Source: Bryoerythrophyllum caledonicum (lineage: Eukaryota > Streptophyta > Bryopsida > Pottiales > Pottiaceae). From it: a stretch of DNA of 64,000 nt. The notes under the pieces were generated by a model that worked only from the letters and a program-made list of their open reading frames with translations, made no database searches and was not told where the DNA came from. Of this stretch, positions 1-64,000 are shown piece after piece (positions within the stretch are counted from its first letter, which is position 1; the number at the start of each line of letters is the position of its first letter). The stretch is taken from the NCBI GenBank assembly GCA_963971425.1, contig OZ020521.1, positions 8,077,519-8,141,518 of the forward strand, read 5' to 3'. The translations under genes were made by a program, and so were the position numbers.

Positions 1-2
1 AA

Positions 3-865
3 TCGGAGGTTGATCCATCAAAGTGGCACATTGGTCGACTTCCGAAGACTTCCCACCGAAAGTGCCAGGCATTGCAGGCTCACACTGGTCAGAGATGTGA
101 CGCTATAGTTGGACGTGGGAGTCAGGGAACACCTGCCCCAACATATATTGGCAAGAAGAAGGAATTCAAGTCGCCCCGAAACACTACTGTCGAGTTCTGG
201 TTTTGTGCTGATGATATTAACCGATGCATGATGGATTTGAAGAAACCGTTTGTAGTGGATTGGCCATCAGTCCCAATGACATGGCCAGTGAAGCTTGGCA
301 CGAATCTTACGATGCAAGAAGTTTTATCGTTAGAAGAAGCAGGTTTTCAGTTAGAGCAACGTGGTGCTTTGTCGCCTCGGAGACAATTCCAAGTAACTTT
401 GAACATGCCTCTTCCGCGATCAAACTTCCCGCTTCCAGATAATCCGGACTCATACCATACTTCCGCAACGGCTACTTGATTCGTCGAAGTTCAGATGTGC
501 CTTCCGTTGAGCACCGAAACAAGTGGTCAAGCGCAGCTCTGATGAAGAATTACTACGTTACAAATGTCACCGCAATGCCGTATCCGGGATTTGGATGCGT
601 TATCACTCTTCTAACGGAGAAAGAGAAGTCTTATTGCATAACCTTCACAGACTACCCTGTGTGTACATGTCCAGATTTCCTGAAGATGTCAGTGGAGGCG
701 TTGGGGAAGAAAGGGCAATGGAAGTACTGCAAGCATGTGTACTACATCCTACGCTATTTATGTAAGATGGACTACAAGGAGGACTTATTCATGCATGCCC
801 CAAGCTACAGCTTTAACGAGGTCATGCGCATTCTAGAGCTTGCTAATATTGCCGAGCAAGCATGA
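3..865 (+). pseudogene. SWIM zinc-finger protein, 3' part, frameshifted
   Basis: The frame is open from the window edge, so the 5' end lies outside. It runs to about position 450, where the frame must shift by one base: frame 1 ends at a TGA at 477-479, and the continuing frame opens after a TAA at 440-442. The peptide then reads on to a TAA-free end at 865. The second half contains a SWIM-type zinc-finger pattern (CTCPDF followed by YCKH, i.e. CxC...CxH). SWIM fingers are common in MULE/FAR1-type transposases and in some host DNA-binding proteins. The first half has a Cys-containing segment near positions 60-100 and no family I recognise. The single-base break suggests a decayed gene or transposase remnant. 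A very short intron or a sequencing error is an alternative explanation. Confidence 0.5.
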
Positions 866-3598
866 ATCTTGCAATGAAGTATCTTTTTAATAGTATTTGT
901 ATTTTGCAGTAGCTCGTATTTGAACATCTGCATTGATTTTGCTTGTCACGTGTATGGCTAGTACTCAATGCATGAGTGAATTTATCATTCATACTTCTCT
1001 TCAATATACTAATTTATAATTCACACTATCATTTTTTCTTATACATTATTTATACCAACTTTAGAGATGCTATGTTAGCAACATGCAGAAGTTATGTCAT
1101 GCATTGGCATCATATAACATCTCTAATTTTGAACCATGCAAACTCAATGTGGAGAGATGGGGTATCTTAATCCATTGGAAAATAGTTTATAATCAAATAT
1201 TAGAACATTAGAATATTATTTGTCCCAAACGTTGTTATTATAGCTATCACGATGAAAATATATGACTCCACATCCATTACTATTGGACTCCACAATCATT
1301 GTAAGTTTTATTAGATTTTTTATTTTATTGTGGACTTTGTAATTTTATCCATTTAATAAATGGACCCTAAACCGCGAGTTGAAAGTTGTGGACATGAGCG
1401 ACAAAAGGGAGTCGCTAAAAAACGTCTATGGTTAGTGATTCCACGGCTATAGGGTACCTTCTAAGTTTAGAAAATTCTTCCAATTTTTTTCGCAAAGTTT
1501 GTGAGAGTTATCGTTAGTTTCCGTGAAAAAAAAATTCTGGAAAGAAATGACTTTATTTTCTTGTTTTTAGACTATTTTCTACTCACCGCTCGCCGCTCAC
1601 CGCTCACCGCTCACAAGATAGCGTCGCTGGTTGCACGACTTATATACCAATTACAATCAGCTCCCTTTAGAACAACCTTGTTTAGACAGTGGTTGTGATA
1701 TAATGGAAGGGTGGGTTATAGTTGTTACATGCAAGGGGTATCATGTGGGGTGACAATTTTTGGTTTGATGGATGTTGCTGTAATAGGAGGTTGTTGCAGA
1801 AAGCATATATTTGTTCTGGACCCAAGTCGTAATGAAATTGTTGTTGTATCAAATGCTTTTGTAAAGGGAGCTAATTGTTCTCAACCCCTCCAAAAAGGTA
1901 ACAGAATGGTGAGCAACACTATTTAAAATAGAGTTTATCTACTTAACGACCAAAAGTAGATTGTTATCTACTTAACTACTACTTGACACTAAATGCGTAT
2001 GATGCTATTGTGACAACCACTTCAACATGTTGATACACTTGATGTTGCATACCTTATGACATATCTATCATTTCAATCAATGATTATAAATAGTATCATA
2101 AGCAATAGAAGAATGTCATTTTAGTAGTCTCTTTGTAATTTATTCACTTTTAATTTACTAATATGATACTCCAAATAAATAAATAAATATTAAAAATATA
2201 ACTTGGTTAAAGATAACTATTAAAAATGTAACTTGATTAAAGATGTTATTTTATCTAAAAACTAGTATATTGACCTATTATTCCCAACAAATTAATTAAT
2301 TTTAGACAAATTAACTAAAATTGTAAAAGTAAAAGTAAAGGTAAAATCCTCATCTCAAGTTGAATCCCGCCTCCTCTTAAAAAATATCTCCTAGTTATCT
2401 TTTAGTTAAGTCCCCCTCCAGTATTTGCCACGTGTCATCATTAAGCTTACCTCCATCCTTCTTATTATAATATCTTTCTATATATATTTATATAAAGAGA
2501 AGAGAGATACACACTGAACCAACTATCACTCCATTTCTGTTAGCATCTGCCTTATCAAATATCTATCACTAAACAATGACTATGTTTTTTTTTGGTAAGA
2601 TCAAGCAGCTACAATCACTTTTTAGTCATTTAACCACTCTAAAAGTATAGTACGCAATAATAAAAGGCCCGGTTTTAGTAGTGTAGGGTGGGCATGGTAC
2701 TGTAGACTTGAACAGTACCATCGTAGACCTTGAATTGTACCACTCTAGTGCTGAATAGTGCGATTTTTGAGGCGGGTAGTAGTGAAGGAAAGTTCTTGGC
2801 AACCCTTATTGTTTTTACTTGAAAATGCATAAAAACTAAGAATATTGATTTTTTTGATAAGTAAAGGCATATTGATTCTATTCATTGTTCAGAATTGAAT
2901 CCAATAGTTGGCTTTTCATTAAGAAGTAAAATTACTTTCCTAAGTACATGACTACTTTTTATATCCCTAGTCATTGCTAGTCCATTTTTCTTATTTTCTA
3001 CACCTCCATTAATAGTTATTTCTGGCATGCAGTGACCTATTACAAGGTAGAATATAAATCAATAATATGTATACAATGTATAGTAGAAAAATAATGCCAT
3101 TATCTTTAGTCAAAGTAGGTTGACTCTATTCATGTAGAGAAGGAAAAATCCATACTACACTTTAACAATCTATGTGCTCAAAGTTTACAGAAGTCTTTGA
3201 GTGTCTTTTTGTAGTAGGAAAGTCACAACTCTTATTGTTGAAAATATTTCATCTTAGAGAGGCAATTTTGGGGTGGTTTCCGTATAACATAGTCTTGGAA
3301 ATTTAGGGATTCAAGTGGAGGAGCCCAAAACCACACCCCTCCTCAAACTTGTTTTGGGGACTACATATGAATCATAAATCCTGAGACAAAATTTAACGAA
3401 CATATTTTTTGGAGAATTGTAACTACAAATATTCCACAGCTGTATTGGCTCGGCATGGATTGCCTTGATCGCTTTGATGCCATATTGAAAGTGTTGATCA
3501 AGATTGATCAAGGTCGTAGTTATTTTTAGTTCAATGATAAGAGATGATTACAAGAGCCAAAGGGTTTGGTATAAGTACATGAGATTAGTAGCTAAGTA
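866..3598. other. AT-rich intergenic stretch, no supported gene
   Basis: No open frame longer than about 70 codons stands out. There is a short tandem of CTCACCGC-like 8-mers at about 1580-1615, and a TATA-like stretch at about 2480-2500 with no coding frame after it. A 71-codon plus-strand frame at 1711-1926 has a somewhat protein-like composition but no recognisable motif. I do not call it. Confidence 0.6.
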
Positions 3599-5220
3599 TA
3601 GTGTCTAGCAAAACTGAGTCAAGTTCTAGTAATTCAAAATTCAATTACCAATGTAGGAAAACTGGCAATAGATTTGCACAAATCATAAATTGTACAAGAT
3701 AGCAATTTCAGTGGGCTACAATTTGATGCAAAAGAAAGTTCTTCTTACATTCATATGTACAAGAAAATCACATTCGAAGGAAACTGTGTCTCTTGACTCA
3801 GTTTTGCATCATCAACCAAAAAACAACTTAATATTTTGTCCATCTGCCTTTGGCAGCTAAAAGAGCTTGGATTCGTTGTGGCATGCTTTCGTACAACCTC
3901 CTATACTCCTCTGGTTTTATAGAAGCCCAACTTTCTTCAATACGTTCTGACAGCTCTAAAATTCCTTTTGGAGCACTTTCATACTGGTTAAGACGAAGTT
4001 TCAGCCTTACCCAAAGATGTTCAACTGGATTTAGGTCAGGAGATTGTGCAGGCCACTTAAGAACCACAAAGTTTTGTGATTTTAGCCATTGGCGAACACT
4101 TTTTGCTGTATGTTTGGGATCATCGTCATGCTGAAATATCAAATTCGAAGGATCAAGATCATATGCCATCACCGTGTACATTAAATCTCTTTGCAAAATT
4201 TCTTTGTACTGATGTGGATCCATTCTTCCTTCAATTCTACAAAACATGCCTGGGCCTTGAAATGTCATACAACCCCACAACATGACAGAACCACCACCAA
4301 ACTTTTCAGTTTGTTTCACTTCTTTTAAATCAGAAGACCGTTCATTGTGAATCCAACACCAACTGCGACCATCGGAGCAAAATCAATTTACCTTTGTCTC
4401 TTCAGAGAAGATGATGTGCTCCCAATCATGAATGGTCCAATGTTCATGGCGCCTAGCAAATTCAAGTCGATCCTTGATGTGTCTCTGGTTCAATTTCGGT
4501 TTCTTCTGCTTCACTTTTGATCTCAGTCCTCCTGCACGTAAGACCCTTCTCACCGTATCAACACTTACAATAACTTGGCATTCCTCACGTACATGTTGGG
4601 TAGCATATGTCGCAGTTTCAAATCCTCCTGATGTGACAGCTCTAATGCATGCTCTCTTTTGAGCATTTGTTAATACTTGTGGTCTACCACCACTACTAGT
4701 AGAAATATCAGACAATCTCTTCCTTCTAAGTCTTGCAACATGACTTTGAGACACCTGCAACTCACTTGCTACATCCCTTGTGGATCTACCAGCTTCCAAC
4801 TTCACCAAAATAGAGTTATCAAGGTCTGTACGAGCGCTTGTAGAAAGCTCCTTCAAGTACACCATGTTGAGTAATAAAAGTATACTAACAATGTGCATGG
4901 AGTATTGCAACATTGTAGTTTAACATGCCCAAGCCAATTTGAGCTCATACATCCTCAATGCATTTGTGGCATGCAAAACACATGTCTTGGCTCATGAGTC
5001 CTCAATGGCATGGAAAACTGAGTCAAGAGACACAGTTTCCTTCAAATGTAATTTTCTTATACATATGAATGTAAAAAGAACTTTCTTTTGCATCAAATTG
5101 TAGCCCACTGAAATTGCTATCTTGTACAATTTATGATTTATACAAATCTATTGCCAGTTTTCCTACATTGGTAATTGAATTTCGAATTACCAGAAATTGA
5201 CTCAGTTTTGCAAGACACTG
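3599..5220 (-). mobile_element. Tc1-type DNA transposon, inactive
   Basis: The ends are TA-flanked (TA at 3597-3598 and at 5221-5222). The right end starts CAGTGTC when read inward and the left end TAGTGTC. Long terminal inverted repeats of about 210 bp (3599-3808 and 5011-5220) match over most of their length, with scattered differences. The two repeats share the motif AAAACTGAGTCAA. Between them lies one transposase gene on the minus strand. TA target duplication and DD34E spacing are the hallmarks of the Tc1 group of Tc1/mariner. The many differences between the repeats and the broken transposase show an old copy. Confidence 0.9.
3828..4865 (-). pseudogene. Tc1 transposase, premature stop and lost catalytic Asp
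   Basis: I chose the ATG at 4865 (MVYLKEL), because upstream residues are hydrophobic and unlike the family. The N-terminus holds two helix-turn-helix units, with a GRP linker (SGGRPQV). The catalytic part has QHDDDPKH (second Asp) and SPDLNPVEHLW (Glu) with 34 residues between them, so DD34E. Two defects are visible. A TGA at 4383-4385 interrupts the frame right after FSEETKVN, where relatives have a Leu. The first catalytic Asp of the usual FSDES-type motif is Glu here (FSEET). The frame is otherwise the same on both sides of the stop. This copy cannot make an active enzyme. Confidence 0.9.
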
Positions 5221-5222
5221 TA

Positions 5223-6046
5223 TATGACTAATCAATTAGGTTGAGCATAGATTTATCTAAAAGTGATGGATGATATATACACTCTATGAATGATGTACAA
5301 GTGACATAGTGTCTTCAAACAAAGAGTGTCAACAAATTGACCCTCCTGGGGCCTCGTAGGCCTTAATCCTTTCACATCGGGCTCAACCACAAATCTACGA
5401 GTGTAATAGATCACAAAAAAGCAATAAATTGATTCTAAAAGCAACCAACCACAGAGAAGCATATGGCTAACTATGGTTTGCTACCCTCTCGGCAGCAGAA
5501 TGGGGGTAGGGCACACCCTCTCAGTGCCCTTCCCCGGCTTCAATTGCGAACTGGTGGGTCTATTCTCGAGGGAAGACCCCACGCCGTCCACCGAGTCTGC
5601 GGATGGGTGCGGGTGCTCTAAGAGACAGTTAGAGCTTCTCCACCGCAGAGAAGAAACCCGGTAGACCAGCCCGGTTTGGGGGGTCCGGGTGGCACGACCT
5701 CACCACCGCGGGCCCGGGAATCTGTTCACCGGAAAAAAATATGGCGGACTTTTGCTTATCAACGGAATAATCCTGCAATATGGCGGCACCCCTCAAAATC
5801 TAACCGGTTCGATTCACAAATAAATAGTTGACATGTGTAGAGGTGACAGTGGCTGCGGCTCATTGCCGCGAAAAAGTAAAGTACTGGTAACTGAAGTTAC
5901 TCTACTTAATTTTGGAGCTCCCCACTTTTCCTGTGGAAACTGAACAAAACCCTTGAGGTGTTCTTCTGAGCGTCGTTTTCACAATCCATCTCCATCTCCG
6001 TCTTCTGTATGTACAGTTTGCATGTCTCATTTTTGTAATTCTATTC
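5223..6046. other. Intergenic, with a GC-rich patch
   Basis: No gene is seen. A GC-rich patch at about 5480-5740 contains the motif AGAGCTTCTCCACC and C/G runs such as GCGGGCCCGGG. It resembles the patch at 17880-18010, which may mark an eroded MITE family. GGTTCGATTC at about 5804-5813 resembles a Pol III B box, but no A box precedes it. Confidence 0.4.
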
Positions 6047-6050
6047 CTCT

Positions 6051-6156
6051 TGTCGTGTAAAGAAAGATCGATAACCACAACAGATCGAGAGTCCTAACCA
6101 ACATCAAATAAACGAAAAACATACACTAAAACAAGTATACGTAATACACCCTCAAG
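6051..6156 (-). repeat. 106-bp segment A, outer copy at the element end
   Basis: It differs from the inner copy (6515-6620) by about one base. It forms the outermost part of the element next to the CTCT target duplication. Its outer end TGTCGTG (plus strand) pairs as an inverted terminal motif with GTGACA at 15964. Confidence 0.8.
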
Positions 6157-6512
6157 GAAAGATGTATGAATCACAAGTAGTCAAGCGTCTCGCACTCCAC
6201 GAAGGAAGAATCAACGAGTGCGAGTGGAACTAGAGAATGTAGAGTCTTTACTAATGACAAACCATCACTAACAAGCAAGGACTCACTAATCACTCTCTAA
6301 ACACACTCACAAAGCTTGACTTGACAAAGACGTCAAGTCAAGGACGTGTGCGGCGCTATACGCACACGCAAACAACCCTAAGTGGATGAAAATCATCCAC
6401 GGATGAAAACGGTGCGCCGCCGTTCGTCCCTAAACACACGTAGATTAGTAACAAACTAATCTACGCTAAAATCTACGATACGGAGAGACCCTCGACGCCA
6501 CGTCCCGTGACA
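6157..6512 (-). repeat. LTR core, left copy (3' LTR of the gypsy element)
   Basis: The 356-bp segment is identical by eye to 15609-15964. It starts TGTCACGGG on the minus strand and ends CATCTTTC. It is packed with perfect inverted repeats: 6189-6197/6216-6224, 6315-6325/6332-6342, 6346-6352/6361-6367, 6382-6389/6393-6400 and 6439-6449/6455-6465. It is flanked on both sides by copies of a 106-bp segment that the right LTR lacks. Confidence 0.85.
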
Positions 6513-6514
6513 GC

Positions 6515-6620
6515 TGTCGTGTAAAGAAAGATCGATAACCACAACAGATCGAGAGTCCTAACCAACATCAAATAAACGACAAACATACACTAAAACAAGT
6601 ATACGTAATACACCCTCAAG
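6515..6620 (-). repeat. 106-bp segment A, inner copy
   Basis: It lies between the LTR core (two bases, GC, apart) and a run of seven G on the minus strand (6623-6629), which may be the polypurine tract. The junction with the core reads GACA-GC-TGTC, like joined LTR ends. Confidence 0.8.
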
Positions 6621-6632
6621 TGCCCCCCCTAG
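6621..6632 (-). promoter_or_regulatory. Candidate polypurine tract of the gypsy element
   Basis: On the minus strand CTAGGGGGGGCA lies downstream of pol, directly before segment A. A G-rich tract at this place is where plus-strand priming usually starts. It is not adjacent to the TGTC end of the LTR core, which is unusual. Confidence 0.45.
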
Positions 6633-6935
6633 CGGATAAAGAGACCCTCTATCCAGCTAGGACCAAACAACACTAATAAGACTAAACGCCACGGTGATGT
6701 CGCTGCAACAACTGTACGCATCAAGCCAAAGATGTCGCCGTCATCGAATCAATAAGCATATGAAGAAGTAACAAAGAGATGGTAGGCCGGGTGCAATGTG
6801 AGCCCCATCTTTAATCGCCTTAGGCAATTTTATTGCCAATCCCTTGGTCAATCTCCACGTTGCCTATCCCTGAACCGAAACCAGGAACTCCAACTGGATG
6901 GCAACGCACCACACAATGACAAGTCTATGAGGAAT

Positions 6936-9900
6936 TCAAGCCGTTTCATCGGGTGAAACGTGACTCGAAGACCTCCGACAACGAGGGCAAGTCCAATCCC
7001 CGGACGGTAGAGTAGAAAGAGGCGGCGTCACGCAAGCCATATGCCAACCACGCTGGCAATGGTCACAAAGCAACATAGTAGCCGCACCCTTCTTCTCACC
7101 ACACACAAAACACGGAAGACCCTGTGGCACAACGGCCAACTCAGGATGCACGGAGCCATCAATGGGCAAATGGCAGGGCGCGCAGTTCTTGGAGAGCTCC
7201 CGACACTCCCGGCCATCTTTGCCTTCCAGCAACAAGATGCCACTGGGCAACACATCCTTCACACGAAGAATGGTGCGCCCGGCCTTGACGTCTAACGTCG
7301 TAGGCGCCTCACGTTGCAAATAAACGTAATCTCCAGTGGAAAAACGCCGCAACTGAGGTCGATAAGCACCGCTGCGAATGCGAGCGTACCGTAACGTGTC
7401 GCGATGCTGAGCGATAGATAAATTCTCTATGGCCATTGGCATGGCCCGCTTGAAGAACTCCGCCCGATCACGGAGACACTGGATCCAGACCTCTGGATCA
7501 TCCAAGTCCACAACTGGGGCCAATTTCTCCCGTACAGAACTGGGTAGAATCGGCTCCCGTCCGTACAACAACTGATACGGACTGAAAGCGGCCAAAGAGG
7601 CCTGCCGGCTAAACCGGTATCCCATGGCGATCCATGGTATCATCAGATCCCAATCACGGTGGCCACCCTGAAGTAATCCATACTTCCGTAGTCCACGCTT
7701 GACGGTCTGAACCACACGCTCCGCCAAACCGTCCGCTTCCGGATGATCCCTAGAAGTGGTACGGTGGTCAATCAAAGCCTTGGTGCATAAAGCCTCGAAA
7801 GCACCAAGGAACTCACGCCCTTGGTCAGTCAACACCTCAGCTGGGGCTCCAAAACGAGCGAGCACCCGGTCAAGGAATGCCATGGCCGCCAACTCCGAGG
7901 AGTTCTGTGGTAATGCCACAAGCTCAATCCACTTGCTGAAGTGCTCCACCATCACCAACACGTACTTGGCTCCACGTGGGGTGACAACAAGTGGCTCGGC
8001 AAAATCCAGAGACCAACGGTAGCCCAAACCCATGATGGGCAAAGGCTGCAACTGTGGTGACAATGTGTTGAAGCTGGATTTGACCCGATCACAGACTTCA
8101 CACCGTGAGACGTACATGGCCACCTGCTGATACATGCCGGTCCACCAATATTGACTGCGCAACATCGAATGAGTCCGCCGCACACCAAAATGACCAAGGT
8201 CTTCGTGTACTTGCCGTACCAACGAAGCCCTCTGATCCGGTCTGGGAACTATGCGCCTAGTTCCATCCGGCCACAACCGAAATAGAAGGCCGTTCTCCCA
8301 ACGGAACCTCGCTATCCGGTGTCCAACTCGATCGCGCTCCATGGCCGAAAGAGCGGGCGGAAGTGTGCCATGTTGCAGCTTGTGCAAGACTAGAACGTCT
8401 TCCCACACGTCGCTAACAACCTGGGCCTTGTCTGGTTCCTCATCCGCTGCCATATCAGGCAACGTCGATGTGGATCCAGACATCAATGTGAGGTAGGCTG
8501 CTGCATGCCACCCCGGGACTGACTCCCTGTCACAATCCCCATGCCACCTGGCACCAGTCAAATCCTCCTCCGATGGACTTGGATTGCGAGATAGACCATC
8601 CGCATCCAAGTTCGTGATGCCCGCCCGGTGTACAACCTCAAAATCATACTCCTGGAGCAACAAAGCCCACCTGGCAAGCTTGCCAGTAAGCTTGTCAGAC
8701 TCCATGAGCCACTTCAAAGGCTGGTGGTCGGTCACCAAAGTAAAACGTTGCCCATACAAGTAGGGCCTAAAATGAGCTATGGCCCAAACCGCGGCCAAGG
8801 CCTCCCCCTCATAGGACGAATAGTTGGACTCCGCGTTGTTGTTGCTCCTAGAAGCGAACGCCACAACGTACTCCCGTCTTTCATCATCCTTTTGAGTCAA
8901 CACGGCTCCCAATCCTACTGCACTCCAATCTGTGTGCAAGTGGAAAGGCCGTGTAGCATCTGGACGCCGCAGTACAGGCGCTGAACCGAGCTTGAGCTTC
9001 AAAGTAGCAAATGCCTGCTGCTGCTCCCGTCCCCAAGTCCATGGCTGATCCTTCCCCGTGAGAATAGTCAACGGCTTGGCAATCAAGCTGAAGTTCTTGA
9101 CAAACCGGCGATAGTAATTCGCCAGGCCAAGAAAAGCTCTGAGCCGTGACACGTCGATTGGGGCTGGGATCTTCTGCAGCGCGTCAACCTTCGCCTGCTG
9201 CACGCCAAGACCTCCTGGAACAATCATATGTCCCAAGTATGGCAACCGGTCATGGAAGAATTTGCATTTGCCATGGTGCAAGCGCAATCCCCACTGCCGT
9301 AACCTCTCAAACACCGCCTGAAGATGCCTCACATGCTCCTGTGGGCTGCTACTAAAAATGATAACATCATCAATGTAGCATCGGGCAAACGGTAAACCGG
9401 TCAACACCCGGTCCATCACCCTCTGAAACTCAGCGGGTGCGTTCTTGAGGCCAAATGGGAGAAACTTCCAATGGTAGAGCTGATCTCTCCCATCCAGATC
9501 AACTCCCCAGAACGCGGTCTTCACCCGGTCTTCCACCATCAATGGTAACTGGCGGTAACCGGACCGCAAATCCAGAGTACTAAATACTCTGGCGTGTCCC
9601 ACCGCATCAAACAACTCCTCTGGCGTGGGCATGGGATACCGATCCGACTTGGTCTTACGATTGACCGGCCTATAATCCCCACACATCCGCTTCTCCGTCC
9701 AGTTGCCAAAGATGTCCTTCTTCGATGGCATCACCGTGGCACAAGCGTACTCGCCGTTAGAAAGCTCAATCAAGCTGGCGTCCAACAACTCCTGACAACG
9801 AGTTCGAACCCCAACTTTCTCAGAGAGACTGAGCTTGTACGGTCGTCGGAAGATCGGGTGGTCATCCTCCAACTGAATGTGAATTGGTTTGCCTCTATAG

Positions 9901-10079
9901 CCCTCCAAATCATGGAGACTAAAGGCAAAACAACTACGATACGAACGTATAAACGCTCGTACCCTTCGTGCCTCGGCACCAGTAAGATGTGGCCCCAAAT
10001 CCAAAGGCCAATCATCAAACTCCGTGGTCTCCTTCTCCACCGTAGAAGACTCACCGCGTACCGGCACGGCCGGTGATTG
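6936..10079 (-). CDS. Pol: RT, RNase H, integrase, C-terminal PHD finger
   Basis: The frame opens right after the TAG at 10080-10082 and is in frame with the upstream region. No early ATG is seen (a GTG is at 10067), so it is probably made by stop-codon readthrough. Domains in order over about 1,047 codons: RT with YIDD; RNase H with HTDWSA and TDHQPLKW; integrase with an HHCC zinc-binding N-terminus (CEVCDRVK) and a DDE core (LDFAEP, LTDQGREF, EADGLAERV); a C-terminal PHD finger in the last 60 residues (CFVCGE, CDHCQRGWHMAC, WTCPRC; Cys4-His-Cys3). Chromoviruses usually carry a chromodomain here. A PHD finger reads histone H3 tails in other proteins, so it may direct integration to marked chromatin. 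All catalytic residues appear present. Confidence 0.93.
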   Translation of the reverse strand, partial: QSPAVPVRGESSTVEKETTEFDDWPLDLGPHLTGAEARRVRAFIRSYRSCFAFSLHDLEGYRGKPIHIQLEDDHPIFRRPYKLSLSEKVGVRTRCQELLDASLIELSNGEYACATVMPSKKDIFGNWTEKRMCGDYRPVNRKTKSDRYPMPTPEELFDAVGHARVFSTLDLRSGYRQLPLMVEDRVKTAFWGVDLDGRDQLYHWKFLPFGLKNAPAEFQRVMDRVLTGLPFARCYIDDVIIFSSSPQEHVRHLQAVFERLRQWGLRLHHGKCKFFHDRLPYLGHMIVPGGLGVQQAKVDALQKIPAPIDVSRLRAFLGLANYYRRFVKNFSLIAKPLTILTGKDQPWTWGREQQQAFATLKLKLGSAPVLRRPDATRPFHLHTDWSAVGLGAVLTQKDDERREYVVAFASRSNNNAESNYSSYEGEALAAVWAIAHFRPYLYGQRFTLVTDHQPLKWLMESDKLTGKLARWALLLQEYDFEVVHRAGITNLDADGLSRNPSPSEEDLTGARWHGDCDRESVPGWHAAAYLTLMSGSTSTLPDMAADEEPDKAQVVSDVWEDVLVLHKLQHGTLPPALSAMERDRVGHRIARFRWENGLLFRLWPDGTRRIVPRPDQRASLVRQVHEDLGHFGVRRTHSMLRSQYWWTGMYQQVAMYVSRCEVCDRVKSSFNTLSPQLQPLPIMGLGYRWSLDFAEPLVVTPRGAKYVLVMVEHFSKWIELVALPQNSSELAAMAFLDRVLARFGAPAEVLTDQGREFLGAFEALCTKALIDHRTTSRDHPEADGLAERVVQTVKRGLRKYGLLQGGHRDWDLMIPWIAMGYRFSRQASLAAFSPYQLLYGREPILPSSVREKLAPVVDLDDPEVWIQCLRDRAEFFKRAMPMAIENLSIAQHRDTLRYARIRSGAYRPQLRRFSTGDYVYLQREAPTTLDVKAGRTILRVKDVLPSGILLLEGKDGRECRELSKNCAPCHLPIDGSVHPELAVVPQGLPCFVCGEKKGAATMLLCDHCQRGWHMACVTPPLSTLPSGDWTCPRCRRSSSHVSPDETA

Positions 10080-10748
10080 CTACTTGGTAGCAGAGAGGGC
10101 ATTAATGCCCCCACATCCCTCACTCACAGGATCTATAGAAAATCCCGTGTCGTGATGATAAAACTGGGAAAAGATATCCCGAGCATCCTCACGGCCAAAG
10201 TCCTCTGCCAAGGCTGCAAAGACACGCTGAGCACGAAGCTCTTCAGCTGCATGCCTCTTCAAACGAAAAAACAACTCCGCTTCCTCGATCTCTGTGAGAT
10301 GTGGCACCGCTGCCCCCTGACCATCAGAGTCTGCCCCCAGCACGCGTGGATGGTCACTCGAACGGCGTTGAGCGGCGAAACAGAGGCCACATATCCAAAC
10401 AAGGGTGTTGAGGTCAATGGCTTGACCCAATAAATAACGGCGTTGGCCCTCAGAGATATCCGGTGCGCCGGTGGTGCCTGTCAAAAAGCCCATCGCCCGC
10501 TCCCTCTCATCGGCAGAAGGCTCCTCGAAAGTTTGGGAAGAAGAATCCCAAACCATGCCTGGACCGCGTGACCTGAAGGCAAAAGAGCCTGGATAGCACA
10601 TCAAAGTGGGAAATGCCCCCCGAGTGAAACCAACGCGGTTGACCACCGCCAATGGTGGCTCATCATCCTTCGTAACCTCCGTGGAAACACGGTGGTCGTC
10701 TAAAATGTCATCGACCTCACGGCGCACGGGCCGTTGCACTTGAGCAAG
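10080..10748 (-). CDS. DNMT C-terminal part (motifs IX-X) and linker to pol
   Basis: The frame is continuous with the methyltransferase upstream but separated from it by a TGA at 10749-10751. It ends at a TAG at 10080-10082. Its first 120 or so codons match the end of DNMT3-type catalytic domains: a FPTLMCY segment, then GMVWD, ERAMGF, and YLLGQAIDL, equivalent to the target-recognition region and motif X helix. The following roughly 100 residues are charged and unassigned. The ATG-like start of this frame is a GTG, so translation most likely enters by readthrough. The TAG is followed by CAATCA, matching the CARYYA rule for TMV-type leaky stops. Confidence 0.8.
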   Translation of the reverse strand, partial: LAQVQRPVRREVDDILDDHRVSTEVTKDDEPPLAVVNRVGFTRGAFPTLMCYPGSFAFRSRGPGMVWDSSSQTFEEPSADERERAMGFLTGTTGAPDISEGQRRYLLGQAIDLNTLVWICGLCFAAQRRSSDHPRVLGADSDGQGAAVPHLTEIEEAELFFRLKRHAAEELRAQRVFAALAEDFGREDARDIFSQFYHHDTGFSIDPVSEGCGGINALSATK

Positions 10749-13625
10749 TCAATAAGTGAGCGTCGTGGATGATGCCATGTTGGTCCAAATCCAACGTGGC
10801 CGATGGGCGTAAGATCCCAACGCTGCGGCATCAACAAACGTAGGGGGACCAAGAAGGTGATGGATGTACGCCCCATCCTCACGCACTTTCGTTCGTGTAT
10901 CCCCCAATGGGGGTACATTCTCAAAAATGTACCCCGGTGGTGTCCATTGGTGGGTAATCCACCACTGGACGAGCCTAAGCAAATCCGCAAAGAGACCCGA
11001 CCGTGGATCATCCAAGCCACGTCCACCTCCCGCCCGTGAATGGCCTTGGCAAGGCCATCCGGCAATCACCAAGTCCACGTGACCTAACCGGCAAAGATCA
11101 TCCTCACTGATCAACGTCACATCACGTGGCAACTTGCCAAAACATCCCCGAATGGCAGAAGGTGGTAACTGCTCCGGGTACAACGCCAGGAGACGCTGAA
11201 TGTGGTGGTGAGCAACTCGATTGGCTGCAAAGCCACTATCGACGTGAATGTACCGGCGTACCTTGAGCCCAGCTTCTAACACAGCCGCGAGCCCCGTACC
11301 GATACCGGCAAATAGCTCCACGAGGGTAATACCCTCATCTGGTGGTCGCCACTGAATTGTACGAGCCAACAACGGAATAGAAGAGTCCACTAAGAGATGT
11401 GGAGCATTCAAAGCATCCACAATCTCCCGACTTCGACGGGTAAGCTCCAACTGAGTTCCCCAAGGCAGAACTGGATCCTTGCAATGACGTGCAGGGATCT
11501 GTAGTGGTATGTACTCCCGTGATTCCGCTACCCCCGACATAAAAGCATATGTCTCCTCCAAAAGCGTAGAACCACATGGCAAATCAGAAGCCAACGCACT
11601 GCACCCAAACATAGCGTCCACCGTGGAAGTCACCGCGCTAGCTGCGAAGACAACCGGAATGAGCTCCTTTCTGCCATCACCGGCAGACCACCCAGGCCTA
11701 ATCCAGGCCTCCTCCGTCCAATTATCCACTCCAAAACCGAGAGGATAAAGTGCTTGCTGACCCACCAGAATGTCATAGTTGGTGGCACCAGTCACAGCAC
11801 ACTGAAGGGATACGTGGGAGAACAATGGACCAGATCCGACACCGAACATCAACTGTAACGGATGTCGGGTGTACCCCATGGCCTTCTCCGTGCCTCCAAC
11901 CGATGTAACAATCGTAAATGGGCAAGGCTCAAGGTCCGAAGCACCTAGACCCAAATCCTGGGCTAGCTGCTTGCCAATCATCACTGGCTGAGCCCCGGAG
12001 TCCAACATAACACGTAGGGGGGTAGCTCGAGTGGAGTTGCCATCCGTACGGCCTACCACCATGATTCCATCGTCATTCACCAAACGTACCACCCCTGGAC
12101 GCACACTGCGTCGCTCCCGTGCCGACCGGGCTGCAACATCAGACAAATAAGCCACTCCAGAGATCAAGGCCCGATCCCTGGACGACTGCTCCATAGGTGC
12201 GGAAGTGGCATTGGCCTCAAACGCGGAAATAGCCTCCGCCGCCAACTTGGCCCGCATTGCCACCAAATCCTCCTCGGTGGGTGGAGCCGTCACCGCCTGC
12301 GACACCTCCAATGAAGGCATGGGCACCTTGCCCTCCAACATACTACCTGCCAAGTGGAATACACCAGATGGTCGAAAATCCGGTGTCAGAAAATCCACAC
12401 CGGCAAACACGGGCAACTGCAACACCTTATACGCCAAGGTGTGTGCGGCATCCCCATGAGTGGAAGAAAGCGGTGGGACCGGGGGCGGAGTGGGAGAGGC
12501 AGTAGAAATAGCCGCATCCGCGATGCCAAAAGAAAGTGGTAGCCGGGACTGACCAATGTGGTCCGGCAAACCCGTGTGGCGTGGACGGCCACTACTAACC
12601 GGCACAGAGGATGAAGGTGCCACTACTTGTGCAATAGTCTGAGCACGAGTGGCCACTGCTGCCACCACCTCCCCTGAAGCGCCATACAAGTAGCGGTCTA
12701 GGGCTGAAGATGAGCCCTGACCCCTCGATGGAGGCCGTGTCTCTGCCACTTGCCCCAAAGAAGCCATCGCACTCATCTGCTTCTTCAGCTCCGCTAGTTC
12801 AGCCTGCAGTGTCTTCACTGCATCCGATCCAACAGCTGAAGACCCTGGGCGCTTCTCTGGATGAAGAGAAAAGCAGTTCTCATTAGTGTGGCCAATCTTG
12901 CCACAGTGAGAACATGTCACAAACTTGTTCCCCTTACCCCCAGCCTTCTCTGCAGGCTTGGCTGCCTCAGTCTTGGACTTGGCCTTCACCGCCCCTGCCC
13001 CCTTCTTCTTGGAACAGTTGGGGTCCCCCTTGGTGTGACCAGCCTCCCCACAAGCCCAACAATGCACAACCTTTTCAGGTTGTGCCTCCGCCAAGCTACC
13101 GGTGGCGGTGGCAAGCTTCTTGGGCTTGGGAGCCTCTAATAGGGACGTCACTAAATCAGTGGCCTCGCTCACGCCCAGTGCTCTATCGAGCGCTTCCACC
13201 TCGGCGAACGCCTGAGCCAAAGTGGCGTTGCCATGATACCGAAAAAGAAGATGTGGACTAATCAATTCCACCATCCTCTTGTCCAACTTGGAGATGAAGA
13301 TCTTCACCAGTTGGCGCTCCGTGAACACATCACCAGCCTCAGCTGACAACCGTGCCAACCGGGTATACATGGTGCGTGGGGTATCCTCCTTCTCCCGGCG
13401 GAAATCCTGGATGCGCTGCATCTGATCACGCCTGAAGCCCCCGTACTCCACCTCTAAATGCGCCATGAACTGCGCTAGAGGATCAAAGGCAGGCGGATCG
13501 CCAACCGCCATCAATGCCGCACGTGTGGCAATGGCCAAACGGGACATGGCCCCCATGCCAACCCGTTCGCCCACAATGGCAACACCCTTGCCCTGGAGTC
13601 CTCCCCGAAGAGACTCTCTTCCACC
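10749..13625 (-). CDS. Gag (capsid and zinc knuckles), protease and DNMT3-like methyltransferase N-part
   Basis: The frame is open from about 13625, and a GTG lies at 13574. Residues counted from 13574: capsid-type Gag about 25-140; zinc knuckles CWACGEAGHT (180) and CSHCGKIGHTNENC (221-234); aspartic protease with LDSGA (524-528) and YDILVGQQAL (600-609); cytosine-5 DNA methyltransferase from about 748. The methyltransferase shows motif I ELFAGIGTG (753-761), motif IV GWPCQGHS with the catalytic Cys at 842, motif VI FENVP (884-888) and motif VIII RPRWIWTN (925-932). Motif order is linear, as in DNMT3 and unlike the rearranged DRMs. A TGA at 10749-10751 falls between motifs VIII and IX, and the domain resumes in the same frame. 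The catalytic residues seen are intact. Confidence 0.9.
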   Translation of the reverse strand, partial: GGRESLRGGLQGKGVAIVGERVGMGAMSRLAIATRAALMAVGDPPAFDPLAQFMAHLEVEYGGFRRDQMQRIQDFRREKEDTPRTMYTRLARLSAEAGDVFTERQLVKIFISKLDKRMVELISPHLLFRYHGNATLAQAFAEVEALDRALGVSEATDLVTSLLEAPKPKKLATATGSLAEAQPEKVVHCWACGEAGHTKGDPNCSKKKGAGAVKAKSKTEAAKPAEKAGGKGNKFVTCSHCGKIGHTNENCFSLHPEKRPGSSAVGSDAVKTLQAELAELKKQMSAMASLGQVAETRPPSRGQGSSSALDRYLYGASGEVVAAVATRAQTIAQVVAPSSSVPVSSGRPRHTGLPDHIGQSRLPLSFGIADAAISTASPTPPPVPPLSSTHGDAAHTLAYKVLQLPVFAGVDFLTPDFRPSGVFHLAGSMLEGKVPMPSLEVSQAVTAPPTEEDLVAMRAKLAAEAISAFEANATSAPMEQSSRDRALISGVAYLSDVAARSARERRSVRPGVVRLVNDDGIMVVGRTDGNSTRATPLRVMLDSGAQPVMIGKQLAQDLGLGASDLEPCPFTIVTSVGGTEKAMGYTRHPLQLMFGVGSGPLFSHVSLQCAVTGATNYDILVGQQALYPLGFGVDNWTEEAWIRPGWSAGDGRKELIPVVFAASAVTSTVDAMFGCSALASDLPCGSTLLEETYAFMSGVAESREYIPLQIPARHCKDPVLPWGTQLELTRRSREIVDALNAPHLLVDSSIPLLARTIQWRPPDEGITLVELFAGIGTGLAAVLEAGLKVRRYIHVDSGFAANRVAHHHIQRLLALYPEQLPPSAIRGCFGKLPRDVTLISEDDLCRLGHVDLVIAGWPCQGHSRAGGGRGLDDPRSGLFADLLRLVQWWITHQWTPPGYIFENVPPLGDTRTKVREDGAYIHHLLGPPTFVDAAALGSYAHRPRWIWTNMASSTTLTY

Positions 13626-14119
13626 TTAGGCTCCTCGGTGGAAGTCGGCAGTTGGGCAACTGCACTCTCCTTGAGCGCAGTCACCAACTCCACACGCTGG
13701 CGCCAGTACTCCTCAACCGGACGTAACTGTGCCTCGTGCTGCGTAGTCCACTTCCCGTACGATTGGAGCGCTTCTAGCTCCAAATGCTGGGGCAAAAGCT
13801 CGAACGCATACCAGTCGTTAAACGACGGCGTCCGCTGGCGCTTCTCTTTCATCCAGGTTTGGAATCGGAGCCGCCAATCGGGTAGGGAGATGCCCCCAGC
13901 CCGTCCCGAGAACTTGTCTCGCACGACATGACGGAGATCGTCCTCCATGTCGTCAAACGTGCCCACGCCCCAGACCCGAAGCCTACGATCGGTATCCAAC
14001 GCCGAAACAGGCTCAAAAGCCTCGTCTGTATCCGACCCTGGCCCAAAATCTGTGGTGGAAGCACTCTCCGAGTGGTCTGGTGAGGGGGAGCGGTAATACC
14101 GACTCCGGGTACTCACCAT
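13511..14119 (-). CDS. Gag, N-terminal part
   Basis: I chose the ATG at 14119 (MVSTRSRYYRS); nine bases upstream lies another in-frame start-like codon. The product is acidic at first, then has a helical Gag-like stretch (GRAGGISLPDWRLRFQTW). The frame ends with a TGA at 13511, overlapping the next frame, which continues the capsid sequence in the -1 frame. The switch probably falls near 13590 (GEDS to GKGVAIV). I see no canonical XXXYYYZ heptamer there, and a one-base deletion in a CTCC run would also explain it. Confidence 0.75.
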   Translation of the reverse strand: MVSTRSRYYRSPSPDHSESASTTDFGPGSDTDEAFEPVSALDTDRRLRVWGVGTFDDMEDDLRHVVRDKFSGRAGGISLPDWRLRFQTWMKEKRQRTPSFNDWYAFELLPQHLELEALQSYGKWTTQHEAQLRPVEEYWRQRVELVTALKESAVAQLPTSTEEPKVEESLFGEDSRARVLPLWANGLAWGPCPVWPLPHVRH

Positions 14120-15608
14120 AAACAACAACCACCTCGGGACCTATCTACGGGTACTATCTAAAAGGTAAGGGTACGAACGGGCAACCTGCACCTGCAAAAT
14201 CACCAAACTTTGTGGTTCACCGGTCATTACCTCCGGCTAGCACAGGTCCAACCACAACCCCCCACATAGAAAGGTCTTGCCGGCCATAAATCCGACTTCA
14301 CCCCTACGGTACCCTATCACAAACTGGAACAACAAGAAATGGGGCCACCGGAAAACACCGGCAACAAGCCCGCAACACGGGGGAGGTACCGCACAAGAAT
14401 CCAAAAATCAAAACCGGATCCTCTCCCCCAACAACATAAAAGCAGGAAAATGAAAGAGACAGCGCCACTAGCACACGCCTGCAGTGGATGCCTCAAAGTC
14501 GCAAACCTGCAAATCAAAGAGAAACACTAAAAGTGTTCCCCCTAACGTCTAAAACTAAGGGAGTAGTGGGGATTGACCGTGGTGTTTAAAAACACTATCC
14601 ATCCAATGAAATCACATACATTGGTGGGTAATCACGACAAACGCCAAACTAATGCTAAAATTAGGTCAAATGGCGAAAATCCTAACTATAAGCATAAATG
14701 TCACTCACATCCGAGTAACACTGCCTTTGAAATCTACTCCCAAAGTTTAGCACTATCTTTTTTTTTTTTTTTATAGATCACAAAACATGTGATTGTTTTC
14801 GGCCCTCGCGAAAAAACTAGCAAAATATTTTTTTTTTGATAAACCAATTTTTTCTTATACCACTAGTCTTAGAATTTCTTCACGAATCCAAATCCGTCGT
14901 CGAAATCTCAAAATACCGAAAATTGCAAAATCTAAAAATCTAACATCCAACTCCAGGGACTTCTGAAAATCTGCTAGAAAACCAATGGTTTAGGGTACCG
15001 CGGCGCGCAATTGGGTACCTCTGGTTATGGTGCAATTGGATGCTGCCGCCTCTTGGCCCCCTTGCAATTGTCACGTGGCGCCCACGAGAGTCTTCCCCCA
15101 GCCCTTGCTCCCTACGATCCCGATGATGTGCTCGTTGTAGGTCCCGCCTGCATGCCGGCGGTCAAGTCAACCCAGGCTGTCGTTTTTGAGACTTTCCCCT
15201 CCACCGTACTCGTGGATAGGACTGTAGGCTGCAGTGTAAGGCCTCGAGGCTCGTGGTGGTCTTCTAGTCTTGAATTAACCCATGATCAAACCCTGATTTC
15301 CTGGGTTGTTCCTCGCGACTTTCACATCATCAGCTCCCATGCCCAGCGACCAGAGGTCGCATGTCTCTTCCCACTCCGACCAGCGGTCGCCCGCGGGGGT
15401 GAGTTTGAAACACCCTCCAGGTCCAGAGAGTCTCAAAATCCAAAAATTCAAACTCTAACTTCAAGACACTAGTTTTTGCATAACCTCGCACAATATCAAT
15501 AGTGCTAGAAATACCCACTCTTCCTCTACTCTTCTCTCCTTCCTTCACAAGCTCCTTAAACGTGAAAATGATAAGAAAATAAGGAATTATGAGAGGTCTT
15601 TGTCAAGT
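14120..15608 (-). other. Long 5' leader of the gypsy element
   Basis: About 1.5 kb lies between the 5' LTR core and Gag. No primer-binding site starting TGG follows the LTR core; the sequence there is CTTGACAAAG. A 153-codon frame exists on the opposite strand (15011-15472), but it has no recognisable motif and is probably chance. There is a poly-T/A stretch at about 14757-14775. Confidence 0.5.
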
Positions 15609-15964
15609 GAAAGATGTATGAATCACAAGTAGTCAAGCGTCTCGCACTCCACGAAGGAAGAATCAACGAGTGCGAGTGGAACTAGAGAATGTAGAGTCTT
15701 TACTAATGACAAACCATCACTAACAAGCAAGGACTCACTAATCACTCTCTAAACACACTCACAAAGCTTGACTTGACAAAGACGTCAAGTCAAGGACGTG
15801 TGCGGCGCTATACGCACACGCAAACAACCCTAAGTGGATGAAAATCATCCACGGATGAAAACGGTGCGCCGCCGTTCGTCCCTAAACACACGTAGATTAG
15901 TAACAAACTAATCTACGCTAAAATCTACGATACGGAGAGACCCTCGACGCCACGTCCCGTGACA
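15609..15964 (-). repeat. LTR core, right copy (5' LTR of the gypsy element)
   Basis: It is identical by eye to 6157-6512. It begins TGTCACGGG on the minus strand and is followed on the plus side by the CTCT target duplication. It lacks the 106-bp segment A seen twice at the other end. Confidence 0.85.
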
Positions 15965-15968
15965 CTCT

Positions 15969-16347
15969 GGTTTGGTGTACTAATGTTGATTTCTCTTATT
16001 CTGATGTGATAATTTCCTGCTTTTTGTGTTCTTGTATTTCATGATTTATTTTTTTATTAATTATTCATTTCATGAATAGTCTGTATGCGTCATTTTTGAG
16101 TTTCTGTAGAACGACCACAATTTTTTCTTCTTGGCATGTTTCCAATTTTTGTATACAAAGAGCTTAACTTTCGCTTTGCTGGCATGTCAAAATCAGAATG
16201 CTCTGCACTTCTCTATTACCACGGGAGGGCTGAGGCACTTCTCCAGATACTTGTTGCACTTAAGCACATCATTGGAGTTGCACCAACAATTACGGTCCGT
16301 CTCTACGCTCTTTTTTCAATTATCAAGTTTTTAATGTTGGCATGTGT
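15969..16347. other. Intergenic between two mobile elements
   Basis: No gene is called. A plus-strand frame at 16136-16300 reads like protein (ECSALLYYHGRAEALL) and ends at a possible splice donor, so it could be an orphan exon. I found no partner exon and do not recognise it. Confidence 0.3.
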
Positions 16348-16351
16348 TTAA

Positions 16352-17565
16352 CCCTTAAAGTTCGTGGGGACCATATATACAACCACTTATTCTACTCTTA
16401 ACATACAAAACATGACAATTGAAATTAGCAAGATATAGACCTTTGGATTTAAGATTCTTCATCTAAAATCTTTCATTTGAAGCTCATTTCAATGTCTAAA
16501 TCTTACCATGATTGAATACGACACCATATATGTAGAATACATGACCATTTTCCAACTTCTCAAGCATGTACTAGGTGCAATAATGATCTTAATTAAAATT
16601 GTCAATGAGTGTCATTGGATCATGTCAACACAATAACAACTTCTGTAACTATAGTATACATCAGTTTTTACACCTTTTTTCTCAAATACATTACAGAAAG
16701 CACCGTATTGCAACCCAAATGTGCCTTCTCAAACCTTTAAGGTTTGGATGTCCCTAGGTTTACAGTGGATCATATAGGAACCCAAACTTTGCCTAATCAA
16801 CAAATTCATTGCTCTTCTATGTGCTCTATTAATTTCCCAAGGACTACAAGCTACACAGTATTTTCCTTTAAATTGCATTGTACCATTTTCTTCTCGATGG
16901 AGTTTCAAGGATTATTGCTTTTCTTTGCAAATTTTTTTCCCTTACCTTTCGCTGGTTGTATAGAGCAAGTCCACTATATGATGGCCTCACTAGAGGCGTC
17001 TCCTTTTGTTCTTGCAAAACAAAGAAGAGGCTCAAATTTTGAAGACGACGAGTGCCTTCGATTGTGTCGTGCCTGGGTGGATGCTTCACAAAATCCAGTG
17101 GTGGGTACTGGACAGAAGAAAGGAAGATTTTGGTCGGCAGTAGAGAAGTCCTTTGAGAATAATATGCCTCAAGGATGCAATTTAACACTCAAAGTTCCAA
17201 GAAGATACATTTGGGTTGCAACATTATGTATTTCACATGGAAGGTATAAGAATTTATGTCTACAATAGTTACAAAAGTTTATATTTATGTAAAGCCCAAG
17301 TCAATGACACATGACAATTGAAATTTAGATCATTATTGCACTTACTACATGCTTGAGGAGTTGCAAATTGGTCATATATTTAACATGTATGGTGTTGTAG
17401 TTGAGCATGATAAGGTTGAGATATTGAAATGACCTCGAAATGAAAGATGTGAGTTCAAGAATCTTTAATCCAAAGGTATATGCCCTACAAATATTTTAAT
17501 ACATTTTTTGTATGTTAAGAGTAAAATATGTGATTGTGTATATGGTTTGTAGTGAACTTTTAGGG
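16352..17565. mobile_element. Inverted-repeat DNA element with TTAA/TTCT flanks
   Basis: The left 200 bp (16352 to about 16550) and the right 200 bp (about 17370-17565) are inverted copies of each other at roughly 75-80 percent by eye. They share blocks such as CTCTTAACATACAAAA and CCTTTGGATT. The ends read CCCTTAAAGTTC (left) and CCCTAAAAGTTC (right, inverted). TTAA stands outside the left end and TTCT outside the right. Part of the same repeat occurs at about 54833-55040. The interior has a Myb/SANT-like coding fragment. Confidence 0.6.
16978..17200 (+). pseudogene. Myb/SANT-like (PIF/Harbinger ORF1-type) fragment
   Basis: The frame reads FEDDECLRLCRAWVDAS, then NPVVGTGQKKGRFW and SAVEKSFENN. 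It resembles the trihelix/Myb-like domain of plant PIF/Harbinger accessory proteins and NAM-associated proteins, in which a W-rich helix is followed by GTDQK and FW. The similarity ends near 17200, and no transposase is seen nearby. It is probably a remnant of, or captured by, the surrounding inverted-repeat element. Confidence 0.5.
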
Positions 17566-18052
17566 TTCTTGTTTTGTACAATAGTTTTCAAAAGAGTTAT
17601 TGAAAATTTAAAAATATTAGAAAGGGGAGTTAAACATAACAAAGGGGAGTTAAACATAACAAAGGTGAGCTTTTAAGTTTGTACAGTATTATGAAACAGC
17701 TGAACGATGAGACAACTTCACTTGGGTCGCAAGTAAAAACGTTAAAAAAAACAAAAAAAAACAAAAAAAAACAAAAAAAACAAAAAAAACAAAAAACTCG
17801 CACGACTTCCGCAGCTCCTGAGCGGGACTGGCACCGTGACGTCATCCGTGACGTCATCCATGACGTCATCCAGAAGGTGGAGTTTTAAACAGGATCCCAC
17901 GCCCGGCCGCGGTGGAGTTTTTTACAGGATCCTTCGCAGGGGACCCCTACACCGGCCGCGTCTCCACCCTGGAAAAGCCCGGGATGGCGTTCACAGGGTG
18001 GAGATGCTCTAAGTTAATTTGCAGAACTAGTATGCTCTCTCTAGATTGTAGT
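17566..18052. repeat. Low-complexity and GC-rich repeat patch
   Basis: A direct 20-bp repeat (AAAGGGGAGTTAAACATAAC type) spans about 17620-17665. A (A)nC tract covers about 17742-17798. Three TGACGTCA palindromes follow. Then comes a GC-rich patch (about 17885-18010) with the motif AGAGCATCTCCACC on the minus strand, which resembles plant MITE ends. No gene is seen. Confidence 0.5.
17837..17868. promoter_or_regulatory. Three TGACGTCA (bZIP) sites at 12-bp spacing
   Basis: Perfect TGACGTCA palindromes start at 17837, 17849 and 17861. TGACGTCA is the core bound by plant TGA/bZIP factors. The nearest gene end is the SDR stop, 185 bp away, so this is not an obvious promoter. The sites may simply be a small tandem repeat. 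Confidence 0.5.
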
Positions 18053-19869
18053 TTATTCAGGGTACACCATCTTCTTGGACACGCCGCCGTCTACCACAAA
18101 CTCTTGGCCAGTGAGGAACCCCGCGCGCTGCTCATCGCACAAGAACAAACACATCTCCACCACGTCCTGCGCCACGCCCACTCGTCCCACCGGATGCCAC
18201 GCGTGGTCTTCCGGCCGCAGCGCCTCCTCGCCCGCTTCGTCCGTGTTGATCCACCCCGGCAACACCGTGTTCACCCGCACCTTCCCTGCCAAACTGATCG
18301 CCTGCATGCCACCACAACGAAGAATCAATCAAGTGGAATTAGAGACTCATGCAGAACAAGTTGACACCAGTTTCGACCTGTGAATGCGTGAGCCCACAAA
18401 GGCCGGCCTTCGAGGCGCTGTAGCCTGCTGTGTCTGGCTCGCTCTGGTGCGCCCGCGTGCTGGAGATGTGAAGGATGCTGGCGTTTCCAGGTGGCATGTG
18501 CGGTACCACGAAGTGTGATAGCGCGTAGGCCCCGACCAGGTTTACTGCAATTGTGTCGGTGAACTCCTTCAACGGATCATCCGAAGCGCCACTGTGAGGA
18601 AGCTTGGCTGGCAGGCAGGCACACATACACGTATGATTCAAACATCTAGAACCTGGAAACCCTAGCATGTGATGCAGCTTATGATTGAGAATACCATACC
18701 AGCGCCTTCAACCCTAAACCCTAAACCCTGTCTGATGAAGCTTATGATTGAGAACACGCTTGAATCATTCTACAAAGCGCCTTATAGAACGTATGACACA
18801 TGTACACGTCTAGATCAGCACTATGATTCAAACATCTATAACCTGGAAACCCTAATATGTGATGCAGCTTATTGATTGAGAATACCATACCAGCGCCTTA
18901 AACCCTAAACCCCTTCTGATGAAGCTTATGATTGCGAACACGCTTAAATCATTCTATAAAGCGCCTTATAGGACGTATGACACATACACGTCTATCAGCA
19001 CTATGATTCAAACGACTAGAACCTGGAAACCCTAATGTGTGATGCTAATGATTGAGAATACCATACCAGCGCCTTAAACCCTCAACCCTATATGATGCTT
19101 ATGATTGAGAACACGAAGCTTGAATCATACTGTAAACGCGTTAAACCCTATCTGATGATTGAGAACAGGTTTGAATCATTCTAGCCTGAAATCTAAACCC
19201 TAACATTAGCTTAAATTCTGATTGAGAACACGCATGAATTATCATACCAGCGTTGTTGACGAGGACGTGAATCTTGTCGCCATAGCGCTGCACTGCTTCG
19301 TTGACGATGCGCTCGGCCTCTGTGACGACCCCCACATCCGCTTGCACGAAGTGGAAATTCACGCCACCGATTCTCTCGTCGTCGTCTTGCGGGGGCTTTA
19401 CAATATCCACTCCCACGACACTGTAGCCCTGCACACGCATTGGAGGTTATATCCAATAATCAAGAGGTGCGTTGAAATTACGGGACACTGTGTCCGGTGA
19501 TGTTCAAGCAGCCCCAGGTTATGAAAAGAACCAGATTATCGCCTTGCAGTTCATAGCAAACATTCCCAAGAGACTACTCACCTGCTTCATGAATCCATAC
19601 ACGAGATGACGCCCAATGCCATGAGGCCGCGCCACGCCCGTGATGATAGCACACCTCTTCTTCTCCTCAGATCTAGCTGCTTCCATTCTCACCGGTGCAC
19701 GAATGGAAGAAGCTGCTCCAGGACGAGTCTCAAAACTATATCTCAAACTGGGATCACCACCCCATAATCCCAGATTCAAGGTGGTGAAGCTCCGACTTAA
19801 CCCTTGGCTTAAACAGGATCCAGCAAGTGAACGGATGCTCCTACGGAAAACTGCAACCTGGAAGGACAT
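18053..19869 (-). CDS. Short-chain dehydrogenase/reductase (SDR), probably organelle-targeted
   Basis: Four exons with GT-AG junctions: 19869-19582, 19428-19248, 18607-18378 and 18301-18053. Together they give 948 nt in frame (315 residues). The classical SDR features are TGVARPHGIG (cofactor binding), NNAA (in place of NNAG), a catalytic Ser in HISSTRA and YSASK. The C-terminus has the usual GQEFVVDGG loop. The Rossmann fold starts about 75 residues in. Before it stands an Arg/Ser-rich stretch beginning MSFQVAVFRRSIRS, which looks like a mitochondrial or plastid targeting peptide. The substrate is unknown. The gene is divergent from PHYLLO, with about 1.6 kb between start codons, and both upstream regions carry the same GGGTCG-rich motif. 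Intron 2 is filled with tandem repeats. Confidence 0.9.
18640..19247 (-). repeat. Tandem repeats in SDR intron 2, with copies of the splice donor
   Basis: Three or four imperfect units of about 170 bp occur. Each contains GCGCTGGTATGG on the minus strand (at about 18703, 18885 and 19063), followed by TATTCTCAATCAT. Each also carries AAACCCTA telomere-like stretches and CTTATGATTGAGAA. The real exon-2 donor at 19248 (GCTG/GTATG) has the same context, so the repeats appear to have grown from the exon-intron junction. Confidence 0.7.
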
Positions 19870-20127
19870 AAGTCTCAGATTAGTAGTCCAGATGAGTAGT
19901 ATTCTAGCAGTGATGATCAAATGATGTTGAAGTAGGTGATGAGTGAGTTAGCACATTGGAAAGTTGATGTGGCGATACAAGATTGTGGGAGTGGAATTTG
20001 ATCCAAAGTCCATCGAATTCCATCAAGGAACGCATTCACACTGGCAGTAACAAGCCCCTATTCACACTGGTAGCAACAAGACCGAGACCAAACAATCGGA
20101 GTCGTACAACGCAATCGGAGAATCCGA

Positions 20128-20168
20128 GGTAGGACGACCCAAAACCGACCCGCGACCTAATACCGCTC
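20128..20168 (-). promoter_or_regulatory. GGGTCG motif block upstream of the SDR gene
   Basis: On the minus strand it reads GGTATTAGGTCGCGGGTCGG, then TTTTGGGTCGTCCTACC. It lies about 260 bp upstream of the SDR start. The same block occurs in the opposite orientation upstream of PHYLLO at 21136-21203. Confidence 0.5.
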
Positions 20169-20169
20169 T

Positions 20170-21130
20170 TCTCTATACCCTATCTAAATTTTAGTCAGGA
20201 ATTATAGCCTCCCTACAGTAGTTATGAATTCATCGGTCATTGCATGCGTCATGTAAAGACAGGTTAAATTTCCTCTCTTACACAATCTGTCCTCTTTAAA
20301 TGTTACGTCTTTACATGTTACTAACAGTTGGTGCTTGCTTTGCAACGCATTAGTCCAACCATTCTAATGTAGTTTTAAATTACAATATAATAAAAAAACA
20401 AAGGTAACATGGTTCACTGCACTATTGACTATGCGGTTGAATGCAGCGTTTCTGTAGTTCACTGCACGGCTCACTACGCAATTGATCGTTGCGTGGTTCA
20501 CTGCACATATTATGATTTTAGTAGTATGATCGTCTCATATATATTATGCAAATTAGGCTCCCTAAAAATTTACACTATTAAATGTTACTGTAGACACTTT
20601 CAGCACCTCTTTGTTGAAAGAATTATTCATCTTTGAAGTAGTGATTTGGACACAATGGATATCACCTAAGTATTACATGGGTATCACCTAGACATTATAC
20701 GGGTAGCACCTTGACATTACATGGATAATCACCTAGACGATAATCACCTTGAGTTTTCCAAAAAGTTAGACATCTCTCCATTTTGAATTAATTATGTACA
20801 AAAGTGACCACGGCGTAGGGTATATGTTAAGGGTTATGACATGTTTTGCTCCCTACTTTGTTAATCTCACTTTTGTAAGCGTTAAAGTTGGTAAAACGAG
20901 AGAAATAATGGGGCAGTAGATAGGAGCAAGGGCAATATAACGTAATTATGGTGTAGTACAACTCGCCAGGTGAAATGCAATATAGAGTTTAGGTGACCAC
21001 TAGGGATGAAAACTATCCGGATGGGTGAAAATATGGGATGAAAACTGGCTGGAAAAATTGGTTGATACTGTATGCGTTACAATATTTTCCACTCCCAACC
21101 ATTAATTAACATTTTAAAAGGTATGAATAA
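20170..21130. other. Intergenic insert between the divergent SDR and PHYLLO genes
   Basis: No gene is seen. At 20408-20510 GTTCACTGCAC occurs three times. At about 20655-20760 a minisatellite of about 20 bp (ATCACCTAGACATTACATGG type) occurs roughly five times. The stretch lies between inverted copies of the GGGTCG block and could therefore be an inserted element. Confidence 0.4.
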
Positions 21131-21135
21131 AACCG

Positions 21136-21203
21136 GTATTGGGTCGAGGGTCGGTTTTGGGTCGTCTTACCGCGGTATTGGGTCGCGGGTCGTTTCCGCG
21201 GAC
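21136..21203 (+). promoter_or_regulatory. GGGTCG motif block upstream of PHYLLO (double)
   Basis: Two direct copies of GGTATTGGGTCGnGGGTCG occur within about 70 bp, separated by TTTTGGGTCGTCTTACC. They lie about 310-370 bp upstream of the PHYLLO ATG. An inverted single copy lies upstream of the SDR gene. Confidence 0.5.
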
Positions 21204-21509
21204 TGGATAACGTTCTCCGTCCCCTGCAGCATTGCTCGCTCGTCGTCGAAGCCACCACGGAATTCCTGAATCCCCCTTCACGATTATCTCCAATTGCCTG
21301 CCGAACCATCCATCAATCGTCACGACGACGGCGAGCAACGCCGAGTATCAAAAATTTCAACTTCAAACTCGATTCCGACGCGGACCCATGAAATCCCAAC
21401 CTTCCAGACGATCGACGTCGAAGTCGGGAGCCACCAGATTTTGTTGGCAATGAGGGACATCGAGGGATTCAGAGATTCCATTGCTTTCTAGAAATTCAAC
21501 CCAGCAGCC

Positions 21510-33039
<11,530 letters not shown>

Positions 33040-33047
<8 letters not shown>

Positions 33048-33300
33048 AGAAGCTGCAGCAGCTCGAGGACACGTCGTCATCGATGGTTTCCAAGGATTGT
33101 GGACACGTCGAGAATCCATGAGAAGTTGTGCGTCTTGTGCGCATGCATGTTCTTACGCTAGCTGCATCAAGGTGGAGATGAAGAAGCTGCTGCAGCTCGA
33201 GGATACGTCCGCCTTGGAGTCGGAGGGGGACGCCATGGACGTGAGCGATGGGTTCCAGGTTGTGGACATGCAGTGCGCGTTGAGAAGCCTCTGGAGCTGG
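33040..33300 (+). repeat. Tandem decayed copies of the PHYLLO 3' coding end
   Basis: Two further copies of the segment that begins GATGAAGAAGCTGCAG in exon 31 follow directly. Copy 2 is at about 33042-33165, with a shortened acidic part and the His motif DCGHVENP followed by a stop. Copy 3 is at about 33176-33295, starting ATGAAGAAGCTGCTGCAG. The original lies at about 32854-33040. The PHYLLO stop codon TGA is formed by the first bases of copy 2. Confidence 0.8.
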
Positions 33301-34197
33301 CTGCTCTTACACCAATCTCATCAGCTCTTTGGGATCATAGTAGATATTGTCACACTTGTATGTTTTGGTATTATTCATAGAGCCTAGAAACTCATCAAAG
33401 TCATGTTACAATTTCATCTTTTGATTCAGAATTGTTAGAGATGGAAAACCATTCCACATATCACACGACTACGCTATAAAATGCTAGTCGCAATGGATGT
33501 TTCAAGGGTGAGGTGGTGAATAATATTTTTTTAGAAGGGACTTGTGGCTGTCTCCTATTCAAATTAATTCTGGTTCCACTCCATCATCAATCACTTCAGT
33601 GAAGACCTTCTATTTGATATCCCACATGCAACAAAGAGTGTATACTAGGCAATTTGAATGGCAATACACAACCAAACATCACTGTAACATAGACTGCCAA
33701 GAGGTTTGAACAAAAGGTTGTTCCAAAACTATACAAACCATGTAGAATAGTGAGTAGCTCTAATATGGAATCAGCATAAGGGGAAAATTATCTTTTCCAG
33801 TATCCGAATCAGAGACCTTACTCCAATGCAAAAAAAAAAACCAAGTGCAAGTGTCCACATTTTCTACTGATCTTTTCAAAGATTTTTATATACTTTCTCC
33901 AAGTTCTTCTATGATGTTGTTTGTACACTAGAAAAGAGAGTAGTTTGAGTTTCTTCAGTATTTGGAAATTTCCATGCAATCGTTGACAATCACACACTTG
34001 CTTGAAAGTAAACACTTAGTAAGAACTTGACATGCATGTGCTTGATGAAAATAAGTGTAGGTGATCCACATCAATAATGAATCCACATTACATATAGTGA
34101 TTGATATAGTTGATAAACATTTTCCTCTGTGATGGTGGCGCATCTTAGGGGCGGTTTACACTACAGACCAAGAGCTGTGACTAAGGAAAATGGATTA
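33300..34197. other. Intergenic, AT-rich, no gene seen
   Basis: This is PHYLLO 3' flank and then AT-rich sequence without a supported frame, up to the target duplication of the LINE (TTCCATGGTCACA at 34198-34210). Confidence 0.5.
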
Positions 34198-34210
34198 ATT
34201 CCATGGTCAC

Positions 34211-34448
34211 AAGAAGAAGAAGAACGCCGGTCCCCGAAGGGGGCCGGCGTGAGTAGAGTGTCCGTTCATTCCACCACTAAGTCCATGCCCACCGGGCATG
34301 GGTTAGTAGTATGGAACTACTTCCCCCTTTCGAGGGTAGACACTATGTATCCGGTAACAAGTAACCAATATCAAAAGGACCCTAGGTTCCAAAAAGTCCC
34401 AAAAGAGAGGGGGGGCAAGTGCGGTGAGATGGAGATGCAAGTGTAGAG
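34211..34448 (-). other. LINE 3' untranslated region with two hairpins and (TTC)n tail
   Basis: Two inverted repeats stand out. The terminal one (34228-34252) pairs CGCCGG with CCGGCG around CCCC/GGGG and a GAA loop. The second (about 34276-34314) pairs CCATGCCC with GGGCATGG. Both are kept in the truncated copy at 53812 with changed but still pairing bases. Such 3' structures are usually what the LINE reverse transcriptase recognises. Confidence 0.75.
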
Positions 34449-37400
34449 TTATGGAGGGGGGTTCGAAGCGTCAGGGAGGGGTTGGTTGTTTTCTAGTTTT
34501 CGTTTATGTAGGAGTATCGACATAGCATGTTGAGTTGCAATGATGTTAATATTTGAAAAAGTGGTTTTGATTGAAGTGATGGGGATTTTAAATGTTTCTT
34601 CAAGGGTTGTCATTGAGGGAATGAAGGTGGTGGCTCTAGCACCCGCGGTGATGACAATGAGGGGGTCTACTTTCCATCCTAGTGCTTGAATATCGTCAAG
34701 TAGTGGTTGGTATTTATTTGTTTTGTTTGCAATAGTGTCCGGAGAGAATCTATCGTTACAATATGTGAATTCAATAAATTGGATGGTGAGACTAGGGTCA
34801 ATGTGGTTTGGTGGGGGGTCTTTGTATGAAAGTCCTCTAACACATAGTAGGTCCGGTTTGAATCTTGCATTACAGTGGCATTTTTGAGTATGACAGATGC
34901 AAGGCAATAGCCAAGGAGGGACCATATTTTCTTGTGGGTTGTCATTAAAGGTTCCGGTATTCATGAGAATGAAACACCGGGATTTGGTTGATGATATAAG
35001 TAGTTTACGAATAGCCCATACGGCTTTGTTATGTCTTTTGACTATTAGTGAGTGTATATGGGGGTTTTGGCATTTGAGTAAGACATGTAGCCATGTGTCT
35101 GGGTCCGTGGTGTTGCAAATTGGACATGTAATTGTAGGAAATCTTTCTATTCCAAAGAAGAGTTGTTTGCGGGCATTACCCATGTATTGTTCGGTACGGA
35201 ATTTGATTAGGCATGTGATTTGTGGATCTGTTATAATGGGGTTTTTCCAAAAATTGTTGGACCATACGTTGTGAATGTTTGGGTTGCCAGTCCATTTATC
35301 AATATTGGGGAAGTTTTCTGTGAGTTTTTCTAGGTTATTTATAAGATCATGTTTTTTGAGGTATTTGTCCAAGAATTGTATAGGGCCTTTATCGGGAGTT
35401 TCGCCCATAGAGGGCCATTCATATCTATGGAAGTAATATGGGGTGGCATAGGCGTGTTCGTATGGGTGTTCGGCATTCTTGTGGGTTTTTTCTCTTCCTT
35501 TCTTTGCTAGTTTGTCGGCTTGTTCATTACCGTCGATATTAGCATGGGCTCGGACTTTGTGGAGTGTAGTAATCTGTGTACGGTTTTGGAGCATTGCAAC
35601 CATAGATGTAAGGATAGTTTTATCCGGGTGACTGTTGTGTAAAGTAGGATGTTTAATGTGTGTATTAAGGAGATATAATACATTTACGCAATCTGTAAAA
35701 ATGTGAGCCGGTTCATTTGGGTATTGAGTTGTGATTATTTTAAGGGTTTTATGTATAGCCATCATTTCGGCTCTTAGAATATTTTGGAGTCCATGCAGTC
35801 TTTTGCTTGATTTAATTTGTTTGGTTGGATTATATATCCCATAACCGGCTTTTTCTCGGTGCCAATGTGCCGGGCTTACTTCAGTTGGTTCTTTAAAGGA
35901 GCCGTCCGTGTAGTAGCTAAAGTTGGGGTCAAATTTAAGGTCTGTATTAATTTGGTAGTAGGAGAGGGGGAGGCTTAGTTTGGTAATTGGTGTTGTGGGG
36001 ATGTTTGTGTGGGGGGTTTTAGACCATTTTTTATTGCGGTTTACACGGGTTGAGATGGGTGTGGGAGAGGCAGTTGCGGTGTGTACCTTGTTAATGTTTA
36101 GATTTTTTGCTATCAAAGTGAGATGAGTGAGGTTTTCTAGATTGCCTATTTCTCGAGTTTGGTGATGTATGCATAGGATACGTAGGGTTGCTGGTTCAAG
36201 GCGGGGTGTTTGTATATGCGGCGGTATAGTGGGTTCTTTGTAAGTCATAGAGTCAGCTTCAAATAGTACTATGATGTGTGAGTCCGGGAATGGGCCTAAG
36301 TGTGGATTGGAGTTGTGGTACCAATGAGTGTCGGGAGTGATAATAATGGTGATGTTGTGGTCAGGGTCATTGTTTGCCGCTAAGCGTGCCCAATGTATTG
36401 CTTGTTGTGTTTCTTCTTCATTGTGAGGGTGTGCAAGGCCTATTCCGCTCCACCTATAATCAAAAGCTTTTCCAAGAGAACCAAAGATCTTATCCCGTTC
36501 GAATGGGGAGTAGAATTTTGAGATTTTTGTGGAGCATGTAACGGGGGATGAAAAGTATGAATGTGTTATATTTAGAGATGTAATAAGGTAGTCTAAGATA
36601 GGATTGGGTATTGTGTAGTGTGCATTTTTAAGGGGTTCATTTTTGGGTATTCGGTAGTTATATCTTTGGTATAGCCAAACAATTTCGGTTTCAAATGATT
36701 GCGGTATTGGTTCAATGTTAATGGGGGTTTGTATTGCGTCGTGATATTGGTTCCACAGCCATTGTAGTCTAGCGAGTGGTATGGTTATTAGATGTCTCCC
36801 ATTATCTTTGTATATGTCGGCATTATCTTGTTGTATTTTGATTGTATTTGTTTGTGCGAGGATGTCAATTTCAGGGTTGCATTCGGTTGTAAAGATGTTA
36901 AGGAGGGGGATAATAAGAGGTGGCGTGACAAATCTTCTATCTCGAATTTGTGCTTGAGGGTGGTGTAATTGTATGATATTTAGGTAGTAATTGTTTTGAG
37001 TTCTAAGGTAGTATTGTGTGAGGATTTCGGTGTTATGTAGGGAAGTATTTGGGTTATGCCAAGGGAAAAGATTTCTTTGTGGGAGCCATTTGGCGTAGGT
37101 GGTGTTGTTGTCGGTCCAATGGCATAGGTATGACGTATATTGTTTGTTTATGTTGTAGGAGTCAATGTACTTTCTATGTTTGTGTGCAGTTATGTTGTTT
37201 ATTGGGTGTATGGAGGGATTTTTTAATATATGTGGTGGGGGAGTATATGGTCGTGAATGTGGCGGGTTTGGAGGGATTAGTGGGAGGTTTATATTGTGGT
37301 GGGTGTTATTGTGATCGATGATGTATGAGTCCTTAAGTGTGTACGGTATGGCGTGGGTGGTGCAAGGGTTGGGGCATATAGGGAGGCATGGAGGGTGACA

Positions 37401-39152
37401 AAATAATTGTTTAGCAATATTTAGTGCACTTTTTATTAATTTATGGGGGGTGCCGTAGAATATTTTGTAGCTCTTGTCGTCCATAAGGTGTGTTCCATTT
37501 GGTAGTGTAATTTGTTTCAGGTCGGTAATGTTTGCAGAGAAAAGTTTTTGTAGGAGTTTGGCGGATAATTGTCGGTCAAGTCTTGGGAGATTATGTATTT
37601 CATTAGCCCAATTTTGTTCGAGTGGCGCGGGGCCTAATAGGAAATCTTCTAATGTGCTGTTTAGAAATGTTTGACCTTCTGTTTTGAGTAGAAAGAGTGT
37701 GCGGGTAATGGGAGACCGAAGACAGTCAGTTTTTTTAAGTCTTTGGAGGTATTGTGCTCCTCCATAGATGGCAAGGATGTGCCGAAGGAGTCCACTATAG
37801 ATTAGTCCTAGTCGTCCCTTGTCGTTAAGTGCATTCTGGAGTTGTTCTCCGATGCAACGTAGATAGGCATTTTTTAGGGAAAAAGCTTCTAATCCAAATA
37901 GTTCGTGGGGGAGTTGTGTTATGACATTGGGAGTACAATTAGGGAGTCCGCATACTTTCTTTTGTATGGCTATGATTTTTTTATCAAGTTTGTCTATGGC
38001 GGGCATGGAATAAGGTACCGCATAGAAACTATAGGAGATACCCGGTCGTATGACGGTATCAATCATTTTTATTTTTTGTTGCAATGTGGCCGGACATAGT
38101 GTAAGTTCCTTGCATTGTTTAATAAGTTTAGTAGTAGTAGCGTGAATTTGATTTTTCCATTTTAACGATGGGACTAGGTTTATTCCAAGGTATATGTAGG
38201 GTTGGTTTTGGTTGAGAACCGGAATTGGTTGGTTACGATATTGGATATTGGTGGCTTGAATGAGGGCTTTGAAGGCGGTCGGATTTATTTTTGATTTGTT
38301 TGGGCATCCAGCTATGGCACATTTTTGGACCCCAAGTTCCAGCCCTGTCCATAGACAAAATTTGTCTATTTTGTCTAATTGAATTTGGAGTGATTTAAGG
38401 TGGCCGGAGATGGCTGCTAGGTCGTCGGCATATGCGGCCGAGTTTACGGTGATTTTTGAGGTGCCAAATGTGTAACCATTATCGCCTCTTTGAAGCCATC
38501 TCAATAAAGGTTCTAGAAAAATAATAAAGAGATATGGGCTCAATGTATCGCCTTGGATGGTACCCCGTTGGATGGAGATAGGGCGTGTTTTACCAAAGAA
38601 TTCTCCGATGTATGTAGTGGTAGATTGAGAATATATATTACCAACCAATGTGACTGCGTCTTCCAGGTACCCAAGATCACTCATTATGGCTAGTAATCGA
38701 GGATGGTCAATGGAACCAAATGCGTTTTTAAAGTCGATGTAGAGTATGTAAATATCTTTATTGGTGAATTTTGCATCTTCGAGTGCGGCAATGAGGGTTT
38801 GAAGTTGCCGTGTGGTACTTCTCTCGGCTCTAAACCCTTCTTGGCTTTCGTGTAATATTTGGTGTGTTTCCCCGTAAGCCGATAATATTGATGTTACTGT
38901 GCTAGTATATAATTTATAAATGGTGTTAGCTAAGGCAATAGGTCGGTGGTTAGGTAGCTCAGATGGGTTTCCTTTTTTGTATAATAAGATTGTTAGACTT
39001 GTTTTCCAAGATGTGGGGATGGATTTTTGTTTATAACAGTGAAGGAAGAATAATGATAAAAGGTCGTGGAATCTTAGGGGCATGTTTTTTAGGATTGAGT
39101 TAGGTATATGATCCGGGCCACAGGCTTTGTTGGTTCCAAATTTTTTAGACAC
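34449..39152 (-). CDS. LINE ORF2 C-part: RT, RNase H, CCHC finger, restriction-like endonuclease
   Basis: The 1567-codon frame begins in the overlap with the endonuclease frame. RT starts at once (NKACGPDHIPN) and has SQEGFRAERST, YIDFKNAFGSIDH, GTIQGDTLSPYLF and YADD (about residue 238). RNase H at about 1079-1205 has YTDGSFKE, RAEMMAI, FTDCVNV and RAHANIDGNEQADKLA, giving the D-E-D-D set. A zinc finger CPICNTTD...HVLLKC follows at about 1341. The C-terminus has KPDLLCVRG (about 1431), FIEFTYCNDRF (1462) and NKTNKYQPLL (1484), which fits the PD-(D/E)xT...KxxKY pattern of R2-type restriction-like endonucleases. The frame lies -1 relative to the upstream endonuclease frame. Confidence 0.92.
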   Translation of the reverse strand: MSKKFGTNKACGPDHIPNSILKNMPLRFHDLLSLFFLHCYKQKSIPTSWKTSLTILLYKKGNPSELPNHRPIALANTIYKLYTSTVTSILSAYGETHQILHESQEGFRAERSTTRQLQTLIAALEDAKFTNKDIYILYIDFKNAFGSIDHPRLLAIMSDLGYLEDAVTLVGNIYSQSTTTYIGEFFGKTRPISIQRGTIQGDTLSPYLFIIFLEPLLRWLQRGDNGYTFGTSKITVNSAAYADDLAAISGHLKSLQIQLDKIDKFCLWTGLELGVQKCAIAGCPNKSKINPTAFKALIQATNIQYRNQPIPVLNQNQPYIYLGINLVPSLKWKNQIHATTTKLIKQCKELTLCPATLQQKIKMIDTVIRPGISYSFYAVPYSMPAIDKLDKKIIAIQKKVCGLPNCTPNVITQLPHELFGLEAFSLKNAYLRCIGEQLQNALNDKGRLGLIYSGLLRHILAIYGGAQYLQRLKKTDCLRSPITRTLFLLKTEGQTFLNSTLEDFLLGPAPLEQNWANEIHNLPRLDRQLSAKLLQKLFSANITDLKQITLPNGTHLMDDKSYKIFYGTPHKLIKSALNIAKQLFCHPPCLPICPNPCTTHAIPYTLKDSYIIDHNNTHHNINLPLIPPNPPHSRPYTPPPHILKNPSIHPINNITAHKHRKYIDSYNINKQYTSYLCHWTDNNTTYAKWLPQRNLFPWHNPNTSLHNTEILTQYYLRTQNNYYLNIIQLHHPQAQIRDRRFVTPPLIIPLLNIFTTECNPEIDILAQTNTIKIQQDNADIYKDNGRHLITIPLARLQWLWNQYHDAIQTPINIEPIPQSFETEIVWLYQRYNYRIPKNEPLKNAHYTIPNPILDYLITSLNITHSYFSSPVTCSTKISKFYSPFERDKIFGSLGKAFDYRWSGIGLAHPHNEEETQQAIHWARLAANNDPDHNITIIITPDTHWYHNSNPHLGPFPDSHIIVLFEADSMTYKEPTIPPHIQTPRLEPATLRILCIHHQTREIGNLENLTHLTLIAKNLNINKVHTATASPTPISTRVNRNKKWSKTPHTNIPTTPITKLSLPLSYYQINTDLKFDPNFSYYTDGSFKEPTEVSPAHWHREKAGYGIYNPTKQIKSSKRLHGLQNILRAEMMAIHKTLKIITTQYPNEPAHIFTDCVNVLYLLNTHIKHPTLHNSHPDKTILTSMVAMLQNRTQITTLHKVRAHANIDGNEQADKLAKKGREKTHKNAEHPYEHAYATPYYFHRYEWPSMGETPDKGPIQFLDKYLKKHDLINNLEKLTENFPNIDKWTGNPNIHNVWSNNFWKNPIITDPQITCLIKFRTEQYMGNARKQLFFGIERFPTITCPICNTTDPDTWLHVLLKCQNPHIHSLIVKRHNKAVWAIRKLLISSTKSRCFILMNTGTFNDNPQENMVPPWLLPCICHTQKCHCNARFKPDLLCVRGLSYKDPPPNHIDPSLTIQFIEFTYCNDRFSPDTIANKTNKYQPLLDDIQALGWKVDPLIVITAGARATTFIPSMTTLEETFKIPITSIKTTFSNINIIATQHAMSILLHKRKLENNQPLPDASNPPP

Positions 39153-41482
39153 ATGTTATATGTGTCTCTGTTATAATATGTGTGGAGAGGTGTTGTTGGT
39201 TCGCCTCTTTTATCAATTGTAAATCCGTCCAAATCATGCCACGGGTATTGCCTAACACCGCATGTGCATGTTGGTGTATGTTGTGGTTGGAAGTGACATG
39301 GGGGAGTGGTTGGACTGTTGTTTCTCGTTTGTTGAAAATGTATTTCATTTGCGATGTCGTCAGGGCTGGTTAAGATGTTGTTGTTTTGATCTAAAATACA
39401 GTCTAGTGGCAGGTTTGTGTTATTTTTAAAGACTTTTCTATTAATCTTTTTTGGGCTAGTTTCGTATAGTTGACGATACTTAGAAATGGCTTTTTTGACA
39501 CATTCTCTTGCATATTTTGTAGTAATTTTCCGAGCTTCTTTGTTGGCGTTTTTTGCAATGGTTGCAATGTCTATTAGCCATTCTTCGTGATGGATGTTGG
39601 GTAGTGGTACTTGTGGGATTTGGGGGTGACGGAGGTTTTGTAGTTCGGATAGTATAGGGTGGGTTCGCCAATTTTGGTTAGTTTTAGCAATATGAATTGT
39701 TTTACGAATCATGTGGTATGTGACAAGATGTTGCTTCCACTTTTTTGCTAGTTTTCTTGGGAGATACCCCCCTTGTTTTGAGGTCCTAGGTGTGAGTTGT
39801 GGGATTGGAGGAGCTTTGCAAGTCTTTTCTAGTGTACTAGAGATTTCATTAATAATTTGGTCAAGGGTTGTGCAAGCTTCCTGCCATTGTATGTGTGTGA
39901 GGTGTTGATGGTTAGAAAGAGTATCTGTAAGGGAGTCTATTAGTAGTGAGTTTTTTTCAAAAAATATTGTGTTAAAGTTGGCAAGGTTTTCTTTTGGAAT
40001 GGGGTTTAGTATTTTAATGTTATATGAGTTGATGGTAGCGGGAGGTCTGCTTATAAGGGTGTTGTGAGGTATATTGAGTTGGATTGGATAATGGTCCGAG
40101 TTTAAGTTGGTTGTGGTATTGGTAATGGATGTATATTGAGTATGGTTAGGTGTTTTAATGTAAAATCCATCAATTAGGCTAGTGTGTGTGTAATTGAGTC
40201 CTCCTTGACGAGAGTAATGTGTGTCAGTTGGGATTAGATATAAATCTAGATCGTCCGTGTATCTTTTCCATTGATAGTCTATGTCGAGTGGGGGGGTAAG
40301 AACCTCTCCGTTTCGTCGTCCAATAAGGGCGATATCTCGGTTAAAGTCTCCGCAGAGTATTATTGTGTGGTTGGTGTGTGTATTTACTTGTGAGGTAATG
40401 GAATTTTGGATGTCCGGAATAAGCCTAGAGTCTTCTGTGTGCGAAGGCATGTATAGGTGAAGGATGAGCCATGGTTGAAGGGGTCGGTTAGTAATTTCAA
40501 TGATTTGAAGATATGGTGAAATATTAGCCGGGGTAGGGATTTTAGTAATATTCCCGGGGAAGGCATATGATTGGTGTATGAGCATGAGTAGACCTCCTCT
40601 TGCCGGTGTATATGGCCTTCGTTGTTGGGTGCATCGTGTGAGAGAATGAGTGTTGTTGAAAATTAGTTTATAGTTCGGGAATATCTTTTGTATGTATTTT
40701 GTGGATTTAGTAGCGGTAATTTTAGTTTCTTGTATGGCAATTATGGCGGGTGGTGTGTTGGTGTGGGTGGTTAGTTTGTCGATGCATGGTAGGGCAGTGT
40801 TTAATGTTGAGGCGTTCCATGTAGTAAAGTATGTGTTTTTATTATCTATATTTTCATGGTTACAGGGTGGAGGGGAAATGTAAGCGAGTGTTGGAGTGGG
40901 ATGCGTGTAATCATGAATAGGTTCAAAACATCTAAGAGCTTCAAGGATAAGATTGTGCGGGAAGTAAGGAAATTTTTGTTGTAGTTCATCTGGAGAAGGG
41001 GGTGGGGTTTGGCTATGAATATAATTGTATAGGTCGTTGTGTAAAGAAGTTTTGTGTTCAAGAAGGTGTTGGTTTTCTCCTAGGAATTTAGTGTATGGGT
41101 GGGGTATATTTATATGTCTTTCAGGGGGATTGTGTAAAGAGGATAGGGTGTTTAATAATATATTTGTCCAATGTGTTGGATTTGTGTTGGTAGATTGTTG
41201 GTTGGTGATATTGTTGCATTCTTCTATTGAAGGGTGGAGGGTGGTAATTATGGCGAATAAGATATGTGGGGGTGGGTGGCCGTTTTTTTTATGTATGTAA
41301 TGGGAAATGTTGGGGTAGAGGGTGGAATAAGTATGGTGGAGTATGTGGTTATTTTTTAGAAGTGGCGCAAACGAAGATGCTAGATGTTGATATTCGGGGT
41401 GGAGTTTTATAGTATTCGGAATGAAATAGATTTTGGATACTCTTTTATGTGTTTTTGGATGGTTGAGGAAGACATTTGGCAT
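39089..41482 (-). CDS. LINE ORF2 N-part: APE-type endonuclease
   Basis: The ATG at 41482 directly follows a 2A motif in the same frame, so the protein may instead begin with the Pro released by 2A. After about 215 residues comes an apurinic-endonuclease-like nickase: TTWNASTLN (Asn), IQETKI (catalytic Glu, about 249), RGGLLMLIH, LHLYMPS, CGDFNRD (Asp/Asn, about 375), SLIDGFYI and LNSDHYPI (Asp-His, about 460). The frame stops at 39089 shortly after overlapping the RT frame. At 39130-39145 the zero-frame reads CTA AAA AAT TTG, and a -1 slip there continues into RT. Confidence 0.92.
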   Translation of the reverse strand: MPNVFLNHPKTHKRVSKIYFIPNTIKLHPEYQHLASSFAPLLKNNHILHHTYSTLYPNISHYIHKKNGHPPPHILFAIITTLHPSIEECNNITNQQSTNTNPTHWTNILLNTLSSLHNPPERHINIPHPYTKFLGENQHLLEHKTSLHNDLYNYIHSQTPPPSPDELQQKFPYFPHNLILEALRCFEPIHDYTHPTPTLAYISPPPCNHENIDNKNTYFTTWNASTLNTALPCIDKLTTHTNTPPAIIAIQETKITATKSTKYIQKIFPNYKLIFNNTHSLTRCTQQRRPYTPARGGLLMLIHQSYAFPGNITKIPTPANISPYLQIIEITNRPLQPWLILHLYMPSHTEDSRLIPDIQNSITSQVNTHTNHTIILCGDFNRDIALIGRRNGEVLTPPLDIDYQWKRYTDDLDLYLIPTDTHYSRQGGLNYTHTSLIDGFYIKTPNHTQYTSITNTTTNLNSDHYPIQLNIPHNTLISRPPATINSYNIKILNPIPKENLANFNTIFFEKNSLLIDSLTDTLSNHQHLTHIQWQEACTTLDQIINEISSTLEKTCKAPPIPQLTPRTSKQGGYLPRKLAKKWKQHLVTYHMIRKTIHIAKTNQNWRTHPILSELQNLRHPQIPQVPLPNIHHEEWLIDIATIAKNANKEARKITTKYARECVKKAISKYRQLYETSPKKINRKVFKNNTNLPLDCILDQNNNILTSPDDIANEIHFQQTRNNSPTTPPCHFQPQHTPTCTCGVRQYPWHDLDGFTIDKRGEPTTPLHTYYNRDTYNMCLKNLEPTKPVARIIYLTQS

Positions 41483-41530
41483 TGGGCCGGGGTTAGTTTC
41501 TATGTCTCCGCAAAGTATAATTAGTAGTTT
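41483..41530 (-). other. 2A-type ribosome-skipping motif
   Basis: In the frame of the endonuclease, just upstream of its ATG, the translation is LLIILCGDIETNPGP. This fits the D(V/I)ExNPGP consensus exactly, with the usual hydrophobic run before it. 2A peptides make the ribosome skip the Gly-Pro bond. They occur in picornaviruses and, upstream of the endonuclease, in several LINE groups. The frame upstream reads the CAA array as poly-Gln and is open back to a TAA at 42077-42079. Confidence 0.85.
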
Positions 41531-41573
41531 TAAATGAGTAATGTTTTTGGTTTTTAGAGGGAGGGGTGTAGAG

Positions 41574-42074
<501 letters not shown>

Positions 42075-42224
42075 GTTTAGTAGTATATAAATATACTAAG
42101 GTTTTGGTTTTAGTTTTAGTTTTGTGTGAATTTTTATAATGTTTTTTCCGGTTTTTATTATTATTTATTGTAGTATATATATATACTATTATATTTAGAT
42201 TTATTGCAGCGTTGTTTATCAATA

Positions 42225-43805
42225 TTAGTTTGACTTGTCCATTTTGCCTTCTATAGCACGTTGCTCCCGTTCCGAAGCTTGTGACTCGGCCGCCATGATT
42301 GTTTGGATGAGTTGAGATCGAAGAGTTGTCATTTCCCCTCTAAGGGACTTGACCGTGTTGGCTTGTACCATATCCGCGTATTGTCTTGCCTCTTGAACGA
42401 TTTCCCCCTTCATAGTCTTCATTTCCTTTCGGAGTTGTTCTAGGGTGACGCCATTGCCTTTGTTTGGTCCATTCTCCATGGCAATCACAGCATTGGCAAC
42501 TGCCGAGTTTACATCTGAGAACCCTAATCTCGCAAGTTCATCCGCATTCGGTTTATTACTTCCATCTAAACTTTTAGGGTGGGGAGTAAACATGACATAC
42601 TTTCCATGAAGTTTCTTGCTTTGTTTGACATGTTTTTTGTATACTGCAGCGTTTAGACATTCAATATTACAAGTCCCCACATGCCGCCCATGCTCGAGTT
42701 TGAAGAATATATCAACCACATTCTCTTCACCGAGTATGGACTTGATTCCATTTGCAAGTTCCTTTTCATTTTTTGTTTTATTGAGGTTTTTAGCGATGAG
42801 AATAAGGCAATTCTTTTTTGCAATTTCATCCTCATCCATTTTTCTAGTTGCAAAGCTTGGCACAAAAATCTCATTGGAGAAAGTGACTTTATAGTCTTTT
42901 ACTTTGGCCGCTTGCTCCGGGGAGGGAGTTTTGACCCATGCAAAGTCAGAAAAACCCTTTTTTTCTACCCCGGTTATTTCAAAATCCTGCCCTCTCGCAA
43001 AGCTCTCCCTTACAATCTCTTCATGTAATTCATATGATTCTTTATTGACAAGATTTGGACCCGAAATTTTCACTGATAAGAGGTGTGAGAAGGCAAGGGA
43101 GTCATATGTTTTGCATACTTTCCCCTTATGTGGAATCCCTTCATTTAAGATGAGAATGAAGGGTCTCAATCCTTTCAACAATCCTCTACCGTCAATCTCG
43201 GGGTTTTTTAAGTGTATTTTAATGACCCCATTCCAATTGTTGGTTTGGTGGTAGCAAAAAATGGCTATAGGCTCACCAATGTCTACCCCAGTAGGGATTC
43301 CCATTTCATTTAGTCTATTTTTTACCATATCTAGGACAATATCCTTTGTCCAAACTTGATCCCCGAGCTCGAAGTGGATTGATACTTGGTAGTCTAATGC
43401 ATAACCATTTTTATCCACTTCAACTTCACTTGGAAGTTGAGTGAGATTAAAATGGTTACCCATTTTCCCATCCATTCTTTTGGATGGCCACTCAATTTGG
43501 GGGGTAAATGGAAAGGCAGGAATTGCTCCATAACTTTCGCTTGCCTCTTTTGTATTTAGACCACATTTGACCAAGTCTTCAATACCTACTATTGGTATTT
43601 TATCATTCCCATTTTTCTTCGCAATTGTATTCATTGCATGAAAACCTAGCCAGTATTCGGTGAAAGGCAAACTTGTTGCCCTCACTTTTTTCTGGGTGGT
43701 GTTTGTGATAAACAAGACATTTTGACTAGTGTTAACGAGGCTTCCCTCAACCACATCAACAAAGAGGCGCTTGGAGGAGGTGGCAACATCTTGAGCTGAA
43801 GACAT
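42225..43805 (-). CDS. LINE ORF1: RRM and coiled-coil RNA-binding protein
   Basis: I chose the ATG at 43805 (MSSAQDVATSSKRLF), about 526 residues. The frame is open upstream to 44054, but those residues are unlike the rest. Near the C-terminal third an RRM-like fold is visible, with RNP2-like LILIAKNLN and RNP1-like GTCNIECLN. A Gln/Glu-rich coiled coil follows (LEQLRKEMKTMKGEIV). This is the usual design of LINE ORF1 proteins, which coat the RNA. A further frame (from a TTG at 42222) overlaps its stop by only a few bases and runs into the CAA array as poly-Asn. Confidence 0.75.
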   Translation of the reverse strand: MSSAQDVATSSKRLFVDVVEGSLVNTSQNVLFITNTTQKKVRATSLPFTEYWLGFHAMNTIAKKNGNDKIPIVGIEDLVKCGLNTKEASESYGAIPAFPFTPQIEWPSKRMDGKMGNHFNLTQLPSEVEVDKNGYALDYQVSIHFELGDQVWTKDIVLDMVKNRLNEMGIPTGVDIGEPIAIFCYHQTNNWNGVIKIHLKNPEIDGRGLLKGLRPFILILNEGIPHKGKVCKTYDSLAFSHLLSVKISGPNLVNKESYELHEEIVRESFARGQDFEITGVEKKGFSDFAWVKTPSPEQAAKVKDYKVTFSNEIFVPSFATRKMDEDEIAKKNCLILIAKNLNKTKNEKELANGIKSILGEENVVDIFFKLEHGRHVGTCNIECLNAAVYKKHVKQSKKLHGKYVMFTPHPKSLDGSNKPNADELARLGFSDVNSAVANAVIAMENGPNKGNGVTLEQLRKEMKTMKGEIVQEARQYADMVQANTVKSLRGEMTTLRSQLIQTIMAAESQASEREQRAIEGKMDKSN

Positions 43806-44147
43806 ACTGTAGCATTCAAAACAAAGTGTGTTAATTGACTTGCATCGTATTATCTCACTGTAACCCCTTATCCTCTTGGTCTTAACTTCTCCCCCCAACA
43901 TACGTTGAGGGCTTATTGAAGTTAAGATTATCAAGAAGGGGTGAAAAGTATTAGCAAAGGTGATACATAAACTACTAACTACACACTTTCCTAGGGGTTG
44001 GCGGTGAGAGAAATCAGTATAGTGATATACTTTGACTTTTGCACATACACACACACGAGAGGTGCCAAAATAATGATCACCTCTCCAAGTAACTGGCTTA
44101 GATATTAAAAGTTGTTTACATGCCTTTGGGGTTGCATAATAATCCCA

Positions 44148-45989
44148 CTAATGGCAAAAAACAATAGAGGGTGTGAAAGGAGTATGACCTGAATCTGTAG
44201 TCACACCTTGTGACCAGCCCACGGTTGTGTGGCTCTGACATGTCTTGATCTGGAATCTCTTACTGCAAGTCCCCTTCTTTTCTGTGGCTGCACGTTGCAG
44301 TCTCCTTGTTTTTGTAGCTGCTGGTCTTCGTCTTCTATTGCTACTCTTTGTTTTCAGTCCTCCCACGGGCTTGGGGGTGCGTAGCTGGGGTTTATCTAAC
44401 AAAGGGTACCAGTCTAGTATACGACTTGCTGGGGATGATAAAGTACGAGGACCCCTGATGTCTAGTAAGCTACGGGTTTGGCAAGGACTCCTGCTACGCC
44501 TGCAGGTGCTCTTACTCAATCGCGTCGCAGGAGTTACAACAATAGACTTATTGCTGCAGTCTAAGTCCAGCAGGTGTTCAGTCCCAGTGTTGTATCGGTA
44601 CTGTAACTGCTTGGGAGTGTACCGGTCAAGTGAGTGTTCCAGCAACAGGACCAGCAAGTGTACTGGGACCACCACGGGTACCGGTACTTGGACTGTCTCG
44701 GATTCTCTGGGAGCGTACAGATCGAGTTGGGACTGCCTCGGAGTTACAGCAGTCTGGGAGTTCCTGCAGTCAAAGTCGCTGGACGTCCACTTTCGGCGAA
44801 CGTCAACTTGCTGGGTCAGGTTCGATTTGACGACGGTCACGATTCGGCGCCTAGCTTGGGTCGGCAACGGACAGCCTGTGACGTAGCAGGTGATGTCGAG
44901 GAGGAAGTTGGATTTGGCGCCGAGTTCGATTCGGGGTCGGTCTGAGAATGGCGATGAGCAGGGTGTGTTGACGCGTGTGACGTCAAGCTGTGTTCGGCGT
45001 CTTGTAGGAGTTGGCAGCGGTCTCCAAGTGACGTCGAGGTCGATGTATATGAACAGTGGAAATTCAAGCACGACTTCGAGTAAGGCTCCTCTAACGACGA
45101 TCAGACTGTGTGTGACGTTGATTAGTTGCGTCGATGTCCAGCCCGAACCTTGCTGTCTTTGGCATGTGACAGATGTCTCCGAGTAACCAGGCTGTGTGCA
45201 CCAAGAAATATTCACACACAGTACTGGTTCATCAGTGTCATGCCCGAACCAAGCTGTGTGTGGTGAGTAGCAGCCGTTGTCGAATATACAGCCTGTGTGC
45301 GTCGTGTAACAGTGGCGAGGTTCAGGCTGGGGACTGCGGGCAGTGTCTCCTGGTCTCCTTCGGGATTCCAACCTTGGTGATAGCCCACGTGGCTTAAGCT
45401 GACTGTTGGTGTAACGTCTTCTTGTTCTGCATGCGGGCAGGGCTTCGGGCAGGACTTCAAGCAGGGTACGTTGAGTGGATTCGGGCAGAACTCCAGGCAG
45501 AGCTTCGAGCCGGGTGAGTTCGGACAGGGTGCGTCCGTACGTTCTGTCTGTCTGCGTGTAGAAGTTGCGGTCTCCAGATCTTGTGTGCTTGGTTTGCTGC
45601 CTCCAGATCTTGCGTGTGCAGGTTGTTGTCTTCAACTCTTGTGCGCAGGTTGCCTTCACGCTCTTGTCTACACCTTGTGTGATCTTCGTTCGTATGTGTT
45701 GTGCATGAGGCGTAACTTCTAGCTTGGGCGGTCTTGCACTTCTTCTCTGCAGGTGTTGTATTGTCTGCGAGGAACATGCCAACGTCGAGTTAGTGTGAAA
45801 CTGTTTAAAAGCAAACCAGACAAGATACAACAAGTTTGTAAGGAGGGGAGTAAGTTGCTCTTCACTGTCAAGAAGTGTCCTAGTTGGACGTGGGAGTGGC
45901 GACTTTCTCCTCCGTAGGCGCTTCACTTCCTCTCGCAGGTCCGTTACTTCTAACTGTACTGGACAGATGGTGCGCTGGTTCCACAGCAC
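44148..45989 (-). CDS. Large frame in the LINE 5' region, function unknown
   Basis: A 613-codon frame, rich in Arg, Thr, Leu and Pro, starts with a short coiled-coil-like stretch (LEVTDLREEVKRLRR). It then has repeated LPE/LPG and RTHP-type short repeats. I recognise no domain. Its length in sequence with short repeats could be chance, because G-poor DNA has few stops. The first 40 residues look most like protein. It may instead be part of a long 5' promoter region of the LINE. Confidence 0.3.
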   Translation of the reverse strand: MLWNQRTICPVQLEVTDLREEVKRLRRRKSPLPRPTRTLLDSEEQLTPLLTNLLYLVWFAFKQFHTNSTLACSSQTIQHLQRRSARPPKLEVTPHAQHIRTKITQGVDKSVKATCAQELKTTTCTRKIWRQQTKHTRSGDRNFYTQTDRTYGRTLSELTRLEALPGVLPESTQRTLLEVLPEALPACRTRRRYTNSQLKPRGLSPRLESRRRPGDTARSPQPEPRHCYTTHTGCIFDNGCYSPHTAWFGHDTDEPVLCVNISWCTQPGYSETSVTCQRQQGSGWTSTQLINVTHSLIVVRGALLEVVLEFPLFIYIDLDVTWRPLPTPTRRRTQLDVTRVNTPCSSPFSDRPRIELGAKSNFLLDITCYVTGCPLPTQARRRIVTVVKSNLTQQVDVRRKWTSSDFDCRNSQTAVTPRQSQLDLYAPRESETVQVPVPVVVPVHLLVLLLEHSLDRYTPKQLQYRYNTGTEHLLDLDCSNKSIVVTPATRLSKSTCRRSRSPCQTRSLLDIRGPRTLSSPASRILDWYPLLDKPQLRTPKPVGGLKTKSSNRRRRPAATKTRRLQRAATEKKGTCSKRFQIKTCQSHTTVGWSQGVTTDSGHTPFTPSIVFCH

Positions 45990-46292
45990 ATGGAGCTGGT
46001 GTCTGCGCAGTAGGGCAATGTAAGAGGGTTTGAGAGTGGAGTGAGGGCACGATATATACCTGGTGTTGAGTTGTTGTTTGATGGATGTGGTAGTCGTTGA
46101 TGAACGTCTTTGTTTTAGGGTTTTTGGGTGTTTAGGGTTGGCTTCTTCGTGGAGCCGTTGGGTTGTAGCTTGCTGATTGTGCTGACTTGGATGACGGCTC
46201 AGATCTTGCTCTTCTGTAGATTCGACGTTTTTGTGGTTATGGCGGCTAGGGCTTTGTCTGTATGGTTGTGGTTGGTCCTTCTTCCCTGTGTG

Positions 46293-47279
46293 CTACTTGT
46301 TCTTAGTCATTCCAAAGCTTCTGTCAAAACTTAGTAGTGATTTGGTAATAAGGAAGGGGGGAGATGAGGTGGTGGTAGGGTTGCTTACCTGGGCGTGTAC
46401 ATACCTGATGCTCGTTTGGTGCCTTGAGGTCTTGTCTTCTTGTTGTTGGCGATCTTGGTATTGGGAGTTGTACTGACGTTGTAGTGATCGCAATGTGTGT
46501 CTTCGCAATGTGTGAAGCCTGGTGGCTTGCACTTCTTTCTTTGCTGGCGGATCTTTATGTTTCGTATTGATCTTTTCTTTCCCCTCTTGTCTGCTGCATT
46601 GATGAGATTCTCTGCTGATTTCTTCTTGCAACACCTCTCTGCTGTGTTGATGAGTTCCGCTATTGATTTCTTCTTTCAGCTCCAGTCTGCTGCGTTGACA
46701 AGTTCCTCTGTTGATTTCTTCACTTAGCTCCTGTCTGCTGCGTTGACGAGTTTCTCTACTGATTGTTGCCTGGTGGAGTAGATCGCAGTCTTCCCTATTG
46801 ACATGAGATTGGATGCACATGATAATTAGGCGAGAGATTATAGTTCTTACCTTGGCCATGGGAGATGATGTGACGTTGAGTTTGGCGCTATGTGTCGTGC
46901 AGTTGGTGATGGTTGGGTTAATCTTGGTGTACTGTCGTTGGTGTGGTGCTGATGGTGCAGGTGTCTTGGGAGTGGGCGGTGAGGTCCATGCGATCTTCCA
47001 TGTGTGATGCCGCTCCATACGGTGTCTTCTACACACATGTGCTGGTCCTCCCGGGCTGTTGCTACCATGTGACTTCTTGTGATGGGAATTAGGCATGTAT
47101 AATGCAGCAATAGCAATCACCAAAGTATTTCTACCATATTTGTAAAAGCAATGTTGAGACATTACAAAGTGCATAATACAAGTGTGTAACTTAGCTGGAC
47201 TTCGAGAGTGTTGATACTTGTGAGCAAATCTTGTATGTTGGCGTTGGTCTCGTGTTCGTTGCAGGCAGTAATCGTACAT
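46293..47279 (-). CDS. Frame with 16-17-residue repeats in the LINE 5' region, function unknown
   Basis: The 328-codon frame contains four tandem units of about 51 bp (about 46589-46770). They encode the pattern CQRSRxELxEEIN, with units ending EEIN, EEIN, EEIS and EKIN. They would form short amphipathic helices. No family is recognised. It may be a chance frame over a minisatellite. Confidence 0.3.
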   Translation of the reverse strand: MYDYCLQRTRDQRQHTRFAHKYQHSRSPAKLHTCIMHFVMSQHCFYKYGRNTLVIAIAALYMPNSHHKKSHGSNSPGGPAHVCRRHRMERHHTWKIAWTSPPTPKTPAPSAPHQRQYTKINPTITNCTTHSAKLNVTSSPMAKVRTIISRLIIMCIQSHVNREDCDLLHQATISRETRQRSRQELSEEINRGTCQRSRLELKEEINSGTHQHSREVLQEEISRESHQCSRQEGKEKINTKHKDPPAKKEVQATRLHTLRRHTLRSLQRQYNSQYQDRQQQEDKTSRHQTSIRYVHAQVSNPTTTSSPPFLITKSLLSFDRSFGMTKNK

Positions 47280-47742
47280 GTGTGTGCTTGTATCCTAGTT
47301 GAGGAGGTGAATAGGTGTGTGGTGTTTCTAAGTGTGATGTGGTATCTAGATCTAGATCTGTTTGTAATGGTTTGACATGGTAGTGCATGTTCTAGCGCTA
47401 GATCTGGGCCAACACAGAGCCCCCACTTCAGATCTACTCTCCCATGTGCTAGTGCTAGACCTTTGCAGTCCATGCAAACTTATGACAATAGATCTAGATC
47501 TTGCAATCCCTTCCAACACTCTACACATCTTAGAACACCATTTAGCAGCAAAACATGGTACACATCGGGATTCGCAATGAGACCCAGCAACCCTCATTGC
47601 CTTGTGTTCTGTGTTTGTGCCTAACACCTAAAACTCCTCCTCACCAGGTTTTGCGGAGCTACTCCTCACTCATCTCCACTACCCTATTCATCCCGCCCAA
47701 CCTTCCATGGTCACACTTCATGGTCACACTTCCATGGTCACA

Positions 47743-49316
47743 CTTCAGAAAAATGTAATTTTTAAAGCCTTTGGGCCTCTCACTAAGTGTAAACTGAACT
47801 AGGACCAGGAGGAATGACCATGTACTAAAAATTGGGCGTGTTGGTTTATTTTAATGAATGCCTAAAAAGGACAATATTGCCTAAAATAACAAAGAAAATA
47901 AAACAAGCCAAAAGGACAAAAAGGGTGGCCACCATTGTATATGTAGTAACGTTGGGCCCCCTCCAAAAAACCAAAATAAATAAATATAAATAAATCAATA
48001 GGATATGGCTATGGCTGATGGTCAAATCTATGAACATATTAAATTCTATAGAAGAACATATACTACACTTGTGGATTTTTCCATTGGCCATAGCCAGCCC
48101 GGCCTTGAAGGATTACAGTGCTATCGAGTTACTTTATTATTATAATTTGAAAAACAAAAAAACAAAACAAAAAACAAAATATATACAATTATCATTCCAA
48201 GTTTTTTAAAATAAAAGGATATCTCATTTAAACTACAATGCAGTACGAGATATTTCAGAGTGCACCTCGGAAACCATGGTAGAAAGTAAAGGACCACTGT
48301 AAAGGTGAAGAACACGAAGGCGATCCTTACCTCGACAAAGAGCCCTGGCAGTCAGAGAATGAAAGCACTCCTATTTTGAGTGAGTCACATGGGCACATTT
48401 TCCATCGCCTGCTACTCTGTCAGCACAGCGCAGATGCACAGCAAAAATAACATGCCGGCTTTAAACCCTGCAGGCTGTGCAGCACCTCCAGCGGGGATCG
48501 GCCCAGACAACCCTTTCACAATCACCGCCCACAATCCCGTGACCAAACGGTTGAATGGCGCTTTCATATCAAAGACAGCCACTCCGCAATGTAGGGATCA
48601 ACGACCCCCTAAGTTTATCCCAGAGCTTCACTTTGCTAGCAGTACCACCTCTAACAAGCTCGGTGTCTTTTTCATCAAAACCCATGCCCAAAAGCCTCAC
48701 CTCAATGCGCGTAACTACCCAGAAGTTGAATGTTCAGGTGCAAGCACAGGGATATCTTACATGAGTAAAATGTGAGAAACAAAATCCAATTCTGTTATGT
48801 ATGATAACAGCGACCAACAAACAACGCTTAAAAACAACACGAAGCTATAACAGCCAACGATAACTACCTGATTGACAAGAATGGGGTCATCGAGATAAGC
48901 GTCGCACTAAAACACACGTCTACCCTGAGTGACAGGCTTGGCTGGCATGTTCAACCGGAAGGACTCAACACAGTTTAGTAATGAAATTGACCAAAGGCAA
49001 CAATGCATTCCCAACAGTTCAAAATCCTCATCCGTACATCCAACCGCAGTTTTTAACTCAAGATAGTTTCTACTCCCACATGCAACGTATCGTTACGCTC
49101 GGGATCAACAGAGTTGATACGAAGCAAAACACTTCGACCCTTCCCTCCGCTACTCTATACTAGCTCCAATGATTTGCCCGAAGACAAATCCACTGTCAGC
49201 TTCTTACTGTACAGCTTAAAAACGGCCACACCGCAGCCACGCATTTTCGTAGTATATCTAGATGTCCAGGAGTGCCGCGGACAACTTCGCGAGTGACATC
49301 ATGCGATCATGAGAAT
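47743..49316. other. Intergenic between LINE and beta-tubulin; possible eroded exon
   Basis: A minus-strand stretch at about 48410-48775 reads protein-like in two adjoining frames (LLGMGFDEKDTELVRGG and then FDMKAPFNRLVTGLW). A frame change near 48590 separates them, and a hydrophobic end follows. It may be a decayed gene or part of the tubulin 3' side. I cannot name it. Otherwise the region is AT-rich, and no other gene is seen. Confidence 0.3.
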
Positions 49317-50942
49317 CTAGGCCTCCTCCAGGTCGTCCTCGTACTCGCCTTCCTCCTCCGCGCTTGCGTCCTGGTACTGCTGGTACTCCGACACCAGATC
49401 GTTCATGTTGCTCTCCGCCTCCGTGAACTCCATCTCGTCCATGCCCTCGCCCGTGTACCAATGCAGGAACGCCTTCCTTCGGAACATGGCCGTGAACTGC
49501 TCCGACACACGCCTGAACATCTCCTGGATCGACGTTGAGTTACCGATGAACGTTGACGACATCTTCAGACCCGTCGGAGGGATGTCGCACACAGACGACT
49601 TCACGTTGTTCGGAATCCACTCCACGAAGTACGACGAGTTCTTGTTCTGCACGTTGATCATCTGCTCGTCCACCTCTTTCGTCGACACCTTACCACGGAA
49701 CACCGCCGACGCCGTCAAGTAGCGCCCGTGACGGGGATCCGCAGCGCACATCATGTTCTTCGAGTCCCACATCTGCTGAGTCAACTCCGGCACCGTCAGC
49801 GACCGGTACTGCTGAGAGCCCCGAGACGTCAAAGGCGCGAAACCGATCATAAAGAAGTGCAACCGAGGGAACGGGATCAGGTTCACAGCCAGCTTCCTCA
49901 AGTCAGAGTTCAACTGTCCGGGGAAACGCAAGCAACAGGTGATACCACTCATCGTCGCAGAGATCAAGTGATTCAAGTCTCCAACTGCGTCCCACAGCTC
50001 AACACCGTCAATCACAACATACGTGTAGATGCTTAACTCGTGCACCTCAGCACTCACAGCCTACTCACGGAGCAAAACAGAGGATGCAACCACACCCAAG
50101 CGTACAAGGTAAACAAACGCAAGATGCACTCACATGAAGGGGTGATCAGCTTCAATGTCCTGAAGCAGATGTCGTACAGCGCCTCGTTGTCCAGAACCAT
50201 GCACTCATCCGCATTCTCTACCAGCTGGTGAACCGACAGAGTCGCATTGTAAGGCTCCACGACGGTGTCCGACACCTTCGGAGAAGGAAACACGGAAAAC
50301 GTAAGCATCATTCTATCGGGGTATTCCTCGCGGATCTTAGAGATCAATAGCGTTCCCATTCCAGATCCCGTTCCTCCTCCTAAGGAATGGCAGAACTGGA
50401 AACCTGCGAACACATCCAACTCCACTTCAATGCCTCTCCCCAAACTTAAGCACTCATGAGAACAACGAGAACAGAACACAACTAATGAACAAAACAGATC
50501 CCGACATCCGAAAACACAGAATAGCACAACGAGAACCACACTAGGTACCTTGCAGGCAGTCGCAGCTCTCCACCTCCTTGCGCACCACATCCAGCACGGA
50601 GTCGATCAGCTCGGCGCCTTCCGTGTAATGTCCCTTGGCCCAGTTGTTACCAGCGCCTGTCTGCCCGAACACGAAGTTGTCCGGCCGGAAGATCTGCCCA
50701 TACGGGCCCGTGCGAACGCTGTCCATCGTCCCGGGCTCGAGGTCCATGAGCACCGCGCGCGGCACGTAGCGCCCGCCGCTCGCCTCGTCGAAGTACACAT
50801 TGATGCGCTCGAGCTGGAGATCCGACACGCCCTGGTACGACCCGGTGGGGTCGATCCCGTGCTCCTCACACACCACCTCCCAGAACTTGGAACCGATCTG
50901 GTTCCCGCACTGCCCGCCCTGGATGTGGAGGATCTCTCTCAT
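49317..50942 (-). CDS. TUBB: Beta-tubulin
   Basis: Three exons with GT-AG introns: 50942-50549, 50403-50134 and 49984-49317. They give 1332 nt in frame (443 residues), the normal length. It starts with MREI, the tetrapeptide that mediates autoregulated beta-tubulin mRNA decay in animals. It has the GTP-binding signature [10 protein letters not shown], the T7/catalytic region and an acidic tail ([13 protein letters not shown]), as in plant isotypes. The two introns fall after about codons 131 and 221, the usual plant places. The sequence looks fully functional and intact. It polymerises with alpha-tubulin into microtubules. Confidence 0.97.
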
Positions 50943-53300
50943 CGCGACTTGCCTGTAAACACACACTCGCTCACTGCTGCTGCTGAAGCGCGAAGGGAGG
51001 ATAGACAAGGAGTCACGAGAGAGAGGGAAGCTCTGTGTGAGCTGTGGCGATGGAGGGTCGAGCTAAGAGACTCTTAGAGCGTACATATCGCTGCTCTCTG
51101 GAGAGACGATGCCCGGAGGTGGGCCAGGCGAAAATTCCCCCCTGCCCGCAGGATTAGGTCGGATGGCCTTGGCCGTGCGATGCAGCATCGGACGGCCGAC
51201 GAGGACGGTGAAGCTGGGAGAATTTTCTCGCGGGAACCGGCTGACGGGTTCTGGGCTCTGGCGAGGTACGCTTCCCGCGCAGGCAGAATGGGCCGTTGGA
51301 TGCGCGGATCGACGGTGGGTGTGGCAGTGCAGCTGGCCGCTTTGAAATGCTGATGGGTGTGGTGGGCCCGCAGATATTTTTTCACGGGTGGACCCTTAAC
51401 CGGTTTTGAAGTGCGGGATAGAGTGGGGCCGCCATCACCGACTCACCTGGCAAAATACCTTATATTCCACACTTTATTGGAATTGACATTTAGTGTAGTA
51501 GTTGACATCTAGTGTATAGTTTTGTCACTAGACTAATTATAAACTTTATAACTAGTGTATGGGTTCGTATTTAGTGTCCACTACATTGAAAGCCATCTTT
51601 AGTGTAGTGGGATTAACGAGAATGTCAATTTCTCGTTAAACATTGAGTGACATAGTTTCAAGAAATTAGAGTTTTAAGTTTGATTTATTAGTTTATTCTA
51701 TCTTGGAAAGGATATGGACACCATCCATGGGGACTTTGGAGTTTCTAAAATATGAGAAGGATATGCTACATGCCAAAATTGTTAGTGTATTGGGGATTTT
51801 TGAGTTCCTAAAATGTGAGAAGGTTATGGTACATGCAATTTACTTATAGTTGTATTGGAGATTTTTAAGGACATCATCTAACCCTCTTCCTCTTCTAAAA
51901 TGTGGTGCACATGTACCTATCATGATCATGGTTAATATCACAAAATCATTGTCCCGTGCATGAAAATTTCCACAGCATGTGGTCAAACTCTAATGAAGTA
52001 TAATGTCTCACTTTAGAGGCTAACATAACTCAGTTCGTGCTGTCAAACTTCATGTGTATTTGAAGTAAATTTGAAATATTAACATAAATGTAATTTAAAC
52101 ATTTAACTCTATTTTAAATGCAAATGGAAGGAATTTTGTGCTTAGAACACAAAGTGCTTAATTGGTTATGTTTATAACATTATGTCAAAAATAAATATCT
52201 AGTTGTGTTGATCTTCATTTTTTATTAATGGATATTTATGTTGTTGTAACCATTACTAACATAATATGTAGATCAATCTCTTATGGTTGGAAATGGAAAT
52301 AAACTCTTTAATTTCCATTTCCACTCTTGCATTAGAATGGGGCAATTTGGAAGTGTTTTTGCGGACTTTTGGGGTTGATATTGATGTGCAAGAAATAGTC
52401 TCGGGGTGGAATATTATTTTCCATTCAAGAATTTGGTTTCAAGAATCATGGACGATGTTGCCATTCTGAAAGGGTACAGTTCAGAAAAAGTATAAAAATT
52501 TGAGATAAAGGCTTTAAAGTGATGGGGTGATGGAATTTGAAATGCACAGGCAGTGCATTCCCCACACGTGTCACCTGGGGACCACATGAAGTGAACCCCA
52601 ACCATCCACTTCAAATTTCAAAGTGGGGAGCAACCGTCAAGAACCTAAAGCTATCTCAACAGTTGGGACCTTGGGGCCCTCCAAAAGATCAACGTCCAAT
52701 CACTAACTGACTGGCTCTTGGCATTTTGAAGTTTGAAATCACCCAATGCCATATCAAACAAAAGAAAGAAAAAAAACCCTGAATGAAACCCTACGAACCC
52801 TATGTTGATGTGAATTCAAATTGCTTTCTCACCGCCCAAGGCCCCACCCTAAGACCGTCCCACCAGGATCCGGACTGAAGCGAAATGTACCCTCCACGTA
52901 GATGACATCCACAACAATCTACCACCCATATAGATGTGTCTTTCATCCAGTCACGGGCCCACTCTAAAATCTACAAAATGTTTTGGATTATGTATGACAT
53001 CATCCACATCTGTGGTACATTCTGCATTCGACGAATCATTCTGGACGAAAAGGAAATCCACGCTTCTGGTAGATACAGAGACATCTTCTGATTTTGCATG
53101 GCATCATCCACGTCCCTGGTACATTTTTCTGCTAACAATAGCATTCAATGTGGGGGCGGCGGCGGTCGTTCCCGGCGTTCCCAGGGTCTGATACCCGGTC
53201 TGGGCCCGGCATTCAGCGGACTCCATCTCACCGGGCCCGGGCATGGATTGGGATGATGTCCTTGTCGACTTACCACTAAACCCTAAACTCTAACGCTAAA
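50943..53300. other. Beta-tubulin upstream region and AT-rich repeats
   Basis: 50943-51420 is GC-rich and probably holds the tubulin 5' UTR and promoter. I see no clear TATA box. From about 51480 the sequence is AT-rich. Part (about 52280-52420) is distantly similar to the repeats at 54700-54830 and 57900-57990 (TTTGAAGTGTTTTTGG type). A GC-rich patch lies at 53150-53250. No gene is seen. Confidence 0.5.
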
Positions 53301-53310
53301 CCTACCAAAA

Positions 53311-54832
53311 ATGTTGCCATATTCTACTTCCATTGTCAAGAATACTTTGTTGAATGTGAGATTTTAAATAGTAGCAAGTAATATTATTTCCTTACATATT
53401 GTCCAAAAACAAATCTTGTCTATAGTGAAAAATAGCACATTAATTCAAGCAATATTATTTCCTTACTCTTTGTCGAGCAAGGTACCAAAAATAATTTATT
53501 TTCCATGTAAAACTTAGAGATGTTAGTCTTTTGTAGATTTTATTTTTTCTACTACAAGATGTGGTGTAAGACTTCTTATTGACTGTTCGGATTATCATTC
53601 AAAAACATATTTAGCACACAAAAAATTAAAACGTGAATTGGCAATTTTTGAACGTCCACTCCTTGGAATTTTTTTTTGAATATGCTACACCCCTTTTCTA
53701 CCTCTAAAATTGGTGTTCAGGGAAATTACATCATGATTAACATGATGGTAATGGATTTAGACCTTGTGTAGTGCAAAAGTTGACACCAAGTGAAGTCAAA
53801 GTTTGCTAATCGAGTGAGAAGAACTTCGGTCCTCGAAGGGGCCAAAGTGAATAAAGTGTTTGTTTGTTCCACCACTAAATCCATTCCACTAGACATAGAT
53901 TTAGTGGTATGGAACTACTCCCCCCTTTCAAGGATAGACACTATGTAACCAGTATTCAATAATCAATATCCAGTAATCAGTGACAAGGAGCGGAGAAGAG
54001 TTGGGGCCATAGGGCTTCATTCCAAGGGATGATTTGTAGAGCTAGAAAGTGTGAATTTCGGGATTTTTAGGAGGTATCATGTAAATCTGGAGAGGTTGGT
54101 TGTTTTCGAGTTTATGTCTGTGTAAAGTATGGACATTGCATGTTGGATAGCGATGGTATTGATTTTAGTAAAAGTCTTTTTAATTGAGTTAATGGGGATA
54201 TTAGATGTTTTTTCGAGACTTTTCATAAAAGGAATAAAGATAGTAGCTCTAGCTCTAGCTGTAATGACAATAAGGGGATCAACTTTCCATCCAAGAGCAC
54301 CAATGTCATTGATAAGTGGTTGGTATTTATTAATTTTGTGTTCAATTGCTTCTAGGGAGAATCTATCATTACAGTATTTGAATTCAATGAATTAGATAGT
54401 AAGGTTCTTGTTTATGTGGTCCGGTGGGGGGTCTTTATATGGTAGTCCTTTAAAGCATAGTATATCTGGTTTGAATCTGGCGTTACAAAAACATCTTCGG
54501 TTTTCACATGTGCATGGAAGTAGCCATGGGGGGGCGTATTTTCTTGTGGGTTGTTGTTGAAGGTTCCGGCATTCATATGTATAAAGTTGTTAATCCACTC
54601 AAGGCAAGGAAGAAAATGAATGGTTTTCTCTACTTCAAACACTATAATCTTTCAATCGATGCGGTCAAAGTTCTATGAAATTTTATGAAGATGTTACTTA
54701 ATGAGTCTTAATTGAGATCCTACTCTTTGATGAAGAAATATAAGTCTTTTATTTCCCTCTTTACTGATTGCACTAGAACGAGCAGTTTTGAAGTGTCTTT
54801 GGTGTGAAAATGCGTTGGGCCTTTAGGGTTAA
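53311..54832. repeat. Dispersed repeat copy A, interrupted by a LINE
   Basis: 53311-53811 and 54591-54828 together match the element at 57280-57992 in order, at roughly 75-80 percent by eye. Shared blocks include AGACCTTGTGTAGTGCAAAA and ACTATAATCTTTCAATC. The right end CCTTTAGGG is followed by TTAA (54829-54832). The left end is not found, so the copy is probably truncated. Confidence 0.7.
53812..54590 (-). mobile_element. 5'-truncated copy of the LINE
   Basis: It matches the last 780 bp or so of the LINE at 34211: the end of the restriction-like endonuclease frame (MNAGTFNNNPQEN, with many frameshifts), the 3' UTR and both hairpins. Flanking TAATC occurs at 53807-53811 and 54591-54595. The paralogous repeat at about 57750-57775 shows the same sequence without the insert, confirming the boundaries. 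Confidence 0.85.
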
Positions 54833-55343
54833 GAGTCAGTTTGGAATAATATATATACCGGCATGTATTTTACTTCGTAGAATACAAAAAATGTTTGAAG
54901 TTTAGCAAGACTTACACCTTTGGCTTGAAGATTCTTTAACTACAATCTTTCATTTGGAGGTCTATTCAATCAATCCTGAACCTTATTATAATCAAATACG
55001 ACACCATCCTTATCATGCAAATACAACACTATATATGTACAATACTATGACCTCCATTTGCACATTTTGACATTTGAAGGTTAAGTTAAACCTAAAAGCA
55101 ACATATTAAAACCCTAGTTGAATATTATGGATTTTTCTTGTATTTTGTTTTGGTTTGGAAAAGATATTGTTTCCATACTTCGACATATTGGATGACAGTT
55201 AGACAATTTGGAAAATTCATCCAATAGAAAATCAATATACGGTGTGATCAAACACAAACTAATTGACTTTTGGAGGTTGACAAACTTGTTGACTTTGGAA
55301 GATCTCTACTTTTGAATCTTTGGTGCATATTTCTTGTTGACTA
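54833..55343. repeat. Partial copy of the inverted-repeat element end, then AT-rich DNA
   Basis: 54835 to about 55040 matches the left end of the element at 16352 (blocks such as ACACCTTTGG and AAGATTCTT, and CAAATACGACACCAT). No partner inverted copy is seen here. The rest holds no gene. Confidence 0.5.
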
Positions 55344-56932
55344 CAGTCTAACCTTGATAATATCACACTTGTTAATAGAACACCTTGATATTGTCACCCA
55401 AAACCTTGAAACGGATTTTCGTAGTGTAAAACTCCCTTGTTAATATCACTATCACCCTTGATAATATCACATTTTTTTTTCAAAATTTGTAGTATAAGTG
55501 TGACAATATCAAAAATGGATGGATGAATAAGGATAGATGATGTCCTATCTCGTCGGAATGTTGTACTATATGTACAAGTGAGGGTGAATTGTGGATGAAA
55601 AATGTGGGCAAATCATAGATATTGGTGAGGACGAGAGTTCTGGGAAGTGCGAGGGTTTCAAGCTCGAACCAGCATGACTCTGGAGAATATGAGGGTTTCC
55701 TTGCGGCGGCCGTTTTCTTGAGAGTTTCCTTGCGGTGGCATTGTCTCGAGGGTATCTGCAAGCTGTGCCGGATTGTAAAGGTGGGGTCGTGATAAGTCCG
55801 CAGGTTGGGTCGCAGGTCATTGGAGTGTGGAGGATGCGATCAAGTCGTTGGGTCGCAGGTCGTTGGAGTGTGGAGGATGCGATCAAGTCATTGGGTCGCA
55901 GGTCGCAAGTCGTTGGGTTGAATCATCATCTCAATCATGGCTTCTGGCAACGCGTAGCAATCAGAGTAAATCTCAATGTCGTTATGGGACCTGCAGATGT
56001 CTTTCTTCACAGAATCTAGAACCTTCTTTCGTCTGGTTTCTGAGGTGCCTTTGTTGTAAAGCCCTTGGATCATTGCGAACCGATTGTTGGTTTTCCAAAA
56101 CAAAGCAGCAAGCGATTTGCTGCAGCGACCTGCTGCACACCCCCAACGACTTGAGTTACAATTCAGCTCATGTGGGAGTAGCGATTTTTTCCTGGTACTA
56201 CAACGGCCCCTGAATTTGTAAATTGCTAACAAATTGTTAGTAGGTGTAGGAATCATGTGTGATCTTTAGGGTGGTACAGTACTGCAGTGGTGGATTGATA
56301 AGCTCGGGTTGTGATTGTGGATTGCTATGAAGGCCTTTGAGGTAGAAATGGGCCTGAGCGGTGGGTCACCATGAAGAATTATATGCGTTGTTGGCTTAGG
56401 CTCTGATCCGGAATTTCCTACAGAGTTTTAACAAACAAAAATTCAGATGAAGAAGAAGCCGCTCCTTCCAGAGTGTACCATATTTTTATAATTGAGACTT
56501 GCTGGAGGAGCGAGTGCTAAACCTGAGACCTAACATAATTTACATACGTTACACCTTGTCACCTGCTATGTCTCAATGATTATTTCACATGAGGTGAGAT
56601 AAATAATTTATGTTAGGTCTCAATGAATTTACTAGCTTGTTATGTCCTAATATGGATGTCACTAACTAAAAGTGATTCATTTCTTTGGTTTTGTGAGTTA
56701 TGGCATCTATTGGTGATTTATTCAAGTTGGAAAACCAAGTGTATGATAGTTTGTTGTTTTATTTAATTTTCTAATTTTTTTGGGATTTTTTTGGGATTTT
56801 TTTGGGATTTTTTTTATAATATCACATTTTGCCTAAAATTGCCAAATGTGATATTATCAAAATTGTCACACCTTGATAATATCACACTTTTGGGTGAAAC
56901 GGAGGGTGTGATATTAACAAGGTTAGACTGTA
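55344..56932. mobile_element. TA-flanked DNA transposon with subterminal repeats
   Basis: The ends are inverted: CAGTCTAACCTTGATAATAT inward from 55344 and its near-exact reverse at 56932 (AACAAGGTTAGACTG). TA stands outside both (55342-55343 and 56933-56934). The motif CTTGATAATATCAC recurs several times inside each end. CAG ends with TA duplication and repeated subterminal motifs suggest a pogo/Tigger-like or other Tc1/mariner member. No transposase is recognisable. A minus-strand frame at 55888-56256 is unassigned. A minisatellite with GGTCGCAGGTCGTTGGAGTG units sits at about 55804-55915. Confidence 0.75.
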
Positions 56933-56934
56933 CT

Positions 56935-57047
56935 GACTATTTTCACAATTGGACAACTTTTGAAGACAAAAAGTGCCTATAAATAATGTCTCAGTTTCAA
57001 GTGTTGGTCAGGAAAAGAATGTTTTGTTGATGAATTTGAATATTTAA
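56935..57047. other. Short spacer between two DNA elements
   Basis: AT-rich sequence with nothing recognised. It ends in the TTAA target (57044-57047). Confidence 0.4.
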
Positions 57048-57992
57048 CCCCTAAAGGACCAAGCGTTAAAAATGGGCTTTTTGAAAGTTTGGTAAGGTTC
57101 CTAAGGTGTCAATTTCCAACATTCCTCTTTAAAATTTTTACTACAGAAAGGCATTACCAAGGCCTTAGTGGGAAAACAATTTTTTTTCTAAATTGGACAT
57201 TTGATGAAAAAGTTGTAGGAATTTGAATTTCAAATGGGGAGAGTGGGCACCTCAGGCACCTCCAAAAACTTTTGCTAGGACACTCTATTGAATGTGAAAT
57301 TTTCAATGCTTGCAAGTAATATTATTTACCTTCATATTGTCCAAAAAAACTTCTTGTCTTTAGTGAAAAATAGCATACCAACCCAAGTCAAACATTTTCA
57401 CACATTGTCACTCATTGTTGGGCAAGGTACCAAAATAACTTCTTCTTTCCCACGTAAAACCTAGATATCTTTTTATTTTTCACTTTTTATTTTTTCCACA
57501 ACAACATGTGGTGTAAACCTTCATATTGACCATTCGGATCATCAATCAAAAACATATTAATTTCACAAAAAATTAAAGTGAGAATTGGCAAATTTCAAAC
57601 CTCCACTCCTTGCATAGTTATTTTGAATATGCTACACTCGTTTTCTACCTCTAAAAATTGGTGTATAAGGAACTAACATCTTGCTATACAAGATGGTAAT
57701 AGATTTAGACCTTGTGTAGTGCAAAAATTTGACACCAAGTGAAGTCAAACTCTGCTGATCCACTAAACGCAGGGAAGAAAATGAACCATTTGCTTGACTT
57801 TAAATACTATAATCTTTCAATCCATGTGGCGAAACTTTAAAAAATGTGAGAATATATTACTTAATAAGTCTTAATTGAGATCCTACGGTCAGAACTAGAA
57901 ATCAAAGTTTTGGTTTCCTTCTTTGTTCATTGCACTAGAATCCAACAATTTTGAAGTGTTTTTGGTGTAAAACTGTCACGATATCTTAGGGG
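57048..57992. mobile_element. TTAA-flanked MITE-like element (copy B)
   Basis: The element starts CCCCTAAAGG and ends CTTAGGGG, with TTAA exactly outside both ends (57044-57047 and 57993-57996). It is 945 bp, AT-rich and has no coding frame. Copy A (53311-54828) has the same right end, also next to TTAA. TTAA target duplication with CCC-ends is typical of piggyBac elements, which are scarce in plants. No transposase is here to prove the family. Confidence 0.6.
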
Positions 57993-57996
57993 TTAA

Positions 57997-58762
57997 ATCT
58001 CAACTGACCTCCTAGGTCATTAAAGATTATAGTTTATTCTCTTCAATATCTTTGGAAATAAAACATATTCCTGTAAATAACGAATTTTAAATGCAAAGTG
58101 ATTTTTAAGAAAATTAATTACAAAATATCAAAAGTATGTATTATACTACCTATTATCTTAGAACCAACAAAAGATGAACTTTGATTGCCAAAGGAAAATG
58201 ACATGAATGGAGTGCATGTTTTTTCTTTCACTTAGTGTATGTCTGTATGACAAAGATTGATGTGAGTTTTGATAGCCATAACATCATAGATTGAACAATA
58301 TTAGCCTCTGAAATGAAACAATAACCTTTTTTGTTGTCATACTATTATATGTATAGATTTTAATTCAATAGGAAAATTTTCCCATTTGATTAAATTCCAA
58401 ACACTATATTAATCTACTTAGTTTGACTAAGTATACTCTTTTCTTTGCAAAATTTTCATTGAAAATTTTGAAATGTACCATGTTGTGTTCATTATAACCT
58501 TTATCTTTTGTTAAAAATTAGATTATAAACAAATGTTTGTAACTACTACAATTTCTACATACCCAAAAATTAATATTGGGCTATTGTATTATATTGTATC
58601 GTTTGTTATTTTCAAGCCACATAATTCTGCTCATATTTTGTTTGCAATTTTTTCATATTCAATATCATGTACTATATTAGTTTCGTTAGAAGTTATTTAC
58701 TATCCACTTATATCCATTAAAAATTAACATTTCATTTGAATGTATGAAATATTATAATATAA
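57997..58762. other. AT-rich intergenic stretch, no gene
   Basis: Strongly AT-rich, with only frames of chance length. It ends at the T that borders the Helitron 3' end. Confidence 0.5.
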
Positions 58763-59214
58763 CTAGTGGGATACCCGTGTCCTCCGGACACAACATTTTT
58801 TGTGTTGACTCTCCACCTCCCCGTCCCCTAGCCCTTTCCCTCCAATCCATCGTCCCCCCGTCCCCTTGTCCCCCGTCCCCGTCCCCGTCCTTTTATCCAA
58901 AACCCTAACTTTTAGCTTTTAACTTTTAGCTTTTAGCGTTTTTCATCGACGCATCCCTTTTTCCAGGAAGAGTAGTAGAAAATCAGCAACAAAACCAAAG
59001 GCCATCATGATTCATAGAGTGTTGGGTTGATTGCTCGCTAAGACACGCAAACAACTCAAATGGTTTGAATGTAATGGAAATAACAAAGAACCTGCAAGAG
59101 TATGGTTTTCTTTTGTCTGATCCAGCAGAGAAAATGACTTTGTGCAACCAATCAAATGGCGAGCCCTAAGCTATGGGAGAACAGTGAAAATAGAGGGAAT
59201 TGGCTCCGAAATCA

Positions 59215-59466
59215 TTAGGAAGGTTTGTCCACTCCACCTTTGACAGAAATGTATTGCGAGCTGCTGCTCCCGTTGGTGAGCAAGTCGTGGTCGAGATAGA
59301 CAACTACCACAGTGATATCATCATGAAAATGCCGCCAGATGCCACGTTCTATCTTCTTCAGGTCGGAGTATCGCATCTCGCGCTTCTTGGCCGCCTCGTG
59401 CAGTGCGCGCCGGATGAGGCGGCGCGCGATCCCAGCCCAAGGGTGCTTGGTTACACATATACACGA
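59215..59466 (-). pseudogene. PP2C phosphatase, last-exon fragment inside the Helitron
   Basis: The frame reads [20 protein letters not shown], then [20 protein letters not shown], then [16 protein letters not shown] and a Ser-rich tail with its own stop. This is the conserved C-terminus of clade-D plant PP2Cs, including the HDDITVVVV block with a metal-binding Asp. The rest of the enzyme is absent. It was probably captured as a terminal exon and could not work alone. Confidence 0.8.
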
Positions 59467-59967
59467 TCTGGTGTCCCCATCTCTTTCAGAGTGCACGATT
59501 ATCTGCTGGTTTACTCTTGTTGTCTGATTGCTTCACAACTTTCAAGCAAGACATTGCAGATTTGACCCCTCTTCGAATGTACGTGATCATCGTGTGTAAA
59601 TTACCCACTGAACAAGCAAGCATATAATTCGATTAAGTTACTTGAGCAGAAGACCTTCGACTGCTTTGCATTTCATTCATTTTCGGTGCAAAGGTACTCG
59701 AGGTCCAAGCGTTTGTACGATCTCAAAACCTAGATTACACCTTGAATAACCTCATGGAGAGCCCTCAACAGCGAGGAAGCTATCAGGTCAAGCTCAAGGA
59801 ACCTCAAAAGAATACTCTAGAGTAGGGAAAGATTCTTGAATTTAGAGAGAAAAGTGAGAAAATTTGCAACACTTGAGTCGAGAAGCGGTGAACAGCCAAC
59901 GCCACAAAAAAAGAGGAACAGGTACACAAATGTTCTGGAGTTGCAAAAGCAGAAGCGAGCACGTCAC

Positions 59968-60110
59968 TCATAATGCTCTCGTAAACTCAAACCGCGCCTC
60001 GTCCTCCATCACTCGCACGCGCCACCGCCGACACACCGCCCGCATCCGAATCGCGTCGCGCACCGGCAGCTTCTTCGAAACCTCCGCCAACACCGTTTTC
60101 ATCCCTAAGT
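59968..60110 (-). pseudogene. F-box fragment inside the Helitron
   Basis: The frame contains LAEVSKKLPVRDAIRMRAVC followed by RRWRVRVMED. It resembles the F-box core (LP, then RD, then AVCRRWR). Only this short part is present. It is in the same orientation as the PP2C fragment. Confidence 0.55.
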
Positions 60111-60191
60111 GCGGTTTTTCATCGCAATGCTCATTTTTCATCCACGGGTTCATCCAATAGAATCGTCCTTCATCCTGTATTCTTTTATAGA

Positions 60192-61216
60192 TATAGAAAC
60201 ATTAAACAATATACATCATTATTAGAAGTTTTCTGATACTTTTGTATTTATATATTTTTTTCTTAATGTATGTTTGAATATGTTTATATGTATTTAAATA
60301 TATTTAAGTACTTGTAATGTTTAAATATTAATCAAAATCAATGGTTCTAAATTGTTGATCCTAATTCAACGAGTGGTAAATAACAAAAATTACTGCATGG
60401 TTTTGCAAATTCTATTTCTCCGCTGAACACATTTTATAAATTGACACACTAGGAACGTGCCCAAATCTTCAAGAGTCCCCCAAGGGGTCTCTTGCGTCTT
60501 GAGGGGTTAAAATATGTTTCAAATTTCATTTGTTATTTTAAAATCCATATTTTAAAATTCCTCCATCTGTTTATCTTTTTATTTAATGTCATATTTTATT
60601 TTATTTGTTCTATAATGTAATAAATTGAAATCATTCAATAATTTATATAAATAGATTTGAATGAAGATTATAATTTAAGTAATGAGATTGAGTGTATTTT
60701 TTAATATGTTTTATTTTGAAAATTTATTAACTCAAAATGATTTTGTGTTGTTAAATAATACAAGTATTTTAATAACTTTTTTTTGGAAAGAAAACTAAAT
60801 GACTCATCAGATATTGATCAAAGCATTTGATTCTTTAGCATTTCAAAAAATATTTAAATTTATAATTGAATTATATTAGCAAAGTATGTATATAGTATGT
60901 TTTGATATATTCAATGGAAACGGTGTCAACTTAAAATTTAACAAACATGTTATGATGATGCCTAGTCAACAATTTTACTCTTTATGTACGTTAGGTGTGT
61001 ACACCAAAAAGTAGACAAACACAAGAGAGCAATGAATCCCTTCCATAATATGATGTGTCACTGTTTTCATAAAACAATGTAAAGTACCAACTAAAAGAAT
61101 TGAATCCTACAAAGCTTTTTAAATGCAACTAAAGCTAGCATCTAACTCTTCCATACACTCAACATATATTGAGACATCCTGATTTTGTATTGTATGACAG
61201 TGCAAAAAACAATGTA
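60192..61216. other. AT-rich intergenic stretch
   Basis: No gene is seen. At about 60450-60500 a hairpin (AAGAG-CCCC/GGGG-CTCTT) lies 18 bases before CTAG on the minus strand, which weakly resembles another Helitron end. Confidence 0.4.
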
Positions 61217-63257
61217 CAGTACCCACCAACAAGTTTAAGTTCAAATTTTCGAACTCCAAGTTCCAGTGAAAAAAAACTGTAACTTTGAAAAATAAAATCT
61301 CCCAATTAACAACTCCAAACTTCACGAAACTGCCACATGTTTGTTTAAAAACAAGCTAACTACATTCCACATGTCATTAACATACAAATTTCAGCCATGT
61401 GTATGAGAAAATCAGATTGCATTAATTGCTCTCCAAGTTGTGTTTGTGGCTCCTAAAATGTGAAGACAACATCCACTCTTCTTGAGACAACACAGTTTAG
61501 ATTTTTGTGAGTTTGAGCTTCATATATGGATCTTCAAGAACCTTTCAACACAAAATATGCTTCATTCAAGCAATGAGGGAACTTGTGGATACATTCTGTG
61601 AGTGTTTTTGGTGAGTAGTTACAATTCTAGTGGTGTTATTTCTTGAGCTTGCAACTTTGCACCAGTAGTAGAATTTGAAGGATTCATTACTCCTTGAGGA
61701 TTTTGGTGGGTACAACATCAAGTGGGAGTGCTGAGCATCACTAGGAGTGCTCAACATCAACTGGATCAGCTCAACATCAACTGGGAGTGCTCAACTGGAA
61801 GAAAATAATTCACTCAGATTGGTAAGTGTTCATGCTTGCATTCTCAACTCAAATGGTCTTTCATAGCTTTATGTGATATGGTCTACTGGCCATGATGAGC
61901 AAAATAGTGAATTGAGATGGTATATGGTGACGTTGTCTTCATTAATTCAAAGGATATGGTCATGAAATAAGAGGTGTTTTGTTGCTGACTTTATTGATGT
62001 TGTTGGTGGGATTTAGAACTATGAAGACTAGAATGCTAAGTGAGGGTGAGAGGGGGATGATCATTGGTATGCGTACTGCTGGCATGTCAACACATCGTAT
62101 TGCAACAGAATTAGGAATGACACAGTCCACAGTGTTTACTATTTGGAAGAATTTTCAAGAGCGTGGAACTACACAACCATTAAAGTCAAGCGGTAGGCCT
62201 CCAAAGCTCAATGTGCGTGACAAGAGGGTGCTTGGCCGTATTTTATCTAAGAATCGACGCTTACCACTTGTTGCAATCAGAGAGAAGATGCATGTGAAGG
62301 TTTCCCCCACCACATTAAGGAATGAGATGAACAGTATCGGATTTTCTAACCGGGTTGCTGCAAAGAAGTCGATTCTTTGTAAAGAGCACATGGCCAGGAG
62401 ATTGGCATTTGCCAAAGAACACCGACATTGGACAATATCTGATTGGAAGAACGTAATATGGACAGATGAATCTTCATTTGAAACTGGGAAAAGGTCGAGC
62501 GCCGTGAAGGTATGGCGAAAGTCACATGAACGTTTTTCTTTGGATTGTTTAGCACCATCTTTCAAATCCGGTCGTTCATTAGTGATGATTTGGGGTGCAT
62601 TCACCGGTTATGACAAGTGCCCACTTGTTATAATTCCACCGGATAGACGGAAAGGTAGGGACTTTGTTGATGTAGTTTATGAAAGTCGCTTGAGTGGCTT
62701 CTATTTTCTCCACGATCACCCTCAGACACTTATACTCATGGAAGATGGTGCCCCGGTGCATTGTAGCAAAGAATCAAGTGATTGGAGGCAAGCGCATGGC
62801 ATAAGAAAGCTTTTATGGCCCGCAAACTCTCCCGACTTAAACCCCATTGAAAACCTATGGAAGATTGTGAAAGATACTATCGAAAAGGAAGAGCTACCGC
62901 AAAATAAAGAAGAATTAGTCAACACAATTGAAAGGGCATGGGAAGAGGTGTCTTTAGAGACAATTGAAGTTCTCCTTGCAACCATGCCTCATCGTATGAA
63001 GGCTGTAATCAAAGCTAATGGTGGTAGCACTAGATGGTAGATAGTTTGTCAAAAAATGCTATATTTATATATAAATCTATAATTTTTTGTGTAAATTCCT
63101 AATTTATTAATAAAGTAGATTTCATTATCTCTCCGATGCACTTTGCGGTTTGTGATTTGGATCATTTTTGAGCAAATGGTGGCAATTTGAAATTGGAGAC
63201 TAGTGTCTTGTTTCTGCAAAATGACTGCTGTAAACGTAAACTTGTTGGTGGGTACTG
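61217..63257 (+). mobile_element. Tc1-type DNA transposon with intact transposase
   Basis: The inverted ends CAGTACCCACCAACAAGTTTA are identical over 21 bp (61217-61237 and 63237-63257). They are flanked by TA (61215-61216 and 63258-63259). The element is 2041 bp and encloses one intact transposase frame with about 800 bp of leader. Identical ends and an unbroken frame suggest it inserted recently and may still move. Confidence 0.92.
62021..63040 (+). CDS. Tc1-type transposase, intact (DD34E)
   Basis: I prefer the ATG at 62021 (MKTRMLSEGERG). An upstream in-frame start at 61979 would add 14 hydrophobic residues unlike the family. The product of 339 residues has two N-terminal helix-turn-helix units (STHRIATELGMTQSTVFTIW) and a GRPPKL linker. 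The catalytic triad is IWTDESSFE (Asp), LMEDGAPVHCSK (Asp) and SPDLNPIENLW (Glu), with 34 residues between the last two. It cuts and pastes the element by binding the inverted ends and inserting at TA. It is not closely similar to the transposase at 3828-4865. Confidence 0.93.
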   Translation: MKTRMLSEGERGMIIGMRTAGMSTHRIATELGMTQSTVFTIWKNFQERGTTQPLKSSGRPPKLNVRDKRVLGRILSKNRRLPLVAIREKMHVKVSPTTLRNEMNSIGFSNRVAAKKSILCKEHMARRLAFAKEHRHWTISDWKNVIWTDESSFETGKRSSAVKVWRKSHERFSLDCLAPSFKSGRSLVMIWGAFTGYDKCPLVIIPPDRRKGRDFVDVVYESRLSGFYFLHDHPQTLILMEDGAPVHCSKESSDWRQAHGIRKLLWPANSPDLNPIENLWKIVKDTIEKEELPQNKEELVNTIERAWEEVSLETIEVLLATMPHRMKAVIKANGGSTRW

Positions 63258-63259
63258 TA

Positions 63260-64000
63260 CATTCAGATGCCATGCATTTTAGACAAATGCAAGCCAAATT
63301 ACTACTTGAACTATAAAATAGAAAGTAATTAGACTTGCTCAATTATAATAAACTATTAATTCTAGTTGAGACATACCAATTCAATCAACAACTTCCAAAG
63401 ATTGATACACGAACTGTCTCTGCACATTCAAGAAGAGGTTTGGTGTAGCATCGACCCAAGTCATATCTTGATGAAACATGATACAATTGTAATAAACTAT
63501 TACAATCTTGGTCTATCACTTAAATCTCAATCCAATATATGAACCTAATTTGTGAGATCGCAGCAACAACGAGCGGCATGATTCTACTAAACAATGTAAC
63601 CGATGGAAATAACTTGCTTCCTTTTAGATAACTAAAGTAGCACTTGATTAGAAAACTTAAATAGCACTTGATTAGATAACTTAATATGCTTCAAAGAGTT
63701 ATCTTTACTATCAGTTTCGTCTAACACCGCACGCCAAGTAATTCAACAACTTTCTCTTTGAGTCCTCCTCCAACCGGCCTTGAAAATCCCTCCCTTGGTC
63801 GATTATAAGTATCAAACATGAACAACACAAAATCAAGATGATAATTTAAGAATTCAACCAACAAAGCATAACAAACAAACATACTAGCATCTTTGTTTTT
63901 TTTTGTTTGTGCGCCCCAAGCATATTCTTACCCCCATCATAAGGCAAGGAAAAGACTTGCCATCGCTCCCACCATGCAAGTAAAGGGGAGCGACATGAGC
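63260..64000. other. Intergenic, no gene seen
   Basis: AT-rich at first, with mixed composition at the end. Only short frames occur, and nothing is recognised before the window edge. Confidence 0.4.

Follow-up and report, generated by a model that had tools for sequence, protein, structure and literature searches.

Does a gypsy-type retrotransposon of Bryoerythrophyllum caledonicum carry a DNA methyltransferase (DNMT) and a PHD finger as lasting parts of the element, or were these domains captured by chance? We analysed a stretch of 64,000 nucleotides (the window) and searched the 437-Mb genome, where 100+ relatives of the window element were found. The initial annotation had described a gypsy element with a DNMT3-like methyltransferase and a PHD finger at the integrase C-terminus, and Pfam matches, homologues and the many copies bear this out; E-values, copy number and homologues together exclude a chance origin of the domain matches. 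Its true extent is larger than the interval 6936..13625 assigned to it at first and is set by a 4-bp target duplication.

The element and its family

The coding features of the window copy are as follows:

6051-15964, minus strand: whole element, with the 4-bp target duplication at both sides
6936..10079, minus strand: ORF2, encoding RT-RNase H-integrase-PHD, 1047 codons after TAG
6978..7112, minus strand: PHD finger (C4HC3), integrase C-terminus (Pfam E 2.1e-10, full-length 1-47/47)
7740..8240, minus strand: integrase zinc-binding domain and DDE core (Pfam; D, D, E present)
8646..9035, minus strand: RNase H domain (Pfam)
9222..9698, minus strand: reverse transcriptase, YIDD (Pfam)
10074..10082, minus strand: TAG CAATCA (TAG 10080-10082), stop in a UAG-CAR-YYA readthrough-type context, kept among loci
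10296..11363, minus strand: DNMT3-type C5 methyltransferase domain, limits approximate (Pfam; broken by stop)
10749..10751, minus strand: in-frame TGA within the DNMT of the window copy
10749..13625, minus strand: gag C-part, CCHC knuckles, protease and DNMT N-part in the ORF1 frame (Pfam and ORF translations)
13511..14128, minus strand: gag N-part, a separate frame in the window copy, joined to ORF1 in other copies

In 6936-10067(-), Pfam matched RVT_1, RNase H, Integrase_H2C2, rve and PHD. DNA_methylase (E 1.7e-10, profile 4-119 of 324) was matched in 10749-13625(-), together with a weak zinc knuckle and aspartic protease matches of which the best (E 1.2e-4) lies just below the Pfam curated cut-off. 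With this sub-cut-off protease match upstream, then RT-RNase H and then the DDE integrase, the domain order is that of Ty3/gypsy elements. Neither a chromodomain (at E 0.1), whose place on the integrase is taken by PHD, nor a tyrosine recombinase or other phage-integrase family member was matched by Pfam in the four ORFs scanned, which did yield rve and H2C2.

The TGA at 10749-10751 interrupts the DNMT of the window copy, and the gag frame is broken as well, shifting between 13511 and 13625; several other copies, L004 among them, lack this TGA and have a 1353-aa ORF1 without a stop. The C5-MTase motifs I (FAGIG), IV (PCQ), VI (ENV), VIII and X occur in that order, unrearranged. All five had been reported for the window copy, where I, IV, VI and VIII are legible and the X part is found only beyond the TGA, in 10083-10739(-); there the target-recognition/X part continues in frame and by itself gives no Pfam match. 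Read from its sequence, the window copy is a recently inserted, now broken member of a large Ty3/gypsy family with a DNMT3-type DNMT and PHD, the recent insertion following from its terminal repeats (0/356 differences between both B, 1/106 between both A).

Other copies of the family carry DNMT and PHD together: the DNMT C-part lies at the expected distance in 82 of 124 integrase-PHD places and in 64 of the 75 best. The many copies with both domains rule out a one-off capture. Of the remaining places, 11 have a DNMT elsewhere within 20 kb, and for 31 no DNMT appears among the candidates scored; since only the best candidates were scored, absence from these 31 is not established. A second family in the same genome, seen in one copy, also has DNMT and integrase-PHD together (DNMT 56% and ORF2 64% identical to the window family). 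The pair is found jointly in homologues of other green lineages as well, with relatives in Marchantia, Closterium, Sphagnum and chlorophytes. Klebsormidium is absent among the named homologue matches listed, and in viral contigs 13 stretches fitted a pattern, none of them a relative.

Terminal repeats and the route of integration

The ends of the window copy are made up of the following features:

6047..6050: target duplication CTCT, flanking the element on its 3' side (equals 15965-15968)
6051..6156, minus strand: repeat A, outer copy, 106 nt, ending ...CACGACA (1 difference vs inner A)
6157..6512, minus strand: repeat B, 3' copy, 356 nt, starting TGTCACGG (identical to 5' B)
6513..6514, minus strand: GC dinucleotide that separates inner A from B and forms the middle of the palindrome GACA-GC-TGTC (11/11 copies examined)
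6515..6620, minus strand: repeat A, inner copy (repeat comparison)
6621..6629, minus strand: polypurine tract GGGGGGG plus CA, adjoining inner A (sequence)
15595..15608, minus strand: presumed primer site ACTTGACAAAGACC, immediately following 5' B (sequence match to B)
15609..15964, minus strand: repeat B, 5' copy, without a following A (repeat comparison)
15771..15783, minus strand: GTCTTTGTCAAGT inside B, perfect 13-nt complement of the presumed primer site (sequence)
15965..15968: target site duplication, 5' side of the element (equals 6047-6050)

The repeat order is B-coding-A-GC-B-A, its 3' part being seen in 11/11 copies and a 5' B without A in 10/10 copies with that end. The elements end in TG...CA, as is usual for Ty3/gypsy elements with their target duplications of 4-6 bp, and a 4-bp target duplication is present in 9 of the 10 copies with both ends, the window copy included; L021 has none. 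None of these 10 copies, nor the second-family copy, has two identical full-length LTRs as termini; the direct repeats are split, as in DIRS/Ngaro elements. A simple LTR model was rejected: the 300-nt repeat first seen covers only a portion of B, and the two ends of the element differ in where A stands. The second-family copy has the same split-repeat plan, a palindrome with central GC and the target duplication AGGA, and its A and B gave no match better than E 0.025 to those of the window element.

A tRNA primer site begins with TGG. The 14 nt after B do not start in this way and a tRNA primer was discarded; a self-complement was found instead. The 13-nt self-priming match occurs in the window and in 9/9 other copies with a 5' end, and L041 keeps it via a compensatory G-C to A-T change; the match in the second-family copy is 12 nt. 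L041 was not accepted as evidence of a true circle: its 127-nt end overlap is obtainable from k-mer assembly of repeats.

The layout of the ends suggests entry from a two-LTR circle opened by the DDE integrase at the palindrome inside the LTR. In this scheme the element RNA would serve as primer for its own reverse transcription, and the cDNA would carry A-GC-B at either end. Since the integrase site would be shifted by ~106 nt from these cDNA ends, the integrase would open a two-LTR circle inside one LTR. It would cut the circle at the palindrome CACGACA-GC-TGTCACG and join the TG...CA ends to the target.

Split repeats might also arise by another route, either RT strand switching to a linear B-int-A-GC-B-A or a DIRS-like tyrosine-recombinase process, which we regard as unlikely while giving it some weight. 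The element encodes a DDE integrase and has its target duplications in 9/10 copies, unlike DIRS elements, for which we know of no target duplication. Moreover, the Pfam matches of the four scanned ORFs include no tyrosine recombinase, and the palindrome with central GC is present in the second family too. In favor of another route, the repeat order is the same as in DIRS, as the Fig. 4 legend of PMC5890265 states for KnitGypsy-Dnmt3, and 29 of 31 places show an exact B|A joint; the search pattern required both ends to be intact, and any joint missing bases would have gone undetected. Exact B|A joints fit blunt end-joining only if the ends are very uniform. Integration from a circle opened inside the LTR is the reading that we carry forward.

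The methyltransferase, the conserved TAG and the PHD finger

The DNMT had been placed between protease and RT. The order gag-PR-DNMT and then RT stands, but a TAG parts the DNMT from RT; its conservation rules out, for the window family, a DNMT within the open Pol frame. In some homologues (P0023) the DNMT is in one frame with Pol. TAG CAATCA is identical in 19 of 20 loci examined, window included (the site was not found in L016), and is also present in L041; the second-family copy has TAG CAACCA in the same context. This sequence follows the UAG-CAR-YYA rule for readthrough of the tobacco mosaic type (PMC2194720). Of the 1606 TAG triplets that the two strands of the window contain, 5 have this context, the conserved TAG counted among the five. 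The RNA fold 3' of the TAG has a z of -2.95 (window copy only). Being encoded together with Gag ahead of a readthrough-type TAG, the DNMT is probably made with Gag.

The best PDB sequence matches of the DNMT are DNMT3C/3B/3A (E 1e-8), followed by weaker ones to HaeIII (2e-5), HhaI (9e-5), a plant DNA methyltransferase (4onj, 0.01) and DRM2 (0.1); the best 50 Foldseek matches listed are all DNMT3 structures. By sequence and fold the enzyme is DNMT3-type, a class assigned from a natural copy; the tree that was built took in retroelement and metagenome DNMTs only, and CG methylation by the enzyme is putative. Among copies within the genome, pN/pS is 0.15 (0.10-0.22) for the first part of the DNMT, 0.26 (0.15-0.45) for the second part, 0.16 for the integrase and 0.51 (0.34-0.82) for the linker, and the bootstrap fraction at or above the linker value is 0.0 and 0.03 for the two DNMT parts. 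Judged by pN/pS, purifying selection acts on the DNMT, and the constraint across copies for which the initial annotation proposed a check is thus seen.

We propose that Gag-PR-DNMT would be made in excess and that the DNMT would enter the particle, where it could act either on newly made cDNA or on the chromatin into which the element inserts. It is rather unlikely, in our estimate, that the target of the DNMT is the host genome, or chromatin in trans (silencing competitors, limiting harm), and not the element's own cDNA. Much DNMT protein would be expected from the Gag-side placement, and the CpG of the element is undepleted (o/e 0.84 vs 0.59-0.78 in four other window stretches measured), so that long-term CpG self-methylation has left no depletion; a Gag-linked protein would, however, be expected in particles and not free in the nucleus. 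The suggestion of the initial annotation that the DNMT hides the new copy or keeps it silent is not supported. The singleton C-to-T excess (CHG 0.17 > CG 0.11 > CHH 0.06) agrees better with silencing of inserted copies by the host than with a CG-type DNMT3.

We consider it improbable that the TAG is not read through and that ORF2 is produced by splicing or internal initiation. The bypass of the gag stop in the Candida retrotransposon Tca2 was left open (PMC2194720), and ORF2 of the second family has a Met at codon 24; against this, the stop and the next six bases fit UAG-CAR-YYA in both families, the frame is the same on both sides of the TAG, and the first Met of the window ORF2, codon 117, is within RT.

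The PHD finger had been described as a full Cys4-His-Cys3 finger, which agrees with its full-length Pfam match; of the 125 homologues in which a PHD was matched, 123 have unbroken zinc ligands. Its pN/pS of 0.52 among copies within the genome is underpowered (bootstrap 0.14-1.88), so the case for constraint on it comes from deep conservation only. In H3K4me3-reading PHD fingers (ING/BPTF type), an aromatic residue stands two before the His. This residue is Gly in the window copy and in 120/125 homologues, and a role as H3K4me3 reader is not supported. The closest fingers by sequence are PHF12, CHD4, KDM5, PHF21A and UHRF1, while single-finger fold matches of the PHD model (Foldseek) are UHRF1, BAZ2 and PHF21A at 1.1-1.5 A. 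KDM5, UHRF1, BAZ2 and PHF21A fingers with an acidic loop are grouped as readers of the unmodified H3 tail. The loop ahead of the third Cys is net acidic in 95/125 homologues; in the window copy it is GEKKGAATMLL, which is not acidic, and the ligand may therefore differ from that of KDM5-type fingers. PHF1/MTF2, ranked first by Foldseek for a model of integrase tail plus PHD, was set aside: the rmsd is near 14 over two domains and the model pTM 0.40, for which reason only single-finger rows were used. Located where chromoviruses have their chromodomain, the finger would help to choose chromatin, and its steering of insertion is plausible.

Chance capture without purpose, with RT and integrase alone spreading the element, is very improbable: broken copies are numerous, the window copy among them, and PHD pN/pS is indistinguishable from the linker, but both DNMT parts are below the linker and the first is near the integrase, the DNMT is at its expected place in most of the best copies, and its pairing with integrase-PHD recurs in the second family and in other green lineages. 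For the DNMT, the selection data largely refute this reading.

Known elements and implications

Among known elements, KnitGypsy-Dnmt3 of Klebsormidium nitens (de Mendoza et al. 2018, PMC5890265) comes nearest by description. It too has gypsy LTR domains and DIRS-type repeats, and its polyprotein includes a Dnmt3-related DNMT that is under purifying selection. As a difference, the main text of that paper nowhere mentions PHD, though its figures or supplements might show one; readthrough, self-priming and target duplication were not found in the sections examined. The K. nitens DNMT had no activity in yeast, a result inconclusive according to the authors (PMC5890265). SymbioDIRS-Dnmt3 of Symbiodinium likewise has a Dnmt3-type DNMT, which methylated CG in yeast, in a retrotransposon with split repeats; it differs in its tyrosine recombinase, DIRS RT and dinoflagellate host and is treated as an independent capture (PMC5890265).

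Chromoviruses also have a domain of chromatin-reader type at the integrase C-terminus, which is a chromodomain, whereas the window element has PHD there and in addition a DNMT and split repeats. Tf1/Sushi and Tcn1 gypsy elements have normal LTRs and are not known to carry a DNMT or PHD. The foamy virus integrase reportedly cleaves at the LTR-LTR joint; the site proposed for the window element is inside the LTR, ~106 nt from the RT-defined end. The likeness lies, for Tf1/Sushi and Tcn1, in a primer site complementary to their own RNA (PMC6317226) and, for foamy virus, in cleavage of a two-LTR circle by integrase (PMC1180852). In the open literature covered by our searches, figures and supplements aside, no prior report of a gypsy element with PHD on its integrase was found, nor does PHD occur anywhere in the main text of a classification of plant LTR elements (PMC6317226).

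The full account, combining a Gag-side DNMT, readthrough, self-priming, integration from a circle and chromatin choice by PHD, is in our judgment reasonably probable. More tentatively, and somewhat short of an even case, this would be an old green-plant gypsy lineage with a particle-borne DNMT3 writer, an integrase PHD reader, self-priming and a leaky stop, unique among DDE-integrase retroelements in integrating from a two-LTR circle via a site inside the LTR, its RT ends and integration ends being permanently out of phase.

DNMT-carrying retrotransposons were previously reported from two algal groups. The Gag-side DNMT, the readthrough-type stop, the split repeats, the self-priming site, the second family and the defects of the window copy go beyond the initial annotation. 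That two families encode their DNMT with Gag, ahead of a leaky-type stop, predicts a particle-borne enzyme that can be tested, and with a reader-type domain on the integrase of the same element, the writing and reading of marks would be separable for study. The many copies in one genome ease methylation and insertion profiling. We know of no earlier strong case in which a DDE integrase takes a circular substrate by its normal route; the split repeats, with their target duplications, would be the first.

Domains, copies and constraint

As the initial annotation claimed, one gypsy element carries both a C5 methyltransferase (DNMT) and a PHD finger, and both domains were matched by Pfam. The DNMT was placed between protease and RT; it is indeed present there, and a TAG stop codon divides it from RT. 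The limits proposed for the element, 6936 to 13625, fell short of its actual extent, and the DNMT of this copy is truncated ahead of its target-recognition part. Because of the TGA inside the DNMT and the change of gag frame, the window copy is defective.

Features of the window
6051-15964 (-): whole element
6936-10067 (-): RT, RNase H, integrase (with H2C2 and rve) and a full-length PHD finger (Pfam)
10749-13625 (-): C5 methyltransferase (Pfam), upstream of the RT ORF, with a protease match slightly below the Pfam cut-off
10749-10751 (-): TGA truncating the DNMT
13511-13625 (-): interval in which the gag frame shifts
18624-19055 (+): repeated units containing CCCTAAACCCTAAACCC, telomere-like and chromosome-internal
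34449-47294 (-): LINE-like element, one ORF with RVT_1, a PCIF1_WW match (PF12237, E 1.5e-9, cap methyltransferase family) and RNase H
61946-63037 (+): Tc1/mariner-type transposase ORF (DDE_3, HTH_Tnp_Tc3_2)

In the LINE-like element the ORF next to the RT ORF encodes an APE-type endonuclease, and no [NDS]PP[FYW] motif was found in the RT ORF; GC skew is strong at 34-42 kb of the window.

The genome (437 Mb, 894 contigs) was searched for further copies. With ORF1 (gag-protease-DNMT) the best 48 of 3524 candidates were scored, every one at least 89% identical; with integrase-PHD the best 124 of 4844 were scored, every one at least 82% identical, and 121 of these 124 places extend beyond the last PHD ligand. 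The DNMT C-part search scored the best 150 of 1821 candidates. After joining the integrase-PHD and DNMT C-part tables, we found that other copies do carry both domains: the DNMT is at the expected distance in 82 of the 124 integrase-PHD places (64 of the best 75) and within 20 kb at another distance in 11, while 31 have none among the scored candidates, where it may be lacking or merely unscored. Several copies hold a stop-free ORF1 of 1353 aa.

pN/pS was calculated from up to 20 copies for ORF1 domains and up to 11 for ORF2 domains (RT-RNase H-integrase-PHD), the window copy counted, excluding rows with indels (gag, two; DNMT_C, three; RT, RNase H and integrase, one each); one further DNMT_C row was incomplete. 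The first and second parts of the DNMT gave 0.15 (bootstrap 0.10-0.22) and 0.26 (0.15-0.45) vs 0.51 (0.34-0.82) for a control linker, which bears out purifying selection on the DNMT. The other domains gave 0.09 (RT), 0.16 (integrase), 0.30 (gag) and 0.31 (protease). Since the DNMT values lie near those of integrase and gag, constraint on the DNMT is about as strict as on these two. The PHD value, 0.52 (0.14-1.88), comes from too few differences in 11 copies, one of which has a stop inside the finger.

The eight zinc ligands of the PHD finger are intact in 123 of 125 homologues. Its best sequence matches are PHF12, CHD4, KDM5 proteins, PHF21A and UHRF1, with ATXR5 and BAZ2 also among the matches listed; single-finger fold matches are UHRF1, BAZ2, PHF21A and ATXR5 at 0.9-1.5 A. 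The highest-ranked fold matches, PHF1 and MTF2, span two domains with an rmsd near 14 and are uninformative. The titles of several matched structures name a complex with unmodified H3, and the matched fingers are generally grouped as readers of unmodified H3K4. In 120 of 125 homologues Gly occupies the position two residues before the His, which indicates that there is no ING-type cage. The loop before the third Cys has a net acidic charge in 95 of 125 homologues, but not in the window element.

Class and relatives of the methyltransferase

The DNMT class was compared using one natural copy, L004. In the PDB, DNMT3C, 3B and 3A come closest to it in sequence (E about 1e-8), followed by HaeIII and HhaI (2e-5 to 9e-5), the plant DNA methyltransferase 4onj (0.01) and DRM2 (0.1). 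All 50 fold matches listed for its AlphaFold model (mean pLDDT 81) are DNMT3 structures, with TM of 0.72-0.81 on the target (chains of catalytic-domain size) and 0.55-0.63 on the query. An alignment of 28 relatives shows an invariant Pro in PCQ and at least 90% conservation of the PCQ Cys and Gln and of the motif VI Glu. Among 118 homologues with a long match, motif IV reads PCQ in 76, ECQ in 23 and SCQ in one, and simple patterns for the remaining motifs matched in 64 to 104.

Relatives were found in Marchantia, Closterium, Sphagnum and many metagenome contigs (DNMT search) and in Volvox, Haematococcus, Tetrabaena, Astrephomene and Marchantia (best 120 of 149 in the integrase-PHD search). They show two gene orders, protease-DNMT-RT and RNase H-DNMT-integrase-PHD. 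A quick DNMT tree was built from 95 of the 106 eligible rows; in it all 25 rows of the latter order, together with eight of unsure order, form one 33-row group (SH-aLRT 99) that includes several long branches. Separately, an intronless, bacterial-looking C5 methyltransferase ORF (G000:C14:16016300-16017400; 218 bits to PF00145, profile 3-322 of 324) lies on a chromosome-sized contig of this genome, by gene transfer or misassembly.

Probable translation of the methyltransferase with Gag and apparent host methylation of the copies

The stop ahead of RT reads TAG CAATCA in 19 of 20 loci, window counted, and could not be located in L016. The sequence conforms to CAR-YYA, the context responsible for stop-codon readthrough in tobacco mosaic virus (PMC2194720). 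Over both window strands 5 of 1606 TAG triplets have this context, the element's own among them. In one copy of a second DNMT-PHD gypsy family of the same genome (DNMT 56% and ORF2 64% identical), ORF1 terminates in TAG CAACCA, also fitting CAR-YYA, and RT-integrase-PHD continues in frame. The first Met of ORF2 is codon 117, within RT, in the window copy and codon 24 in the second family. The DNMT is thus probably translated together with Gag, in amounts that would exceed RT and integrase. An identical stop, with a DNMT 94% identical, occurs in CADCWO010000201.1 (L041), a 9.3-kb contig of a cyanobacterial metagenome assembly that is actually this retrotransposon, a eukaryotic contamination; a protein annotated as an Obscuribacterales methylase (P0172) looks like the same contamination.

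Singleton C-to-T changes among copies amount to 0.17 per site in CHG, 0.11 in CG and 0.06 in CHH, compared with 0.03 when all singletons at A/T sites are taken. From this context-biased excess, inserted copies seem to be methylated by the host. The element has a CpG o/e of 0.84, vs 0.59-0.78 in four other window stretches, a comparison that shows no CG depletion in the replicating lineage.

Ends, a candidate self-priming site and a possible route of integration

Along its own orientation the element reads B (356 nt), coding region, A (106 nt), GC, B, A, where A and B are terminal repeats. The 3' order A-GC-B-A was observed in all 11 copies examined, window counted, although in L039 the beginning of the inner A could not be located, and none of the 11 has the form B-coding-A. 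The 5' end is B without A in 10 of 10 copies reaching it (the L027 piece falls short). A 4-bp target duplication flanks nine of 10 copies compared, and none was found at L021. The second-family copy (G000:C7:14453800-14467600) has the same split-repeat plan, the same CACGACA-GC-TGTCA centre and the target duplication AGGA, with repeats (B 367 nt, A 230 nt) whose best match to A and B of the window family is only E 0.025. Many entries in the genome's PF00145 list share this family's profile range (44-157); one copy was examined.

Directly 3' of the 5' B of the window copy lies a 13-nt stretch perfectly complementary to B nt 182-194. The self-complement recurs in all nine other copies having a 5' end, is maintained at 13 nt by a compensatory change in L041, and measures 12 nt in the second-family copy. 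As a candidate self-priming site, it resembles those reported from Tf1/Sushi and Tcn1 elements (PMC6317226). A G7 tract immediately precedes the inner A. Reverse transcription from these two sites would yield A-GC-B at either end, whereas the integrated ends lie at the A/B border internal to it. Judged from the repeat order, the simplest way to account for B-coding-A-GC-B-A may be that integrase cleaves one A-GC-B site of a two-LTR circle. Of 31 B/A joints in the genome, 29 have no extra base and two have one, counted by an exact-end pattern that joints with lost bases would escape. At G000:C202:2079-2566 two B/A joints stand 464 nt apart, giving one copy an additional A-GC-B unit at its 3' end.

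Among known elements KnitGypsy-Dnmt3 comes closest, sharing the DNMT, the gypsy domains and DIRS-like repeats (PMC5890265). In contrast to the window element, the main text of that paper has no occurrence of PHD, and the sections covered describe neither a leaky stop nor self-priming nor a target duplication. To this known kind of DNMT-gypsy element, integration from a circle would add a bold, testable reading.
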